A DNA stretch of 64,000 nt, from positions 1 to 64,000 of the forward strand of contig JAJCYM010000081.1 of the NCBI GenBank assembly GCA_029262895.1. Reading direction: 5' to 3'. A model generated the notes under the pieces. It was not told where the DNA came from, ran no database searches, and saw only the letters and a program-made list of their open reading frames with translations. The stretch comes from Roseivirga sp. (GTDB lineage Bacteria; Bacteroidota; Bacteroidia; Cytophagales; Cyclobacteriaceae). Both the position numbers and the translations under genes were made by a program. Below, one piece after another: positions 1 through 64,000 of the stretch. Position 1 is the first letter of the stretch. The number at the start of each line of letters is the position of its first letter.

Positions 1-791
1 GACGGTTATCATTTTAACCTTGATGTTAATCGGATCAAAAATCGGAGCTATATATTTAGCAACAGTGGAATCAAGCTTAATTTGTAACGCTTCTTGCGTT
101 ACACCTTCATTAACTAAAACATAAGAAAACACACCCCAAGCTCCCCAGCCTGTATCTCCGTCAGGGAAGATAGTCTTCCAAGATATCAATGCCTCAGCGA
201 TAAGGTGGGAAGAGCTAAGCATGTCTTTATATACGCCTGTAACTTGCAATGATATTTCTCTATTTCCCCCGCTTTTAATTATTTGACCAATTGGGTTTTC
301 ATTTTTGAATATTTTTGTGGCCATAGACTGATTGATGACTATCGAATTTGGAGCCTTCAATGCAGTTTTGGGATTTCCAGCGACAAATTCATAATCAAAT
401 AATTCGAAAAGCGTTGAGTCAGCGGCATAGACATTTTCTTGATAGTAATCAACTTGATTGAAGTCAAATCGCATAGCTCCTTGACGGCTTAGACCTTGCA
501 TTCGAGCGGCCTGTACTACCTCTGGGTTTTCATTTTTAACCGTAAAAGCCGCCCGGCTTGTCATATTTGCCCACTTAAATGAACCGTCAGGCTCTGTAAA
601 CCCTGTTGAAAGACGATAGATCCGATCCCCCTTAGAGTGCTGTTTGTCGAAACTCGTTTCATGGAAAATATACAGTAGAATGATCAGACTGGAAGCAATT
701 CCAACTGTAAGTCCAATGATATTGAGAGCTGTGTAACCAGGTTGTCTGAGTAGACTTCGGAAAGCAACCTTGATATAATTTTTACGCATGC
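1..791 (-). CDS. FtsX/MacB-type ABC transporter permease, 3' part outside window
   Basis: About 263 N-terminal codons are present and the gene runs off the left edge. The start at 791 gives MRKNYIKVAFRSLLRQPGY, nearly the same as the starts of the permeases at 7286 and 9847. A first membrane helix follows at about residues 20-42, then a periplasmic MacB_PCD-type domain. Family knowledge: such Bacteroidota proteins are double-length permeases of about 800 residues with two MacB_PCD/FtsX halves, moving or extruding unknown substrates with a separate ATPase. None is encoded in the window. It follows the PD40 lipoprotein gene at 887-1801 on the same strand, so the two are probably co-transcribed. 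Confidence 0.9.
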
Positions 792-886
792 GTTTGTTGT
801 CTTGGTTTATCTGAATTGATGATTCCAGCACACCCGCTGGCTCGTTCACTAAAAAGGGCTATCAGACCATTCCTATACACTCCGCC

Positions 887-1801
887 CTACTTGGGCCTGA
901 GGGTTTCGATAATCTGAGCATCCACCCAATATGGCTTCCCTACCCAATTAGTACTTCCATCTTCTTTGGCCTCCCACTGCCCTCTAGTAAAAAACAGGTA
1001 TTTTCCATCGTCAGACACCCTTGCACCACTTTCACTTAATGCTGTGTTTATCTTATCGCCCATGTTAATTGCTGGTACCCAAGATCCATCTTTCGCTCGA
1101 AAACTAATGTAGATATCAGATCCACCATATCCGTCCTCTCTTCTGACATCCCAGATCAAATAGGATTCATCCGATGCAATGTGAGGATGGGCAAGCCATG
1201 TTCCAGTGTTAATTTCCTTGCCCATTTTTTGGCGGGGTTGATATTTACCGTTTATAAGGCGGGCATAGCTGATCGCTCCAACTGTATCGGGTTTATGAAA
1301 TTGATCAAATTCTATTTCATCAAAGTAAGAAGTTCCATTGTCTGAAAACGATATCCCCATGATAAGCTTATCTGAAAAGGGTGGTCCAAGACTTTTATAT
1401 TCTGACCAACCCGTGTAGGTGCGAATTCTATATTTATTTCCTACGTATAAAGTATCTCCGCCTTTTGAGAATCTGGACCATTTTAGATCAGTCTCAGACT
1501 CGTTTCCCCAGCTCCCATTTTGATATTGAATAACAAAAAATGTGCGTTCTTTATATTTCCCGTTTTTTCTAGAGAAATGGTATTCCTTCATATCTGGCGT
1601 AAACTTACCTCCTTCAAAAAGTCCTTCTGGAGAGACAATGGCCGGATCAAATAGTTTGGGAATTAAGCCCGGTGGCTTCTCTCCAAAATAGGCAGGTGCT
1701 ATAGTTGGTGAGTCAGTGTCTTGTAACTTCTTATTTTTAGCGTTGCAGGCAGTTAGAAATAGTGCCGATATAAGTATTAAAATAAAGTAGCCCTTTTTCA
1801 T
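887..1801 (-). CDS. PD40-repeat beta-propeller lipoprotein
   Basis: 304 residues. The N-terminus is a lipoprotein signal with lipobox LTAC (Cys19), so the product should be an anchored envelope protein. The mature part starts with the family signature YFGEKPPGL and holds WD40-like (PD40) blades with phrases such as [10 protein letters not shown] and SDDGKYLFFTRG. It ends in YWVDAQIIETLRPK, as do four paralogues in this window. Role unknown; a propeller next to a permease suggests a binding or sensing partner (inference). The downstream flank, 846-886, resembles the flank behind the paralogue at 10838. Confidence 0.82.
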   Translation of the reverse strand: MKKGYFILILISALFLTACNAKNKKLQDTDSPTIAPAYFGEKPPGLIPKLFDPAIVSPEGLFEGGKFTPDMKEYHFSRKNGKYKERTFFVIQYQNGSWGNESETDLKWSRFSKGGDTLYVGNKYRIRTYTGWSEYKSLGPPFSDKLIMGISFSDNGTSYFDEIEFDQFHKPDTVGAISYARLINGKYQPRQKMGKEINTGTWLAHPHIASDESYLIWDVRREDGYGGSDIYISFRAKDGSWVPAINMGDKINTALSESGARVSDDGKYLFFTRGQWEAKEDGSTNWVGKPYWVDAQIIETLRPK

Positions 1802-1825
1802 TAATTAAGCTTTTGATTGTTGGAG

Positions 1826-1840
1826 CACATATGTTATGTG
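1826..1840. promoter_or_regulatory. Inverted repeat in divergent promoter region
   Basis: The 254-bp gap between the PD40 gene (start 1801) and the histidine kinase (start 2056) should hold two divergent promoters. It contains CACATA-TGT-TATGTG, a perfect 6-bp inverted repeat 25 bp upstream of the PD40 start. This could be an operator. I saw no LytTR-type direct repeat or convincing TAnnTTTG promoter here. Confidence 0.3.
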
Positions 1841-2055
1841 TGAGTACCTTAGTTTATGTAAGGTCTTTGGGCAAACGTAGCGAATAGGATGAATGAGAAG
1901 CCATAAAATAGACGAACCAAATCTAATGAATGGCATAAACAGGTTAGCGACAGAGGATGTTACAAATCCGTAGAAAGCTTGATTTGGGCAATAGTTAATG
2001 ATGTTTCGTCTTTTTTAAAGAAATACCAACCACACGTTTTATATATTCAGAGGTT

Positions 2056-3132
2056 ATGGTCCATAAAAAGAACCTGATTGATTGGGTTATTCAGAACAGA
2101 TTCGTGTCACACTTTATATTTTGGTTTACACTGTTTATCAGTGTGCCTGTATTGGCTGCCTTAAATGGAGGTAGTATTGAAAAGACGCTAGTCGCTAGTT
2201 TAAGCTTTTTACCAGCCCAATTATTAGCGAGTTATTTTTTGGTCTATTATCAGGTTCCGAGACTTTTGTTTAAAAAGAAATATCTAAAATTCGGATGCTC
2301 CTTTTTGATATCTGTATATGTTTTTTTAGTGATTTCAATGCTTTCAAACATGTACTTGTCTGACTTTTTTACTCCTAGATACTCAGCACAGAAAAGCCTG
2401 TTAGAGATACTTGCATCACCATTTCACTTGGCTGTAGTTTATTTTCCATCCGTCTATGTATTCGTCTTTTTAATGTTTATGACCAAGGCTTTTAAGGATC
2501 GTATTGAAGAGCGTCATCAACTTGAAGTCCTACAAAAGGAAAAAGCGAATACGGAACTCAAATTTTTAAAAGCGCAAACAAATCCACACTTCTTGTTCAA
2601 TACACTAAATAATTTGTATTCTCTAACATTAGAACGGTCTGAAAAAGCGCCTGAAGTTGTTTTAAGACTATCAGGTATGCTAGATTATATGCTTTATCAG
2701 TGTAAAGACGATGAAGTACTATTAACAAAAGAGATCACCTTTATACAGGATTATATCGATTTGGAATCACTTCGTTATGGCGATAAACTATCATTGAATT
2801 TCACACACAACCTTCATGCTCCCAACGTAATGATTGCCCCTTTAATACTGATATCATTTGTAGAGAACGCTTTTAAGCATGGCGCAAGTAATAATCTTAA
2901 GGACACGTTAATTCAAATTGAATTGACCACAAACGAAGATCAACTTTACTTTAAAGTGCTTAATACATTACCATCAAACAGTCAAGTTGACACGAAAAAT
3001 GAAGCACATGCTGGAATTGGGTTTTCCAATTCGCAAAGACAATTAGAACTGAATTATAAAAACAATTATGACTTGAAAAGCACCAAAACAGATCGTGATT
3101 TTGAAGTAGCATTAAGCATTAATCTAAAATAA
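2056..3132 (+). CDS. LytS-family sensor histidine kinase (His_kinase/HATPase_c)
   Basis: 358 residues. About four membrane helices lie in the first 150 residues, with no recognisable extracellular domain. A short coiled coil leads to the His_kinase motif TNPHFLFNTLNNLYSL, whose His is the phosphoacceptor. The ATPase part shows the N-box FVENAFKHG and a G-box GIGFSNSQRQL. This is the usual Bacteroidota partner of LytTR regulators. The regulator gene follows after one base, so they form one transcription unit. It is divergent from the PD40 lipoprotein gene, which suggests that promoter as a target (inference). Confidence 0.93.
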   Translation: MVHKKNLIDWVIQNRFVSHFIFWFTLFISVPVLAALNGGSIEKTLVASLSFLPAQLLASYFLVYYQVPRLLFKKKYLKFGCSFLISVYVFLVISMLSNMYLSDFFTPRYSAQKSLLEILASPFHLAVVYFPSVYVFVFLMFMTKAFKDRIEERHQLEVLQKEKANTELKFLKAQTNPHFLFNTLNNLYSLTLERSEKAPEVVLRLSGMLDYMLYQCKDDEVLLTKEITFIQDYIDLESLRYGDKLSLNFTHNLHAPNVMIAPLILISFVENAFKHGASNNLKDTLIQIELTTNEDQLYFKVLNTLPSNSQVDTKNEAHAGIGFSNSQRQLELNYKNNYDLKSTKTDRDFEVALSINLK

Positions 3133-3133
3133 G

Positions 3134-3841
3134 ATGGGAATAAGATGTATGGTTGTAGATGACGAACCCCTAGCCATTAAGGTACTTGAAAAACACATAA
3201 TGCAAGTACCAGACCTAGAACTTGTAGCTACATTCGATAACCCTATTGCCGCTGGGCACTTCCTGCAAGACGCTAGTGTTGACCTTTTGTTTTTGGATAT
3301 TCAAATGCCCGTGGTTACAGGAATTGATTTCATTAAAAATACCAGTATTCAACCTAAGATCATATTAACAACAGCTCACAGGGAATATGCCTTAGAAGGT
3401 TATGAATTGGATATCGTTGATTACTTATTAAAGCCCATATCCTTTATTAGGTTTTATAAGTCTATCAATAAGTACAGGATATTGAATGCAGGAACTCAAG
3501 CCAACACATTGACATCCTTCGAAGATGATAAAACACCGGATCACATCTTTGTCAATTCGAACAAAAAGATGATGAGAGTTCAATTTGATGACATATTGTA
3601 TATTGACAGTATTAAGGACTACGTGAGAATACACACCGTAAACAACAGCATCATTACCAAAGATAAAATAAGCACTTTCGTTCAAAAACTACCTTCCTAC
3701 TTTTTGAGAGTTCACCGTTCTTACATTATCAATACCAAAAAGATCTCTTACCTCACCACAAAAGATGTTGTGCTATTGGGTGATATAGAAATCCCAATTG
3801 GAACCTCTTATAGAGAAACTATTGAGTCAATTAAGAATTGA
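3134..3841 (+). CDS. LytTR-family response regulator
   Basis: 235 residues. The receiver domain (about 5-115) has the acidic pair in VVDDEP, phosphoacceptor Asp in LLFLDIQMP, and the conserved Lys in LLKPISF. The LytTR DNA-binding domain covers about 130-232, with IDSIKDYVRIHT and LRVHRSYIIN. Known LytTR proteins bind direct repeats about two helical turns apart. It is paired with the kinase ending at 3132. The gene converges on the PD40 gene ending at 3876, with a 34-bp gap. Confidence 0.94.
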   Translation: MGIRCMVVDDEPLAIKVLEKHIMQVPDLELVATFDNPIAAGHFLQDASVDLLFLDIQMPVVTGIDFIKNTSIQPKIILTTAHREYALEGYELDIVDYLLKPISFIRFYKSINKYRILNAGTQANTLTSFEDDKTPDHIFVNSNKKMMRVQFDDILYIDSIKDYVRIHTVNNSIITKDKISTFVQKLPSYFLRVHRSYIINTKKISYLTTKDVVLLGDIEIPIGTSYRETIESIKN

Positions 3842-3875
3842 TGCTTAGCTATTAGACTGATTTAAAACGCCTGCC

Positions 3876-4796
3876 CTATTTGGGTCTGAGATTTTCAATA
3901 ACTTCTGTGCTCACCCAATAAACGTTTGATAATCCTCCTTCTTCGTTATATCTACCAAAGAATAAATATTTGCCATCTGGAGTAATACTCGGGCATGTTT
4001 CGGCAAAATTGGAATTCACTCCAGCGCCAAGGTTAATTGGTTTTGACCATGCTCCATTTTTGTCCTTGAAATAAACATAGATATCGCTTTTTCTTTGATC
4101 ATCTACCTTGTTTCTAGCATTTGCCACTAAATAATCTTGAGAAGGAGAAATAAAGGCGTGCACTCCAAAGTCAATCTCAACTTCCTTTACTTCAGGAAAG
4201 GCACCATTGCTATAAGGTGCGTAGTAGGTTTTTCGTTTTGAAATATTGTAATAAAAAAGATCTCCGTTTTTGGCTTGATTCGAATAGAAAACCCAATCAT
4301 TATTTATTGGTGAATCGAGTTTTTTGGCGTCACTCCATGAATCTCCCAGTCGGTCTACATACCAAATTTTCTCATCTCCAAAAATCGAATCATAAGCCGT
4401 AAAATAGATTTTGTCACCTTTAAGGTTTACAAACGACTCCATTTCTTCTTTCTTCTGGCCTTTTGTGAAATTTGCTTTTTTAGGATAAGACCATTTTTTG
4501 TCTTTGAGTTTTGAGTAATAGATACTTGCATATCCGTCTTCTTTACTGCCTGTATAATACAATTCATCTAAATCAGGAGAAAAGGACACAGAATGTTCAT
4601 ATCTCCCTTTTATTGAAATAATTCCAGGAGCGAAAATTTCAGCAGTTAAGCCTGGTTGCTTTTGCCCAAAATAGGGACCAGTTAAGTTGAGAGAATAAGC
4701 ATTGCTCTCCACCGTCTCCTGAATCTTGTTCTCCTGTGCAAATGCTTGACCAACCAAGAAAATGCTTACCAATAGGAATAATATACTTGTTCTCAT
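3876..4796 (-). CDS. PD40-repeat beta-propeller exported protein
   Basis: 306 residues. A classical signal peptide (about 1-20, ending AFAQ) replaces the lipobox of its paralogues, so it may be periplasmic or secreted. YFGQKQPGLTAEIFAPGI opens the propeller; ISPSQDYLVANARN and [12 protein letters not shown] are PD40 blades; the end is YWVSTEVIENLRPK. It is closest to each propeller half of the 754-residue protein at 11708-13972 (shared phrase EKIWYVDRLGDSWS). It lies 99 bp downstream of the permease gene ending at 4896, separated by a hairpin-rich repeat. Confidence 0.8.
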   Translation of the reverse strand: MRTSILFLLVSIFLVGQAFAQENKIQETVESNAYSLNLTGPYFGQKQPGLTAEIFAPGIISIKGRYEHSVSFSPDLDELYYTGSKEDGYASIYYSKLKDKKWSYPKKANFTKGQKKEEMESFVNLKGDKIYFTAYDSIFGDEKIWYVDRLGDSWSDAKKLDSPINNDWVFYSNQAKNGDLFYYNISKRKTYYAPYSNGAFPEVKEVEIDFGVHAFISPSQDYLVANARNKVDDQRKSDIYVYFKDKNGAWSKPINLGAGVNSNFAETCPSITPDGKYLFFGRYNEEGGLSNVYWVSTEVIENLRPK

Positions 4797-4806
4797 TTTT
4801 TTATTT

Positions 4807-4890
4807 TTTACCTACTTGCCCACCGTAGCATTTGCGAAGGTGGGATCACCCAATCACCTCTCAGCCAACGAAGCTTTAGCGTAGGAGACA
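4807..4890. repeat. Hairpin-rich intergenic repeat-like element
   Basis: The gap between the permease stop and the PD40 start holds CCCACC at 4819-4824 pairing with GGTGGG at 4839-4844, then CGAAGCTTTAGCGTAGG-type sequence. The mixture of short hairpins and this wording resembles dispersed intergenic repeats of Bacteroidota genomes. No second copy is in the window, so the repeat nature is inferred. It may act as a partial terminator between the two genes. Confidence 0.35.
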
Positions 4891-4895
4891 ATAAG

Positions 4896-7286
4896 CTACT
4901 CACTCCTCAGGTTCTGTGCTGGATTGGCTGTTGCTGCCTTGCGCGCATGATAACCGGTAGTGAGAACCGTGATAGCCAGAGTACCTAGCAGTACGGTTGA
5001 AAAAATGGTGAAGCCAGGTGTGATATGAAATTGGAAATTTTCCAGCCAGCCCATCATAGAAAAGTAGCCCAATACAGATGCGGGGATTGCGGCTATGACG
5101 ATAAGGATTACAAATTCCTTAATGAGAAGATTAATCAAGCCCTGCGTATTCGCGCCAAGCACTTTTCTAATGCTAATTTCTTTGGAGCGCTGTTCCGCAG
5201 TGTAAGAAGCCAGCCCCAATAATCCCAAACAAGCGATTAAAATAGTCATCCCTGAAAAGCCCAAAAATAACTGACCACGGATTTGATCGGCCTCATAATG
5301 TTCCATGAATTGCTGGTCAATGAACCCAAAATCAAATGCCGTGGTTGGAAAGATACTTTCCCAGGCTGCTTCAATAAAGTCAGTGGTAGCCGCCACATCT
5401 TCTGTGATTTTAACAATAGCGTAATTATTGACGTGGTTTGGGCGGAACATCAATGGAGTGATGGGTTCGTAAAGTGACTGCTGATGAAAGTCTTTCACCA
5501 CACCAACGACCAACGCAGGAGGTATGGAATCATTTCGAGAGAGTCGAACCTTTTTACCAATTGGGTTGGTCCAATTCATTCTTCGCACCATTGCCTCATT
5601 TACCAATACAGCTTGAGAAGAGTCTGTGGCATAGTCCAACGAGAAATTTCTTCCTTCTACTATTTCAACACCAAGGGCAGAAAAGTAATCATAATCTACT
5701 CTATAGTTGAATATACTACGGTTTTCCATTGCACCTTCTTCAGTTTCGATCGGTAATGAATTGGTTGGATAACCATCTCCCGGAGTCGAACTCGATGAGG
5801 CTGCACCACCGATCTGAGTATATTGAATTAATTCATTTCTGAGGATACCCCATTTTTCCCGATCCTCTTCACTTCTGAAATTGATGAGCATCATCTGTTC
5901 CTTGTCAAACCCCAGGTCTTTGTTCCTGATAAATTGCATTTGGGAATAAATGACCAAGGTGCCAATAAGCATGAAAATGGAAATGGAAAACTGAAGTGTC
6001 ACTAAGGCCTTCCTTAATAATTTGCTTCCAGATTTTCCTACACTTCCTTTAAGCACAGCGGCTGGCTGAAAAGAAGACAAAAAGAATGCTGGGTAGCAAC
6101 CACCGATAAAGCCTGTAACAATGACGATACCGATAATCGCGAGTATCACATTGGTGTGAAGCAATCCTTCAATTGCTAAATGAGTACCGACAAGATTGTT
6201 TATTCCGGGAACAGCTACTATGATAATCAGTAAGCTTAGAATCAGCGAAATAAGTGTAACAAGAATCGATTCAGTTAAAAACTGTGCGATTAAACCACTT
6301 CTTTGGGCACCCATTACTTTTCTTAAACCCACTTCCATTGACCGTTTGACAGAACGTGCTGTTGCCAGATTCATATAATTGATACTGGCAATCACGATGA
6401 GGAAAATGGCTATGGCCGTGAAAATCTGTACATATTGCATGCTACCCAAAGGCTCCGGTTCATGTTCAAAATCGGATGTTAAATGGATGCTTTTTAAAGG
6501 TACTGCTGCCATTTTGACCTTTGTATTAAACCGCTCAGTAATGGGATCTAAATATTTGGCAGAGGTCGAATCAAGCTTGATTTGCAAGACTTCTTGTGAA
6601 ACTCCTTCTTGAACTAAAACATAGGAAAATACACCCCACGCTCCCCATCTGTCTTCAATAGGATAGATGGTCTTAAAGGAAATTAAGGCATCAGCGATCA
6701 AATGAGAAGCTCTTGGCATGTCTTTATAGACGCCTGTGACTTGCAGAGACATTCCTTGATTGCGATCACTTTTAATTGTTTGACCTATTGGATTTTCGTC
6801 CTGGAAAATTTTTGTGGCCATAGATTGGTTGATGACAATCGAATTTGGTGCTTGCAAGGCTGTCTTGGGATCACCAGCGATAAAGTCGTAGTCAAAAACT
6901 TCGAAAACCGTGGAGTCAGCTGCATAAACATTATCCTGATAGTATACGACTTGATTGAACTCAAACCGAGTTGGACGTTGAAAGTCGATGCTTTGCAATC
7001 TGGTTGCCTGTACTACTTCTGGATTTTCATTTTTTATCGTAAAGGCAGCACGCATGGTCATGTTTGACCATTTGGTGACACCATCCGAATCGTGAAATTC
7101 TGTCGAAAGCCGATAGATCCGGTCACCTTTAGCATGATGTTTGTCAAAGCTTGTTTCATGAAAAATGTACAGCAAAATTATTAAGCTAGAGGCGATGCCT
7201 ACCGTGAGTCCGATGATATTAAGGGCTGTATAGCCAGGTTGCCTCAACAGATTTCTGAAGGCGATCTTGATGTAGCTTTTGAACAT
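4896..7286 (-). CDS. FtsX/MacB-type ABC transporter permease
   Basis: 796 residues with two halves. Helix 1 is at about 20-42, then a MacB_PCD periplasmic domain, then three helices at about 285-410. A second periplasmic domain and final helices follow, ending in NPAQNLRSE. The motifs ATARSVKRSMEVGLRKVMGA and EQRSKEISIRKVLGA are the cytoplasmic coupling segments of each half. Very similar to the gene at 7448-9847, so a tandem duplication. A LytTR-like direct repeat lies 134-161 bp upstream of the start. Substrate unknown, and there is no adjacent ATPase. Confidence 0.93.
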   Translation of the reverse strand: MFKSYIKIAFRNLLRQPGYTALNIIGLTVGIASSLIILLYIFHETSFDKHHAKGDRIYRLSTEFHDSDGVTKWSNMTMRAAFTIKNENPEVVQATRLQSIDFQRPTRFEFNQVVYYQDNVYAADSTVFEVFDYDFIAGDPKTALQAPNSIVINQSMATKIFQDENPIGQTIKSDRNQGMSLQVTGVYKDMPRASHLIADALISFKTIYPIEDRWGAWGVFSYVLVQEGVSQEVLQIKLDSTSAKYLDPITERFNTKVKMAAVPLKSIHLTSDFEHEPEPLGSMQYVQIFTAIAIFLIVIASINYMNLATARSVKRSMEVGLRKVMGAQRSGLIAQFLTESILVTLISLILSLLIIIVAVPGINNLVGTHLAIEGLLHTNVILAIIGIVIVTGFIGGCYPAFFLSSFQPAAVLKGSVGKSGSKLLRKALVTLQFSISIFMLIGTLVIYSQMQFIRNKDLGFDKEQMMLINFRSEEDREKWGILRNELIQYTQIGGAASSSSTPGDGYPTNSLPIETEEGAMENRSIFNYRVDYDYFSALGVEIVEGRNFSLDYATDSSQAVLVNEAMVRRMNWTNPIGKKVRLSRNDSIPPALVVGVVKDFHQQSLYEPITPLMFRPNHVNNYAIVKITEDVAATTDFIEAAWESIFPTTAFDFGFIDQQFMEHYEADQIRGQLFLGFSGMTILIACLGLLGLASYTAEQRSKEISIRKVLGANTQGLINLLIKEFVILIVIAAIPASVLGYFSMMGWLENFQFHITPGFTIFSTVLLGTLAITVLTTGYHARKAATANPAQNLRSE

Positions 7287-7333
7287 AGATAATGCAATTT
7301 GGTTTTTGTCCTAACTCGTTTTGTTTGCGTTTA

Positions 7334-7350
7334 ACTTGTTGGTAACAAGT
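7334..7350. promoter_or_regulatory. Inverted repeat upstream of permease
   Basis: ACTTGTT-GGT-AACAAGT is a perfect 7-bp inverted repeat, 48 bp upstream of the permease start at 7286 and between it and the LytTR-like repeat. It could be an operator for a dimeric regulator or a leader hairpin. It has no copy elsewhere in the window. Confidence 0.3.
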
Positions 7351-7419
7351 AATTAATGAGTTTGGAAGGTTTACGTTTAATTTCTGATTTAGCCTTTGAA
7401 ATCCACTATCTAATTTGTC

Positions 7420-7447
7420 AACTGCTCTATATGTAAATGAACTGCTC
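7420..7447 (-). promoter_or_regulatory. Putative LytTR binding site (direct repeat)
   Basis: AACTGCTC at 7420-7427 and again at 7440-7447, period 20 bp. Read on the coding (minus) strand the half-site is GAGCAGTT, holding the CAGTT core of known LytTR sites. The same double site occurs at 15028-15055. It sits right after the stop codon of the upstream permease and 134 bp ahead of the permease start at 7286, so it probably drives an internal promoter for the 7286 permease and the PD40 gene behind it. Confidence 0.6.
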
Positions 7448-9847
7448 TTATTCGCTTCTTAACTTCGTTGCTGGATTGGCAGTGGCTGCCTTGCGTGCAT
7501 GATAGCCCGTGGTAAGTACTGTCACTATCATTGTACCGGCTAATACAGTAGAGAATATGGTAAAGCCCGGAGTGATATGAAATTGGAAACTCTCCAGCCA
7601 GCCCATCATAGATATGTAACCAAGGACAAATGCCGGCACCGCGGCTATCAGAATTAGAATCACAAAGTCTTTGATTAGGAGATTCATCAAACCCCGTGTA
7701 TTGGCACCCAACACTTTTCTAATGCTGATTTCTTTAGAGCGCTGTTCTGCTGTATATGAAGCTAGACCCAACAAGCCTAAACAAGCAATCAGGATAGTCA
7801 TGCCTGAAAAGCCTAGAAAAAGCTGTCCCCGGGTCTGATCCTCCTCATAGTTCTCTAAAAATTGCTTATCAAGAAATGTATATTCAAAGGCTGTGTTTGG
7901 AAAAGTCCTTTGCCAGGCAGTCTCAATAAAGTCTAGAGTAGTGGTAACATCTCCGGTGATTTTAACAACAGCTGAACGGTTGATCTGACTTGGCCTGAAC
8001 AACAGGGCCGTGATGGGGTCGTAAAGCGATCGTTGATGGAAGTCCTTAACCACACCTACCACACGGGCGGAAGGCAAAGAGTCGGCACGGGCGATGTTCA
8101 CTTTTTTACCAATAGGATCAGTCCAATTCATTCTGCGCACCATAGCCTCATTGACCATGACCGCCAAAGAAGTATCAGAACCATAATCCAGTGAGAAATT
8201 CCTACCCTGTACAACCTCAATTCCCAAAGTAGCAAAGTAATCATAGTCTACCCGATAGTTATCCAAACCCAGGTTATCCATAGGGCCAGCCTCTGTTTCT
8301 ACTGGGAAAACATTTTTTTGATAGCCATCGCCAGGTGCAGTACTGGCCGACCCTATGCTACCTATATTAGCATTTTGTGCCAATTCATGCTTTAGCACTT
8401 GCCATTTCTCCATATCGGCTCTGCCCCTGAATTCAACCCGCATGATCTGCTCCTTATCAAACCCCAGGTCTTTATTCCTGACGAATTGCATCTGAGCATA
8501 AATGACCAAGGTACCTATGAGCATAAAGATGGAAATGGAAAATTGAAGGGTCACCAACAACTTCCTTAACAACTTACCTCCTGATCTACTGCCTCCTCCT
8601 TTCATCACAGCAGCGGGCTGGAAAGAAGACAAGAAGAAAGCAGGATAGCAGCCCCCAATAAACCCTGTGATAAATACAACACCTATGACGGCTAATATCA
8701 CCTTGAGATTTAACAGTCCTTCAATATCAAGGTTAGTGCCAACCATATTATTAATGCCTGGAACCATTAGGATGATTAGCAGCATACTCAGCATAAGAGA
8801 GATTGATGTGATGAGAATGGATTCGGTCAAAAATTGACCAATTAGACCACTTCTCTGTGCACCCATTACTTTTCTCACGCCTACTTCCATGGCTCTTTTC
8901 GCTGATCTTGCAGTAGCCAGATTCATGTAATTTATACTGGCAATGAGGACCAGGAAAATAGCGATAGCGGAAAAAATCTGAACGTACTGAATATTACCGG
9001 CAGGCACTGGCTCATTTTCAAAATCTGATTTCAAATGGATGTCTCTTAACAGAATAGGCACCATTTTAACCTTGATATTAAGTTCATCAAAAATCGGTGC
9101 GATGTATTTAGAAACGGTTGAATCAAGCTTTACCTGTAAGGACTCGGTTGTCACATGGTCGTTCACCATGACGTAGGAATATACTCCCCATCCTCCCCAG
9201 CCGGGCTCTTCATCCGGGAAGATAGTATCCCAGGACACCAAAGCTTCTGCCATCAAGTGGCTAGTTCTGGGCATGTCTTTAAATACACCGGTTACCTGGA
9301 AAGTTGCCTCCTCCTGGTTTCCCACGTTTTTAAGGGTTTGTCCTATGGGATTTTCGTCTTTAAAAACTTTTTTTGCCATAGATTCACTAATGACAATGGA
9401 ATTAGGCGCGTCCAATGCCGTTTCAGGATTTCCACCTATAAATTCGTAATCAAAGAGTTCAAACACCGTTGAATCAGCGGCATATACATTTTCCTGAAAA
9501 TATTCGACCTGATTGTGCTCAAAACGGCTTCCGTTCAGACCTCCCAACGCCCTCCTAAGGCGAGCAGCTTGTACCACTTCCGGATTTTCATTTTTTATGG
9601 TAAATGCAGCCCGCGGTGTCATGCTAGACCATCTAAACGAATTGTCAGGCTCTGTGAAAGCCGTGGAGAGACGATAAATTCTATCCGCTTTCGTATGATG
9701 ACTATCGAAACTGGTTTCGTGAAAAATGTATAAAAGAATGATCAAACTGGAGGCAATGCCCACTGTAAGTCCAATGATGTTGAGGGCCGTGTAGCCAGGT
9801 TGCCTGAGCAGGCTTCGGAAAGCGACTTTTATATAACTTTTGAGCAT
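7448..9847 (-). CDS. FtsX/MacB-type ABC transporter permease
   Basis: 799 residues, same layout as the 4896-7286 protein: TM1 at about 20-42, a periplasmic MacB_PCD domain, three helices, a second periplasmic domain, then three closing helices. The coupling segments ATARSAKRAMEVGVRKVMGA and EQRSKEISIRKVLGA are intact. The start at 9847 (MLKSYIKVAFRSLLRQPGY) aligns with its paralogues. It begins 21 bp after the PD40 lipoprotein gene ending at 9869, so these two are co-transcribed and may form a propeller-permease complex (inference). Confidence 0.93.
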   Translation of the reverse strand: MLKSYIKVAFRSLLRQPGYTALNIIGLTVGIASSLIILLYIFHETSFDSHHTKADRIYRLSTAFTEPDNSFRWSSMTPRAAFTIKNENPEVVQAARLRRALGGLNGSRFEHNQVEYFQENVYAADSTVFELFDYEFIGGNPETALDAPNSIVISESMAKKVFKDENPIGQTLKNVGNQEEATFQVTGVFKDMPRTSHLMAEALVSWDTIFPDEEPGWGGWGVYSYVMVNDHVTTESLQVKLDSTVSKYIAPIFDELNIKVKMVPILLRDIHLKSDFENEPVPAGNIQYVQIFSAIAIFLVLIASINYMNLATARSAKRAMEVGVRKVMGAQRSGLIGQFLTESILITSISLMLSMLLIILMVPGINNMVGTNLDIEGLLNLKVILAVIGVVFITGFIGGCYPAFFLSSFQPAAVMKGGGSRSGGKLLRKLLVTLQFSISIFMLIGTLVIYAQMQFVRNKDLGFDKEQIMRVEFRGRADMEKWQVLKHELAQNANIGSIGSASTAPGDGYQKNVFPVETEAGPMDNLGLDNYRVDYDYFATLGIEVVQGRNFSLDYGSDTSLAVMVNEAMVRRMNWTDPIGKKVNIARADSLPSARVVGVVKDFHQRSLYDPITALLFRPSQINRSAVVKITGDVTTTLDFIETAWQRTFPNTAFEYTFLDKQFLENYEEDQTRGQLFLGFSGMTILIACLGLLGLASYTAEQRSKEISIRKVLGANTRGLMNLLIKDFVILILIAAVPAFVLGYISMMGWLESFQFHITPGFTIFSTVLAGTMIVTVLTTGYHARKAATANPATKLRSE

Positions 9848-9868
9848 TAGCTTGTTGTGTTTTGTCTG

Positions 9869-10780
9869 TTAATTTTTAGGTCTGAGATCTTCAATAATTC
9901 TGGCATCTACCCAAAAGATGTCTGTGTTTTCGGGACTTACGGCTCGGTTAAAGAAAAGGTACTTGCCGTCTGGTGTGATGGATGCACCACCTTCCCAGAC
10001 GCTAGTGTTGATTTGATTCCCGAGGTTAATCGCTTCACCCCATGTGTCATCTGCTTGCCGATAACTTATGTATAAGTCCGAATCTCCATGGCCTTCTTCT
10101 CGTTCGCTATCCCAAATCAAGTAACTTTCATCTGGTGCAATGAAAGGGTGGGCTGTCCACTTGCCAGTGTTAATGGCTTTGCCGAGTAGTTGAGGTTCTT
10201 CACGTTTGCCATTTTTTAGCCTCGAAATACGGATTACATCTTTATTTTTATAGTCATCAAAAACATAGGTGCCCTTCGCAGAAGCGGACAGGCGCATAAT
10301 ACCCCAGTCGTCTCGGTCAATCATAGGGCCATGACTTTTTACCTCGGACCAACCAGTCTTAGTGCGGTCCATATATTTGCCTCCCAAATGCATGACTTGA
10401 CCATCTGGGGATAGTAAGGGCCTACCTACCCTAGGACCAAACACAGATTCTTGCCATTGATCATTCTCATACTTAAACACCATCAAAGACCATTTCTTGG
10501 TTTTAATGTCCATTCGGGTAAAATAAAATGTCTTCATGTCGGGTGAAAAGAAAGCGCTATTGTCCCTATGTTCAGTGGAAACCACACCGGGTGCAAATGC
10601 TTCAGCGATTAAACCGGGTGGTTTTTGACCAAAGAAGGTTGTTTCTATGATTGATGGATTGCTATTTTTTGAGCCCTGCTTACTCGCATTGCAAGCATTA
10701 AGAAACAGTGTGGCTACAAGCATCAGAATGAAATGTGGCTTTATCATTTTCTGTTTTTTTTTACCTAGTCTAACACCCAC
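9869..10780 (-). CDS. PD40-repeat beta-propeller lipoprotein
   Basis: 303 residues. The signal peptide starts after a basic stretch ([11 protein letters not shown]); the lipobox is LNAC. A later Met ([19 protein letters not shown]) is an equally good start at 10747. The body has the signature [20 protein letters not shown] and PD40 phrases such as [16 protein letters not shown] and [13 protein letters not shown], ending [15 protein letters not shown]. It shares an operon with the 7448 permease. Probably an outer-facing envelope propeller; ligand unknown. Confidence 0.8.
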
Positions 10781-10802
10781 CCACTAGCTGGCTCTTTCAC
10801 TA

Positions 10803-10823
10803 AAAAGGTCTATCAGACCTTTT
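10803..10823. terminator. Bidirectional-type hairpin after PD40 gene
   Basis: AAAAGGTCT-ATC-AGACCTTTT is a perfect 9-bp stem with A and T arms. It lies 15 bp downstream of the stop of the PD40 gene at 10838 and 23 bp upstream of the next PD40 start. It may end or attenuate transcription between the two genes. A degenerate copy stands at 852-868 behind the paralogue at 887. Confidence 0.5.
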
Positions 10824-10837
10824 CTATACGTTCTGCC

Positions 10838-11686
10838 CTACTTTGACCTGAGATCTTCAATGATCTGCGCATCGACCCAATTCCTATCATAGGGCGGGGT
10901 GCAACGCGGACAATAGGTGAGGTATTTTCCGTCTGGAGTGACGTATCCTCCACCGTCTTCACCATCTGTGTTTATTTTGTCTCCAAAGTTGATGGCGGCA
11001 CCCCATGAACCATCTGACTGACGAAAACTGATGTACATATCACCGTTACCATAATCTCCTTCTCTTTCACCATCCCAAATAATGTAGGACTCATCTACAG
11101 CAATAAATGGATGGGCATTCCATTTTCCGGTGTTTATGGCTGCACTAAGAGCTTTCGGAGCCTCGCGCTGGCCGTTGACTAATCGTGAATATCGCAGCAC
11201 CCCATTTCCATCCCTTGTAAATTCATCAAACACCAAGGTTCCATTTGATGAAGCCGTTAGACGCATAATGGGAATAGTATCAAATGGTGCACCTAGGCTT
11301 TTAATCTCCGACCAACCAGAATCGGTTCGTTCTATGTACTTATCCTTGTCGTACATGATGTTACTACCTGAAGGCCGAAATTCGTATTTCTTCCATACAC
11401 GATTTTCCAGCCGAAAGCTCATAACCAGAGGACGGTAGGGTTCCTCAGTGGTGGATATCAAATAAAACTCGTCCATGCCTGGGCCGTGGACACCGCCTAA
11501 CTCCCACCCTTGTTCGGAAATGATTCCGGGTACAAGTGCTTCCGCTGTCATGCCTGGAGGTTTTAGTCCAAAATAGGTTTCTCCTTCAGAGGTTGTTTGA
11601 CTAGCTTCTGTTTCCTGCTTTTCATCAGTGCAGGCATTCAGAAACATTATTGTCAGAAGCATCAGCATGTAATTTGACTTTGTCAT
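10838..11686 (-). CDS. PD40-repeat beta-propeller lipoprotein
   Basis: 282 residues, lipobox LNAC at about 16-19. The propeller signature is YFGLKPPGMTAEALVPGIIS; blades include AVDESYIIWDGEREGD and VTPDGKYLTYCPRC; it ends NWVDAQIIEDLRSK. Two extra cysteines in CPRCTPP near the end are not seen in the paralogues. It is the middle gene of the run 13972 to 9869, 21 bp after the 754-residue protein gene. Function unknown beyond an envelope propeller. Confidence 0.78.
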   Translation of the reverse strand: MTKSNYMLMLLTIMFLNACTDEKQETEASQTTSEGETYFGLKPPGMTAEALVPGIISEQGWELGGVHGPGMDEFYLISTTEEPYRPLVMSFRLENRVWKKYEFRPSGSNIMYDKDKYIERTDSGWSEIKSLGAPFDTIPIMRLTASSNGTLVFDEFTRDGNGVLRYSRLVNGQREAPKALSAAINTGKWNAHPFIAVDESYIIWDGEREGDYGNGDMYISFRQSDGSWGAAINFGDKINTDGEDGGGYVTPDGKYLTYCPRCTPPYDRNWVDAQIIEDLRSK

Positions 11687-11707
11687 ATCGTTCGGTTTGC
11701 CTTATGG

Positions 11708-13972
11708 TTATTTCTTAGGTCTGAGGTCTTGGATAAACCCTGCATCGACCCAGTAAATATTTGATAAACCTGGTTCTATGTCTCTTTCGTCTCTTCCAAA
11801 AAACAGATACTTACCATCAGGTGTGATACTCGGACTCTTTTCATTGAAGTTAGTATTGATGGTATTTCCTAGATTAATGGGCTTGGTCCATGTGCCATCT
11901 TGGTTTTTGAAGTAGACATAAACATCATTGTCTTTTCTGCCTTCCTCTTCTTTATTTCGATCCGTCACTAACAAATAATCCTGCGATGGTGAAATGAAAC
12001 CATGGTGACCAAATTCAATACCCATTTCACTTGTTTCGGGAAACGCTCCGTTTCTGTTGAGAGCAGAATACATTTTGAACCGTGACAAATTGAAATAATA
12101 AAGGTCACCGTTTCTTGACTGATTAGGATAAAACACCATGTCGTCATTGATAGCCGACTCAAGCAAGCTGGCCTCACTCCAGGAATCCTCCAATCGATTT
12201 ACGTACCAAATTTTTTCATCCGTAAAAGCGGTGTCCAGAGCGGTGAAATAAATCCTTTTACCATCAGGGCTAACAAATGGATGTAATTCTTCCTTTTTCT
12301 TCCCGTTTGTGAAATTTGCTCTTTTTATGGGAGTCCATTCATTCTCCTGGAGTTTTGAGAAATAGATTTGTGTTTCATCATCTCCATCATCAGCTCCAAA
12401 GTACATTTCTTTTAAATCAGGAGAGAATGAAATACCCCCCTCAAACCTTCCATCGATTGATACAATGCCAGGAGCAAAAACTTCTGGGGTTAGGCCGGGT
12501 GGCTTTTGTCCAAAGTAACCGTGTTCACGAGTTGATAAATAAGCAGGCTTTAGTTTATGAATAACTTCTGTGCTGACCCAATAGATATTTCCGTTCTCAC
12601 CTTCTTCGCTCCTGCCAAAAAACAAATATTTACCATCTGGAGTGATGGTCGGAACAGCTTCATGAGCCTTTGTGTTGACTTCATCTCCAAGGTTGATTGG
12701 CCTTGTCCAGGTCTTGTCCTTTGATTTAAAGCTGACATAGAGATCAAAGTCTTTTCTTTTTTCATCTTCTTGGTTTCGAGCATACACCAGTAAGTACTCC
12801 TGAGTTGGGGAAATAAACCCGTGATGGCCAAATTCAAGTTCAACTTCCTGTACTTCTGGAAATGCATCATTTTGATTGGTTGCACGGTACATTTTCCCGT
12901 TAGAAATACTCGTGTAAAAGAGGTCTCCGTTTTTTGATTGATTGATATAAAAGACAATGTCATCATTGATCGGTGAATCAAGTTGTTTTGCCTCACTCCA
13001 GGAATCCTCCAAACGATCTACATACCAAATTTTCTCATCTGAAAAGATAGAATCATAAGCCGTGAAGTAAATCCTGTTATCAACCAGGCTTACGGATGGA
13101 TATAATTCCTCCTTTTTTCCCCCATTGGTAAAATTGGCTCTTTTAATAGGAGTCCAGTCATTTCCTTTAAGTTTCGAGAAATAGATAGATGCGTCTTCGT
13201 CATTTTTGCGAGCCGAAAAATAGATTTCGTCTAAATCTGGTGAAAATGAAACACCATGTGCATTCTTTACAATTTCAGGCGCAAAAACTTCCGGAATTAG
13301 GCCTGGTCGCTTTTGTCCGAAATAGTGACTTTCCTTTGCCTTTGTTTTATTCCTTTTGGAGAATGAAAACCTACCCCAGGTGGATTTGTCATCGCTCTTT
13401 GCATTCTTGGGAAATGTAAGGTCGCCTTCACCTTCATGACTGACAGCACTGAGACCAACCATCATCTTCCAGGTATTGCCCGGAAATTTCTTGCGTGAGA
13501 TCTGCATTTGACGATGCGTGCCTTTTGCGAAAATTGGACCCTTCCTATTTTCTACATCTTCAAGTCCGGAATACGGTACCCAGAATCCCGCATAATCTTT
13601 AAGTTTCCATTTGGCGGATACAGGTTCCCAATCGTTGTTTGAGCGAACAGCTTCTCCCATTTGGGCAGACAGATGGAATTTATGAGGCTGACCGGTTTCA
13701 GCATTTTCTATATAAAGGTCTAGAACGGTATAGTCTTCTGTTTTGCCAGATGCACAAAAGTAGAAGTAGTCTTTATCGTGCATCAAATAGATAGCGGCCT
13801 GTCCAGGCATATCTATCTTGGTGGCTGCATCCCATTCATCGTTGCCACAACTGCCGTCTAATAGCCCGGCTTTGTTTGTTGGATTGATGGTTATGGATTC
13901 ATTATTTTCTTGAGCATTAACAGTGTTTAGCGATATTGCAATTGCTATCACCAGAAGTTTATTGATTTTCAT
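11708..13972 (-). CDS. CBM9-like domain plus two PD40 propellers, exported
   Basis: 754 residues. Signal peptide about 1-20. Residues about 25-205 look like a CBM9/DOMON-type beta-sandwich (LDGSCGNDEWDAATKIDM, then DYFYFCASG and WKMMVGLSAV). Two tandem propellers follow, at about 217-478 and 486-752; each opens with YFGQK(R/P)PGL(I/T)PEVFAP and ends YWV(S/D). The DNA of the halves is also alike, so this is an internal duplication. Possibly a sugar- or wall-binding sensor (inference). It is flanked by further propeller genes in the same orientation. Confidence 0.75.
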   Translation of the reverse strand: MKINKLLVIAIAISLNTVNAQENNESITINPTNKAGLLDGSCGNDEWDAATKIDMPGQAAIYLMHDKDYFYFCASGKTEDYTVLDLYIENAETGQPHKFHLSAQMGEAVRSNNDWEPVSAKWKLKDYAGFWVPYSGLEDVENRKGPIFAKGTHRQMQISRKKFPGNTWKMMVGLSAVSHEGEGDLTFPKNAKSDDKSTWGRFSFSKRNKTKAKESHYFGQKRPGLIPEVFAPEIVKNAHGVSFSPDLDEIYFSARKNDEDASIYFSKLKGNDWTPIKRANFTNGGKKEELYPSVSLVDNRIYFTAYDSIFSDEKIWYVDRLEDSWSEAKQLDSPINDDIVFYINQSKNGDLFYTSISNGKMYRATNQNDAFPEVQEVELEFGHHGFISPTQEYLLVYARNQEDEKRKDFDLYVSFKSKDKTWTRPINLGDEVNTKAHEAVPTITPDGKYLFFGRSEEGENGNIYWVSTEVIHKLKPAYLSTREHGYFGQKPPGLTPEVFAPGIVSIDGRFEGGISFSPDLKEMYFGADDGDDETQIYFSKLQENEWTPIKRANFTNGKKKEELHPFVSPDGKRIYFTALDTAFTDEKIWYVNRLEDSWSEASLLESAINDDMVFYPNQSRNGDLYYFNLSRFKMYSALNRNGAFPETSEMGIEFGHHGFISPSQDYLLVTDRNKEEEGRKDNDVYVYFKNQDGTWTKPINLGNTINTNFNEKSPSITPDGKYLFFGRDERDIEPGLSNIYWVDAGFIQDLRPKK

Positions 13973-14015
13973 TTATTAGATGTTCAATGTGATGGATTTG
14001 TCAACTCCTAGCGGC

Positions 14016-14954
14016 TTAGTGGTTCGCTACCTTTGACCATGCGGGCTGTGTGCCATTTGAAATGATTTTTGTTAATGAAGAACCATCCTTATTCATCATG
14101 TAGATATTTCGTTCTCCATCCTGACTGGTTGACGAAAAAATTAATTTCGATCCATCAGGAGACCATGATGGATACCATTTTGCTGGCTCACTAAATGTGA
14201 GTTGTTTTTGATTGGAGCCATCTATATTCATCACATAGATTTCCTTGCTTCCACTCCTATCGGACATAAAAGCGATTTGCGTGCCATCCGGTGAGACCTC
14301 CGGATGCTGTTCTTCAGCTTCATTATGCGTCAACTGAATGATGTTCCCACCGTCAACATCTGCTATGCTAATCTGGGTTCTATTATTTGCAGCTTCTGAG
14401 TGAAACACGATTCTACCATCTGGTGTAAAATAAGGGCCACCACCTTTGATTGGTTTTATTTGAGTCTGCTCGCTCCCATCTGAATTCATGATCCAAACTT
14501 CTTGTTTCCAATTCTCTTCCGAATCTTCGTACTCTCTCGAAAATGCGATTTTTGACCCGTCAGGTGACCATGCTGGTGAATTATCCCATTTGTCCTTTAC
14601 ATGAGTTAATCTCTTCCAATCCGTGCCATCACTATTCATAGTATGAATAGACCATGTCATTCTTTCATCATATTTTGCATAAAAAGCGATGCGCTTTCCA
14701 TTTGGTGACCAGGCTGCATATCCCCCACTATCCACGATTTTACTTTTTGATATGCCTGCGTTATCAGTCAGGTTAATTCCATTCTGTGAATACGCGATTG
14801 TATAAGATGAATTGGTAGTGGCCGTTTCAACCTTTTCTTGAGCAAAGACAGTGTGGAGTGCTACCAAGTTCATTATAGCTAGCACAGTCATCTGCTTGAT
14901 TCCCTTTATGTTTTTACTCACTACTTTGCGGGACTCAGGTAAAGAAAATTTCAT
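14016..14954 (-). CDS. TolB-like PD40 propeller, exported
   Basis: 312 residues. The hydrophobic segment MTVLAIMNLVALHTVFAQ is the likely signal peptide; the upstream Met at 14954 adds about 21 basic residues, so 14891 is an alternative start. Six or so classic TolB/PD40 blades follow (AAWSPNGKRIAFYA, PAWSPDGSKIAFS, PEVSPDGTQIAFMSDRSG, PSWSPDGSKLIFSS). These are closer to canonical TolB repeats than the FGQKPPGL family beside it. It is divergent from the kinase at 15115, with a LytTR-like site between. Confidence 0.8.
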   Translation of the reverse strand: MKFSLPESRKVVSKNIKGIKQMTVLAIMNLVALHTVFAQEKVETATTNSSYTIAYSQNGINLTDNAGISKSKIVDSGGYAAWSPNGKRIAFYAKYDERMTWSIHTMNSDGTDWKRLTHVKDKWDNSPAWSPDGSKIAFSREYEDSEENWKQEVWIMNSDGSEQTQIKPIKGGGPYFTPDGRIVFHSEAANNRTQISIADVDGGNIIQLTHNEAEEQHPEVSPDGTQIAFMSDRSGSKEIYVMNIDGSNQKQLTFSEPAKWYPSWSPDGSKLIFSSTSQDGERNIYMMNKDGSSLTKIISNGTQPAWSKVANH

Positions 14955-15027
14955 AGTATGTTGAGGTTTTGGAGACTTTACTTACAACCTGTCAATTAGG
15001 TTGTAAATAGTGACCCATTAGTTTGTC

Positions 15028-15055
15028 AACTGCTCTATGCATGAGTGAACTGCTC
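15028..15055. promoter_or_regulatory. Putative LytTR binding site in divergent promoter
   Basis: AACTGCTC at 15028-15035 and 15048-15055, period 20 bp, matching the site at 7420-7447 including the preceding TTTGTC. It lies 74 bp from the TolB-like start (14954) and 60 bp from the kinase start (15115), so it could control both. The neighbouring LytTR regulator at 16802 is the natural candidate to bind it (inference). A single half-site-like TTTGTCAACT recurs at about 13999. Confidence 0.6.
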
Positions 15056-15114
15056 AGATCTAGTCCAAAAAGTTTTTTTTAATGCTTAGCTTCGATCATT
15101 AAAACAGTATAAAA

Positions 15115-16797
15115 ATGAGCCTGAGATCTTTTCTTAGTCTACTTGCGATTTGCAGCTTGATCTTGATGACCTCATGTTCTCAAAGTCCTATTTTTAAAGA
15201 ACACGAGACTGTATTTCGTGTTGGTGATCAACAAGAATGGGCATCCAGCAATTGGAATGATGATGATTGGCAAAAAAGATTGAAATTCGTACCAGATGGA
15301 CAGGTTTTCTGGTCAAGAACTAATATTGAATTTTTAATAGAGCGGGAATCATTACGTGAATATGGCATCATGCTGCAAGTCTATGGCGAGTATGAAGTCT
15401 TCTGGGATGGTGTCTTGATTGGGAAAAATGGGAATCCTGGGCAAGAAGAACTTCTAGGGCCTGAAGGTAAGTTGTGGGCCACCTTTAGCATTCCCAGTCA
15501 TCTTGCAGCAAAGGGAGAACACTTATTGGCTTTACGTACGAGTCTTTATCATTTCCCTGATCATGCTGGGATTGATGTGCTTAAGATCGATTATTATGAT
15601 GATCTATTGGCAGACACGGTTATCAAATCTTCGTACATGCATCTTTACGCAGGTGCCTTTCTGATCGCTTCATTTTATTTTCTCTTTCTGTATATCAGCA
15701 ATAAGAAAGCGTATTCAACACTAATTTTTAGCGTATGCTGCTTTCTTATTTGCGCCCTAACAGTGACGGTATTTAGCAAAGACTATTTACCTTTTCATTA
15801 TAGTATACATGTCATAAGATTACAGTTCATTAACGGATCTTTATTGGGCATTGTATTTTTGATTCCGTACTACTTTTCTAAGCAGTTTCCTTTTCCTTGG
15901 AGAAAACCTTCTTTGACCCTATATCTCATAATTCTAATAGTCATTTTTATTTTAAATCAACACGCCTTCAATTTCAATACAGTCAGCATGGTTTTATGTA
16001 TGTGGATTTTCTCTTTTGGCATTGTTGTTCACGGAGTTTACAAGAAAGTAAAAGGTGCTCGTATGGTCCTTATGACTTTGCTTCTATCCATGGGTGTATT
16101 TCTCCTTACAAGTTTTGTAATTAGCCTCTACGCAGGTTTAGGACTAATTCTTTTAAGTATGCTGTACTTGCTTGCGCTCCAAATGAAAACAGCGAGACTT
16201 GCTTATGAAGACTCGCTGGTCCAGTCCACAAGACTTAAGCTTGAATTACTTAAAAAGAACATTCAACCTCACTTTCTTATGAATACGCTCACCTCCTTGA
16301 TGGATTGGGTCGAAGAAGCGCCTAAGAAAGGGGCCTTATTTATAGAGGCTTTGGCAAAGGAGTTCGATCATTTCAATCAGATTGAGAATCAAAAGATGAT
16401 TCCTATCACACAGGAGATAGCGCTCTGTAAAACACATTTGAAGATTATGGAGTATCGGAAAGAAATCGACTATTCCTGGGAAGAAGTAGGTATAGAACCT
16501 GAGCAAAAAATACCACCCGCCATTCTGCACACACTATTAGAAAACGGGATTACGCACAGCTTGCCTCTGGAGGATAACAGTATACGGTTTAAACTCATTT
16601 TTGATTCAAATACGGAATGTAAGAGTTATACTTTTTTAACATTTGCCAAAATAGCGAATCACACAACAAGCAAGGAAGATGGCACAGGACTGAAATATAT
16701 CAAAGCTAGGTTGACCGAAAGCTATCAGTCGAAATGGGACCTCATCTCTGAGCCGACCGATCAGGGCTGGAAAAACGTCATCAAAATATACAGTTGA
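15115..16797 (+). CDS. Sensor histidine kinase with jelly-roll ectodomain, 7TM-like region
   Basis: 560 residues. A lipoprotein-like start (MTSC near residue 21) is followed by an exported beta-sandwich at about 25-160 (QWASSNWNDDDWQKR, VYGEYEVFWDG), as in 7TMR-DISM-type receptors. Seven or so helices span about 175-355. Then come the kinase motif KKNIQPHFLMNTLTSLMDW with its His, and an ATPase domain with LLENGITHS and GTGLKYIKARL. It should sense an extracellular ligand and phosphorylate the regulator 4 bp downstream. Confidence 0.88.
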   Translation: MSLRSFLSLLAICSLILMTSCSQSPIFKEHETVFRVGDQQEWASSNWNDDDWQKRLKFVPDGQVFWSRTNIEFLIERESLREYGIMLQVYGEYEVFWDGVLIGKNGNPGQEELLGPEGKLWATFSIPSHLAAKGEHLLALRTSLYHFPDHAGIDVLKIDYYDDLLADTVIKSSYMHLYAGAFLIASFYFLFLYISNKKAYSTLIFSVCCFLICALTVTVFSKDYLPFHYSIHVIRLQFINGSLLGIVFLIPYYFSKQFPFPWRKPSLTLYLIILIVIFILNQHAFNFNTVSMVLCMWIFSFGIVVHGVYKKVKGARMVLMTLLLSMGVFLLTSFVISLYAGLGLILLSMLYLLALQMKTARLAYEDSLVQSTRLKLELLKKNIQPHFLMNTLTSLMDWVEEAPKKGALFIEALAKEFDHFNQIENQKMIPITQEIALCKTHLKIMEYRKEIDYSWEEVGIEPEQKIPPAILHTLLENGITHSLPLEDNSIRFKLIFDSNTECKSYTFLTFAKIANHTTSKEDGTGLKYIKARLTESYQSKWDLISEPTDQGWKNVIKIYS

Positions 16798-16801
16798 GAC
16801 A

Positions 16802-17497
16802 ATGAAGATTTTGATCGTTGAAGATGAATCCAGAATTGCCAAGCGCATTGAAAGAATGACGCGGGAGATTTATGGAGATACCTTGCAATCTTTGACTCAT
16901 ATTAATACACTGAATGAGGCACTGAATTTTATCGATAACAATACTTTGGATCTTGTTCTGTTGGATTTGAACCTGAATGGTGAGGATGGATTTGATCTAC
17001 TTACCTCAGCGGTTTCCCATTCCTTTCACACGATAGTAATTTCTGCTTATAAAGATCAAGCAATTACGGCTTTTGAATATGGTGTATTGGATTTTGTGCC
17101 AAAACCCTTTAACCAAAATCGACTGGAACAAGCGTTCAATCGAATGAACGTCAGGGTAAGAACTACAACTCAAACCAAATACCTTGGTGTTAAGACCAGA
17201 CAGAGGATACAGCTTATTCCTGTTGAAGAAGTGATTTACATTAAGGGAGCAGGTGCATACACCGAGATCTTCTTAACTGATGGCAAAAAAGAACTACATG
17301 ATAAATCACTGGAAAAGCTCGAGCAGTTGTTGTCGAGTTCTTTTGAAAGAATTCACAAATCTTATCTAGTGAGGATATCCGAGATAAAGGAAATTAAAGT
17401 AGCATCCGGAAGTAAATACCTGGCTGAGCTTAAAAATGGAGCGATTATCCCAATCGGCAGAACTAAATACAAGGATATCAAGGCGAGGTGGTTTTAA
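16802..17497 (+). CDS. LytTR-family response regulator
   Basis: 231 residues. Receiver domain with VEDES, phosphoacceptor Asp in LVLLDLNLNGEDG and Lys in FVPKPFNQ. LytTR domain from about 125 (IPVEEVIYIKGAGAYTEIF, FERIHKSYLVRI). The gene starts 4 bp after the kinase stop at 16797, so they are co-transcribed. Likely target: the double repeat at 15028-15055 upstream of its own operon (inference). It converges on the regulator gene at 17527 with a 29-bp gap. Confidence 0.93.
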   Translation: MKILIVEDESRIAKRIERMTREIYGDTLQSLTHINTLNEALNFIDNNTLDLVLLDLNLNGEDGFDLLTSAVSHSFHTIVISAYKDQAITAFEYGVLDFVPKPFNQNRLEQAFNRMNVRVRTTTQTKYLGVKTRQRIQLIPVEEVIYIKGAGAYTEIFLTDGKKELHDKSLEKLEQLLSSSFERIHKSYLVRISEIKEIKVASGSKYLAELKNGAIIPIGRTKYKDIKARWF

Positions 17498-17526
17498 AAC
17501 CCTTGATGATAAGGGAGCGAAACAGG

Positions 17527-18258
17527 CTAAATCAGGCCATTGCGGTCAACTACCTTCAGAAGTTCCGATTTCAAGTTCTTACTCACAGGAACCTTGTCAC
17601 CAGTGAACAAGACCAATTGGTTTCCTTCTATACTTCCTATTTTATCCAGGTTGATGATAAAGGATTTCTGACATCTAAAAAAAAGACTGTCTGGCAGGAA
17701 CTCCATCAAGGCGCTGATACTCATAAGCGAAACGACTGGTTTTTTATCTTTTAGATGAAACCTGACATACTTCTGCATACTTTCCACATAAAGAATCTCG
17801 CGATATAGAATCTTAACAGCCTTATAATCAGATTTCACAAACAGATAGTCATCCTTGGCTTCGTCACCCTCAGGAGTTACTACGGCTGGCGCTTTTTCTT
17901 TAAGCAACGCCAGGGCCTTAGATACAGCCTTAAAGAAACGATCGAATCTTACGGGTTTAAGTAAATAATCGACTACGTTGAGTTCATAGCCTACCAGTGC
18001 ATATTCGGAATAAGCTGTGGTGAAAATGGTATATGGGGGTTTTTCCAGGGCCTTCAAAAAGTCAATCCCTGTCAAATCCGGCATTTCAATATCTAAGAAC
18101 ATAATATCCACTGCTTGTTGATTTAATACAGCCAGGGCCTCCATTGCTGTATGGCATTTTGCCACCACTTCCACGTTCGGAATCTTCTTTAGATGTGCCT
18201 CTATCAACTCCTGAGCAAGGGTTTCGTCATCAACAATTATACAGGAGTAGGATTTCAT
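17527..18258 (-). CDS. LytTR-family response regulator
   Basis: 243 residues. The receiver domain carries IIVDDET, Asp in IMFLDIEMPDLTG and Lys in LLKPVRFDRF. The LytTR domain covers about 140-240 (ILYVESMQKYVRFHLKD, FFRCQKSFIINLDKIG). The start ATG overlaps the stop of the kinase gene upstream by 4 bp (18255-18258), which indicates translational coupling. It is the third LytTR regulator within 15 kb. Confidence 0.93.
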   Translation of the reverse strand: MKSYSCIIVDDETLAQELIEAHLKKIPNVEVVAKCHTAMEALAVLNQQAVDIMFLDIEMPDLTGIDFLKALEKPPYTIFTTAYSEYALVGYELNVVDYLLKPVRFDRFFKAVSKALALLKEKAPAVVTPEGDEAKDDYLFVKSDYKAVKILYREILYVESMQKYVRFHLKDKKPVVSLMSISALMEFLPDSLFFRCQKSFIINLDKIGSIEGNQLVLFTGDKVPVSKNLKSELLKVVDRNGLI

Positions 18259-19238
18259 GATGTCAGATCTATGTACAGGTCAATTGTAAATCTATCAGTT
18301 GTAGAATCAATTTCAAATTGATGTCGGTCAGCATAATAATGGCTCAGTTGCTGTCGAACGTTACTCAGGCCAACTCCACTCTTTTTGTTAGAGGGCTTGT
18401 AGGAGTTCACTGTACGAAAGTGTAATCGTTCGTTTTCAACTTCAAGATCTATTGTCAGAACGCCATTTTTATTATAGGTGATGTCTCCGTGCTTGAAGCA
18501 ATTCTCCACAATGTTGATTAAGAGTAAAGGCGTGATTTGTTGAGCGCTCTTCACCCCTTTCGTTGTTAATGTAATATTCCTGCTGCCTTTGGGCTTTTTA
18601 AGCTGTTGCAGTTCTGTGTAATTCTCCAATAACTCTACCTCCCTCTCTAATGGCACAAGTTCTTGCTCTCCTTCATAAATGATATAGCGCAAGAGATCCG
18701 AGAGTTTTTCTATCATCAGTGGAGCATTGTCATGCTTCGTAACACTTAATGAGTAGATATTATTTAAGGTATTGAACAAGAAGTGAGGGCTTACCTGTGA
18801 TTTCAGAAGCTGTAATTCGGTTTTTAATTTCTGATTGCTTAGTTCCAGATTTCTTTTTTTCTCCGCTTCATATTGATTCACCTTCCAAAACAGAAACGAC
18901 ACCAGTATAAACATGGTGAAGTTTAAGGCGAATGAGATAATGATTCGATATTCCGATTCACTCAGCAAATAGAACCCCAAATCTGAGAAGTAGTAAGGAA
19001 TAAAAAGAATCACAAAAAAGACAATGATACTGATGACGTAGGACGTGATTCCTTTCCTCTTTAAGATTTTGGGGATTAGTAGCAGTAGGTTGACGTAACT
19101 GATAATGGCATTAATCGCACATTCAACCAGGCTGAGGAGCAGTGCCATTTCAAACTCATAGTCGAATATCAGAGAGTCGAATGTCAACCCAAAAACAAAG
19201 ACCCAAAGCAAAAAATGAAAGATGTTCTTCTTCTCCAT
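18255..19238 (-). CDS. LytS-family sensor histidine kinase
   Basis: 327 residues with about four membrane helices in the first 125 residues and no obvious ectodomain. A linker rich in Glu and Lys leads to SQVSPHFLFNTLNNIYSLS with the phosphoacceptor His. The N-box is NIVENCFKHGD and the G-box GVGLSNVRQQLSHYY. It forms an operon with the overlapping regulator gene 17527-18258. It is divergent from the deiminase gene at 19448, which is a possible target. Confidence 0.92.
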   Translation of the reverse strand: MEKKNIFHFLLWVFVFGLTFDSLIFDYEFEMALLLSLVECAINAIISYVNLLLLIPKILKRKGITSYVISIIVFFVILFIPYYFSDLGFYLLSESEYRIIISFALNFTMFILVSFLFWKVNQYEAEKKRNLELSNQKLKTELQLLKSQVSPHFLFNTLNNIYSLSVTKHDNAPLMIEKLSDLLRYIIYEGEQELVPLEREVELLENYTELQQLKKPKGSRNITLTTKGVKSAQQITPLLLINIVENCFKHGDITYNKNGVLTIDLEVENERLHFRTVNSYKPSNKKSGVGLSNVRQQLSHYYADRHQFEIDSTTDRFTIDLYIDLTS

Positions 19239-19447
19239 ATACCGGTAACAGACGTCTAAAATAAGTGCATCTATCCTGGTAATTAAATTTTATCCACGAA
19301 AGTGCTTTTAAAAGGCATGAAATGTCATTTTCTGTCTAATTCCACTTTTCAATCATTTCAGAACCAGAAAACCTGCTTAGGTGGAATATTTTTTCACTGG
19401 TGAATCAGCCCCTATACATTTCACCAATAATTCAAAAAAAGATAATT

Positions 19448-20548
19448 ATGAAAACGAAAATGATTTCCAGGGGTATCACCTTGAGCCTACTTATGGTATT
19501 GATATCCAGCTGTCAAGAAGACGTGGTACCGACTATTATCTCCGCTCCAGAAAATGTGATTGCTTATACAATGCCCAGTGAGGAAGAGGAACACGAAGGG
19601 ACCTGGTTACAGTGGCCACATAAATATACTTATGGCCAACAACAGCAAGATAGGTATGATCCAATTTGGGTAGATATGACCAAAGCCTTACATACCGGAG
19701 AAATGGTGCACATTGTTGCTTATGATGAAACTGAGAAAAACAGAATCACACAACTTCTGACTAATGCCAATGTTGATATGAGACAGGTTGACTTTCTGAT
19801 TGAAAAAACGGAGGACGTTTGGGTGAGAGACAATGGACCCATTTTTGTTCGTGATGCCAATGACAACTTACTGATCACTAATTGGGAGTTTAATGGATGG
19901 GGAGGCAGATATGCTTACGAGCATGACAATCAAATTCCATCTCATGTGAGCAATGCCATTGGGGTTTCCAAAGTAGATATTGACATGGTACTGGAAGGTG
20001 GCGCCATTGAGGTAGATGGTAACGGCACATTTATGGCCACGAGAAGTTCTATTTTAAATAGTAACAGAAACCCCGGCTTGACACAAGAACAGGCAGAAAC
20101 CTTTTTCAAGCATTATCTGGGTGTAACCAACTTTGTGTGGTTAGACGGAATAGCAGGCCTGGATATTACGGATATGCATATTGATGGAGTGGCGAGGTTT
20201 ATTGGTAACCATACCATTGCCACCTATTCAAAAGAAGTTGCAGAAGACTTTGGTGAAGATGTTCTGATTAGAGATTATGAAGTATTAAAGGCTGCCAAAA
20301 ATGCTCTTGGTGAAGCATATAATATAGTGGAATTACCCTTTGCAGCGCAGTCAGAAGGAAGTTATTTGAACTATTACGTTGGTAACGAGGTAGTTGTCGT
20401 GCCGAACTTCAATGAATCAACCGATGCAGAGGCTAACGCGATTATTCAAGGGCTTTATCCAAACAAGACGGTTATTGGTGTTAATGTGGTCGAGTTATGG
20501 CAAGATGGTGGTGCCATACATTGTGTTACACAACAGCAACCAAAATGA
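19448..20548 (+). CDS. Agmatine/peptidyl-arginine deiminase family lipoprotein
   Basis: 366 residues from the start at 19448, chosen because it opens directly on a signal peptide with lipobox ISSC; a longer frame from 19400 adds 16 residues before the signal. PAD_porph family motifs are all present: EGTWLQWPH, WVRDNGPIF, LEGGAIEVDG, DMHIDGVARF, and GGAIHC with the catalytic Cys near the C-terminus. Family reaction: hydrolysis of a guanidino group (agmatine to N-carbamoylputrescine, or arginine to citrulline). Surface anchoring suggests extracellular agmatine or peptide substrates (inference). A strong terminator follows. Confidence 0.9.
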   Translation: MKTKMISRGITLSLLMVLISSCQEDVVPTIISAPENVIAYTMPSEEEEHEGTWLQWPHKYTYGQQQQDRYDPIWVDMTKALHTGEMVHIVAYDETEKNRITQLLTNANVDMRQVDFLIEKTEDVWVRDNGPIFVRDANDNLLITNWEFNGWGGRYAYEHDNQIPSHVSNAIGVSKVDIDMVLEGGAIEVDGNGTFMATRSSILNSNRNPGLTQEQAETFFKHYLGVTNFVWLDGIAGLDITDMHIDGVARFIGNHTIATYSKEVAEDFGEDVLIRDYEVLKAAKNALGEAYNIVELPFAAQSEGSYLNYYVGNEVVVVPNFNESTDAEANAIIQGLYPNKTVIGVNVVELWQDGGAIHCVTQQQPK

Positions 20549-20623
20549 ATCGACAAAACCATGGATGTTTAAAGTACAATTTACTATCCACAGTAGTTAG
20601 CCTATCGAATTCAGCAATATAGC

Positions 20624-20658
20624 AAAGGTCAGGAGCTATTGCTCACTGACCTTTTTTT
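20624..20658 (+). terminator. Rho-independent terminator, also part of a dispersed repeat
   Basis: AAAGGTCAG and CTGACCTTT form a 9-bp stem around a 13-nt loop, followed by a run of T. It ends the deiminase transcript 76 bp after the stop. The stem and about 25 bp on each side (20609-20686) recur with few changes at 39223-39297. Confidence 0.85.
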
Positions 20659-20766
20659 AACTACACAGATTGACTTATCTCCACACAGAAATAGAAAGAA
20701 TTTGTATATTATTCACTGACTGATTTCAGCGGATGATGTGCTGAGTGAAGACTACAACTCAACCTT

Positions 20767-21771
20767 ATGCTACAATTCTTTAGACGTATTCGAAAAAACC
20801 TGTTCACACAGAATAAAGTGGGTAAATACTTACTTTATGCTGTTGGCGAAGTCATTCTGGTGGTTATTGGTATTATCATAGCCGTGAGCTTGAACAATGC
20901 CAATGAAGATCGAAAACAGGAGGAGAAAATCAGATCTACACTCAGCAAAGTTCAGTCGGAATTGGCTATTGTGATTAATAACGCAGCATCTGTATTAAGA
21001 TTCACCTACCAGGCAGACTCTCTTGGTAGAGTTGTGCTAACACAAGAACCGACAGTCGATGACTACAGAGGAAATCGGGGCTTAGCCTTTCTAACTCAGG
21101 GGGGATTTACATTTACCGTAGAAAACGACAGCTATCGTACACTGATTAGCCTGTCAAGTGATTTACCTGAGAAGTATGATCATATTCTCTCGAGACTTAA
21201 AAAAACCTATTTGGGGTGGTGGCCATTTGTGGAGCAAGCTCAGAAAGATTTACGCCTTAAGGTGAATGAGTTTGTGTCAAAAGATAGAGAAGAGCATCCA
21301 TGGAGTGCCAACTATATTCAAGGAGTTCTCACCGATGAAGCCATTAAATATATGAGGTCAGACTTTCGATATAAAAACAGGGTGAGTGAATACATAAGTC
21401 AGAATAAGATGATGGCCGGAAGCACAGCCTCCATGAGAGAAGTGGCCATTGAATGTTATGAGGAAATCAACACATTGCTTGGTACCGAGCCTGATACCAT
21501 CCTGCAATTTGTAGTTAACCCCAATGACTATCAGGATTGGCTCGGATCTTATCAGGGCCCGGCAGGTACAGCCGAAATTGTATTAGAAGAGTCCTCAATG
21601 GTTTTTAAGCTGCCCGGTTTTCCATTGACCAAAGTCCGTCCTTTAGATGACCAGATGTTTCAAGTTGGTGGGCTTGTTCTGAGGATTATTACAAAAGGAG
21701 ATAGTCTTAAGCGAGGAATGCATTTACCCGTAGGAGGATTGAATGAATTGTTCTTTAAAAAGGTGTATTAA
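20767..21771 (+). CDS. DUF6090 family membrane-anchored protein
   Basis: 334 residues. The start is the family hallmark: basic RIRKNLFTQNKVGKYLLYA, then one membrane helix at about 25-43 (EVILVVIGIIIAVSLNN), then an extracytoplasmic soluble part without known catalytic motifs. DUF6090 proteins are common in Bacteroidota and have no assigned function. The C-terminal 90 residues have an unrelated beta-rich look (YQDWLGSYQGPAGTAEIVL). It stands alone between the deiminase terminator and a convergent AraC gene. Confidence 0.78.
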   Translation: MLQFFRRIRKNLFTQNKVGKYLLYAVGEVILVVIGIIIAVSLNNANEDRKQEEKIRSTLSKVQSELAIVINNAASVLRFTYQADSLGRVVLTQEPTVDDYRGNRGLAFLTQGGFTFTVENDSYRTLISLSSDLPEKYDHILSRLKKTYLGWWPFVEQAQKDLRLKVNEFVSKDREEHPWSANYIQGVLTDEAIKYMRSDFRYKNRVSEYISQNKMMAGSTASMREVAIECYEEINTLLGTEPDTILQFVVNPNDYQDWLGSYQGPAGTAEIVLEESSMVFKLPGFPLTKVRPLDDQMFQVGGLVLRIITKGDSLKRGMHLPVGGLNELFFKKVY

Positions 21772-21786
21772 GGTTTATGGGACGGG

Positions 21787-21932
21787 TTATTTTTTATCAA
21801 ACTTGATCTCTAAGGCATCAGTCGAAAGTCATATCTCCCATTCCGGATAATCAGTATGAATCACATTGATAAGGTGTGATCTGATCTCTCCTCGAGCAGT
21901 TCTATTTCAAGTCTCAGTCCTTCCTTGTCCAT
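21787..21932 (-). pseudogene. Possible remnant of a small coding sequence
   Basis: In the gap between the DUF6090 and AraC genes the minus strand reads from an ATG at 21932 (MDKEGLRLEIELLEERSDHT). It then needs a frame change near 21865 to continue as INVIHTDYPEWEI, a TGA, then LSTDALEIKFDKK and TAA. The protein-like texture across a frameshift and a stop suggests a decayed gene, but I recognise no family and chance cannot be excluded. Confidence 0.25.
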
Positions 21933-21967
21933 TTGATTTTATGGTTTGTGTTAACACACATTATTGA

Positions 21968-22879
21968 TTAATGAACCAGGGCTGGTACTCTGAAATTCAA
22001 AGAGTCTCCAGCACTGCCCCACCTCTCTTTCTGGGCATAAAGTGTAGGGGAAATGGAAGTATGTTTCTTGAAAAAACGGGTAAAATAAGCCGGGTCATGG
22101 AACCCCAATTCATAAGCAATTTCTTTCACGCTGCTTTCTCCAAAGCGAAGCAGTCTTTTTGCCTCTAACATCAACCTGCTTTGTATTACCTCGCTCGGAG
22201 TTTGCGCGTATTCTGATTGCAAGCGTTTAGAGAGAGTTTTGGGTGAAACATTTAGGATATCGGCATATTCACTGACCGCGTGTTTTACCTTAAAGTGCTG
22301 TTCTACCAAACGGCTGAACTTGTCGAGCAAACTTTGTTTGGTCGATTTTAATTGGGCACCCGATTGCTGTCTTTTTAACCTTGCTGCCTGAATCAAAAAG
22401 ACATTCAGATAACTTGTGATCAAGTCATGGTGAGAATCACCTGGGTTTTCAAGTTCATCGAACAAGTTCAAAACCAACTTTTCAAAGCTCTTCTTGTCTG
22501 TATCAGACAATCTGATGCAAGGCGCTGTCTCATATACATTATTAAAAAGCAGCCCATTGCAGGCCGCCTCACCAGCATCTGACTCATGATAGTAGAAATC
22601 ACGTGAGAAGGCTATGCGAAAACCCTGTCTGATCGCTTCGTCTTCTACCTCCAGTACCTGCCCTGGCGTGAGGAAGAATATTGTATCATCTTGGGCCTCA
22701 TAGGTTTTGAAATCAATCTTGTACCTGCCCTTACCATTCTTGATCCAGATGATGTTAAATAAATTTCCTTGAATCTGATCTTTAATCACGCAGGCCTTGT
22801 CAAAATTCACTGCACAAATTTTGAACAGGAATCCTTCGGCAGTTGGTGCTGGTATTTTGAATATGTTAACTGGTTTCAT
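21968..22879 (-). CDS. AraC-family transcriptional regulator
   Basis: 303 residues. An N-terminal cupin-like ligand domain covers about 1-140 (IWIKNGKGRYKIDF, FFLTPGQVLEVED). A C-terminal AraC double helix-turn-helix lies at about 195-290 (DILNVSPKTLSKRL, VKEIAYELGFHDPAYFTRFFKKH). It starts 28 bp after the DUF2652 gene stop, so both are probably on one transcript that begins near the shared direct repeat at 24154. It may regulate that promoter and the nit promoter. Confidence 0.92.
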   Translation of the reverse strand: MKPVNIFKIPAPTAEGFLFKICAVNFDKACVIKDQIQGNLFNIIWIKNGKGRYKIDFKTYEAQDDTIFFLTPGQVLEVEDEAIRQGFRIAFSRDFYYHESDAGEAACNGLLFNNVYETAPCIRLSDTDKKSFEKLVLNLFDELENPGDSHHDLITSYLNVFLIQAARLKRQQSGAQLKSTKQSLLDKFSRLVEQHFKVKHAVSEYADILNVSPKTLSKRLQSEYAQTPSEVIQSRLMLEAKRLLRFGESSVKEIAYELGFHDPAYFTRFFKKHTSISPTLYAQKERWGSAGDSLNFRVPALVH

Positions 22880-22907
22880 GTTTTCAAAAAATCGTTTAGA
22901 TCTAAAA

Positions 22908-24074
22908 TTATTGGCTTAAGGTGTTAGCAGGTTCCAGTAAAATTCCTGGGGAATACAGACTATCATCCTTTCCTATTTCCAGGCAATAGTTATTCAATTT
23001 CTCTAATGAACCATTGAAAAAACCTAGGTGAACCTTCTTCTTGAAAAAGCGATAAAGGATTTTCTGAATTGGATTCTGTTTTTTTATCACCGTCAAATTA
23101 GTTCTGGTGAGCTGGTTACCGATTCGCTGCAGGGTGATGACAAGATTGAACTTTGCAGTGTGATTTGTGTCGGTCCAAGTAATTAAGTCCTTATTTATAT
23201 CAAAACTATGAGATGTGAGAAAGGGGTCACTTTCATCTTCATTCATTACGCATCTATGGGTGCTCCCAATCTTAGTGATGTTTCCATTTGTCCTATCACT
23301 TGATTTCACATGCACCATCCATAAGTGCTTGCCGTGAGCGTCCGAAACAATATCAAATACCTTGTCAATGGATGCATTGATGACTGATTCCACTGATAAT
23401 ATTTTATTCATTGATGGTGGAGTATAATCCTCGATAGTAGGTTCAGGAATATGTGCTTTTAAAGCTTCCAGGGGCAAATAGCAGTATTTGACTTCACCGA
23501 AATCGTAGGTGCCATTGCCAAGATTTGGTTTATCCCAGGCCACTTGTTCTATATTCACCCATGAAGAACATTCATCAATTACCTGATTGGTGATCAACAC
23601 ATATTCCTTCAAGTCAATGTCGTTTTTCATTAAGCGATGCGCTACAATCAAGTCTTTCCCGAAAAGCTTAGAAATGGATTTTACTTGATTATTAGCAATC
23701 TCACCATAGTGAATTATAAATTTGAGCTCTAGATGATTGGCATTAAGGCATGCTCCACATTGACAGATTCTTTGGGATTCGTATTTCTTTAAAGTCCCGT
23801 GGAACTTAGTATACATCCGCTGTACCTGAGCGAGTGTTTCGACAGCAGTGGGTTGTTTGCCTTGTCGGTAAAATAATACGGCATCTCCTTCAATTTCTGA
23901 AAGCTCCAACCCCATTTCATTGGCATCAATCAGGGCTTCCAATAGCTCAGCTATAATATGTTCACTATGAGAAATTTCTGTCTCGTGTACAAACTTAGTG
24001 AAGCCACTGATGTCTGGGATGAAAAGAAGTGTGGGTTGAGCAGCGGTATTATTTTCCGGTTTCATGTTTTTCAA
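22908..24074 (-). CDS. DUF2652 (adenylate-cyclase-like) plus SRPBCC domain protein
   Basis: 388 residues. Residues about 10-200 match DUF2652, a degenerate class III nucleotide-cyclase fold (LLFIPDISGFTKFV, ELSEIEGDAVLFYR). Residues about 225-365 look like an SRPBCC/START-like ligand-binding domain (SVESVINASIDKVFDIVSDAHG). No transmembrane segment. Function unknown: possibly a small-molecule-binding signalling protein. The promoter region carries the same 25-bp direct-repeat element as the nit operon upstream region. Confidence 0.82.
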   Translation of the reverse strand: MKNMKPENNTAAQPTLLFIPDISGFTKFVHETEISHSEHIIAELLEALIDANEMGLELSEIEGDAVLFYRQGKQPTAVETLAQVQRMYTKFHGTLKKYESQRICQCGACLNANHLELKFIIHYGEIANNQVKSISKLFGKDLIVAHRLMKNDIDLKEYVLITNQVIDECSSWVNIEQVAWDKPNLGNGTYDFGEVKYCYLPLEALKAHIPEPTIEDYTPPSMNKILSVESVINASIDKVFDIVSDAHGKHLWMVHVKSSDRTNGNITKIGSTHRCVMNEDESDPFLTSHSFDINKDLITWTDTNHTAKFNLVITLQRIGNQLTRTNLTVIKKQNPIQKILYRFFKKKVHLGFFNGSLEKLNNYCLEIGKDDSLYSPGILLEPANTLSQ

Positions 24075-24153
24075 ATTGAGTAATTAGCCTTACAGGTGAT
24101 TCATCGGGCTCTATACAAATATGCCTAAGACAGTATACCTTCGGTTTCCTGTG

Positions 24154-24178
24154 TGTTCAAATATTGGTTTCTGTGTTC
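24154..24178 (-). promoter_or_regulatory. Direct-repeat operator shared with nit promoter
   Basis: TGTTC at 24154-24158 and 24174-24178, 20 bp apart start to start, with ATTGGT between them. It is 21/25 identical to 30676-30700. It lies 80-104 bp upstream of the DUF2652 start. Direct repeats at this spacing are typical of AraC-type helix-turn-helix proteins, both candidates here (the HTCS at 30775 and the AraC protein at 21968) having that domain. Confidence 0.55.
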
Positions 24179-24217
24179 GGATAAAGAAAATAGGCTTGTA
24201 TGGAACCTAGGGACCAC

Positions 24218-24634
24218 TTATACCAGCCTTCGCTCGTCTGCCTTGATTGGCAGGTCATTGATACTGGCAAATCTCTTTTGCATTAATCCATTTTCATCAA
24301 ATTCCCAGTTTTCATTGCCATAGGCACGGTACCATTGGCCTGAATCATCACGCCACTCATATTCGAACCTTACGGCAATGCGATTATCTGAATGGACCCA
24401 ATAAGATTTTTTGAGTTTGTAGTCGATTTCCTTGGCCCATTTCCGTTGCAAAAATGCTCTTACTTCTTCACGGCCTTTGATGAATTCAGCACGATTACGC
24501 CATTCCGTATCGATGGTATAGGCCATGCAAACCTTGTCAGGATCTTTAGCATTCCAGGCGTTTTCAGCTGCCTGAATCTTCTGTTTTGCCGTTTCCTCGG
24601 TGAATGGTGGGAAAGGTGGTTTTTGCTCTTTCAT
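24218..24634 (-). CDS. DUF1348 / SnoaL-like NTF2-fold protein
   Basis: 138 residues, whole length matching DUF1348: [22 protein letters not shown], then [21 protein letters not shown] and [24 protein letters not shown]. These are small NTF2-fold proteins of unknown activity. It starts 13 bp after the flavoprotein gene nitH, so it is likely the last gene of the Nit1C operon here, an addition to the usual seven genes. Confidence 0.88.
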
Positions 24635-24647
24635 ATCAAATTTCAGT

Positions 24648-25916
24648 TTAAGTTTGATGACTTTCGGTTAGTCTGTTTTTCGCATGATTGATCATGTAAT
24701 CAATCAAGTATTTGGCATCTTGTCCAACATGTGAGAACCTGCCTGATCCCCAGGTATGCAACCAGGGCAAACCAATAAAACACAAGCCAGGCTCTTCGGT
24801 CACCCCTCTTTCATACATCGGAAACCCTCGCTTATCAAAGACATGAGGAAAATCCACCCAATCGAAGTCGACATGAAATCCCGTGCACCAAATGACGCTT
24901 TTAATGCCTTCTTGTTGATAATTAATGGATGACTTGCTTTGAACATCCGGTTGCCATAGTGCTTCGTATCTGGTTCCAGGAGGCGCGTCAATGTTTTGAT
25001 CTTTTATGTACTGATCAATGTTATTTTGAATTCGGGTATAAGTGGCATCAGCCGCATCCAGATTTTCCCTCAGGTCATCGTTGAAATGGAGGTTTCCCGC
25101 TTCTACATGGTTGATCTGTCCGCATAACTTGACGCCTTCTTTCGCCATTTTTCTGAGGTCTATATCACGTCCACCGTCTCTACCCGTAACATAGTGATTG
25201 GTTTTATGTCTCACCTCTTCCGGATTGGGATGGGATACTATGGGTTGATCGTAGTAACCCATTTTTTCCAGCCATTCCACTACGTCTTTACCCCTGTATT
25301 CTCTAGGGGCACGGGGTGCTGACCCCACACTTAGATACACTTGTCTTCCTTCTAAATGTAAGTCTTCGGCAATTTGGGCACCTGATTGTCCTGAGCCTAC
25401 TACAAGAGTCGCTCCATCACCCAGTTGATGTGGACCCTTATAATCTGCTGAGTGCAGTTGTTTGATGTGTGGATCAAACCCCTTAGACATAGGCAAAATG
25501 TTGGGAATATGATAGCCTCCTGCGGCTATGATCACTTGATTGGAGGTAAAGTTTCCGTTGGAGGTTTCAACAGTGAAATGGACTTCCCCCACTCTTTTAG
25601 ACACTTTGTATACCTCGACATTTTCTTTGTAGGGCGGGTTGAAAGAAGCGGCATACTGCTTTACATAAGCTACAATTTCGTCTTTGACCATAAACCCATT
25701 CGGGTCACTACCATCATAATCAAAGCCAGGCAGTCTGCATTGCCAATTGGGGGTAACCAGGCAAAAGGAATCCCAGCGTCTTTTTGACCACGAATCGCCA
25801 ATTTCACCACGATCCAATACGAGGTGATCGATCTTCTCTTTTTTTAGATAATAACTAGACGACAAACCTGCTTGCCCTCCTCCTACTATAATAACCGAAT
25901 AGTGATTCGTTGGCAT
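24648..25916 (-). CDS. nitH: MSMEG_0569-family flavin-dependent oxidoreductase (NitH)
   Basis: 422 residues. The N-terminal FAD-binding Rossmann motif is [17 protein letters not shown] and the NAD(P)H-binding motif is [15 protein letters not shown], as in flavin monooxygenases. [12 protein letters not shown] is the usual ATG-type motif near the C-terminus. The family is the flavoprotein of the conserved Nit1C cluster (TIGR04046-type). It lies one base after nitG. Presumed role: oxidation step in nitrile or cyanide metabolism; the actual substrate is not established. Confidence 0.9.
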
Positions 25917-25917
25917 A

Positions 25918-26196
25918 CTATTGAATTGATATGATTTTTACTTTAGATGAATGATCATAGGCCCTACTCAGGAATTCAACCCGTTGCAGTTCGGCAGATG
26001 CCGAAGTACATTCAAACCCAAATTTTTTCTCCACCCGTTGACTGGCTTGATTTAGACTTTCGGTACATGCAGTCAAGAAATCGGCCATGGCCAATTCTTC
26101 AGCTGGCTTAAAATATTCTTTGATGATACTTGATGGCGAATAGATTTGGTCTGCTTTCTGATCGGGCCATTCTATGTGTACATGAGTTACAGGCAT
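25918..26196 (-). CDS. nitG: MSMEG_0570-family small Nit1C protein (NitG)
   Basis: 92 residues starting MPVTHVHIEWPDQ, with KEYFKPAEELAMADFLTACTESL and a C-terminal VEFLSRAYDHSS segment. This matches the small conserved protein found between the AIR-synthase-like and flavoprotein genes of Nit1C clusters (MSMEG_0570 family). Spacing is 4 bp from nitF and 1 bp to nitH, so it is translationally coupled. No known activity. Confidence 0.85.
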   Translation of the reverse strand: MPVTHVHIEWPDQKADQIYSPSSIIKEYFKPAEELAMADFLTACTESLNQASQRVEKKFGFECTSASAELQRVEFLSRAYDHSSKVKIISIQ

Positions 26197-26200
26197 CGTT

Positions 26201-27064
26201 CTAAAATTTGAGCTTATTTTCTTTGTGATGAATTGTCAGTTGTTGACCAGATTCGATTTGTCCGATATGATCGCATTGGATGTCGTTGTCAGAAAAAATC
26301 TGCTGAATGGCCTTTATGTTGCTGGCTTTGCAAGTAAACAGGTACCCATAGCTTGGAAAGCTGATTAGCCATTTCTCCCATGAAACCTTAGCCGGTTTGG
26401 TTATGGCTTCTAAGTTTATCTTTACCCCCACTTTTGAGGTGTTCATCAGCATGCAAATGGTACCTATAATTCCCCCCATACTGACGTCTTTTGCAACTGA
26501 ACTCAGAAGCTCATTAGCAATTTGGTAAGGCAATGTCACCCGCTGCTGTAGTATTTCAGGAGCGGTGGTGGTGCTTGCGTTCCAGAAGGGGTAATCTTTA
26601 TAGTATGCCCCATTTTGATCGATGGCCAAAAGCAATGCTTCTCCTGGTTGAGCATCAAAACTCGTTAACAGATGTTCTGTGGCTTTACCGAGAATAGAGA
26701 CGCTCAGGGCCTTGTTTTCCGAATGGTAGCAGGTATGCCCTCCCACTATGGGAACACCATAATTAGTAGATGCGGCTAGCATACCTTTCCAAATCTGTTC
26801 TGAGGAAGCAGCATCCATGCAATACAAGGTGTCGGTAACTGCAACAGGCAGCCCACCCATAGCGCAAATGTCACTGATATTGACCATCACTGCCGAGTAA
26901 CCTGCAAACCAAGGATCATTGGTTAAAAACCCATCGATGATTCCCTCTGCTGCCAATAGCAAGTGACTACCATCTGCCTGTTGAATGGCTGCGGTATCAT
27001 CACCTAGTCTTATATCAGTAACCTTGTTTTTGAAATAGGTACTGCTTTTTACGGAGTTACCCAA
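26201..27064 (-). CDS. nitF: Sll0787-family AIR-synthase-like protein (NitF), start uncertain
   Basis: At least 287 residues of a PurM/AIR-synthase-like fold: LGDDTAAIQQADGSHLLLAAEGI for the ATP site, then VMVNISDICAMGG and GGHTCYHS. The only standard start in frame is TTG at 27064, but family-like sequence continues upstream without ATG, GTG or TTG to a TGA at 27172, the nitE stop (see the separate entry for 27065-27172). Activity in the pathway unknown; AIR-synthase relatives bind ATP and phosphorylate or cyclise small molecules. Confidence 0.82.
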   Translation of the reverse strand: MGNSVKSSTYFKNKVTDIRLGDDTAAIQQADGSHLLLAAEGIIDGFLTNDPWFAGYSAVMVNISDICAMGGLPVAVTDTLYCMDAASSEQIWKGMLAASTNYGVPIVGGHTCYHSENKALSVSILGKATEHLLTSFDAQPGEALLLAIDQNGAYYKDYPFWNASTTTAPEILQQRVTLPYQIANELLSSVAKDVSMGGIIGTICMLMNTSKVGVKINLEAITKPAKVSWEKWLISFPSYGYLFTCKASNIKAIQQIFSDNDIQCDHIGQIESGQQLTIHHKENKLKF

Positions 27065-27172
27065 GGCCCGATAAGTGCGTTCTATAGCGATCTTGTCCGT
27101 GACATGCGGATGGTTTCTAAGTTTCGATATGTTTTCTAAAATGTCGATGATATCTGTGTGTAATGATGGTCA
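27065..27172 (-). other. In-frame nitE-nitF junction with single TGA and no usual start
   Basis: Read on the minus strand, nitE ends ...PYVA-TGA at 27172-27170 and the same frame continues PSLHTDIIDILENISKL, then RNHPHVTDKIAIERTYRA, into nitF. This part resembles the N-terminus of Sll0787-type proteins, so it is probably translated. Candidate explanations are a rare ATT/ATC start, TGA readthrough (the next base is C, a leaky context), or a nonsense change or base error in an originally fused gene. Confidence 0.6.
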
Positions 27173-27784
27173 GGCAACGTATGGTAGTTGGGCTAATGCT
27201 TGTTCGCTTTTTAGTGGGTCGGCAGTGTAAATGGCAGTTGCCGGATAAGCCTCCAGATCCGCTTCCATCAAGTAATGTTGTACCCCATAGAGACTAATGC
27301 CCTCAATCACCTTCCAATGCAATCGCTCGAAAAGTTTTACATTTTGCTCTTGCACATGAGCAGAGAATTTATCGCAGCCTAGATAGTTGGCCAAGGAGAC
27401 CGCACGGTAAATTAATCCTGCGGCTATTGACTTATGATAGAGTGCTGTGGGCTCCAGTCCTTTAAATAGATGAGGACAAATGAAATTCGAAAAAGAACGG
27501 TAGCCATTGACGACTCCCAATCGGCCCCCGAACCATTCCCGTTTGTTTTCTTCATAAATGCGCACAACACCTACTACTTCGTCCGGTGAACCCAGGTAAT
27601 GGTTGATGGCAATGATGGGAATGGCAGCATGGTCGTGATCGTCAAAATCGCTTTCCTGAAAAAGCTCCTGCTCTTCACAGAAGATAGATCTTCTGATCTT
27701 ATAATAGGCTTGTAATTGTGCCTGATCATTGGGCAGGTTAATGTCTACGAAGTTTAATCGGGTATTTGAATTAAAATAAATCAT
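27170..27784 (-). CDS. nitE: MSMEG_0567/Sll0786-family GNAT acetyltransferase (NitE)
   Basis: 204 residues from the ATG at 27784, which overlaps the nitD stop as ATGA; the longer frame to 27841 lies inside nitD and is rejected. The sequence is GNAT-like: YYKIRRSIFCEEQELFQ, VVGVVRIYEE, then GLIYRAVSLANYLGCDKFSAHVQEQNVKLFERLHWKVI, the acetyl-CoA-binding and C-terminal strands. In some actinobacteria the homologue is fused to an AIR-synthase-like domain, relevant to the in-frame junction with nitF. Confidence 0.88.
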   Translation of the reverse strand: MIYFNSNTRLNFVDINLPNDQAQLQAYYKIRRSIFCEEQELFQESDFDDHDHAAIPIIAINHYLGSPDEVVGVVRIYEENKREWFGGRLGVVNGYRSFSNFICPHLFKGLEPTALYHKSIAAGLIYRAVSLANYLGCDKFSAHVQEQNVKLFERLHWKVIEGISLYGVQHYLMEADLEAYPATAIYTADPLKSEQALAQLPYVA

Positions 27785-28899
27785 GCGACATACTTTTTTT
27801 CGAAGGTGGATAATGTAGAACAGGCTCCACATGCGGCACAACCTGATTCAAGGGTGTCTGAAGTCATTTTTGCTTTGACCAATGCTTGTGCTAGTGGATC
27901 TAAAATATCGTGCATAAACTCTTTATTTGGACCCTTATGATTTTCAAGTGGCGTATTTCTGATGGGTACAAACGGGACTACAAATGGATAGACTCCGATG
28001 GCAATGAGTTGCTGGGACATTTCGAGAATCTCGTCTTGTGTATCTCCTAACCCAGCTAAAATGTAGGTGCTTACATTGCCTCTGCCGAAAACGGCTACCG
28101 CACTTTTAAAGGCTTCGAAATAGTAGCTCAGCGATACCTCGGCTTTGCCCGGCATAATTTTGTTCCTCGTCCTATCGGAAACTGCCTCGAGGTGCATGCC
28201 TATGGCACTTGCTCCTGCTTTTTTGAGTAAATCGAACCATTGAAAATCATCAGGTGGTTCGCACTGTACTTGTATGGGGATATCTACCACTTCTCGTACA
28301 GCGGCTACGCTCTCAAATAAGATTTTTGCACCTCTGTCTGCACTGGCAGGTGTGCCTGTGGTCATTACAAACTGAGATACTCCATCAAGTTCTACCGCGC
28401 GTTTGGCTACTTCAGCCAGTTGATGAGGCTTTTTATAGGCAATGGTGGTATCGTATTTTAGTGATTCACCTATGGCGCAAAACTGGCAAGAGGTTTCTTT
28501 TTCCTTGTAGCGAATGCAGTTTTGAAGTACAGTAGTGGCCAGCACATCTTTGCTATGCAGGCGAGCAATTTTCCAAAAGGGAATGCCATCCGAGCTGGTC
28601 TCTTTGTAAAAACGTGGTTCTTCAATAAATCGAATGGTGGTCACCTTTTCCCCATTTTTTGTAAGTGAAGCGATTCCCATTTTGGATGGGATGCTGACTT
28701 CAAAAGGAGAAGATTTAGCTGAATGACTAAATACAGGAACCATAATCGTTGTATCAAAAATGGTGACTGCTTTGTGGTCAGTCGGGCCTGCTCCTCCCTC
28801 ACGTATCGTGAGGTCAGCTGTTCCTGCCAATCGAATTCCTTGTGTCTGGATCTCGTTTAATAAGTTGTGATTATGCGTTAATGTCAATGTATCGTTCAT
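27781..28899 (-). CDS. nitD: MSMEG_0568-family radical SAM protein (NitD)
   Basis: 372 residues. The [4Fe-4S] cluster motif is C128-x9-C138-xx-C141 (NCIRYKEKETSCQFCAIGE). TGTPASADRG and an (beta/alpha) barrel follow. The C-terminus has C354-xx-C357-xx-C360, probably an auxiliary metal site. This is the radical SAM member of Nit1C, expected to work with the nitrilase; its reaction is unknown. It starts 32 bp after nitC and overlaps nitE by 4 bp. Confidence 0.92.
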   Translation of the reverse strand: MNDTLTLTHNHNLLNEIQTQGIRLAGTADLTIREGGAGPTDHKAVTIFDTTIMVPVFSHSAKSSPFEVSIPSKMGIASLTKNGEKVTTIRFIEEPRFYKETSSDGIPFWKIARLHSKDVLATTVLQNCIRYKEKETSCQFCAIGESLKYDTTIAYKKPHQLAEVAKRAVELDGVSQFVMTTGTPASADRGAKILFESVAAVREVVDIPIQVQCEPPDDFQWFDLLKKAGASAIGMHLEAVSDRTRNKIMPGKAEVSLSYYFEAFKSAVAVFGRGNVSTYILAGLGDTQDEILEMSQQLIAIGVYPFVVPFVPIRNTPLENHKGPNKEFMHDILDPLAQALVKAKMTSDTLESGCAACGACSTLSTFEKKYVA

Positions 28900-28931
28900 C
28901 TTAAAGTCTTTATTCCCTTGTGTAAATCGGA

Positions 28932-29942
28932 TTACTTTACACCGATCCGGAAATCTTCAGTGTCGTCTTTTAGTGCTGTGTTGTTTGAATTCATGGCTGG
29001 AGCCGGAACCGCGTGCATTAGTTTTTTAGGATTCTTATCAATATTGAGGGAAAGCAACTCAGGCCTTGAATAATGACCAACAGAGTCCATCATGCGTTTT
29101 CTTTTGGTGATTAGGGACATGTCCATATCAGCATAGACAATGCCTTCACCTTCACTCAACACATCTGAAATGATTACCCCTTCAGGTGATATGATGGCCG
29201 TGAAACAGCCTTTGTCAAGTACCTTTTGCATTTTTTCATCTTGGGTGATCTGCTTGACCTGCTCTGGATAGAGGTATCCTGTTGAATTGATCACAAAACA
29301 ACCTGATTCTAGTGCATGGTGTCGCATGCTTACCTCCATTTGGTCGGCAAATATTTGCCCTACCATAGATCCTGGAAATTGACTGCAATGGATTTCTTCA
29401 TGATCATTCATCAGCGCATATCGGGCCAGTGGGTTGTAATGTTCCCAACAGGCCAAAGCCCCAATTCTTCCAATCGATGTATCCACGGCTTTTAACCCAC
29501 TGCCGTCACCTTGTCCCCAAATCATACGCTCATGATAAGTGGGGGTGATTTTTCTACGGTTCAGTACGAGCTCACCGGTGGTATCAAAGACTAACTGAGC
29601 ATTGTATAAGGTTCCATTGTCAAGTTCATTGACTCCGAGCACTACAACAATCTTGTGCTCTTTGGCCAAAGTGCCAATGAAATCAGTCTCCTTGCCTGGA
29701 ACAACCACACTTTCCTCATATAATTTGATATGATCTTTACGGAAGGCGACAGCTGGCTTTACGAAAGAGAAATAAGGGTAATAAGGCACTACGGTTTCCG
29801 GAAAAACAATAATGTCGGCTTCATTTACGCTTGCCTTTATGATGGCTTCAGCTACTTTATCGATGGTCCCTGACCTGCTTTCTAAGACAGGAGAAATTTG
29901 TGCAGCAGCAGCTTTTACAATGGGTTTTTTAAACATCATCAT
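28932..29942 (-). CDS. nitC: Sll0784-type nitrilase (NitC)
   Basis: 336 residues. Carbon-nitrogen hydrolase with the catalytic triad visible: Glu49 ([14 protein letters not shown]), Lys131 ([13 protein letters not shown]), Cys165 ([12 protein letters not shown]). Three Met codons in a row leave the start between 29942 and 29936. It converts nitriles (R-CN) to carboxylic acid plus ammonia; members of this clade in Nit1C clusters are linked to cyanide use as nitrogen source. It is separated from nitB by 90 bp holding a strong hairpin. Confidence 0.93.
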
Positions 29943-29978
29943 TAGATTTTCGTGACCGTTGATTCCTAATGTTATGAC

Positions 29979-30021
29979 TGAAGCAAGCCTCGGGAAAGGG
30001 TATTCGCTGAGGCTTGCTTCA
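29979..30021 (-). promoter_or_regulatory. Long intercistronic hairpin between nitB and nitC
   Basis: TGAAGCAAGCCTC at 29979-29991 pairs perfectly with GAGGCTTGCTTCA at 30009-30021 (13 bp), loop 17 nt; the outer GACT/AGTC can extend it past a one-base bulge. No T-run follows on the transcribed strand, so it looks more like an mRNA-stabilising or processing hairpin, or a partial attenuator, than a full terminator. Confidence 0.6.
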
Positions 30022-30032
30022 AGTCAATAGAT

Positions 30033-30515
30033 TTACATGGTCCAGGAGTCCATTTGGAATGCACCTTCATTGCGGTGTACCAATTGGATATCCAGCACGT
30101 CCAGTGGACTGATAGGCTGTATTCCCGGCATCAGGGAAGGTTCTCCCATTCCGTAGAGTGCTTGCAATGCAAAGCGGCAGGCATAAACCTTTCCTCCTTC
30201 GTCCATGAACTTTTTGAGCCTAGCGGCATAGTTCAAATGTCCCGGAAATGCTTCATTACCAAGTGTTGGAAATCCTCTTTGAATCCCAAGTGTTACACCC
30301 GGTCCGTATAATAAAATAGAGGTTTCAAACCCTTTGCGCTGCAGTCTGGTAGCGGAAAGAATATTTACCAAACCGATAGAACCTTCAAAGGCTACGGTAT
30401 GGAAAGTTACCAGTGCTTTTTCTCCCGGTTTGGCTTTGACATCTTCAAATACTTTGTCTTCATAGTCTACAAAGAAGTCTCCGTCTTTGTGCATTGGTGT
30501 TTCTACTTTAGGCAT
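30033..30515 (-). CDS. nitB: MSMEG_0572/Sll0783-family nitrogen-starvation protein (NitB)
   Basis: 160 residues, full-length match to the Sll0783 family: [55 protein letters not shown]. The fold is DsrE-like (inference). It is the first gene of the Nit1C unit; homologues respond to nitrogen starvation in cyanobacteria. Start 30515 is 260 bp downstream of the HTCS gene; the leader carries the TGTTC direct repeat. Biochemical role unknown. Confidence 0.9.
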
Positions 30516-30675
30516 AATTCTTTATGTTTTAAATGGCTATAAATTTGTTTCATCAGTCAGCGATCTGGAGTTGTTACTCCTGAAATCACTCAAGGACAAT
30601 TCAGATGATTTGCCTTGTTTATTGACTTGATTGCACTCAAATACGGGAGATGTTAGGACAGAGGGCTATTCTGAT

Positions 30676-30700
30676 TGTTCAAAAATTGGTCTGTATGTTC
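30676..30700 (-). promoter_or_regulatory. Direct-repeat operator upstream of nit operon
   Basis: TGTTC at 30676-30680 and 30696-30700, period 20 bp, with ATTGGT in the spacer, 161-185 bp before nitB. Near-copy at 24154-24178. In known HTCS regulators the AraC-type output domain binds direct repeats of about two helical turns. The HTCS gene ending at 30775 is immediately adjacent, so it is the first candidate to bind here (inference). Confidence 0.55.
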
Positions 30701-30774
30701 AAGTGCCTTAAATGGCCCTTGAAAGCAATAAAAAATGTAAACTAGCTGACAAAATTTAGTCGGTGAGTGGTAAC

Positions 30775-33700
30775 CTAAGTGTTGGATGTTTTCAAAATGC
30801 TGCTCGCATATTGGGTAGGTGCTACTTCAAATTCGGCCTTGAAGGTTTTAGAAAAATGTGAAATGCTCTTGAATCCGGTGGCATAAGCAATCTCAGAGAT
30901 ATTACCTGCATCTTCCTTCAACAGCTGTGCGGCTTGATACAAACGCATAAGCTTGATCATTTCAGAAGGAGTCTTGCCGGTCAGTTCAACGATGCGTGAG
31001 TATAGAGTAGTCCGGCCCACATTGACTTCCTCTGCCAATTGCGCCACAGAAAAATCTTCATCGCCAATATGCTGCTCGATTACAGATCGGACTCGGTTGG
31101 CAAAAGGCGTATCCACCCATCCCATCAGATCAGGAGACTCAGAAGTCATTCCGATTTCAGCCAATCGCTCCTTCAATTTTTGTCTTGATTTTATCAGATT
31201 GTGTACCCTTGCTTTAAGTTCATTGATTTCAAAAGGCTTGATCACATAATCATCTGCTCCCAACTCCAGTCCCTCTATCTTCATAGACGTTTCTGCCTTG
31301 GCAGTTAAAAGGATCACAGGAATAAAGTCTAAGTCCGGATGTTGCTTGATCTTGCGGCATAATTCGTATCCATCACTTACCGGCATCATTACATCACTGA
31401 TCACCAGATCTGGTAGTGCTTCTTGTGTCATTTGGAATCCAACAAGTCCATTTTCTGCCTCTAACACATTGTAGGTTTCGGATAAATGCTTGCGTACATA
31501 GGACCTGATGTCTTCATTGTCTTCCACGATCAACAAAGTCGGTTGCTCCTGAACGATTTGGCCATTAGCTTCAGGAGGTTGTGTTTCGGCTAATGTGAAT
31601 CCATCTGGTAGTAGATTTGATTTGCCATTTTCAGTAGTTTTTTCAGCTACAAATTGATCATCTCTTAAATGAGCATGTCCAGTTTTTAAATTGATCAAGA
31701 ATTCTGCCCCCATTCCGGCCTCGCTGATCAAATCAATGCTGCCTTTGTGCAAGGTGACTAACTCGTGCACCAAGGACAATCCAATGCCCGTTCCGGCCTG
31801 GATGCTGTTACTCGATTCATCCACTTGATAGAAGCGCTCAAAAACATGTGTTTGTTCTTCTTTGGGAATTCCAGGCCCATTGTCTTTAATGCAAATTGAA
31901 ATTTGCTCGTCATTTTTCATTACAATGACTTCTATCTTACCACCCTTTGGCGTAAACTTAAAAGCATTTGATATCAGGTTGACGATTGCCTTCTCTATCA
32001 AATCAACATCGACATAGATCATCACGGGCTCATCTGGCCATTGGGAGATCAGTTGAGTACCATTGCGTTCGGCAAGTGACTTAAAGGAATCTGTGATCGG
32101 TGCAATCACTGTACGCATATCGATTAATTGTGCTTGAAGCTGCGTATGTCCTGACTCTAACCGGGCTACTTCCAGGATTTGATTGACTAATCGAAGCAAG
32201 CGCTTGGAATTGCGCAATGCGACTTCCATATCTTCTTCGTCACTTGCCAGCCCCTCTCTCAACCTTTGAATTTGATGTTCTAATGGACCAATAATCAGTG
32301 TGAGCGGTGTTCTGAATTCATGTGAGATATTGGTGAAGAACCGTGACTTGGCCTGATCTAACTCCTTCAGTACGGATGCCTGTTTTTCGATGGTCTTTAA
32401 TGCTTCAGTAGCAATTTCTTTTTGATGTTCTGTTTCTTCCTTCTCCCGGATCAGATCATGCGTTCGTAATGCGACTTGTTTCTCCAGTGCCCTGCCTTGC
32501 TGCTTAAGTCTTCGAATGCGCCAGTTTACACCTGCATATACAATGAGTGCGATGACAAGCACAATGATGCCATAAAACCAGTAAGTCTCGTAGAAGAAAT
32601 GAGGAACTCGTATCTGTAAAGAAGCCTCATTTTCCAGCCAACCGCCTCCATTATTGGCCATAACTCTAAAGGTGTAAGTACCTGGGGCTAAGTTATTGTA
32701 ACTCGCTTCCTTTCTATTACCTGCTTCTACCCAAGCCTCATCTTCGCCATCAAGTTGGTAGCGATATCGGATGTTGGCAGGGCTTGTACTAAAATCCAGG
32801 GCTGCAAATCTAATTTGAAGATCACGTACGCCTAAGGGAAACACCTTCTCTTCGATATTGGCAACAAACCAGGAACTGTCCGATGTGATTACCTCTTCAA
32901 TAAACACATTGAGTGGAGAAGTTTTAACCCTGGCCGGATCAATCCGCACGACACCACCTTGCATCGGAAACCACAACTCTCCTTTTTTTGATTTGAAGCC
33001 TGCGGTCTGAACACCCCCATTCCCCTCACGTCCGGGTAGTCCATCTTGCTCGTTATAGAAGAACGAATAAATGCTTGAAATTTCACCTTTTGCGAAAGCG
33101 GTCAACTCCGACTTGTTCACCCAAAATATCCCGCGGTTGCTATTCATCCAAAATCGACCCTGATCGTCTTCAAGGATCTGGTGAATCATATTATCGAACA
33201 ACCCATTTTGTGTTTTATAGACAGTAATCTGAGTTGAATTCAATTCCGATGCCCTATTTCGTTCAATCCGGTTTAAACCCCATCCTTCCGTTCCTACCCA
33301 AAGGATTCCTTCATCATCCTCGTGCATGGATCGGATTATATTGCCAGACAAACCATGGTCGGTATTAATTTGGGTTAATTTTCCATCCTTTAACTGAAGC
33401 AGCCCATTGCCATTGGTGCCAAACCATAATGTCGAATCCTGACTTTCGTAGATAAGCCGAACTTCAAGGATATCTTTGCCATCAACTTTTCCAAAATGCT
33501 GCCAACGCTCATTCTTATCTAGTCGATAAATGCCATTTGCGCTGCCGTACCACATATTGCCTTCAACATCTTCTTTTATGGCTCTGATTTCTCTCATCTC
33601 CCCTCTAGGATCTCGAGATTGTCCCTCACCTGTTGGAGCAAGCATTAATATGGGTTCAGATTTTTTATCCCAACGAAACACACCCACTGAACTACCTATC

Positions 33701-34995
33701 CATAGCAGGCTGTCCGTGGATGAATGTAGCCCATACATTGCTCGTGAGAAGGGTGATGTCATGTGGTCTTTGACTTTATCTGTTACTTTTTGAAAAGTAT
33801 CACCTTGTAATTCAAATAGATCCTGGAAATTTTGGGTAGCCCAAACCTTTCCTTCATGATCTTCGATGACGGAATAAGTTGATCCAATATTCTCGTTGTA
33901 CGTTTTTATCAATCTGGGTTTCAGCTGGTCGACACCATCGAGTTGTGAAATCCAAATATTACCTGTTTGGTCCTCAAAGACACCTCCTATCCTGTTTTTT
34001 GAGGTGAAAATCAATTTACCATTTGCGTAGAGCTCATTTTGTAAAGTGACGTAGTTTGTCCCTGTACTCCCTGTCGTGATATTGATGCTTGGAACTCCCT
34101 GACGAGATTTGGATGGATAATAGAGGAATTCACCCTCTTTGTAGATGTGGAGGGAGTAATTTCCACTGCGTAAAAATATTTGGCCTGTGTGACGGTTCTC
34201 ACTGAAAGTCTGACCTCTGTTCCTGTTAAAAGTTAGGTCAATAGGTGTCGAGGTAATCTTTTCGTTTTCCAAAACATTGACTCCGACATCAGTGCTCATC
34301 CAAATCCTTCCTTGTAGGTCAGCTTTAACGGCAAAGACGTTTCTTGAATCAAGCCCATCCTTTTCAGTCAATTGGGTCCAAGTGCTATCCCCATATCTGA
34401 ATACGCCCTCATTCGTAGCGAACCAATAATCCCCTCCAGCATCACGCGTTATTGATCTAACAGATTTTCCGCTTAGCTCTTCACCAAAAGGTTGAAAGGT
34501 TTGTCCATCATAGTACAGCGCATTACCTTCTGTGACTACAAATAGATTGCCCTTAATACCCAAATGCATGGTCAGACCACTTTTCAGGCCGTGTTGGGTG
34601 TTGAAAACTGTGAATTCTCCAGCATTGTAGCGAATCAGTACCCTATTATTTTGCACCTTTTCTGAAAGGAACCATACGTTATTGTGCCGGTCCATTTTTA
34701 CGGAAATGAACCGATTGGTAGGTAGTGCGGGTATATTTTCTGAATTAAATACCTTAAACTGATCTCCATCGAACCTGACCAGTCCGTCATAGGTGCTCAT
34801 CCAGATATAGCCATCTGGTGTTTGTGCCATGCTCACGACTACATTCACTGGCATACCATCTTCCACGCTCCAGTGTTTCAGGATATAATCTTCGGATACG
34901 GTCTGAGAATGTGCTGCTACACTACCCAAAAGGATCAGGCAGAGAAAAAGCCAGCGACTTAGTTTATTCAAATATGCAGGTGTAGGTCGGTTCAA
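30775..34995 (-). CDS. Hybrid two-component system (HTCS) regulator
   Basis: 1406 residues. Signal peptide or anchor about 1-30; many Reg_prop propeller blades (TPDGYIWMSTYDGLVRF and repeats) up to about 700; a Y_Y_Y domain at about 725-800; one membrane helix near 815-835. Then HisKA (FFTNISHEFRTPLTLIIGPL), HATPase (DNGPGIPKEEQTHVFERFYQ), a receiver with LVISDVMMPVSDGYE, and a C-terminal AraC HTH (AEEVNVGRTTLYSRI, ISEIAYATGFKSISHFSKTF). HTCS proteins usually control polysaccharide loci; here no SusC/D is near and the gene precedes Nit1C. Confidence 0.95.
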   Translation of the reverse strand: MNRPTPAYLNKLSRWLFLCLILLGSVAAHSQTVSEDYILKHWSVEDGMPVNVVVSMAQTPDGYIWMSTYDGLVRFDGDQFKVFNSENIPALPTNRFISVKMDRHNNVWFLSEKVQNNRVLIRYNAGEFTVFNTQHGLKSGLTMHLGIKGNLFVVTEGNALYYDGQTFQPFGEELSGKSVRSITRDAGGDYWFATNEGVFRYGDSTWTQLTEKDGLDSRNVFAVKADLQGRIWMSTDVGVNVLENEKITSTPIDLTFNRNRGQTFSENRHTGQIFLRSGNYSLHIYKEGEFLYYPSKSRQGVPSINITTGSTGTNYVTLQNELYANGKLIFTSKNRIGGVFEDQTGNIWISQLDGVDQLKPRLIKTYNENIGSTYSVIEDHEGKVWATQNFQDLFELQGDTFQKVTDKVKDHMTSPFSRAMYGLHSSTDSLLWIGSSVGVFRWDKKSEPILMLAPTGEGQSRDPRGEMREIRAIKEDVEGNMWYGSANGIYRLDKNERWQHFGKVDGKDILEVRLIYESQDSTLWFGTNGNGLLQLKDGKLTQINTDHGLSGNIIRSMHEDDEGILWVGTEGWGLNRIERNRASELNSTQITVYKTQNGLFDNMIHQILEDDQGRFWMNSNRGIFWVNKSELTAFAKGEISSIYSFFYNEQDGLPGREGNGGVQTAGFKSKKGELWFPMQGGVVRIDPARVKTSPLNVFIEEVITSDSSWFVANIEEKVFPLGVRDLQIRFAALDFSTSPANIRYRYQLDGEDEAWVEAGNRKEASYNNLAPGTYTFRVMANNGGGWLENEASLQIRVPHFFYETYWFYGIIVLVIALIVYAGVNWRIRRLKQQGRALEKQVALRTHDLIREKEETEHQKEIATEALKTIEKQASVLKELDQAKSRFFTNISHEFRTPLTLIIGPLEHQIQRLREGLASDEEDMEVALRNSKRLLRLVNQILEVARLESGHTQLQAQLIDMRTVIAPITDSFKSLAERNGTQLISQWPDEPVMIYVDVDLIEKAIVNLISNAFKFTPKGGKIEVIVMKNDEQISICIKDNGPGIPKEEQTHVFERFYQVDESSNSIQAGTGIGLSLVHELVTLHKGSIDLISEAGMGAEFLINLKTGHAHLRDDQFVAEKTTENGKSNLLPDGFTLAETQPPEANGQIVQEQPTLLIVEDNEDIRSYVRKHLSETYNVLEAENGLVGFQMTQEALPDLVISDVMMPVSDGYELCRKIKQHPDLDFIPVILLTAKAETSMKIEGLELGADDYVIKPFEINELKARVHNLIKSRQKLKERLAEIGMTSESPDLMGWVDTPFANRVRSVIEQHIGDEDFSVAQLAEEVNVGRTTLYSRIVELTGKTPSEMIKLMRLYQAAQLLKEDAGNISEIAYATGFKSISHFSKTFKAEFEVAPTQYASSILKTSNT

Positions 34996-35153
34996 TGAGA
35001 ATACGAATATTCAAAGTGTTATGTCTGTAAAAATAGGAATATCTTACTTGTCATTTATGAGATGCGTTCGGACTGGGTCTTACTTAGGACAATTGGTTAA
35101 GCATTACGTTGGAAGAAGCTTGGTGGCTAATCCATGTCAGCTTGATATACAGC

Positions 35154-35840
35154 TCATATCTCAAGTGCTTCATCTTCCTCAGCGCTAAGACACCTTTTTT
35201 GACATGAAGAACTTTCTGTGACACCGTCCTTGTTATCAGTCTTTTTGAAAAGCACTTTAATTTGAGGTTTGCCGTTGAGACTATTTATATGATAGCCTAA
35301 ATTTTCAATCCATTCAACAACTTGAAGCTGCAAATGATTATTAGCAGTAGACTTATGCCCTTGACCTTGTCTGATTATACCTGTCAAATCTTCAGGAATA
35401 TCAATTGGTTGATCACCGAAGTAATAAAAATGAGTCGAGAGTAGCGAATTTTTCCCACCAAAATCAGTGTCTCGATTTCCAATACCGTGAACACTTGGTC
35501 GTAAGCTCCCTAATGGATTTGACTCAAAATTATAGATGCAATCTCCTACTTGCTCTTCATAGTTTTTAGAACGTATATCAGGAATTTTACCAGTCAATTC
35601 TGATCTACAGAGTTGGTCATATTGCTCTAAACTCAATGTATCTGTTACCTTCATCGCATAAACCATCTTTCCAGAAAAATCTTTGCCATTCACATTCTTG
35701 CTGCCAACGCCTACCACCCAGTCTCCGATATGAGCGACTCTGCGAATGACTGGTTTGCAAATTGTCAATGTGCAAACCCCATAGTATGGATTTGGTGCCG
35801 CTCCTTCGTCTATTGGTATACAATATGAAAACAGTCTCAA
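35154..35840 (-). CDS. Nmad2-family protein (nucleotide modification associated domain 2)
   Basis: 228 residues. The N-terminal half carries the Nmad2 hallmarks: MRLFSYCIPIDEGAAPNPYYG, CTLTICKPVIRR, HIGDWVVGVGS. GIGNRDTDFGGKNSLLSTHFYYFGDQP then LTGIIRQGQGHKSTANNH follow; the His/Arg-rich motifs look enzymatic. The family was named for its links to DNA base-modification genes and resembles ASCH/EVE-like nucleic-acid domains; its function is not established. The C-terminus ends with a Cys-containing tail (SSCQKRCLSAEEDEALEI). It overlaps the 69-residue gene by 4 bp; last gene of the cassette. Confidence 0.75.
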   Translation of the reverse strand: MRLFSYCIPIDEGAAPNPYYGVCTLTICKPVIRRVAHIGDWVVGVGSKNVNGKDFSGKMVYAMKVTDTLSLEQYDQLCRSELTGKIPDIRSKNYEEQVGDCIYNFESNPLGSLRPSVHGIGNRDTDFGGKNSLLSTHFYYFGDQPIDIPEDLTGIIRQGQGHKSTANNHLQLQVVEWIENLGYHINSLNGKPQIKVLFKKTDNKDGVTESSSCQKRCLSAEEDEALEI

Positions 35841-36046
35841 CCTTTAACTTTTATAAACCCTAAAAAATCTTCTCGAGTATAGCCGCCACGAATCCGTGTT
35901 TTGCTAAAATCTGAATAGTAAAAACCTCGGGCCCTTATCCTGTCACGAATTACTTTTTGTTTGGTACTTGGAGCATTTAGCTTTTGTTCAATGAGTTCAA
36001 GAATTTGATCAACTTCCTTTTGAGAAAAAATCTTCTTTCCTTTCAT
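35837..36046 (-). CDS. Small basic protein of the MazG/DUF2075/Nmad2 cassette
   Basis: 69 residues, basic, predicted mainly helical, with an N-terminal amphipathic stretch (QKEVDQILELIEQKL) and the motif RARGFYYSDF followed by GYTREDFLGFI. I recognise no named family with certainty. The 4-bp ATGA overlap with the Nmad2 gene and 65-bp distance from the helicase gene mark it as an operon member. It could be a nucleic-acid-binding or adaptor subunit (inference). Confidence 0.7.
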   Translation of the reverse strand: MKGKKIFSQKEVDQILELIEQKLNAPSTKQKVIRDRIRARGFYYSDFSKTRIRGGYTREDFLGFIKVKG

Positions 36047-36111
36047 TACTTTTTTTTTAATCCAGTATGAATTCTGTTAACTAGTTGGCCTTCCCTAAAT
36101 ACCTGCAAAAA

Positions 36112-38295
36112 CTAACTTAAAACTCGATCAAATATTCCAATGACCCGGAATGATTCCATCCCTTGTGCATCAAGAACGATATCATCGAATGTAGCATCAT
36201 TTGAGATAGGCCTAAGTCTGATCGACTCATGTCCCCAACCTGAGTCGTTTACGGCTTTTTTACTGTAATATTCCTTTACCGTATAACCAGACCCCATATC
36301 GGTATCTTGAATCTCAGAGGATTGGGCAAGTACGATTTTTCCATTCCGTGATCCACCATTATATTTCTTAAAAAGGCAAATTGAACCATTTGGAATAATC
36401 CTGTTCATAGATTCTCCAATGACTTCACAAGCAAACAAATCTTCCGAAGCTTTAACATTACTTGGAATTTGAACCCATTCATGGTCTTCCACTTTTTGAG
36501 ATTCACTGAATAACCCAGCCGCAGCTTTTAAGTCGTATAATGGAACTGAATTTTGATACGGTATTAATTCTACCGGCTCAACTTCTTTTTTAAACTCACT
36601 TAGTGCTCGATTCAAATAACTGGCAATATATTTTCTCAAATCAGGATCACACACATAAATATATGTACCTCTAATTCCTCGTAATAAGATGGTTTTATAG
36701 ATGTTGAGTATGAAATGCTTAAGCTCTGCGGGGTCTTTGATACCGTTTCCGCCCTTTTTATCATGATAATTCTCCTTGTGAATAATGATCTCTTGTCGTA
36801 CAGAATCAAACCCGATCTCTTTGCCAAAAATTACACCAGCATAATTCAGATCATACCCTTGTGTTGTATGGATGCATCCGACTTCCTCAACACTTCCTTC
36901 AGAATTAATCCATTCCGAAGGCTCTGTATTCCATCGAAGCTGCAAGCCTTCTATTTCAATATCAAATAATTCAGGAGTCTTCTTTGAAATCCATTCCCAG
37001 GAAAATCCTGCAATCATTCTTGACAATCCAAATTCTTGATCCTTGTTTTTAATGCTTTGAATCATGGAAGATATAGAGCTGAATATTTTTAAATCATAAT
37101 TTGAATCACTAAAAGGTTTATGTTCCTTGATATTAACATCCATTAGATTGTTCACAAACTTTACATATCCGTTTCCTCCACGAACACGAAATTGAGAGGT
37201 GAGATTTCCTTCATATGTGTTGGTCTCATGAATTAGATCGTAGAAATCAGATGCTTCTATATCTGACGGCTTAATTGATTGATCTTTATCATAAAAGAAG
37301 ATTGCTTGGTTTGATTGAAGTTTTATCCAATCAAGTTCAGTCCCGTGGTCTGTGTCCAAATTAAGCCGCTTGTTTCCATCATCAAAAGATTTATAATTAG
37401 TGAGGTTTTTTCGTCTTTTCAGCCGATGTGCCTCATCTACCACGACAATGTCATACTTGTCTCTTGTTATATCTGTGGGACCAACAACCATACTAGCTTT
37501 CAGCCCTTTGACATTACTAAAGACCTTTTTTAAGGTGTTTCGAAAAGATGACATGGGAACAACCAATGCCATTTTAGGTTTGGGGTAAATTTGTTTAAGT
37601 CTCTCAACCTTTTTCAGAAGGTTAACACCATTATCACTTCCTAAATCTTTAGAATTAAAATCTGATAGATCCGTGACAAGAAGTTTGAAGAGAAAAACAG
37701 CTAGAATAGTTTTGCCTGTACCAGCACCACCCTTCATCACAATATTTTTGTATGAATTATCAATCAAACTGTCAATGATCAACGATAGTCCCTTTAGCTG
37801 TTCAATTGATAACGTTTTGTACGGAGAGTACTTGAAAAGGTCAGAATTGTTGATTTCCTCAATTGATTGGTCTGCTATACCTAATGAACGAAGGCTATCC
37901 CAAATGGAAGTAAACATACCCCAATAGACTTCTTCCTTTTGATAGTAATTGTGATTGGCTAATCCGATAGTATCATTCAGAAGTTGATACTGCCCATCAC
38001 CTGATATGTATTTTATAAGGTTTGATTCAATGTCCAATGTGGCTGATTTATTGAACATTTTGCTCTCGATGAGATGCGCCTCTGTTAACTTCCTCTTCTT
38101 AGTGTTTTTTAGATGAGTATTCATCCGTTTAACAGCGTCTGCCGTTTCCCCTACATAGGCAATTTTCTCCTTACCTTGACTGAGCAGATATACTATTGGC
38201 CAAAGGTTATTGGCAAAGTTGAGACCGTCAATTTTCTCAGATATTGCTGCGTTGAAATCGAATTTTCTAATTTCAAACGAATTGCTTGAAATCAT
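36112..38295 (-). CDS. GIY-YIG + DUF2075 helicase + S24/LexA-type peptidase fusion
   Basis: 727 residues. GIY-YIG nuclease domain about 33-98 (VYLL at 35, AYVGE at 46-50, Arg57, Glu90). DUF2075 SF1-helicase core with Walker A GGAGTGKT at 189-196, Walker B VVVDEAH at 284-290, TTQGYD at 477-482 and RGIRGTYIY at 539-547. C-terminal S24 peptidase domain about 585-727: VPLYDLKAAAG with an Ala-Gly cleavage-type site at 593-594, Ser629 in GESM and Lys674 in YTVKEYY. No HTH is visible. Overlaps the MazG gene by 4 bp. Confidence 0.88.
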   Translation of the reverse strand: MISSNSFEIRKFDFNAAISEKIDGLNFANNLWPIVYLLSQGKEKIAYVGETADAVKRMNTHLKNTKKRKLTEAHLIESKMFNKSATLDIESNLIKYISGDGQYQLLNDTIGLANHNYYQKEEVYWGMFTSIWDSLRSLGIADQSIEEINNSDLFKYSPYKTLSIEQLKGLSLIIDSLIDNSYKNIVMKGGAGTGKTILAVFLFKLLVTDLSDFNSKDLGSDNGVNLLKKVERLKQIYPKPKMALVVPMSSFRNTLKKVFSNVKGLKASMVVGPTDITRDKYDIVVVDEAHRLKRRKNLTNYKSFDDGNKRLNLDTDHGTELDWIKLQSNQAIFFYDKDQSIKPSDIEASDFYDLIHETNTYEGNLTSQFRVRGGNGYVKFVNNLMDVNIKEHKPFSDSNYDLKIFSSISSMIQSIKNKDQEFGLSRMIAGFSWEWISKKTPELFDIEIEGLQLRWNTEPSEWINSEGSVEEVGCIHTTQGYDLNYAGVIFGKEIGFDSVRQEIIIHKENYHDKKGGNGIKDPAELKHFILNIYKTILLRGIRGTYIYVCDPDLRKYIASYLNRALSEFKKEVEPVELIPYQNSVPLYDLKAAAGLFSESQKVEDHEWVQIPSNVKASEDLFACEVIGESMNRIIPNGSICLFKKYNGGSRNGKIVLAQSSEIQDTDMGSGYTVKEYYSKKAVNDSGWGHESIRLRPISNDATFDDIVLDAQGMESFRVIGIFDRVLS

Positions 38296-38612
38296 AATTC
38301 ATCGTATTTCTTGGCTGTTCCTTTAGCTTTTTCAATAGGATATTTCTCAGCATTTTTCTTGATCTTCTCTAGTATGATTTCTTTAATGTCAAAGTCATAC
38401 TTTTCAGCCAAGAGCAACCCATATGCAAAAATATCTGCAAGCTCCTCTTTTACTTTTTCTTTATCAGCAGAATCATGGTCTTTCCATAAAAAAAGCTCAA
38501 GAAGTTCAGCAGCTTCAACATTGATTGCTAGAGCCAAGTCTTTTGGATTATGGAATTGTTCCCAATCTCGCTCATTTCTAAAGCGAATTAATTCATCTAT
38601 TACTTCTTTCAT
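38292..38612 (-). CDS. MazG-like nucleotide pyrophosphohydrolase
   Basis: 106 residues, all-alpha MazG fold: ERDWEQFHNPKDLALAINVEAAELLELFLW gives the first metal-binding EAAEL helix (quoted region residues 14-43), and EELADIFAYGLLL the second acidic set. Such enzymes hydrolyse NTPs/dNTPs to monophosphate plus PPi. It is the first gene of the cassette and its stop overlaps the fusion-helicase start. A role in depleting or sanitising nucleotides during phage or DNA-damage stress is inferred from context. Confidence 0.88.
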   Translation of the reverse strand: MKEVIDELIRFRNERDWEQFHNPKDLALAINVEAAELLELFLWKDHDSADKEKVKEELADIFAYGLLLAEKYDFDIKEIILEKIKKNAEKYPIEKAKGTAKKYDEL

Positions 38613-38749
38613 CTACGAGGATTGAACATAACTCCCAATTTAGTGAATTATAGATATTACCCTAATCAAAGAATAGATTGCAGGGATTCAAGACGTACTT
38701 ATGATTTGCTTTTGAATATCTTTTTAGTTGGTCCAATTTGAATACAAAC

Positions 38750-38950
38750 TCAATCCTGCCTCAAACTAATCACTGGATTGGTGAACACCGTTTTGATCAC
38801 ATGATAGCTGATAGTCAATAATAGGATAGCCAATGTGGTGATGCCCACAGAAAGGAAATAGGTAAAGTCTACATGGATATGATAAGCAAAATTAGCAAGC
38901 CATCGTTCGGTGTCTTTTAAATAATGATCAAAGTATTGATTCATCCACAA
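38750..38950 (-). pseudogene. C-terminal remnant of an FtsX/MacB permease
   Basis: The frame encodes TERWLANFAYHIHVDFTYF, a last membrane helix, and TNPVISLRQD. This matches only the final 50-odd residues of the double-length permeases elsewhere in the window (WLENFQFHITPGFTIF to NPAQNLRSE). No permease sequence is recognisable upstream beyond about 38915, so this is a truncated fragment. It abuts the MazG cassette, suggesting that a rearrangement or insertion removed the rest. Confidence 0.75.
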
Positions 38951-39339
38951 TTACAATCCAATCCTCACGGTCCGTCAGTTTTGGATATGTCTTGCCTTTT
39001 TCAATCCCAAATTTATGAGTGAGTGTAAATAAATGCGTTTGATTGCCTTGAAGGTCATCTTTTAATTGATTCCTGTTTTTAGGTCGGTACTTGTTCTTTT
39101 TGGGTCTTCTACTTTTGGTCTTGCTTCCGTTTCGAGAAAATGGCCAGCCAGCGAGTGTCATCCGCTACCCTACTATATGGCTAGAAAAGCCAACTTCCTT
39201 GATAGAAGGTTTATAGTTGTTGATTCAATAACAAGGCAAAGGTCAGGAGCTAATGCCCACTGACCTTTTTAACTATCCGGATTGATTTATCCCCACATCC
39301 AACTTCACGTCCGATTCAACCCTGGATTTCGTTAATCGA
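38951..39339. other. Gene-free stretch with rearrangement traces
   Basis: 389 bp between the permease remnant and the SnoaL-like gene. The left half has open frames without family likeness. The right part, 39223-39297, is a near-copy of the terminator region behind the deiminase gene at 20.6 kb, but here no plus-strand gene precedes it. I see no other feature. Confidence 0.5.
39238..39270 (+). terminator. Orphan copy of the 20.6-kb terminator repeat
   Basis: AAAGGTCAG ... CTGACCTTT stem and T-run as at 20624-20658; flanks 39223-39297 also align with 20609-20686. No plus-strand gene lies within 1 kb upstream, so the element appears displaced or left over after loss of a gene. Confidence 0.7.
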
Positions 39340-39705
39340 TTAACCCGCTGTATAGTATCGCTCGTCAATAACGAGGCCGTCTTTCCACCTTCTTCTCAAG
39401 ACTTCGTTCCAAAGAATAGGTGTACCATCCTTTTGGGTGAGATCGAAAGTGTATTCTGACATACTAACATCGCCATTGGAAGCTTGGCTGTGAAGGGTAA
39501 TGCCATTCACGCTGCCAATTCCTGCGAAAAATTCCTGCAAGTTTGCCTTTTTGGTTGCCAGGCCCTTGGTGATCGTTCCGTCACCTTCCAGGGTAACTAC
39601 ATCAGGATGAAAGAAGGCTTCTACAGCTTCTAAAATTTGTCCTTTCAGCACCATTTCGTCAAGTGCTTTTACTTGAGCTGCCGTGTCAACAATTTGCGTT
39701 TCCAT
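39340..39705 (-). CDS. SnoaL-like NTF2-fold protein
   Basis: 121 residues: VKALDEMVLKGQILEAVEAFFHPDVVTLEGDG, with the NTF2/SnoaL helical start and the sheet residues MSEYTFDLTQKDGTPILWNEVLRRRWKDGLVIDERYY following in order. These are small ligand-binding or isomerase-like proteins; substrate unknown. A possible sigma-54 promoter lies 49-64 bp upstream, and the sigma-54 activator gene is next upstream, so it is a candidate target of that activator (inference). Confidence 0.82.
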   Translation of the reverse strand: METQIVDTAAQVKALDEMVLKGQILEAVEAFFHPDVVTLEGDGTITKGLATKKANLQEFFAGIGSVNGITLHSQASNGDVSMSEYTFDLTQKDGTPILWNEVLRRRWKDGLVIDERYYTAG

Positions 39706-39753
39706 TTTTGTTTGTTTTTAAGTTTGAAAATAATTGAACATGGTTCTCCTATA

Positions 39754-39769
39754 TCCAAACGGTATGCCA
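39754..39769 (-). promoter_or_regulatory. Possible sigma-54 (-24/-12) promoter
   Basis: On the minus strand TGGCATA-N4-TTGGA. The -24 part fits TGGYAYR exactly; the -12 part has GG where GC is expected, a serious mismatch. The distance (49 bp to the start at 39705) and the adjacent sigma-54 activator gene favour it; the -12 mismatch counts against it. Confidence 0.35.
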
Positions 39770-39845
39770 TTCAAAAAATGGTGGACTAATAGATTGATAA
39801 TGAATTGATTGTGGAATATTAGTATTGTGAGCACTTTCAATAAAT

Positions 39846-39880
39846 TCATCATATTTAATGAACCTCATTAAATATGATGA
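39846..39880. terminator. Perfect 15-bp inverted repeat behind sigma-54 activator
   Basis: TCATCATATTTAATG at 39846-39860 and CATTAAATATGATGA at 39866-39880, loop 5 nt, 29 bp after the activator stop at 39910. It could end that transcript, but the stem is AT-rich and no clear T-run follows, so an operator for the SnoaL-like gene promoter (start 39705) is an alternative. Confidence 0.5.
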
Positions 39881-39909
39881 AGGAATTCTTAGTTTTCTGC
39901 TCCTATTAT

Positions 39910-41475
39910 CTAAGTAACCTCAGGTCGTTTGATACCAAGCTTCCTCATTTTTGATTCGAGGGTTCTGGCGTTCAACTTCAGCAGTTCCGCAGCTCCTTTA
40001 GGCCCGCTAATCTTCCAATTTGTACGCTCCAGAACTTCAAGGATATGAGACTTTTGATTATCCTCAAATGACAGATTTTTACCACTTTTGACTTTCCTGA
40101 GATTTTCTTCCAGATCAAGACCAACAATCTCTAGTTTTTTACCTGGGCTCGTGATGATTGCCCTTTCTATGATGTTCTCGAGTTCTCGGATATTTCCTGG
40201 CCAATGGTAGGCATCAAGTTGCTTTATGACAGACTCCGGAATTATGGAGATGTCTTTGGCGAAAATGCGATTATACTTTTTGCAAAAATGACGAACTAAT
40301 AATGGAACATCTCCTAGACGTTCCCTAAGTGGACATGGTGTTAGTGGAAAAACATTCAGTCGATAATACAGATCCTCTCTGAATTTCCCTTTACGGACTG
40401 CTTTTTTCAAATCCTTGTTGGTAGCAGCGATCACCCGAATATCCACTTTGATGGTCTGGTTCCCTCCAACTCTTTCAAATTCTCTTTCCTGCAGCACTCT
40501 CAATAATTTGGATTGCAATGCCAGCGGCAATTCACCAATTTCATCCAGGAATATGGTGCCTTGATGTGCCAATTCAAAGCGTCCGATCTTTGTTGTCAGT
40601 GCTCCGGTAAAAGCGCCTTTTTCATGACCGAACAATTCACTTTCAATGAGATTTTCTGGTAAGGCAGCACAATTGACTTTCACCAAGGCTTTACCGGCAG
40701 TTTTGCTTCGGTTATGTACTGCTCTGGCTAATAGTTCCTTTCCAGTTCCGGATTCACCAATGATCAACACAGTGGCATTGGTAGGTGCTACCTGCTCAAT
40801 GCTGGCCAGCAGGTTTAGACAGGCCTCATTCTGGGTGATTATTTCTTCAAAATTGTAATTGACCTTGATCTCTTCCTGCAAGTAGGCATTCTCTTCTTCT
40901 AACTGCTCTTTGAGTTTTTCAATTTCTTCATACTGCTTGACATTTTCAATGGCCAGGGTAATTTGGTTAGCAACCACCTCAGCAAAGTCAATATCTTCCT
41001 GACTATACCTGTCTGCCTCTACACTGCCAATATTGAATGTCCCTATGCAATCATCCCGGCTCATAAGCGGAAGCACAACGTATGATTTTAGCCCTTGCTC
41101 CAAAAAGGTTTTATCCGTTGCAAACTCCTGTACCTTATCGATATTATTTCTGAGCAATGGGGCCTTGTTTTTCCATACCCACTCCATGTGGCTTCCTTTT
41201 CTGGGAACTTTGTAACCAGTGTATAGCTCAACTGAAGACGAGAATGGTTCTATGGCTGTGGCTTCAAATACATCTTCCTGCTCGTTGTAAATTGTCACCG
41301 CTGTACAGTCAACCGGAAAATTTTTCCTTAATGTGACGGCAATGGCATTGAATAAATCCAAATAATTAAACTTCGAGGTGATCGCATTATTGATATCAAG
41401 AATGACCTCATGCTGCTCCAATTTGTCAATTGGTTTGGAGGAAACTGCATCCATATCAGTGGTTTTGATAGCCAT
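39910..41475 (-). CDS. Sigma-54-dependent Fis-family activator with GAF domain
   Basis: 521 residues. GAF sensory domain about 25-180, coiled coil about 181-205, AAA+ core about 210-440 with Walker A GESGTGKE at 240-247, the sigma-54-contact loop GAFTGA at 287-292, Walker [11 protein letters not shown], and a C-terminal Fis-type HTH ([19 protein letters not shown]). It should activate sigma-54 promoters in response to a GAF ligand. A family-typical single-gene unit. Possible target downstream at 39705. Confidence 0.95.
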
Positions 41476-41697
41476 GGATATTCAAATTAAGAGATTTTAG
41501 GGAATTTTGATCCATTTGCCTGGTTTTAGATCAAGCTGAAGCATGTTTTGGCTTCTTTAGGATTATAGAGCGTTTATTGCCTTAAGGTCAAACCTTCACA
41601 TTTTCTACAGGAAGTCATGTTGGTTTTTGCTTGTGCTTTTTCTGTCTTGCTTAATCATTCTGCACCGGAATGAATTCGTAAAACAGAAACAAAAGAG

Positions 41698-42819
41698 ATG
41701 ATTACAAGTTCAGCAATCGATTTGAGAATAGAGTTAAAAAAAGCAACATTGTTAATGCTGATCACAGCCACCCTTTTACTAGGCTGTGGTCCGGCAGAGG
41801 AATATGTGCCAGGCGGTGGTAGTGCACTTGCTAGTTTGCAGGTCAAAGGCCCCATTACGATCAATATGGGCAACCGCTATCAAATCAACAAAGACAACTC
41901 CTTCATCAAGTTCAAGGTTGGGAATACTGGACAAGCCGCAATCGAAGGATCGATAAGTGCCTACCAAGCCACCATGTTTTATGATGCCAACGACATCATG
42001 AGTACATCGATTACACTGCGCATAGGTTCAGACGGAATGACCACATCTGACAGCAAAAGCAGCAGTGAATTGCAGCGTGAGAATTTTCTAAACACAAAAC
42101 TCTTTCCTGCAATCTGGTTCCAGGGATCAGAAGTCAGTCCGACTGATGATGGATTTGATGTTTCTGGATTCCTCAACATAAAAGATATTACCAGGCCGAT
42201 AAGCGTACATGTTAAGCTGCCTACAGTCATGACGGATGCTCAATCGAAACTTGATGTAATGACGGCTCAAGGCAGTTTAACGATCAGCAGAAAGGAATTT
42301 GGATTGGGCACTAAAGGTGAATGGGCCGCACTACCCACATTTTCCGATGATATAGAAATTGAATTCAGTCTTACCGGGGTAAGCTATACCATCGGTAATT
42401 TGGAGGCTATGTTTGGTACGAATGCTGAAGAGAAAAATCAGGCAATCGGCCTGGTTTACAACGAAGTCAAGAAAAATGGTGTGGAGAGCGGACTCAAACT
42501 CGTAGAATCACTTTCCTCTGAGGGTAAATACAAATCGAACAATTGGCAGACCAATCTGGCCAATATTGGATGGATGCTTTTGGTAGATGACATGGGAAAA
42601 GAATCGCTACCTTTCTTCGATAGAGCACTCAAAACGAACCCTGAGCATCTTACTTCACTATTACGTTTAGGTGATGCCTATATGGTTGCAGGCCAATACG
42701 AAGATGCACTTGCACACTATAAAAAGGAATGGAATCTGCCTAAACGCGCCAGGTTTACTCACCTGCCACACATGATTAAAGTGCTAGGCGGAGCATTTGA
42801 ATTGACCAATATGCGTTAG
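41698..42819 (+). CDS. YceI-domain lipoprotein with C-terminal TPR
   Basis: 373 residues. Signal peptide with lipobox LLGC at about 29; the ATG at 41755 would give a tighter signal. YceI lipocalin-like domain at about 55-230: YQINKDNSFIKFKV, DIMSTSITLRI, FLNTKLFPAIWFQ, FLNIKDITRPISV, and the RKEFGLGTKGEW strand. From about 270 to 365, TPR-type helices (SLPFFDRALKTNPEHLTSLL, LGDAYMVAGQYEDALAHY). YceI proteins bind amphiphilic isoprenoids; the TPR fusion suggests a scaffolding part. Confidence 0.88.
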   Translation: MITSSAIDLRIELKKATLLMLITATLLLGCGPAEEYVPGGGSALASLQVKGPITINMGNRYQINKDNSFIKFKVGNTGQAAIEGSISAYQATMFYDANDIMSTSITLRIGSDGMTTSDSKSSSELQRENFLNTKLFPAIWFQGSEVSPTDDGFDVSGFLNIKDITRPISVHVKLPTVMTDAQSKLDVMTAQGSLTISRKEFGLGTKGEWAALPTFSDDIEIEFSLTGVSYTIGNLEAMFGTNAEEKNQAIGLVYNEVKKNGVESGLKLVESLSSEGKYKSNNWQTNLANIGWMLLVDDMGKESLPFFDRALKTNPEHLTSLLRLGDAYMVAGQYEDALAHYKKEWNLPKRARFTHLPHMIKVLGGAFELTNMR

Positions 42820-42955
42820 ATTTTTTTAATACCTTAAAAGTTCCTACTCCATCCGGTGAGGCTATTTGAAGAATATAGAAACCATTACTAAGCTTTCGCA
42901 TATCAATAGACTTGATTTTTTTGATTATCGACTTTGTGTCTCCCTGCCTTGCCGA

Positions 42956-43501
42956 TTAATTCCTGCGTGTGATAACGGCCGTAAAATTGTTGACTTCTGC
43001 AGCCTCATCGAATTTGGCCCAGCTTCGATAGATCAATCGATTAGGGTCTTTGAGTGAGATTTCATTTCGTAAAAGCTCGGTAACGCCATCAGAAAGTTGG
43101 AGTTTAGTGGTTGTAGTGTATATCAAAGAAGGCTGGTCAAAATGGCCATGTTCAATGATTTGCATGGCCGATTTACTGTAGAGGTAAGTCTGAGTATAAC
43201 TGTCCTTGTCCTGATCGAAGGTAATCCAGGAAATATGCTGTCGTTTCTTGCCGTTGGCCGTATTAGTCAACCGGGATTCCCACTTGAAATACGTGGAATC
43301 CAATGCCCAGGAGACTTCATATGTGCCTTTTTCTTTTCTCACTGATCCATCCCTTGCGGTGTATTCGTTTTCTACATTCCATTCGCCCAACAGGGTTGCC
43401 AACTGTTTCATTTTTATTTTGATCTTTTCATGCTTGGATTGAGCAAACACATTATTGAAGATTAAGAAAACAGTAAATACCAGGATGTTTAACTTCCGCA
43501 T
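42956..43501 (-). CDS. Exported DUF1579-like protein
   Basis: 181 residues from the Met at 43501, which opens on a signal peptide (MRKLNILVFTVFLIFNNVFAQ); the frame to 43528 adds nine residues. KMKQLATLLGEWNVENEYTARDG, then SWALDSTYFKWESRL and ITFDQDKDSYTQTYLY, resemble DUF1579-type lipocalin-like proteins that bind unknown small molecules. It stands alone, convergent with the YceI gene. Confidence 0.72.
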   Translation of the reverse strand: MRKLNILVFTVFLIFNNVFAQSKHEKIKIKMKQLATLLGEWNVENEYTARDGSVRKEKGTYEVSWALDSTYFKWESRLTNTANGKKRQHISWITFDQDKDSYTQTYLYSKSAMQIIEHGHFDQPSLIYTTTTKLQLSDGVTELLRNEISLKDPNRLIYRSWAKFDEAAEVNNFTAVITRRN

Positions 43502-43605
43502 AGCTTTGTGAGTAAAAGACAACGACAATTAAGGAAGCCTCAGATGTACTGTCTATGCTATTAATTAATTCAATTAAAAAATATTGATTTGACGTATGGG
43601 AATTG

Positions 43606-44196
43606 TCAATTGGGGTAACTCAATATCACCTCTCCCGCTTGTCGCATAGTGGCTCCAAAAGCAATTAGCCCCTCCTTATGACCACCCATTGCCATAAGCT
43701 TCGTCTCTGGCAAACCTGATTCAATAAAGAGTCGCTGAATTTCCGAAGCCATTTCAGGAGTTCCATAAGGAACAGATTCATCAGAAGTAGGGATTTTATG
43801 AAGCAGGCGTTCCCACATCTCCAAATTATGAATATGGATGATCGCCTTGATCTTCGAATCTGCTTTATACAAAGCCAAATGAGTCAGACTTTCAGCAGAA
43901 GCTTTGACTTGACCAATACAATCCAGCGAGTTGTGTTCAATGTCATAGTCGGTGACTAATGAATATTCTGAAGCACCGAGCGTTTCCAAATGGCCAGTTT
44001 GTGTGCCCGAAATAAGCATGCCTTCAGGACACTTTACACTGATGTTTCCATAGCCAATATTGATGTCTTGGTAAACGCCTATTAACCTTAATGCATGCAT
44101 CCTATCACGCCAGTCCATAAGCACTTGAGGAACTCCTATGCCATGCGGTTTATTAGTCCAGTTGCACCTAAATTTTATAACACCCTCATCAATCAT
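43606..44196 (-). CDS. Class II aldolase/adducin family protein (methylthioribulose-P type)
   Basis: 196 residues. Class II aldolase fold: IGYGNISVKCPEGMLISGTQTGHLE, the HIHN metal-binding pair (IIHIHNLEMW), and MGGHKEGLIAFG with a further His. It overlaps mtnA by 4 bp (44193-44196). Together they fit methionine-salvage or 5-deoxyribose-disposal chemistry: mtnA isomerises methylthioribose-1-phosphate, and the second enzyme dehydrates (MtnB) or cleaves (aldolase) the ribulose product. No mtnC/D is nearby, so the cleavage version is possible. Confidence 0.85.
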   Translation of the reverse strand: MIDEGVIKFRCNWTNKPHGIGVPQVLMDWRDRMHALRLIGVYQDINIGYGNISVKCPEGMLISGTQTGHLETLGASEYSLVTDYDIEHNSLDCIGQVKASAESLTHLALYKADSKIKAIIHIHNLEMWERLLHKIPTSDESVPYGTPEMASEIQRLFIESGLPETKLMAMGGHKEGLIAFGATMRQAGEVILSYPN

Positions 44197-45302
44197 ATCT
44201 CAAATTTTTCAGGAAAGAGAGATCGAATGCCATTTTCCGAAGCTTCTGTTACTCCTCGTTCGGTGATCAACCCTGTGATGTATTTAGCCGGAGTTACATC
44301 AAAACCATAATTTAAGGCACTTGTTTCTTCGGGGCAGATCAAGACCGATTTCACTTCACCATCTACCTTGCCCTGAATATACCTTACTTCATTTTGGCCC
44401 CGGGTTTCAATGGGAATGTCACGCAGGCCATTTTCTATGGAGCAGTCCAAGCTGGAAGAAGGTAGCGCCACATAAAACGGCACATCATTGTCATGAGCAG
44501 CGAGTGCCTTTAAATAGGTGCCTATCTTGTTGGCGACATCTCCATTTCGAGCAGTTCTGTCAGTGCCTACAATGACCATATCAACCATGCCTCTTTGCAT
44601 TAGATGGCCTCCCGTATTATCATTGATTAAGGTATGAGGGACATTCTGATGTACTAATTCAAAGGCTGTCAAATTAGCACCTTGATTTCTTGGGCGTGTT
44701 TCGTCTACCCAAATGTGAACAGGGATTCCCTCCCTTTGAGCCTGATAGATTGGAGACAGTGCTGTTCCCCAATCTATAGTAGCCAACCAACCTGCATTGC
44801 AATGTGTTAAGATGTTGACCGTTCCATCCTTTTTATCAGCAATCGATCTGATCAATTCCAGGCCATGCTTTCCTATGTTTTCACAAATGTTGATATCCTC
44901 CTGTTTGATCTCATTGGCCCTTTTCAGTGCTATATCAATCTTTCCATCCCATGATTCAATTTGACTCACCGATCGCTGCATTTCACCAATTGCCCAAGAC
45001 AAATTGACGGCCGTGGGCCGAGTAGCGTTCAATTTATCGGCCACCAGATCCAAATAGGCTTGAGGGTTATCCTGCTGTTTTGCTTCTATGCAACCGAGGT
45101 ACATCCCGTAGGCCGCTGTAACTCCAATTAGAGGAGCCCCTCGAACGACCATTTCTTTAATCGCAAAAGCCGCCTGATCGGTATGGGTGATGTCGAACAG
45201 CTCTATTCGATGAGGAAAGTAGCGCTGATCAAAAACCTGGATTTTACCAGAATCCGCTTCATTTACCCAGATGGTATGTTGATGTTTCCCATTAATCTTC
45301 AC
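44193..45302 (-). CDS. mtnA: S-methyl-5-thioribose-1-phosphate isomerase
   Basis: 369 residues, full length for MtnA/eIF2B-like isomerases. Motifs: MVVRGAPLIGVTAAYG, catalytic Cys in LTHCNAGWLAT, GGHLMQRGMVDMVIVGTD, catalytic Asp in VGTDRTARNGDVANKIGT, and PFYVALPSSSLD. It isomerises the aldose phosphate to the ketose phosphate in the methionine salvage pathway. The start at 45302 is well placed and the gene is first in a two-gene operon with the aldolase. Confidence 0.94.
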   Translation of the reverse strand: MKINGKHQHTIWVNEADSGKIQVFDQRYFPHRIELFDITHTDQAAFAIKEMVVRGAPLIGVTAAYGMYLGCIEAKQQDNPQAYLDLVADKLNATRPTAVNLSWAIGEMQRSVSQIESWDGKIDIALKRANEIKQEDINICENIGKHGLELIRSIADKKDGTVNILTHCNAGWLATIDWGTALSPIYQAQREGIPVHIWVDETRPRNQGANLTAFELVHQNVPHTLINDNTGGHLMQRGMVDMVIVGTDRTARNGDVANKIGTYLKALAAHDNDVPFYVALPSSSLDCSIENGLRDIPIETRGQNEVRYIQGKVDGEVKSVLICPEETSALNYGFDVTPAKYITGLITERGVTEASENGIRSLFPEKFEI

Positions 45303-45940
45303 ACCTCCAATTTGGTAAAATATCGAAGAACTGTCTTAATATTTTAGCGGCAATTCAATAAAGTAAAGAATCTCGCTCAGCGACTAGGAGATCCTTCGCT
45401 TCCTCAGGATGACGTCTAACAATTAAGAAATTGCCTCCCTCGTAATGATAGCAAATTTGGGTTTGCCGTTTGCTGCCTTCGTTTGTGTCCTCACAAACGA
45501 ACTGGATATAATTCCTTTCGCACTCCATTCGGAAGAAAGATGTTTGTGAAGACACAAACATTGGCTCAAGAAGGTGAATCAGTTAGTCTGGCTTCCTTTC
45601 ATCCGTTGCCGTCATTCTGAATGGAGCTTGCGTAATGAAGAATCTCGTTCAGCGATTAGGAGATCCTTCGCTTCCTCAGGATGACGTCTAACAATTAAGA
45701 AATTGCTTCCCTCGTAATGACAGTAAATTTGGGTTTGCCGTTTGCTGCCTTCGTTTGTGCCTTCACAAACGAACGGAATGTAATTGAGTACTCTATTCGA
45801 AGAAAGATGTTTGTGAAGACACAAGCATAGGCCAAAAGAAACGCCCCTGCTTCGAACCAGATATGATCAGACTATTTCCTCCTTTCAAATATCCCTATCG
45901 CTGTAGCTATTTATTGTCGTGATACCGATATTGACAGCTG
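45303..45940. repeat. Two tandem copies of an intergenic repeat
   Basis: The 638-bp gap between mtnA and the AraC gene holds two direct copies of a roughly 195-bp unit: 45366-45561 and 45638-45827 (offset 272 falling to 267). Shared parts include GATCCTTCGCTTCCTCAGGA, GGGTTTGCCGTTTGCTGCC and a hairpin CGTTTGTG..CACAAACG. Open frames within (reading RHPEEAKDLL) are the kind seen in intergenic repeats of many genomes and are not called as genes. Possible MITE or REP-like element. Confidence 0.75.
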
Positions 45941-47053
45941 GTGGATATAGAATATAGCATTGTTAATATTATTACCCTGTTCGGAGCCATTCAGGGCTTT
46001 CTACTCTGTTGGCTGGTATATAAAAAGCGAGCAGGTAATCCAAAGGCGACCAAACTCTTCGTCCTTTTTCTGTTTTCGTTAAGCTTCCTGAATTTACATT
46101 ATGCTCTGATGGATATGAAGATTCTGGATAGCTATGCACCAAGCTATATGCTCCCATTTCCCTATAAGTATTTCCTGGCCCCTGCATTTTTCTTTTATCT
46201 AAGGAGCAGCGTCAAAATCACGAATGGGGGTGCTTACAATAAAGCGGTTTTGTGGCTATGGGCACCTGCTGTTATATATGGAATAATGCGCTCCTACTGG
46301 TTTTATATTGCTGTCAAAGAAAGCAGCTACAGAATCATAGCGGAGTTGGTTGTTTCAAACTTCTTCCGAGTTAATGAATTCGTCTTTCTGATTTTTACCA
46401 CGCTAATTCTCATTGCTGGTCTGCGCTTTCTCAAAAAAGCCGAAACCAGTCCTATTGGACATCAAAAAGGGTCAAAAAACATCAACTGGTTGAAGTTGTT
46501 CTCGAAAATCTTTCTTGGCCTGATATTAATCAATTTCGTATTGACTATTGTTGACCTGATTGTACATGACGGTGACGATACAATGCTCTTTAATTACCCC
46601 AACCTCATTATCAATTCCGCCTTTATCTATTGGATAGGCTACATAGGGTTTCTAAAGCCCAATGTGCTAATTGCAAAGATCAAAAGGCCTCCAGTCTCGA
46701 CACTATCTCCGAAGGAAGAACAATTGGCCTTTGACCTGTCACACTCCATGGAGCAGGATGAACTTTATAAAAACAAGGATCTTACACTACTCGATTTATC
46801 TACTCATCTTGACATCTCACCAAAAGAACTTTCTAATTTTCTTAATGATGTGCTTCGAGTCAATTTCTCGGAATACCTAAATCGACATCGAGTGGAAAAG
46901 GTGAAAGTATTGATTGCATCTGCAGACTTAAAAAAATACACCCTGTTTGCTCTTGCACAGGAAGCCGGTTTCAAGTCAAAATCAGCTTTTAACGAATCTT
47001 TCAAACGGGCTGTTGGTATGACACCTTCTGAATATCTGCGCGCAAAGCGCTGA
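45941..47053 (+). CDS. Membrane-bound AraC-family regulator
   Basis: 370 residues with a GTG start at 45941 (an in-frame TGA lies 7 bp upstream, leaving no ATG). Seven or so membrane helices cover about 5-240 (NIITLFGAIQGFLLCWLVY to FIYWIGYIGFL). The C-terminal AraC HTH is at about 265-368 (LDLSTHLDISPKELSNFLND, FALAQEAGFKSKSAFNESFK, GMTPSEYLRAKR). This 7TM + HTH_18 layout is common in Bacteroidota. It probably senses a membrane signal and acts while anchored. Confidence 0.9.
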   Translation: MDIEYSIVNIITLFGAIQGFLLCWLVYKKRAGNPKATKLFVLFLFSLSFLNLHYALMDMKILDSYAPSYMLPFPYKYFLAPAFFFYLRSSVKITNGGAYNKAVLWLWAPAVIYGIMRSYWFYIAVKESSYRIIAELVVSNFFRVNEFVFLIFTTLILIAGLRFLKKAETSPIGHQKGSKNINWLKLFSKIFLGLILINFVLTIVDLIVHDGDDTMLFNYPNLIINSAFIYWIGYIGFLKPNVLIAKIKRPPVSTLSPKEEQLAFDLSHSMEQDELYKNKDLTLLDLSTHLDISPKELSNFLNDVLRVNFSEYLNRHRVEKVKVLIASADLKKYTLFALAQEAGFKSKSAFNESFKRAVGMTPSEYLRAKR

Positions 47054-47154
47054 ACTCAAAACGTCCTGAAATACTTTTTCAGGACACATAATCCCTTTTT
47101 TGATTGGCAATTCGCCTTGTTTTACCTCTAATTCATTGTCTAAACTATATCTCA

Positions 47155-48396
47155 ATGAAACGAAGGTCAATACTGTATATCGGACTCTACTTATTATGCA
47201 GCACAATTGCCGTTGGGCAATCATTAAGCAAAGGAGAGCTAAAATACCTTAACAAGAAGGCAGTTGATGTTGATTTAGATTCGGATTATGCCAATGGCGA
47301 TTGGAGCTCTTTTCTTAAGAGGGTAAAGAATAAGCGAATTATCATGCTTGGTGAGCACAATCATGGTTCCAATGAAGTCTTTCTTGCAAGAAATGATCTG
47401 ATTAAATCGCTGCATAAGAACCTTGGCTTTGATGTTGTCCTTTTTGAAGCGGGAATAGGTGAGCTGGCTTCTGTTGATCACTTCAGAGATGAACTGAGCA
47501 CGGCACAAATGACACATGGATTTTTCGGTATCTGGACGAATCAAGCTTTCAGAGACCTTATGAAATACGTTAAAACAAACGATTTAAGTGTGGCGGGTTT
47601 CGATGTTCAACGATCGGGTCGGTCATTTAACAAGCTTCTCAAAGCCCAGGCTGACAAATACAATATCGAATCTACTCACCATGATCAACTTGAGGAGCGT
47701 TTTTCAGTTATAGCCAATAAATTATCGACCAGTAGTAAGACGCCTTATGATTCCTTGGAGCCCCCTACTCAAAAGCTGATTGCTGACTATCAATTGCTCT
47801 ATGATCAATTGGACAAGGGTTTGATGGATGATGATCAGCTGTTATTGCTAACAAAAAAGACCTTGCTAAATCGCATTAAATTTCTCGAACTCAGGTTGGA
47901 GTTTTTCAAAAACAAAAATTGGCGTCAGCGTTTTGGTGATAGAGACAAGGCCATGGCAAGTAACCTCGAATGGCTTCTGGAAAATGTTTATAAGGACAAG
48001 AAAGTAATTGTGGTTGGTCATAACTATCACATTGCAAAATCGAATGACAAAGAAATTGTCATGGGCCAGCTTCTAATGGACAAATATGCCTCACAGATCT
48101 ATTCCATAGGCATTTACGGTGGCAGCGGAACTTATAATGGGAATTCGGGAGAAGCCAAGAGCACAGACGCTCCCGATCCTGATCATTTGGATATCAAGCA
48201 TGTTATTCAACAATTGCAAGGCAAGGGTCATTATCTGGATTTTCCAAAACGATCCGAAAAAGGAAGTAATTGGCTTTTTAATCAAATAGTCATTAACGAT
48301 TCTTTTATAGACCTCAATGGATCAAAGCAATTGATACTTGCGAAACATTTTGATGGTGTTTTGTTGGTGGATAAAGTATCTCCTCCTGTCAACTGA
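47155..48396 (+). CDS. Erythromycin-esterase-family protein, exported
   Basis: 413 residues from the ATG at 47155, directly before a signal peptide (RRSILYIGLYLLCSTIAVGQ); the frame to 47104 adds 17 unlikely residues. EreA/SuccB-like motifs: IIMLGEHNHGSNEVFLARNDLI with the conserved Glu and His, LFEAGIGELASVDHFRDEL, VAGFDVQRSG, VVGHNYHIAK. Some relatives hydrolyse macrolide lactones; most are uncharacterised hydrolases. Resistance function cannot be concluded from sequence. Confidence 0.88.
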   Translation: MKRRSILYIGLYLLCSTIAVGQSLSKGELKYLNKKAVDVDLDSDYANGDWSSFLKRVKNKRIIMLGEHNHGSNEVFLARNDLIKSLHKNLGFDVVLFEAGIGELASVDHFRDELSTAQMTHGFFGIWTNQAFRDLMKYVKTNDLSVAGFDVQRSGRSFNKLLKAQADKYNIESTHHDQLEERFSVIANKLSTSSKTPYDSLEPPTQKLIADYQLLYDQLDKGLMDDDQLLLLTKKTLLNRIKFLELRLEFFKNKNWRQRFGDRDKAMASNLEWLLENVYKDKKVIVVGHNYHIAKSNDKEIVMGQLLMDKYASQIYSIGIYGGSGTYNGNSGEAKSTDAPDPDHLDIKHVIQQLQGKGHYLDFPKRSEKGSNWLFNQIVINDSFIDLNGSKQLILAKHFDGVLLVDKVSPPVN

Positions 48397-48442
48397 CTCT
48401 CGTTGTTAATGGAGTGGTGATAGATAAAAGGAAGATCTATGA

Positions 48443-48946
48443 TTATCCTTGATTAGCCTTTTTATGTAAGTATAAGCTAACCCGGCCAATTTCAATTACT
48501 GAACCCACTGGTAATGTTGTTCCTAAGGTGAGAGTAATCTTAAGCCCTTTGTCGGACCAATTTGGATTTTTACTCAATTGACTCAACAACTGACTTACTT
48601 CAAGGATACGGTGCTGTCCACTGTCGTCATGTTCCAGACCTGCTGTGGAACTGGTTTCAATTCCGTAAAGTCCAAGAGCACCGGCATAATTGTCCTGTTT
48701 GGGCTTTTCACCCTCGGCTAAATTGAGGTAAACTTCAATAACCGGAGGAACGCCCTTACCCGTTATTTTTTCAAAGTGTAAGCAAAGATCATATTCTTCT
48801 ATGGAAGTCTTTGATGCCAGTTCTTGCAAAAGAGTTTTTGTGACCGAGTCTGGCAAGTAGCTAAGCGTAATCTCATGAATATCGGAACTCAGGCTCAGAT
48901 CGATATTATCTGCCGCGATAAGTCGAGATGATACATAGTCTGCCAT
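48443..48946 (-). CDS. Stand-alone paralogue of the tyrosinase C-terminal domain
   Basis: 167 residues. From about 55 to 160 it aligns with the last 120 residues of the tyrosinase at 49844: LHFEKITGKGVPPVIEVYLN versus LHFENITGTGVPPAYDVYLN, DSGQHRILEVSQLLSQL versus GSGQHYALDVSELMSQL, and IGRVSLYL versus VGRISLYS. In plant and bacterial polyphenol oxidases such C-terminal beta-sandwiches shield the active site. A free copy could act as an in-trans cap or chaperone (inference). Follows the DUF2182 gene by 91 bp. Confidence 0.8.
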   Translation of the reverse strand: MADYVSSRLIAADNIDLSLSSDIHEITLSYLPDSVTKTLLQELASKTSIEEYDLCLHFEKITGKGVPPVIEVYLNLAEGEKPKQDNYAGALGLYGIETSSTAGLEHDDSGQHRILEVSQLLSQLSKNPNWSDKGLKITLTLGTTLPVGSVIEIGRVSLYLHKKANQG

Positions 48947-48999
48947 TGGAGAAACCTTTTGTACTTTCTTATTGATCTAAAGTAGAACCAAAATTCTTT

Positions 49000-49034
49000 A
49001 ATAAGAACAGGAATAGCGTTTTCCTGTACTTATT
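49000..49034 (-). terminator. Imperfect hairpin after DUF2182 gene
   Basis: AATAAGAACAGGAA at 49000-49013 pairs with TTCCTGTACTTATT at 49021-49034 (one mismatch), loop 7 nt, starting 4 bp after the stop at 49038. It is followed on the minus strand by a short T stretch. Probably a terminator or attenuator lowering transcription into 48443. Confidence 0.5.
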
Positions 49035-49037
49035 ACC

Positions 49038-49847
49038 TTAGAGCAAATCTACAAGAATGAACCCTAACGCCAGCATTCCCCAGGCGTAGCTGAGCATTTT
49101 GCTTTGATGTGGAAGCCGATAGCGTTGATAGATAAGAAGTACTGTAACAACAAGCATGGTCAGGGTGTCGTGATGGGCCAGCATCAAAGCTACCATGGGA
49201 GCCCAGCAAGTCCGAATGCAAACCAAGGCTGTTTTTGCTCCAAATTGTAGACTGTCTGCATATGTGTGCCAACCCTGGATCCGTATGGGCATGGTGCGCG
49301 CGCATGCAGTCATTGTCTTGCACCTTGATGGCAGCCAAACCAATGTTGCGGCCAATAAAAAGGCGGAAGCAGCGATGAGATTATTACTGAGCGCAAAAGT
49401 ATCAGCGAGCAGTTGGGACAGGTATGGCAGCAGTATTGAAAACAACACTCCTGCCACGGTCCATATTAGCGTATAGCCCAAAAGGAGAATGGCTATACTG
49501 GCCTCCCTTCTTTTCCGCTGAACAGAAAAAGCAACATGACGAATTTGTTCATTCAATACAGGAAACATCATGGCCACCACCATAAGCATCCAGGCTCCTA
49601 AGCCACCACTTATGGTCATAGCTAGGTTAGAAAGTGTATTGGTGGAAACCATCGATTGATGTTCATGGCTCATTGAATTGCCTGCTGCCATTCCAAATTC
49701 TAAACTCACGAGTAACCAAAGCCAAACCAATCCACTGAGTGCCCATGCCCACCATTCCGGAGATAACATAAGCCATAAGCGTATTTGCTTTTTGTAATGG
49801 GACACCCTCCGAAACGGAAACTCAACACTGTCTAAGTGTATTCTCAT
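49038..49847 (-). CDS. DUF2182 integral membrane protein
   Basis: 269 residues with about six membrane helices (ALSGLVWLWLLVSLEFGMA, MLMVVAMMFPVLNEQIRHV, and others). DUF2182 proteins are annotated as putative metal-binding membrane proteins; here MAAGNSMSHEHQSM and MMFPVLNEQIRHV offer Met and His ligands. The 4-bp overlap with the tyrosinase gene (49844-49847) suggests it helps the copper enzyme, for example in copper delivery or export (inference). Confidence 0.82.
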   Translation of the reverse strand: MRIHLDSVEFPFRRVSHYKKQIRLWLMLSPEWWAWALSGLVWLWLLVSLEFGMAAGNSMSHEHQSMVSTNTLSNLAMTISGGLGAWMLMVVAMMFPVLNEQIRHVAFSVQRKRREASIAILLLGYTLIWTVAGVLFSILLPYLSQLLADTFALSNNLIAASAFLLAATLVWLPSRCKTMTACARTMPIRIQGWHTYADSLQFGAKTALVCIRTCWAPMVALMLAHHDTLTMLVVTVLLIYQRYRLPHQSKMLSYAWGMLALGFILVDLL

Positions 49848-51226
49848 GCACTATATAAGCTTATTCGACCAACTACTACCGAAGCATCTTCGGCAGGTGG
49901 TGAGTTTGGTTCTAAGTGAACGTCTAACTGCTCCTCCTTCCAATTTGGCAGTGTGCGAAGTTGACTCATTAATTCGCTAACGTCCAGTGCATAATGCTGT
50001 CCACTTCCCGAATGATGATCGCTAGGTGTCGAAGCTTCTTCTACACCAAAGAAGGCTAATGAGCCCGCATAATGGGCCTCTTTACCCCCATCATCATCTG
50101 GCACATTCAAGTAAACATCGTATGCCGGGGGAACACCGGTACCAGTTATGTTTTCAAAGTGCAAGAATGTCGATTCTGGTACTGGTGAAAATTCTTCAGC
50201 CGCCATAAATTTCATGCGCTTATTCCTGGGAGGTTGTAAGCCCAACCCTAGCCGCGTCTTTTTCGAGCTCAACGGCTGAGCCACATTGCTGGCTGCCACA
50301 ACTTCTAAAGGCATCTCATTTGGCGGTTCAATATCCGCAAGCATCCCTGTTTCAGGTACTGAGCTTGGCACACCTTGATATTCATAACCTGAAAGCAGGT
50401 TAGTCGTGTCTTCGACTTCGATGCATGTGAGCATTTGCACATTGCCGTCCTTGTCGTGAAAGTTAAAACCAAAGTTCAGCCAGGCAGCAATGCCGGGATT
50501 CGCTCTATTGCCCTGGTTAAGCCAAACCTGCCATAGTCGATCTATATTGGCATGGTGAAGCCAAAAAATTGGATCGAGTGCAGCTGTTCTTGGATCTCCC
50601 ATAGCTCCGCCTATCGCAACATGCACCATATCATGTGGAAGATGTTCCAGTCTACCATGGGTACGTCCGCTATGAGAAAATGCCGTTCTGGGGCCTCCGA
50701 AACCCAATTCGGATGTGATTCCGTCTCCGGTGTAGGGAAACACGCCCAATGCTCCAAGTGTAACATAATTTGCGGGGATCGTATCCGAATTTCTCTCGGA
50801 TATCCACAGGCCATTGGTACTGTTGGCTGGATCGGTAAATGCGGGTGGGATAGTGCGGGCATCTGGGTTGGTAGTGTCACTATAGTTCCAGAAAGGTAAT
50901 GACCAGTCAGCTGGCCCTCCCAAGTCCACAATAGTTTGCGCCACTATTTGTTCGAAATAGGCCAGGTACATTCTGTGCCAAGGCAGAAAATACCAGGAAC
51001 CATGCTGACATCGGTTCCAATAACTTCGCTGTTCACTTTCCGAGGGTAACGGTGCTGCACCTTGCCAAATTGGTAGATTCGCCTGAAATCCGTGCATGGC
51101 CCCCTGATAATTCCAACTGGTCGGATCAGTGGTGGGTCGGCTTTTCATTTCAACAACCGCTTTGGAATACCACTCAAGTGTCGTGTCACCTGCCGGGAGC
51201 TCATAAACATTTTTTCGTTCTCTCAT
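49844..51226 (-). CDS. Tyrosinase-family type 3 copper protein
   Basis: 460 residues. CuA ligands His45 (GAMHG), His75 (CQHGSWYFLPWHR) and His84; CuB ligands His198 and His202 (LPHDMVH) and His225 (DPIFWLHHANIDRLWQVW). The catalytic core is about 1-280. A linker and a C-terminal beta domain follow at about 340-460, which has a free paralogue at 48443. Reaction: oxidation of phenols and catechols to quinones. No signal peptide is visible. First gene of the tyrosinase-DUF2182 unit. Confidence 0.94.
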   Translation of the reverse strand: MRERKNVYELPAGDTTLEWYSKAVVEMKSRPTTDPTSWNYQGAMHGFQANLPIWQGAAPLPSESEQRSYWNRCQHGSWYFLPWHRMYLAYFEQIVAQTIVDLGGPADWSLPFWNYSDTTNPDARTIPPAFTDPANSTNGLWISERNSDTIPANYVTLGALGVFPYTGDGITSELGFGGPRTAFSHSGRTHGRLEHLPHDMVHVAIGGAMGDPRTAALDPIFWLHHANIDRLWQVWLNQGNRANPGIAAWLNFGFNFHDKDGNVQMLTCIEVEDTTNLLSGYEYQGVPSSVPETGMLADIEPPNEMPLEVVAASNVAQPLSSKKTRLGLGLQPPRNKRMKFMAAEEFSPVPESTFLHFENITGTGVPPAYDVYLNVPDDDGGKEAHYAGSLAFFGVEEASTPSDHHSGSGQHYALDVSELMSQLRTLPNWKEEQLDVHLEPNSPPAEDASVVVGRISLYSA

Positions 51227-51491
51227 CTTTGATCTGTCAGATTAGTCGGTTAATTATTTTAAGCCATGCTGCTGAGAGCTGCAATCAAGGAAGTTAATTA
51301 ATAAATAATAATTAAAAAATATAATTGATCTTTAGATTGTATCAAAAGCTAAAAAATAATAAAAAAGAGAGTAAACTGTGTTTTACTTATAATTCGCAAT
51401 CGACCATTCCCACAAAACCTTGGCAAGGTCATGTGACGTTTACTGTTAAGCCTAAGCTCTCGTTCCGTTCACGTTCCAGTTATGAGTGGCA

Positions 51492-54146
51492 CTACTCGTA
51501 CCGCAGCGTATTCACAGGGTTCCTACTTGCTGCCTTTAACGATTTAAAACCCACCGCTATAAGGGCCACAACGAGTGACATGATTCCGGCAGTTAAAAAG
51601 ACAGCGGGACCTATCTGTACCTGGTAGGCAAAATCCTGCAGCCATTGATCGAACAGGTAATAGCCTATGGGAGCAGCTAATAGAAATGAAGCCGTTATAG
51701 CCCACAGGAAGCGTTTACTTACCAGAGAGAACAAGGAAGCGGTTGAGGCACCTAACACCTTTCTTACGCCAATCTCCTTGGTTCTTTCTTGTACGGCAAA
51801 AGAAGCAAGCCCAAAAAGTCCCAAAAACGCTATAAAAACAGCCAGTATCGCAAAGTACTTGATGGCAGCTGAAAGCTTCTCCTCCTTCGCATACTGCGCT
51901 TCAATTTGCTCATCCAGAAACGAAAATTCAAAGGGCCAATTAAGCATGATGGAGGTCCAGGCAGCCTCAATTTTGTTCAAAGTATTGTGCAGGTCATTTG
52001 TATTGTTCAGTTTGATCACCACCTCGTTGCCTACACTGGATTTGTTTCTTCTAAACACACTGGGGACTATAGGATCATAAAGACTTTCGAAATTCGCATC
52101 TTCCAATACGCCAATGATGTTTAGTACTACTTCGGGCCTGGAGCCTCTGTGATAAGACAGCTTTTGCCCAATACTTTCCTCTACAGACCAGCCAAACTCC
52201 CTGGCAGCAGCGGCATTGATTAGAATGGCTGATTCGATATTTGTGTCAGAACTTTCATCAAAATTTCGACCTTCAATCAATTGAATATCAAACATTTCGT
52301 TGAACCCCTCACCGACCCATTTGACACCTAGTGAAAACATGTCCTCACTTCCTCCCCGGGTGATGCCAAATGATCCATTGAAGGATTTAGTGCCGGCCAC
52401 ATATCCCCGATTTACATTCTGGACTACTGGTAAGGCAGATAGCTGATTCTGAAGGACTCCAAAGTCTTTATGCCTTAGATACCGACTATGCTTTAGAATG
52501 ATCATTTCCGATTTATCAAAACCCAAGTCTTTATTTCTGAGCAAATCCAGCTGGTTGTTGATGACCAGAATACCAATGATCAGGAGGTTACAAACCATAA
52601 ATTGTCCGATAACCATGAACCGGCTAAACCGTTGTTTTGACCTCATCAGATTGAAAGTGTTTACTAGTCCCTGGATAGCACTGATACGTACAGCAGCCAT
52701 GGAGGGTCGCAGACTGGATAATAAGGCAATCACAACTACCAGGACAACAAACACGGACAAAAATGGCAGCTCTTCCAGCCTGATTGACAGCGATTTACCC
52801 ATAAATTGATTAAAGTATGGTAGCGTGACATTGGCAATGATCAGAGCGATTGTTGATGCAAGACTTACAAGAATGAGTGCTTCGGCAAGAAATTGCGAAA
52901 CCAGTTCTGTCTTTTTCGCTCCCATGACCTTGCGCAGGCCAACTTCTTTAAACCTCTTATTGGCTTGAGCCGAAGTGAGGTTGATAAAGTTGATACAGGC
53001 AATGACCAGGATAAGTATGGCAATGGCTCCCAGACCATAGAGCTGTACCATATTGCCATTGGCCCGAGCCTCATTCAATTTGTCAGAATTCAGATGAATA
53101 TCAAAAAGAGGTTGTACCTGAATTGAGAATTCGTCTTTTCCATCCTTATTCAAATGTTCCTCGGCAATCATCTGAAGCTTGTCCTCAAAAAGCGCAAGGT
53201 CTGTTCCCGGAGCCAGTAAGGCATAAGTCCAGACACCCAATGCATGATTCCAATCCCTTTCCAGATCATAAGAACCTTCCTCATCCCATCCCAACCACAT
53301 TTGTCGCTGCAGTTCCAGAGGAAGAAGGAAATCAAAAGTGATGTGAGAGTTTTGGGGAATGTCTTTTAGAAGGCCGGTAACAACAAGCTTATTATTGTTT
53401 TTGAAACGCATGGTCTTGCCCATGGGGTTTTCATGTCCAAAGTATTTGAGCGCCATTTTCTCTGTAAGCACTATACTCCTGGGGTCTGATAGAGCTGTTG
53501 CCGGATTGCCACTAATCCACTCAAAATCAAATATTTCGAAAACATCGGGTTCTGTGAAATACACACCCTGTTCAACCTGGTTTTGACCTTCATAGGCTAG
53601 CAATGGCGTATCTTCCGACCAATAGTAAAATCTGGTAATCTTATCGATCTCGGGGTAACTTTCTGCTATGGCTTGTTTTGCCGCGAATGGTAGTCTGGCA
53701 CTTTCTTGTGTGGTATTGGGAGATTCTTGTCTATGGCTAAGCCTGACCACATCCTTCCCTTTACTATTGAACCTGTCATAGGACAGTTCATCCTTGATAA
53801 ATAGGGCCATTAGCATCACTGCAGAGAGTGCTATGGCTAGTCCCATAACATTGATGGCAGAATAAGTCTTGTGCTTTCTCATTAATCGAAAGCCTATCTT
53901 GAGGTTATTGAAAAACATATTGAATGGGTTTAAGTGATGAAATACACCTCTCCTTTTAATGGCAAATGACTGGAGAAAGGTGAGCACATTGAAGAAATAC
54001 CAGAGGTTGGCCCTGAAGCGAGATCGGTGTTGCCTTTGCTCCTGGTAAAGCACAAGCATGTCTCCTTCTACCGCATCACAAAGTTCCTCACGGCAGAACC
54101 ACCGAAAAAACTTCATCATCCAACGAGGGGGTGAATGCTGACTCAT
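51492..54146 (-). CDS. Prefix-domain FtsX/MacB permease, PadR-linked
   Basis: 884 residues. A cytoplasmic prefix domain of about 75 residues (WFCREELCDAVEGDMLVLY) precedes the double MacB_PCD/FtsX permease, whose first helix is at about 95-117. Coupling segments are TSAQANKRFKEVGLRKVMGA and ERTKEIGVRKVLGA; the end is NPVNTLRYE. The gene overlaps the PadR gene by 4 bp, the usual arrangement for this class (permease prefix domain 2). Substrate unknown and no ATPase nearby. Confidence 0.93.
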   Translation of the reverse strand: MSQHSPPRWMMKFFRWFCREELCDAVEGDMLVLYQEQRQHRSRFRANLWYFFNVLTFLQSFAIKRRGVFHHLNPFNMFFNNLKIGFRLMRKHKTYSAINVMGLAIALSAVMLMALFIKDELSYDRFNSKGKDVVRLSHRQESPNTTQESARLPFAAKQAIAESYPEIDKITRFYYWSEDTPLLAYEGQNQVEQGVYFTEPDVFEIFDFEWISGNPATALSDPRSIVLTEKMALKYFGHENPMGKTMRFKNNNKLVVTGLLKDIPQNSHITFDFLLPLELQRQMWLGWDEEGSYDLERDWNHALGVWTYALLAPGTDLALFEDKLQMIAEEHLNKDGKDEFSIQVQPLFDIHLNSDKLNEARANGNMVQLYGLGAIAILILVIACINFINLTSAQANKRFKEVGLRKVMGAKKTELVSQFLAEALILVSLASTIALIIANVTLPYFNQFMGKSLSIRLEELPFLSVFVVLVVVIALLSSLRPSMAAVRISAIQGLVNTFNLMRSKQRFSRFMVIGQFMVCNLLIIGILVINNQLDLLRNKDLGFDKSEMIILKHSRYLRHKDFGVLQNQLSALPVVQNVNRGYVAGTKSFNGSFGITRGGSEDMFSLGVKWVGEGFNEMFDIQLIEGRNFDESSDTNIESAILINAAAAREFGWSVEESIGQKLSYHRGSRPEVVLNIIGVLEDANFESLYDPIVPSVFRRNKSSVGNEVVIKLNNTNDLHNTLNKIEAAWTSIMLNWPFEFSFLDEQIEAQYAKEEKLSAAIKYFAILAVFIAFLGLFGLASFAVQERTKEIGVRKVLGASTASLFSLVSKRFLWAITASFLLAAPIGYYLFDQWLQDFAYQVQIGPAVFLTAGIMSLVVALIAVGFKSLKAASRNPVNTLRYE

Positions 54147-54481
54147 ATTTTACCCCCCTCCCAAACTACTTTCGGTGCCGAACTCCACATTGAATTTCGC
54201 AACTCACGTGAAGCGTTGAGCACCTTCTTTCCGTCAACGGTAAGCTCATATAATCGCTTCTGTCTACCCCCTCTTTCAGCGGTTGCCTCCCCCATATAAG
54301 ATTTGAGATAGCCCTTATCTTCCAGCCTAATTAGTGATTTATGAACTGAGCTGAGTAAAGGATTGCGCCCGGCCTGCTTCTCTATTTCTGCTTTCACAGT
54401 CAAACCGTGTGCACTATCATGTACTATTGCAACAGTGAGCAAAACCAGTTCTTCAAATTCTCCGAGGTAATTGGTCTTCAT
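54143..54481 (-). CDS. PadR-family transcriptional regulator
   Basis: 112 residues of winged helix: LGEFEELVLLTVAIVHDSAHGLTVKAEIE, then SSVHKSLIRLEDKGYLKSYMGE, and wing GGRQKRLYELTVDGKKVL. PadR regulators repress membrane-stress and efflux genes. It is co-transcribed with the permease by a 4-bp overlap. A TCTAG-containing repeat, 54504-54519, lies 23-38 bp upstream and may be its operator. Its paralogue at 61316 heads an identical gene pair. Confidence 0.92.
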   Translation of the reverse strand: MKTNYLGEFEELVLLTVAIVHDSAHGLTVKAEIEKQAGRNPLLSSVHKSLIRLEDKGYLKSYMGEATAERGGRQKRLYELTVDGKKVLNASRELRNSMWSSAPKVVWEGGKI

Positions 54482-54503
54482 AATTTATTTGTTTCACCTT
54501 TGT

Positions 54504-54519
54504 CTCTAGAATACTCTAG
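54504..54519 (-). promoter_or_regulatory. Possible PadR operator
   Basis: CTCTAG at 54504-54509 and 54514-54519, 10 bp apart, one helical turn, immediately upstream of the padR-like start at 54481. Autoregulation is usual for PadR genes. Assignment rests on position only. Confidence 0.35.
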
Positions 54520-54590
54520 CTACTGAGAAAAGGTTGCGCAATAGTGAATATTTCTTTCACTTTTGTCTAAATTCTGTCTTTAACAGAAAA

Positions 54591-54621
54591 ATGAGATTTG
54601 CTTGTATTACTCAAATCTCAT
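54591..54621 (-). terminator. Rho-independent terminator after gluzincin lipoprotein gene
   Basis: ATGAGATTTG at 54591-54600 and CAAATCTCAT at 54612-54621, a perfect 10-bp stem with an 11-nt loop. Read on the minus strand it is followed by TTTTTCTGTT. It lies 80 bp past the stop at 54701 and separates that gene from padR. The opposite side also has a T-rich tail. Confidence 0.65.
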
Positions 54622-54700
54622 TGCTGTATTTTTTAACACTCACTAGTGTCTATATCTGGAAAAGAACCTGATAATTGTCCGGCCTTCCTAAAGGGGTTTT

Positions 54701-55621
54701 CTAATCCTCAAGATACCTTTCCATTAAAGCCCAAAAATTGTTTTTGAAGGTGGTCATGGTCATGCCAAAATGATTTCGGAATGCCGTATCTCTATCTACA
54801 CCAGCTCCTAAATCATCAAAGTAGGCCTTTAAATCTTCAAAGGAGGTACCATTGCCTTTTTCTTCGTCAAGAAGATACCTCACTGCCAATTCAAAAAAGC
54901 CGTAATATTCAGTAGTTGTATTGTTGCTGATAACTGAGGCAGGAAAGTCTCCCCATAATTTAATTTCAATCGGGTTTCCGCCACCCTCAACTGCTTTCAT
55001 TTTCTCTCGCCACTCTGCTAGTTGAGCAACAGTCTGTATTCTGTGGTTTCTAGCACCATAATTGGCAAAGCCCTCTCTCATCCATACTGCATTGGCCCAA
55101 CTATGGTCGAAAATGCCAATTATGAGAAATTCGACAACATGCGTTATCTCATGCTGAAATACTTTATGCCAGGTTTCATGATCTCCAAAAAAGTTTGGGC
55201 CATCTTTTGACCTCATGATTAAACCATCTCGATATGCCTCCGCCCTGTTGTATTGATCGTAGTTGGTTAATATGTGGATTTTACGATTGGGTTGTGTGCT
55301 TACGAACCTAAAATCAGAATCTTCTAATCCGAAGTTTGTCTTGATATCAAGGAAAGATTCTTCAGCCAGCCCTAATATGGTTTCTCGCCATGCCTGGCTG
55401 GATTTATCACTATAGACAATGAAGTTTTCTCCTTCTACGGAAGCCCCATCATGGAAAAGGCTAGGGCGAAAGCTAGTCCAGCTTCCTCCGAATTTTTGGG
55501 CCACTGATCCCGGTTCTTCCTCTTTTTCTTCAGGGATAGGTTCGGGCTCCTGACCTTTGCCTGAGCATTGGACGAAAATCAATGCCAACGCAATAAGCGT
55601 AAGTGATAACGTAGTCTTCAT
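54701..55621 (-). CDS. Gluzincin-type metallopeptidase-like lipoprotein
   Basis: 306 residues from the ATG at 55621, which opens on a lipoprotein signal with lipobox VQCS; the frame to 55642 adds seven residues. Central zinc motif HEITHVVEF (HExxH) with the third ligand likely in WMREGFANYGARNHR, as in M1/MA clan gluzincins. KVFQHEITHVVEF and YYGFFELAVRYLLDEE are typical of exported peptidase-MA-like proteins. It may trim envelope or extracellular proteins; substrate unknown. Confidence 0.8.
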   Translation of the reverse strand: MKTTLSLTLIALALIFVQCSGKGQEPEPIPEEKEEEPGSVAQKFGGSWTSFRPSLFHDGASVEGENFIVYSDKSSQAWRETILGLAEESFLDIKTNFGLEDSDFRFVSTQPNRKIHILTNYDQYNRAEAYRDGLIMRSKDGPNFFGDHETWHKVFQHEITHVVEFLIIGIFDHSWANAVWMREGFANYGARNHRIQTVAQLAEWREKMKAVEGGGNPIEIKLWGDFPASVISNNTTTEYYGFFELAVRYLLDEEKGNGTSFEDLKAYFDDLGAGVDRDTAFRNHFGMTMTTFKNNFWALMERYLED

Positions 55622-55698
55622 GCGACAATAACGACAGAGCACTTTATCGTTACAATAATTTCGAATCAGTAATCAGAATTTCACATGTTTATGTGAGT

Positions 55699-57825
55699 CT
55701 AAACCGCAGCCGCACGTACCTTTTTCTTAATTGCCGCTATGTCCGGTGTGTGGAGTGCACCCCAGGTTTCCTGCATTTGCTTAATCTTTTCCGTTGCTCC
55801 TGCCTGCTGCAAAATATTATTCACAGCATTGTAGGCAGAATCAAGTGCTCCCACTATCCAACCATGATGAACTGAACAACATTCTCCGGCAATATTCAAG
55901 CAGCCATTAAACTCAGGGGTGAGTAAGGTGGGATAAAGATTTTTAAACTGACCCGGAGCAAACAGTGCGAATGCGCCCCCTCCCGCATGGTTGTCCCAAA
56001 ACCAAGTCTTGGTGGTCACCTCCGGCTTATACCCGGAAAAGGCCTCATAAACGTCTACTTCAGGATACAAATAGGCTATTCCTTTTAGGCATTCGTTGAC
56101 GCGTTCCTCATCATTGAGTGCGCCCATACGTTCGGCATCCTGAGCCCAGCAGTAAATTTGAAGCACTCCCCCCTCGGAATCATAACCGTAAGAAGGATAA
56201 ACAATCTGCCTGTTTGGGCGGTCTGAAACGGCTACACCAAGGCCCTTGTCCTGTCGATTACCCAATTCTGCCCAAAACTGGGTATCAAAGGTGATAAAAG
56301 CTTTGAAAGAAGGCATATAATTACACTCACGCAGTGCCCTCGCTTTGGCAAAAGAGAGGTTATCGAAAAAATTTGTTTTCAATTGGCCACTCAAGTATGC
56401 CCCATTTGGCAAAGTACTGATGACATAAGCGTATTGCTTTTCAATGGTGTTGATTTTTTTGCCGTCTTTGTCTGTTTTCTCGATTGTCAAGTTCATGCCT
56501 CCATGATTGTCAAAGAGACATTCATCATGTTGAACCTGCACTACTTTATGGTTCATAAATACGCGTTGTTTCCTGCGTGATGGAGATCCAGGCACAGGCT
56601 TACCAGGGTCAGCAGCTGGAACGGATGCCGGTGGCTCAGCAGCAGGAGTTAAATTTGGTGGTGAGTAGCCTTTTTTTCCATTGAGACCTGGAATCATTCC
56701 TATCTCAATCTGGGCCCTGCTTCCATCTGTGGGTAAAACCCCATCTTCCAAATCAAGTACCGCCCTGCAAGCATCTGGAAAATGTTGCATCCCTTTGTCC
56801 ACAGTTACCATATACACATTCGGGTCGGATGGATCATAGGAATTCTTGCTCCCTCCCCAGTCATATACCGCTATAACCATTTCGACAAATGAAACGGAGT
56901 ACATTCCTGTGCCCACATTTAAGGTCTCCAGGTAGCTGGCAACGCTAAATGGTAGTAAATCTTCCTTTTTGCCCATTTCAGGCAAGTAATACTCCCCTAA
57001 ATCCCCAAGTGTGAAGACGTTGGTCAAATAGGCCCACATTGAATAGTTATCATACTTCATCAACATCGCAAAACCCTTTTCAAAGGACTGATCCAAGGCT
57101 GCGAGAAATGGACCATTTACTTTATCCAGGACCTTATTAATAGGCAGGTACGGGTCGCCTTTTTGAGGCTTCACTTCAGTGACCCAGACCATTGGTAAAT
57201 CGCCTCCTTCATCAACACCAAAGTTCAAAGAGTTTAATCCAGCTTCTTTGGCCGTAATGGGTGCTTCCATATTGTTGTATCGTAAACGCTGAACCTCGGA
57301 ATTGTAATAGAATTTTCGCCAATACACCGCTTCATCGGCCCGACCATTTCTTTCCAACACAGCATTCAGGGAGAGTGCCAAATGCTGAACAGGCAGCATA
57401 TCATCTGCAAATTGAGGAACTCTCATACCCCCAACTTCGCCATATAAGCCCTTCTTATTCTTATCTTTTGGGTCGTATTCGGTGGAATACCAGGTATCTA
57501 TTCTACCTCCCACTCTGTCGGAACCTTCAAACACTTCGCATTCGATTCCAAGGGATTGCAAAATCAGCCCTGAATACAATCCGGCAAAACCACCCCCAAC
57601 GATGCCCACTCTTGGTACTTTGGGCTTAGGTGCAGTCGGTAGTGGTTCAAAGTCAGCCTCAAAGAAACTGGCTTCCTTCCTACCACGTTGCTTTTCGATT
57701 TCAACTTGATATTCTTCACCATAATTTTCCAGTAACCAATTTGAAAATGCCCTGCGAACAGATCCTGCTTTCTTCTTTGGTTTTTCAGGTGAAATGTCTT
57801 CTAAATCAAAATTGAGGTAACTCAT
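55699..57825 (-). CDS. FAD-dependent amine oxidase family protein
   Basis: 708 residues. About 70 extra N-terminal residues precede the FAD-binding motif PRVGIVGGGFAGLYSGL at 71-87, with VFEGSDRVGGRIDTWY right after it. YGEVGGMRVPQF is the second flavin-contact motif. AFAFAPGQF-like ALFAPGQFKNLYPTLLTPEFNGCLNIAGECCSVHH forms the C-terminal FAD cover (read in two parts: ALFAPGQFKNLY and LNIAGECCSVHHGWIVGAL). It likely oxidises an amino acid or amine with release of H2O2 and ammonia; substrate unknown. The RebB gene is upstream. Confidence 0.88.
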   Translation of the reverse strand: MSYLNFDLEDISPEKPKKKAGSVRRAFSNWLLENYGEEYQVEIEKQRGRKEASFFEADFEPLPTAPKPKVPRVGIVGGGFAGLYSGLILQSLGIECEVFEGSDRVGGRIDTWYSTEYDPKDKNKKGLYGEVGGMRVPQFADDMLPVQHLALSLNAVLERNGRADEAVYWRKFYYNSEVQRLRYNNMEAPITAKEAGLNSLNFGVDEGGDLPMVWVTEVKPQKGDPYLPINKVLDKVNGPFLAALDQSFEKGFAMLMKYDNYSMWAYLTNVFTLGDLGEYYLPEMGKKEDLLPFSVASYLETLNVGTGMYSVSFVEMVIAVYDWGGSKNSYDPSDPNVYMVTVDKGMQHFPDACRAVLDLEDGVLPTDGSRAQIEIGMIPGLNGKKGYSPPNLTPAAEPPASVPAADPGKPVPGSPSRRKQRVFMNHKVVQVQHDECLFDNHGGMNLTIEKTDKDGKKINTIEKQYAYVISTLPNGAYLSGQLKTNFFDNLSFAKARALRECNYMPSFKAFITFDTQFWAELGNRQDKGLGVAVSDRPNRQIVYPSYGYDSEGGVLQIYCWAQDAERMGALNDEERVNECLKGIAYLYPEVDVYEAFSGYKPEVTTKTWFWDNHAGGGAFALFAPGQFKNLYPTLLTPEFNGCLNIAGECCSVHHGWIVGALDSAYNAVNNILQQAGATEKIKQMQETWGALHTPDIAAIKKKVRAAAV

Positions 57826-58019
57826 CGGTATAAGGTTTTAAAGGTCAGTGTGTGAATCAGTGAAAAGCGTATCCCTTTCACTTTATTGATGATGCCTGAA
57901 TATATCAGTTTTTATCAGACAGTATAAATATAATCTGAATTAAATGAATATACTTAATGAATAAATAGATTTAGTGAATCATTAGATAATGAACATCGAT
58001 GCCTCACATTAGCCAAGTA

Positions 58020-58610
58020 CTACGAGGTATGAAAAGCAGTAATGATGGCATTATAATAGGCGATGATATCTTCTACCGTAAGGCTAGGGGCATCGAGTGC
58101 AGGATATAATAAACTGATGTCATTTTTCAGTGCTACATCATGGATAGCGTAGCACATGGCTTGCTTTGAAATCCCTTGCTCAATAGCCGTTTTGAATATT
58201 CCTTCCAACTCAGTCTGAGCCCTGCTCACCAACTCCATAGTTTCGTTTGATAAACTACTCTTTTGAGCTTGCACCACTGCTTGTTGCAGCATGGCATTAC
58301 CCTGAGGTGAAGCCAACTTGGAATGTATATGGCCGATGACCATGTCCCCTGTAGTCAATTCAGTAACAGCAGCGGTTGATGCAGTATCAACAGCATAAAG
58401 GGTGCTTACACCCATTGTGGTAGCAGCCTGGGCGGTAACAGCGGTTTGCTGCTGTGCACTCATTCCACTTTGAGCCATCATAGCCATAGACTGCCCTAAG
58501 CTCTGGTACAAGTTGCTTAGCGCCATAGCTGGAGCTTCGGCAACTACTTTAACATTGGCTTGTGTTACTGCATCTGTAATTAGATCGTTAACGTGTGTTG
58601 GAAAGGCCAT
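58020..58610 (-). CDS. RebB-family R-body protein
   Basis: 196 residues from the ATG at 58610; the frame to 58697 adds 29 residues not seen in the family. Residues 1-80 match RebB: MAFPTHVNDLITDAVTQANV, APAMALSNLYQSLGQSMAM, AQQQTAVTAQAATTMGVSTL, AVDTAS. Typical Reb proteins are about 100 residues, so the C-terminal 100 residues are an extension. R-bodies are coiled ribbons that extend and break membranes. Only one reb gene is present. A TAAGTCCTAAA element lies 18 bp upstream. Confidence 0.85.
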   Translation of the reverse strand: MAFPTHVNDLITDAVTQANVKVVAEAPAMALSNLYQSLGQSMAMMAQSGMSAQQQTAVTAQAATTMGVSTLYAVDTASTAAVTELTTGDMVIGHIHSKLASPQGNAMLQQAVVQAQKSSLSNETMELVSRAQTELEGIFKTAIEQGISKQAMCYAIHDVALKNDISLLYPALDAPSLTVEDIIAYYNAIITAFHTS

Positions 58611-58627
58611 GCTTTGTGGGTTTAAGG

Positions 58628-58638
58628 TAAGTCCTAAA
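58628..58638 (-). promoter_or_regulatory. TAAGTCCTAAA element upstream of rebB-like gene
   Basis: An 11-bp exact copy of the element that occurs twice upstream of the PadR gene at 61654, in the same orientation relative to the gene. Starts 18 bp before the rebB-like ATG. Suggests the PadR protein, or a shared promoter factor, controls both genes. Confidence 0.45.
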
Positions 58639-58712
58639 TATAAGGATATTCTGTCCACTGAAATCACAAACCAATCCGGGTAGAACCTCTTAGTCAAAAA
58701 GGCAATTCCTAT

Positions 58713-61319
58713 CTATTCCTCTTTTAGAGAACTCACTGGATTTATAGTAGCTGCATGGTAAGATTTGAGGCTCACGGTTAAAACACCCACTCCAAAAGTC
58801 ACAACTCCCGCAATTAAGAATACAAATGGGTCCAGGCTTGTTCTAAATTCGAAATTATTCAACCAGTTCTGCGTGACATAATAGCCTACAGGAATAGCAA
58901 GTATAAAGGACAATAAGATAAGTTTGGAATAGTCCTTGGAGAGCAAAAGTAGAATTTGAACTACGGATGCTCCATGGACTTTTCTAACTCCTATCTCTTT
59001 GGAACGTTGTTCTGCGGAATAGGAAGCCAATCCAAACAGTCCAAGACATGATATCAAGATTGAGATTACGGCAAAGATGTTGGCCAATGCACTTACAGTT
59101 TGCTCATTCTCATAGCTTTCGGCATAGGCCTGATCGATGAATTGATAATTAAAGTCAAAAGTTGGATTTAGCTCTTTGGTAATTTGCTCAATTGATTGTA
59201 GTACAGCACCTGTATTATCTTCAATTCGAACCAATAGCAAGGGTGAGCCGCTAGGGTCATAACAAGTGATAATCAGAGGAGCAATTGGCTCATATAGATT
59301 TTGCATGTGAAAATTCTTTACTACGCCAACAATCTTCCCATTCAAGCCCCAAAAGGAAAGATCCTTGTTAAGCGGGTCATCAAACCCCATTAAGGCCGCA
59401 GCTACTTCATTGATGATAAAATTCGTGGAATCAGTTAGTTGGGCAGAAAAATCTCTACCTACCAACATTTCCATGCCAGCGGTCTTGATAAAATCTTCAT
59501 CAGAGATCAGGACATTTACTTCATAACCGTCTGATGGGTTTTTGCCTTCCCAGTTGGCTGAGCTTGTGGATCTACCATAACTGATTGGATTGCCAGATAC
59601 GGCACTTACTGATTTTACCTCTGGTAATCTCAGCAACTCTGTTTTATACGTTTCTAAACGACTAGCCAGGTCGCCTTCCATAGTGATAGCGACTAGATTT
59701 TCTTTATCCAGACCAAGGTCTTTGTTTAAAACATAATCTATCTGTTTATAAACCACTGCGGTGCCTAGAATAAGCAGAGTAGAAATTGCAAACTGAAAGA
59801 TGACAAGACCTCTTCTAAAATAGGAAGCAAAAGAGGGTTGTTTCAAGCCTCCCTTGATCGATTGAATAATATTTAAAGTAGGTAAGAGAATGGCTGGGTA
59901 ACTACCGGAAAGAAGTCCCACAGTTAGCGTAAGCCCTACAATATAAATCCAGGTTTGAAATTGGGTGTAATCAATTGACAAGGCTTTATTAACCAAAACA
60001 TTGAAGGATGGCAACAACAGCGTAACAGCAAGTACCGACAGTGCCACAGCTACAGTTGTCATTAAAATAGCTTCGAAGAAGAATTGAGTACTAAGGGATT
60101 TCTTTCCAGCCCCCATGACTTTTCTTAATCCAATCTCCTTTGATCTTCTACTGGCCCTTGCAGTAGTCAGGTTCATGAAGTTGATACAGGCGACCAGGAG
60201 AATGAATATCGCCACTACCGTCATGATTCTTACATAGTCAATTCTACCACCTGAAATCACCCCATTTACAAAATTGGAATAGAGATAGGTGTCTTCAAAC
60301 TTTTGAAGGATGGATTCCTCATCACCGGCACTTGGGTTTCCTTGGGTATGGTCCTTGATTTCACTGAGCATGCGTTCCCCCACAATTGAAACCTTGGCTT
60401 CTTCCGGGATTGTTATATAGATGTGAAAACTGCCATTGCCCCAATCTTCTACCCATTTGTTGGCATTGTAATACCCTTCGGCTGGTATTAGCCAATCAAA
60501 ATCAAGTGTAGAGTTGGCTCCTATATCTTCAAACACACCCATCACCAAAACATCTATGGATTCATCCAGCTTCAGGATTTCGCCTAAAGCCATATCTCTC
60601 CAATTATCTCCAAAATACTTTTGAGCCATAGTCTTTGAAATCAACACTGAGTTTATTTCATCAAGCGCTGTGTTTTTGTCCCCGACCAGAAGTGGAAAAG
60701 AAAACATGTTTAGGAATTCCGGGCTCGCAAATCGACCAGCCTCTTCAGATGATTGCTCTGCCCAATCGAACCTCATATCCATCAACCAGCTTACAGACGC
60801 TACTGAATTGATTTCTGAATATTCCTCCCGCAATAGATCTCCTAAGGGTTTTGGGTTAGTAGCGGTAGTAGAGACCAGTCCATTAGACTGCTTCATGTTT
60901 CTGAAAACCTTGTAAATCTGATCTCCATTTTCATGAAACTTATCGATGCTCACTTCATCTTGTACCCATAATAGAATTAACACACTGGAGGTAATGCCTA
61001 CCACCAAACCTAGCAGGTTAATTGAGGTATAGCCCTTGTACCTTAGAGCGTTTCTGATTGCGATTTTAATATAGTTGCTTATCATATCGAGTTGATTTGA
61101 ACCTTTATTGATTTGAATATTTTTGATTATCCCCGGACGAAAAAGAAACAGGACATCCAACGTAAATAAGAGTTTGGCTTTCACCTTACTTTTTGCTGAC
61201 CGTTGTGCAAAAAGCTCAGAGATATCCCCTTCTACATCCTCTATTAAGTCAGGACTGCAAAACCACTTCAATAATCGAAGTGGAATTTTAGGTGGATTTA
61301 TGCCTAATGATGACCTCAT
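58713..61319 (-). CDS. Prefix-domain FtsX/MacB permease, PadR-linked
   Basis: 868 residues. The prefix domain of about 75 residues has WFCSPDLIEDVEGDISELFAQR, then the first helix at about 100-120. Two MacB_PCD/FtsX halves follow, with TTARASRRSKEIGLRKVMGA and EQRSKEIGVRKVHGA coupling segments, ending NPVSSLKEE. Same architecture as 51492 but distantly related. Overlaps the PadR gene by 4 bp. Probably responds to membrane stress with its PadR partner; substrate unknown. Confidence 0.93.
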   Translation of the reverse strand: MRSSLGINPPKIPLRLLKWFCSPDLIEDVEGDISELFAQRSAKSKVKAKLLFTLDVLFLFRPGIIKNIQINKGSNQLDMISNYIKIAIRNALRYKGYTSINLLGLVVGITSSVLILLWVQDEVSIDKFHENGDQIYKVFRNMKQSNGLVSTTATNPKPLGDLLREEYSEINSVASVSWLMDMRFDWAEQSSEEAGRFASPEFLNMFSFPLLVGDKNTALDEINSVLISKTMAQKYFGDNWRDMALGEILKLDESIDVLVMGVFEDIGANSTLDFDWLIPAEGYYNANKWVEDWGNGSFHIYITIPEEAKVSIVGERMLSEIKDHTQGNPSAGDEESILQKFEDTYLYSNFVNGVISGGRIDYVRIMTVVAIFILLVACINFMNLTTARASRRSKEIGLRKVMGAGKKSLSTQFFFEAILMTTVAVALSVLAVTLLLPSFNVLVNKALSIDYTQFQTWIYIVGLTLTVGLLSGSYPAILLPTLNIIQSIKGGLKQPSFASYFRRGLVIFQFAISTLLILGTAVVYKQIDYVLNKDLGLDKENLVAITMEGDLASRLETYKTELLRLPEVKSVSAVSGNPISYGRSTSSANWEGKNPSDGYEVNVLISDEDFIKTAGMEMLVGRDFSAQLTDSTNFIINEVAAALMGFDDPLNKDLSFWGLNGKIVGVVKNFHMQNLYEPIAPLIITCYDPSGSPLLLVRIEDNTGAVLQSIEQITKELNPTFDFNYQFIDQAYAESYENEQTVSALANIFAVISILISCLGLFGLASYSAEQRSKEIGVRKVHGASVVQILLLLSKDYSKLILLSFILAIPVGYYVTQNWLNNFEFRTSLDPFVFLIAGVVTFGVGVLTVSLKSYHAATINPVSSLKEE

Positions 61320-61654
61320 ATAAATTTGAAGTCAAAACTCATGTCAGGAATAGCCTTCCATAGATTCTGCCGTTCTTCCATAACTTTTTCCAGGGCATTT
61401 TTGCCATAGACCGTTACTTTAAAGTATCGTTTGCGTTTCCCGCCACGGATGGCTGTGGCCTCTCCGAATTCAGATTCCAGAAACCCTTTTTTCTCCAGGC
61501 GCTTAAGTCCGGTACGCATGGCTCCTACGCTAACCTTCCGCTTTAGCCGTGTTTCAATGTCTTCCTTTATAGCAATACCGTAGGCATCCTCATAAAGCAC
61601 AGCCACTGTCAGCAATAGCACCTCTTCAAATTCTCCTAGTGAATATTTTCCCAT
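61316..61654 (-). CDS. PadR-family transcriptional regulator
   Basis: 112 residues of winged helix: MGKYSLGEFEEVLLLTVAVL, YGIAIKEDIETRLKRKVS, MRTGLKRLEKKGFLESEFGE, and wing GGKRKRYFKVTVYGKNAL. Partner of the overlapping permease gene. Two TAAGTCCTAAA copies 11 and 37 bp upstream look like its own operators, and a third copy sits before the rebB-like gene, so its regulon may include the R-body gene (inference). Confidence 0.92.
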   Translation of the reverse strand: MGKYSLGEFEEVLLLTVAVLYEDAYGIAIKEDIETRLKRKVSVGAMRTGLKRLEKKGFLESEFGEATAIRGGKRKRYFKVTVYGKNALEKVMEERQNLWKAIPDMSFDFKFI

Positions 61655-61664
61655 TGATTTGATT

Positions 61665-61701
61665 TAAGTCCTAAAAGTAATCAATATATATAAGTCCTAA
61701 A
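61665..61701 (-). promoter_or_regulatory. Direct repeat of TAAGTCCTAAA upstream of PadR gene
   Basis: Exact copies at 61665-61675 and 61691-61701, period 26 bp, in the 248-bp region divergent between the PadR gene and the VPS10-like gene. A third copy is at 58628-58638. Position fits an autoregulatory operator. Confidence 0.5.
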
Positions 61702-61902
61702 TGAAGTCTTTACTAAAACTATGACAAAACCTGCGATACACTAAAGACTCACGAACCTTATGAAGGTTACATGCTAGGCATTTTAAAAATTCGAGAATAA
61801 CAGATTAGTGGCAATGCGACTACCAGGAGCACCACTGAAATAATGGCACTGCCTGGATACGTTTAGATTTTGTAATTTCCATTTCAACCTTATTCCAAGC
61901 GC

Positions 61903-64000
61903 ATGAAAGTCTATCGATCATTCTTCACCCTTGCTTTATTAATTACGGGCCTATTGGCTCAGGATGTTATCCTGCTGGCTCAATCGACAAAACCGGACCT
62001 TCCGGTAGATCCCTCCTTCTACGGTAATTATACCTGGAGAAACATTGGCCCCAATCGTGGCGGACGCTCGCTTGGCAGTTCAGGTAGCCCTGGCAGACCC
62101 AATGAGTACTATTTTGGGGCTACTGGTGGTGGTCTCTGGAAAACTGTAGACAGTGGAAACAATTGGTTTCCAGTTACAGATGGACAAATTACCTCATCCA
62201 GCATAGGTGCTGTGGCCGTTGCAGAGACCAATCCGGATATCGTCTATATCGGTGGCGGTGAAACTCAGCTTCGCGGAAGTATCACACAGGGCGATGGTGT
62301 GTACAAGACCACCGATGGTGGCAAGACCTGGAGGGATTTAGGTTTGAAAGAAACCCAAGCCATTTCAAGAATCCGTGTACACCCAACCAATCCAAACATT
62401 GTGTATGTAGCGGCATTGGGTCATGTTTATGGCGATAACGAAGAACGAGGTGTATTCCGATCAAAAGATGGAGGTAACAACTGGGAGAAAGTACTTTATG
62501 TAAGTGATAAGGCTGGAGCAGCCGATTTGATTATTGACAGAACTAATCCTGATGTTTTATATGCGACTACATGGCAGGTCTATCGCAAAGCCTGGAAGAT
62601 GTGGGGTGGCGGACCTGATAGTAAGTTATGGAAGTCACTTGATGGTGGAGATACCTGGGTGGATTTAACAGAGATGCCAGGGATGCCTGAAGGACCAATT
62701 GGTAAAATTGGGGTGACCGTCTCTCCTGCCGACCCGAATCGTGTTTGGGCAGTAGTAGAAGCCAATGAGGGTGGAATCTTCCGTTCCGATGATGCGGGAT
62801 GGACTTGGGAACGCGTCAACTCAGAGCGCAAGCTACGTCAGCGTGCTTTTTATTACTCTCGTATCTACGCTGATCCCCTGGATAGAGATGTGGTCTATGG
62901 ACTCAATGTGCAGTTCTGGAAATCAACCGATGGAGGAAAGACTTTTGATATTAGAATTCGTCCACCGCATGGCGATAACCATGACCTATGGATCGACCCT
63001 AATGATCCAATGAGGATGATCAGTTCCAATGATGGTGGTGGCACGGTAAGCCTCAATGGCGGCCAAACCTGGACGGAACAGGATTATCCCACTACTCAAT
63101 TTTATCATGTAATGACCACTTCAGATGTTCCCTATCATGTTGCTGGTGCTCAACAGGATAACAGCACCTTGGCTATGCCAAGCGATGGCTGGAACCATAT
63201 GATGGGACGTGGCCCGGGACATGGCTGGCACTACGCAGTTGGTGGCGGTGAAAGTGGCTGGATTACACAAAGTCCTATTGACCCTGACGTTTTTTATGCG
63301 GGTAGCCAGGGCGCCCTCTTGACCAGATACAATAGAAAGACCGGCCAAAGAAGAGATATTCAGGTATATCCGCGATTCTTTTCAGGTGAACCTTCAAGTG
63401 CCTTGCCCGAACGATGGCAATGGACCTTCCCTATCATGTTCTCACCAAAGAATCCAAACACAATGTACACCACTTCACAGCATGTTTGGAAAACCACGAA
63501 TGATGGACAGACCTGGGAAAAGATCAGTCCTGATTTGACCTATGCCGATCCCGAAACACTCGGGCCAACTGGTGGGATTATCACCAAAGACATGAACGGG
63601 CCTGAAATTTACGCCACTGTATTTGCCCTGGCTCCGTCCAACTACGATGAAAATACAATTTGGGCTGGCTCTGATGATGGTAAGATCCACATTACACGGA
63701 ATGGTGGAAAACGATGGACCGACATTACCCCAAAAGAGCTTCCTAAGTTCTCCAGGGTCAGTATAATTGAAGAAAGTAAATTCAATCCGGGAACGCTATA
63801 TGTAGCAGCCAATAGATATCAAGTCGATGACAGGGAGCCTTACGTATTTAAAACTACCGATTATGGCAAAACCTGGACCAAGATAATTAATGGAATAGCT
63901 CCAGGGCATTTTGCCAGAGCGATAAGGGAAGACCTTAAAGAGCCGGGTTTGCTCTATTTAGCTACAGAACATGGCGTGTATGTTTCCTTCAATGATGGAG
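61903..64000 (+). CDS. VPS10/sortilin-like BNR-repeat exported protein, 3' part outside window
   Basis: About 699 N-terminal codons; the right edge cuts the gene. The ATG at 61903 opens on a signal peptide (MKVYRSFFTLALLITGLLAQ). YTWRNIGPNRGGRS starts a multi-blade propeller with Asp-box/BNR repeats such as KTVDSGNNWFPV, KTTDGGKTWRDL, RSKDGGNNWEKV, KSLDGGDTWVDL. Family members in Bacteroidota are about 1000 residues, sometimes called glycosyl hydrolases, but activity is unproven. It is divergent from the PadR gene. Confidence 0.88.
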   Translation, partial: MKVYRSFFTLALLITGLLAQDVILLAQSTKPDLPVDPSFYGNYTWRNIGPNRGGRSLGSSGSPGRPNEYYFGATGGGLWKTVDSGNNWFPVTDGQITSSSIGAVAVAETNPDIVYIGGGETQLRGSITQGDGVYKTTDGGKTWRDLGLKETQAISRIRVHPTNPNIVYVAALGHVYGDNEERGVFRSKDGGNNWEKVLYVSDKAGAADLIIDRTNPDVLYATTWQVYRKAWKMWGGGPDSKLWKSLDGGDTWVDLTEMPGMPEGPIGKIGVTVSPADPNRVWAVVEANEGGIFRSDDAGWTWERVNSERKLRQRAFYYSRIYADPLDRDVVYGLNVQFWKSTDGGKTFDIRIRPPHGDNHDLWIDPNDPMRMISSNDGGGTVSLNGGQTWTEQDYPTTQFYHVMTTSDVPYHVAGAQQDNSTLAMPSDGWNHMMGRGPGHGWHYAVGGGESGWITQSPIDPDVFYAGSQGALLTRYNRKTGQRRDIQVYPRFFSGEPSSALPERWQWTFPIMFSPKNPNTMYTTSQHVWKTTNDGQTWEKISPDLTYADPETLGPTGGIITKDMNGPEIYATVFALAPSNYDENTIWAGSDDGKIHITRNGGKRWTDITPKELPKFSRVSIIEESKFNPGTLYVAANRYQVDDREPYVFKTTDYGKTWTKIINGIAPGHFARAIREDLKEPGLLYLATEHGVYVSFNDG

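Follow-up and report, generated by a model that had tools for sequence, protein, structure and literature searches.

A cell that carries a restriction enzyme has to shield its own genome from it, most of all when its DNA has been damaged; for EcoKI of Escherichia coli this job is done by a separate protease, ClpXP. In excerpts of the literature on type I enzymes, proteolysis is described as able to switch HsdR off (PMC4231737, PMC11109961, PMC12707154), and an excerpted account of the type IV enzyme SauUSI gives it a PLDc-helicase-DUF3427 architecture (PMC3874153). Self-cleavage of the LexA/UmuD type is defined, in the relevant extract, by an Ala-Gly site together with a Ser-Lys dyad (PMC8565304). 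The systems predicted by DefensePredictor include MazG, MazG-C, NMAD and UDG domains, and passages of that paper describe its nucleotide-related systems as being without experimental validation (PMC13092281). Here we analysed a four-gene cassette in a Roseivirga contig (the window, the whole stretch of 64,000 nucleotides that was analysed), in which a MazG-like gene stands directly before a nuclease-helicase gene with an S24 tail. Among open-licence PMC papers, the titles and the beginnings of the abstracts yielded neither an S24 domain joined with such helicases nor MazG joined with DUF2075 and GIY-YIG.

The conserved gene pair

The cassette comprises four minus-strand genes, namely a MazG-like gene (38292-38612; 106 aa), a nuclease-helicase gene (36112-38295; 727 aa), the gene of a 69-aa protein, P69 (35837-36046), and an Nmad2 gene (35154-35840; 228 aa, TTG start). 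The ORF coordinates agree with the earlier note, which had reported 4-bp overlaps at two of the three junctions: MazG overlaps the helicase gene and P69 overlaps Nmad2 by 4 bp each, and a 65-bp gap lies between helicase and P69. The broken permease that it placed upstream was also found, with fragments at 38750-39161 (judged by eye), and Pfam recovered every domain that it had named (MazG, GIY-YIG, DUF2075-type helicase, S24 and Nmad2). As it had stated, there is no match to a named defence system, in that none of the four proteins matches PADLOC-DB over its full length. Its central proposal, that the four genes form one system, did not hold, since Nmad2 and P69 were absent from all 19 other GIY-YIG/helicase loci viewed with wider flanks. 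The predicted linkage survived for MazG and the nuclease-helicase; Nmad2 and P69 are scattered and unlinked. Judged from sequence comparison, the conserved unit is a pair, MazG directly before a GIY-YIG/SLFN-g3/S24 protein, and not a set of four.

The helicase query matched 26 of 395 genomes of the phylum in a patchy distribution, and MazG was the direct neighbour of the helicase in all 12 GIY-YIG/SLFN-g3 loci found. It adjoined the helicase in three of five loci of the genome collection, the other two having a single intervening gene or beginning inside the helicase gene, and in 4/4 loci from a second phylum, which share one locus with the three from the collection. Of the 17 junctions measured, 12 have a 4-bp overlap, two a 1-bp overlap and three a gap of 15-17 bp. 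The MazG-like protein scored 72 bits with PF12643 (Pfam) and belongs to the MazG/DCTPP1-like group; its E33, E36, E57 and D60 are invariant in 16/16 homologues, and EXXE..EXXD are the metal-binding residues of MazG-type pyrophosphatases. When a profile of the 16 homologues was compared with the PDB, the top match was a protein named only 'pyrophosphatase' (E 1e-24), and dCTP pyrophosphatase 1/RS21-C6 ranked second (E 2e-24). Its nearest solved relatives thus point to dCTP or a modified dCTP as the probable substrate.

The nuclease-helicase carries a GIY-YIG domain at residues ~34-93, an SF1/Schlafen-group-3 helicase at ~184-550 and the S24 tail at ~585-726. The GIY-YIG domain was recognized by a narrow margin (23.8 bits against a Pfam cut-off of 22.6). 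Conserved Tyr, Arg and Glu residues are the hallmark of GIY-YIG nucleases, and Y36, Y47, G49, R57, H61, E90 and N107 of this region are invariant in 14/14 aligned sequences. The helicase belongs to the SLFN-g3 family (PF09848, 216 bits; annotated as DUF2075 in public records), with Walker A and VDExHRL motifs in all 14 aligned proteins. Its PDB sequence search gave nothing useful, and Pfam matched no Schlafen nuclease domain in the protein. In the structural model, SF1 enzymes were matched, with UvrD and SLFN11/14 among the best, the whole-protein model being of low confidence in the tail and of insufficient quality for S24 and GIY-YIG. Some copies of the pair appear to decay, as the MazG gene of L135 is split between frames and the L035 helicase has an in-frame stop.

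The genes RdrA/RdrB of RADAR lie downstream of the pair in two loci and a GmrSD-like gene in one, and an unsystematic neighbour scan found a PADLOC-type gene downstream in 4 of the 11 GIY-YIG loci that the phylum has outside the window. A defence-like setting, which the earlier note had proposed to look for, exists for some relatives of the pair; most of the genes that flank these relatives are not known defence genes. Within the window, no known defence system was seen elsewhere among ORFs of at least 120 aa (by eye). A phage origin was considered and rejected, as neither single-protein nor alignment searches found a helicase relative in viral contigs.

The S24 tail

The S24 domain, which the earlier note listed in its title without giving it a role, is the most informative part of the locus. 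The module (36115-36609, minus strand) contains an AAGLF site, a GESM Ser and a YTVK Lys, and scored 33.2 bits with PF00717 (Pfam cut-off 23.3). The Ala-Gly site, the Ser and the Lys are all retained in 20/20 aligned tails from three architectures, with near-constant spacing of site and dyad in the 17 tails measured. In its motifs, the tail of the nuclease-helicase is that of a putative self-cleaving S24 protein of the LexA/UmuD type. Its sequence match to LexA was weak (E 0.009), and a PDB search with the tail alone gave no match. The nearest phage relatives, in the best 10 of 22 records, are XRE/repressor proteins at 29% identity.

A profile of the tail matched 18 of the 395 phylum genomes: ten GIY-YIG/SLFN-g3 proteins, five PLDc-ResIII-DUF3427 proteins, two HsdR-like proteins and one fragment at a contig end. 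In every complete match, the tail forms the C-terminal end of a restriction-type nuclease-helicase that has one of these three architectures. That restriction enzymes of two other kinds bear this tail as well points to a common switch, which may tie anti-virus enzymes to DNA damage. The tail is missing from some GIY-YIG relatives (L042 and L005), and the plasmid loci L120 and L122 have neither the tail motif nor MazG; its absence from these four loci indicates that the pair can work without it.

P69, Nmad2 and the genomic setting

P69 had been singled out as the least known part of the cassette, and it is no orphan. Its residues 1-67 are 50% and 48% identical to protein N-termini from two further genomes (E 2e-13 and 7e-12), so that, on alignment, it amounts to the N-terminal domain of 221-236-aa proteins standing alone; the remaining matches (E at least 0.004; 29 of the 32 genomes counted) were treated as noise. 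P69 has no Pfam family and no match in plasmids or viral contigs. The C-terminal part of the longer relatives, which also has no Pfam family, gave one weak phage match and matches on 14 plasmid records; none of the plasmid matches begins before residue 94, which leaves the P69 region outside them. By eye, this part looks like a PD-(D/E)XK fold.

Nmad domains were reportedly named by a 2013 paper. The Nmad2 protein of the window scored 181 bits (Pfam); a PDB sequence search with it gave nothing useful, and its structural model resembles YTH/EVE (PUA-like) base-reader folds, making it a possible modified-base reader. Nmad2 was found in 14 of the 395 genomes and the helicase query in 26, and the only genome that they share is that of the window, against 0.9 expected, an overlap at chance level. 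The phylum has 13 further Nmad2 loci, and no SLFN-g3 helicase or P69 was found near any of them. Elsewhere, Nmad2 adjoins genes for MazG_C (another MazG family), UDG and TIR; it matched 10 contigs of the viral collection and nothing in the phage records. P69 and Nmad2 are best read as a translationally coupled add-on, a local cargo of the window genome only.

The G+C contents of MazG, helicase, P69 and Nmad2 are 0.336, 0.365, 0.348 and 0.386, against 0.415 for the window, in which three other ORFs of at least 200 aa are as low as the helicase. A congener with the neighbouring two-component gene (69% identity) has no cassette at that site. Both the low G+C and the empty site fit acquisition. 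No repeats bracket the cassette and no tRNA was found in the 64-kb window; promoter and terminator scans of the region gave no more than in shuffles, the minus strand having no terminator-like site, with only 1.9 expected by chance.

Possible functions of the pair

We propose, with about even confidence and from sequence features, that the locus encodes an anti-phage pair of restriction type, its effector equipped with a putative DNA-damage-responsive self-cleavage switch, and that P69 and Nmad2 are local cargo. The helicase-nuclease would attack foreign nucleic acid, and MazG would clear abnormal or surplus dNTPs, which could either starve the phage or prevent the incorporation of modified bases into host DNA and thereby save the host genome from its own nuclease. 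Damage or infection would produce single-stranded DNA and RecA filaments, upon which the S24 tail may cut itself at the Ala-Gly site and alter the activity of the nuclease-helicase; Nmad2 perhaps reads modified bases. Release of the tail could brake self-restriction, as a built-in restriction alleviation, or arm the enzyme, and the brake seems slightly more likely. More broadly, and somewhat more tentatively, we suggest that a dedicated LexA-type tail family has been passed among at least three restriction nuclease-helicase architectures (GIY-YIG/Schlafen-type, SauUSI-type and type I HsdR), where it would couple RecA filaments post-translationally to defence enzymes, as built-in alleviation or a damage-armed trigger, and that in two of the three the nuclease-helicase is also paired with a dNTP-clearing enzyme that would protect the host from its own nuclease. 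If so, the tail would represent a one-piece solution to restriction self-control and a direct post-translational link from the SOS signal to anti-phage defence. The recurrent pairing with MazG or NUDIX further raises the idea that a host with a modification-sensing nuclease clears modified dNTPs to protect itself.

Both MazG and NUDIX belong to the house-cleaning enzymes, and the pair might instead be an SOS tool outside defence that works on stalled forks or damaged DNA, with MazG cleaning damaged dNTPs and S24 acting as an activator during SOS, as UmuD does for Pol V. S24 self-cleavage is an SOS mechanism in the extract cited above (PMC8565304), and the modelled likeness to UvrD and SLFN11/14 points the same way; we nevertheless consider this unlikely, because the patchy distribution (26/395), low G+C and empty congener site match an accessory defence function more closely than a core repair one, and because the tail's presence on type I and SauUSI-type enzymes and the RADAR and GmrSD-like neighbours also favour accessory defence. 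Dimerisation is another property of the S24 domains in LexA, CI and UmuD, and the tail could serve to dimerise, to bind a partner or to let RecA dock and recruit the enzyme to single-stranded DNA, with no self-cleavage in the cell. That some relatives do without a tail is consistent with such a role, which we hold to be rather doubtful, as pure docking would not require the site, Ser and Lys that every aligned tail has kept.

Two further readings concern what the enzyme acts with and upon. The four genes could after all be one modification-dependent system, with Nmad2 reading a modified base, P69 linking it to the nuclease-helicase and MazG clearing the matching modified dNTP. The compact same-strand layout, the coupled P69-Nmad2 start, the lack of a minus-strand terminator-like site (however few are expected by chance) and the company of Nmad2 elsewhere argue for it, as do a P69 relative in L118 whose neighbours on either side look, by eye, like type I S and R genes and the modelled YTH/EVE-like fold, since such readers serve modification-dependent restriction enzymes according to an excerpted source (PMC12707154). 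Against this stand the 0/19 count, the 13 Nmad2 loci that lack both partners and the 65-bp gap splitting the cassette, and we judge it improbable. Equally doubtful to us is an RNA-targeting effector that, like eukaryotic Schlafens or AbiO/Nhi-type systems, would attack tRNA or phage transcripts and halt growth of the infected cell, with MazG lowering nucleotide pools; the Schlafen group 3 helicase, the SLFN11/14 matches of the model and weak partial PADLOC matches speak for it, but the nuclease half is GIY-YIG, with no match to a Schlafen nuclease domain, and the tail is shared with DNA restriction enzymes.

Comparison with known systems

The favoured reading, a self-switching restriction-type pair, has partial counterparts in several described systems. 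Neither GIY-YIG nor helicase, both present in the window pair, occurs in the main text of the DefensePredictor paper (PMC13092281). The window protein shares partial helicase-region similarity with Nhi and AbiO of PADLOC (E 2e-10 and 3e-9), the best stretches covering model positions 260-375 of 470 and 254-372 of 468, about a quarter and not the full length. With LexA, UmuD and phage CI, the tail has the Ala-Gly site and Ser-Lys dyad in common, whereas in those proteins S24 is carried on a repressor or polymerase subunit and here it ends a nuclease-helicase of 727 aa.

SauUSI-type proteins, like the window protein, combine nuclease and helicase in one chain, and L052-L056 among them also have the S24 tail in common with it. 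All five of these tail-bearing DUF3427 proteins have an overlapping nucleotide-hydrolase (NUDIX) gene upstream, an arrangement that appears to parallel the MazG pair as a nucleotide hydrolase with a nuclease-helicase-S24 protein. The window protein differs in having GIY-YIG instead of PLDc and an SF1 Schlafen-type instead of a ResIII-type helicase, in being without DUF3427 and in its partner, MazG instead of NUDIX. The likeness of the window pair to type IV (modification-dependent) enzymes rests on architecture parallels. Among type I enzymes, two HsdR-like proteins bear the same tail, L058 being so called by Pfam and L057 by close homology to L058. The window protein is not an HsdR, and in contrast to control of HsdR by ClpXP, its protease would be part of the same chain, acting in cis.

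The conserved unit of the cassette

The four minus-strand ORFs span 35154-38612, in full agreement with the placement given in an earlier note; two of their three junctions overlap by 4 bp, as it had also stated, and the third, from the helicase to the 69-aa protein (P69), is a 65-bp gap. Pfam assigned a MazG-like domain to the first protein, GIY-YIG, SLFN-g3 helicase and Peptidase_S24 domains to the 727-aa nuclease-helicase and Nmad2 to the last, and left P69 without a family. The lack of a match to a named defence system was likewise borne out, since none of the four proteins had a full-length match in PADLOC. The G+C content of the cassette (0.336-0.386) is below the window's 0.415, although three other window ORFs of at least 200 aa are as low as the helicase gene. 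In a congener, the downstream two-component gene is present (69% identity) and different genes stand at the cassette's expected position. MacB/FtsX-like permease fragments, seen by eye directly upstream (38750-39161, minus strand), are possibly the scar of cassette insertion. Elsewhere in the window, related secreted proteins with repeated 13-residue starts form a run interleaved with FtsX-type permeases (887-14954, by eye), and consecutive nitrilase, radical SAM, acetyltransferase and AIR-synthase-like genes (26201-30515, minus strand) resemble, by eye, a nitrilase (Nit1C-type) cluster.

The 727-aa query matched 26 of 395 genomes of the phylum, which the named relatives L002 and L003 suggest is probably Bacteroidota (E <= 1e-20). 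These comprise 12 that encode a GIY-YIG/SLFN-g3 protein (the window's genome among them), six with an SLFN-g3 helicase lacking GIY-YIG, seven matching via the S24 tail alone, and one (G026) with a tail-only match plus a separate SLFN-g3 helicase. A MazG homologue is the next upstream gene in all 12 GIY-YIG/SLFN-g3 loci. It directly adjoins the helicase in five of the seven SLFN-g3 loci without GIY-YIG; one gene separates the two in L050, and no MazG was found in L051. Among five loci from the genome collection, MazG is directly adjacent in three and one gene away in another, and the fifth begins inside the helicase gene. In a second phylum, homologues occur in 8 of 299 genomes, with MazG beside the helicase in 4/4 GIY-YIG loci (split across two frames in L135; L137 and the genome-collection entry L004 are one locus) and adjacent in the best loci of the four other genomes, downstream in L139 and upstream in L140, L141 and L142. 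No MazG was seen in L134, a second locus with short flanks from one of these genomes, or within 13 kb of two Firmicutes plasmid homologues (L120, L122). The 17 MazG/helicase junctions measured comprise 12 overlaps of 4 bp, two of 1 bp and three gaps of 15-17 bp. The conserved unit is the MazG-helicase pair.

P69 and Nmad2 fall outside this unit. Neither phmmer nor a P69 profile detected them in the 19 remaining wider-flanked GIY-YIG/helicase loci (L034-L044, L003, L005, L120, L122, L135-L138). Nmad2 is present in 14 of the 395 genomes, which overlap the 26 helicase genomes only in the window's own, against a chance expectation of 0.9 (26 x 14 / 395); neither helicase nor P69 was found near the 13 other Nmad2 loci, among which phmmer at E 0.001 does not recover the Nmad2 of L117 itself. 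Nmad2 was not matched in the five source genomes of L002-L006, where the control of that search gave no signal either. Thus, of the co-occurrence that the earlier note had proposed for four families, the MazG-helicase linkage stands (12/12), but the reading as one four-gene system does not (0/19 for P69 and Nmad2): its boundary takes in too much, since only the first two genes make up the system, and P69 and Nmad2 are local cargo until shown otherwise.

P69-domain proteins whose C-terminal domain is nuclease-like but unnamed occur at L118:6170-6835, flanked by genes that by eye resemble type I S and R genes, and at L119:6402-7112. On viral-collection contigs (L150:3528-6420, L152:1718-4594, L147:1619-4007), Nmad2 is grouped with MazG_C and UDG genes; the L150 set includes a TIR gene, to which a TIR-like gene suspected by eye in L152 showed no homology. 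A second recurrent Nmad2 neighbour (L109:5007-5402, L112:2505-3383, L113:291-863), with RKGFDS..GG.PSPIFPDG near its start, is perhaps Nmad3, judged by eye.

Defence-related neighbours

Neighbouring genes were picked by eye, non-systematically: 10 proteins from eight loci were run against PADLOC and 10 against Pfam (nine shared). RADAR genes follow the core in L036:2578-7599 (RdrA and RdrB matches) and L039:2931-7962 (RdrA match, the next gene being homologous to the RdrB of L036 at 1291 bits), 107 and 38 bp, respectively, from the MazG-helicase pair. GmrSD-like genes follow it in L038 and L049 (the latter with a helicase lacking GIY-YIG), and a Ppl/AAA_21-like gene is second downstream in L040; in L041, L042 and L046 the matches are only partial. 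Counting these selected neighbours, 4 of the phylum's 11 GIY-YIG loci outside the window (L036, L038, L039, L040) have a PADLOC-type gene downstream. Systems predicted by DefensePredictor include MazG, MazG-C, NMAD and UDG domains, and its nucleotide-related systems are stated to lack experimental validation (PMC13092281).

Separately, proteins immediately precede the SLFN-g3 helicase at L050:5872-6963 (between helicase and MazG; no Pfam family) and L051:6107-7039 (HNH_2 domain). By eye, both N-termini resemble PUA/EVE domains, so that these loci may represent a separate reader-helicase pairing.

The S24 tail and a proposed mechanism

What we consider of value is that one S24 tail family occurs on three restriction architectures. 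Each half is already known, and their combination was not encountered in the literature searched. S24 is present in 12 of 14 aligned homologues and missing in two (L042, L005). A profile of 17 tails matched 18 of the same 395 genomes (cut-off E <= 1e-12; 3.6e-78 to 2.7e-43), namely 10 GIY-YIG/SLFN-g3, five DUF3427, two HsdR-like and one fragment. Because no complete match at this cut-off was LexA-sized (the 246-aa frame listed for L186 belongs to the broken helicase L035, as its second piece), the tail is a distinct family. The Pfam analysis covered a single DUF3427 protein (L054), to which the remaining four are full homologues, and a single HsdR-like protein (L058), to which L057 is; in the second phylum, L139 and L142 (SLFN-g3 without GIY-YIG) also bear the tail. 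A phylogeny of 19 tails places those of the HsdR-like proteins with L139 and L142 (100/99), separate from all others, and unites the DUF3427 tails in a clade (100/99) inside an unresolved GIY-YIG set. Movement of the tail between architectures would produce such a pattern, but 8 of the 16 internal branches lack resolution and rooting was by midpoint alone.

All 20 aligned tails (12 GIY-YIG, five PLDc-ResIII-DUF3427, two HsdR-like, one contig-end fragment) retain [AST]AGxF, the Ser of GxS[MI] and the Lys of [FY]T[VI]K, with spacings of 34-37 and 44 residues in the 17 measured. RecA-mediated self-cleavage of S24 proteins is described as determined by a Ser-Lys dyad together with an Ala-Gly bond, which in UmuD is Cys-Gly (PMC8565304). 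The sole PDB match of the tail at E <= 0.01 was LexA 3k2z (E 0.009). The tail matched 22 phage records, and among the 10 listed the nearest relatives are repressors (XRE/repressor annotations, 29% identity).

The MazG profile (16 homologues) matches dCTP pyrophosphatase 1/RS21-C6 structures (E 2e-24) and a protein named only "pyrophosphatase" (E 1e-24), which suggests a dCTP-type substrate; the four acidic residues of the family motif are invariant.

Gene order, domains, intact catalytic residues and linkage are matters of observation; in the most likely mechanism, the GIY-YIG/helicase protein would restrict incoming nucleic acid, and MazG would starve the invader or bar modified dNTPs from host DNA. 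Once RecA filaments form, the S24 tail would cut itself and switch the effector, in either direction. Cleavage as a brake would fit the HsdR case, because the known damage-induced control of HsdR is proteolytic shut-off (PMC4231737, PMC11109961, PMC12707154); cleavage as arming would fit the UmuD precedent (PMC8565304).

Comparison with SauUSI-type systems

By eye, the HsdR-like pair shows no nucleotide-hydrolase partner beside it. The tail-bearing PLDc-ResIII-DUF3427 proteins share their domain order with SauUSI, described as an ATP-dependent enzyme cutting 5mC/5hmC DNA (PMC3874153), and in 5/5 an upstream NUDIX gene (Pfam on one) overlaps the start. With NUDIX beside DUF3427 and MazG beside GIY-YIG/SLFN-g3, the same tail thus occurs on two distinct nuclease-helicases that are each coupled to a nucleotide hydrolase.
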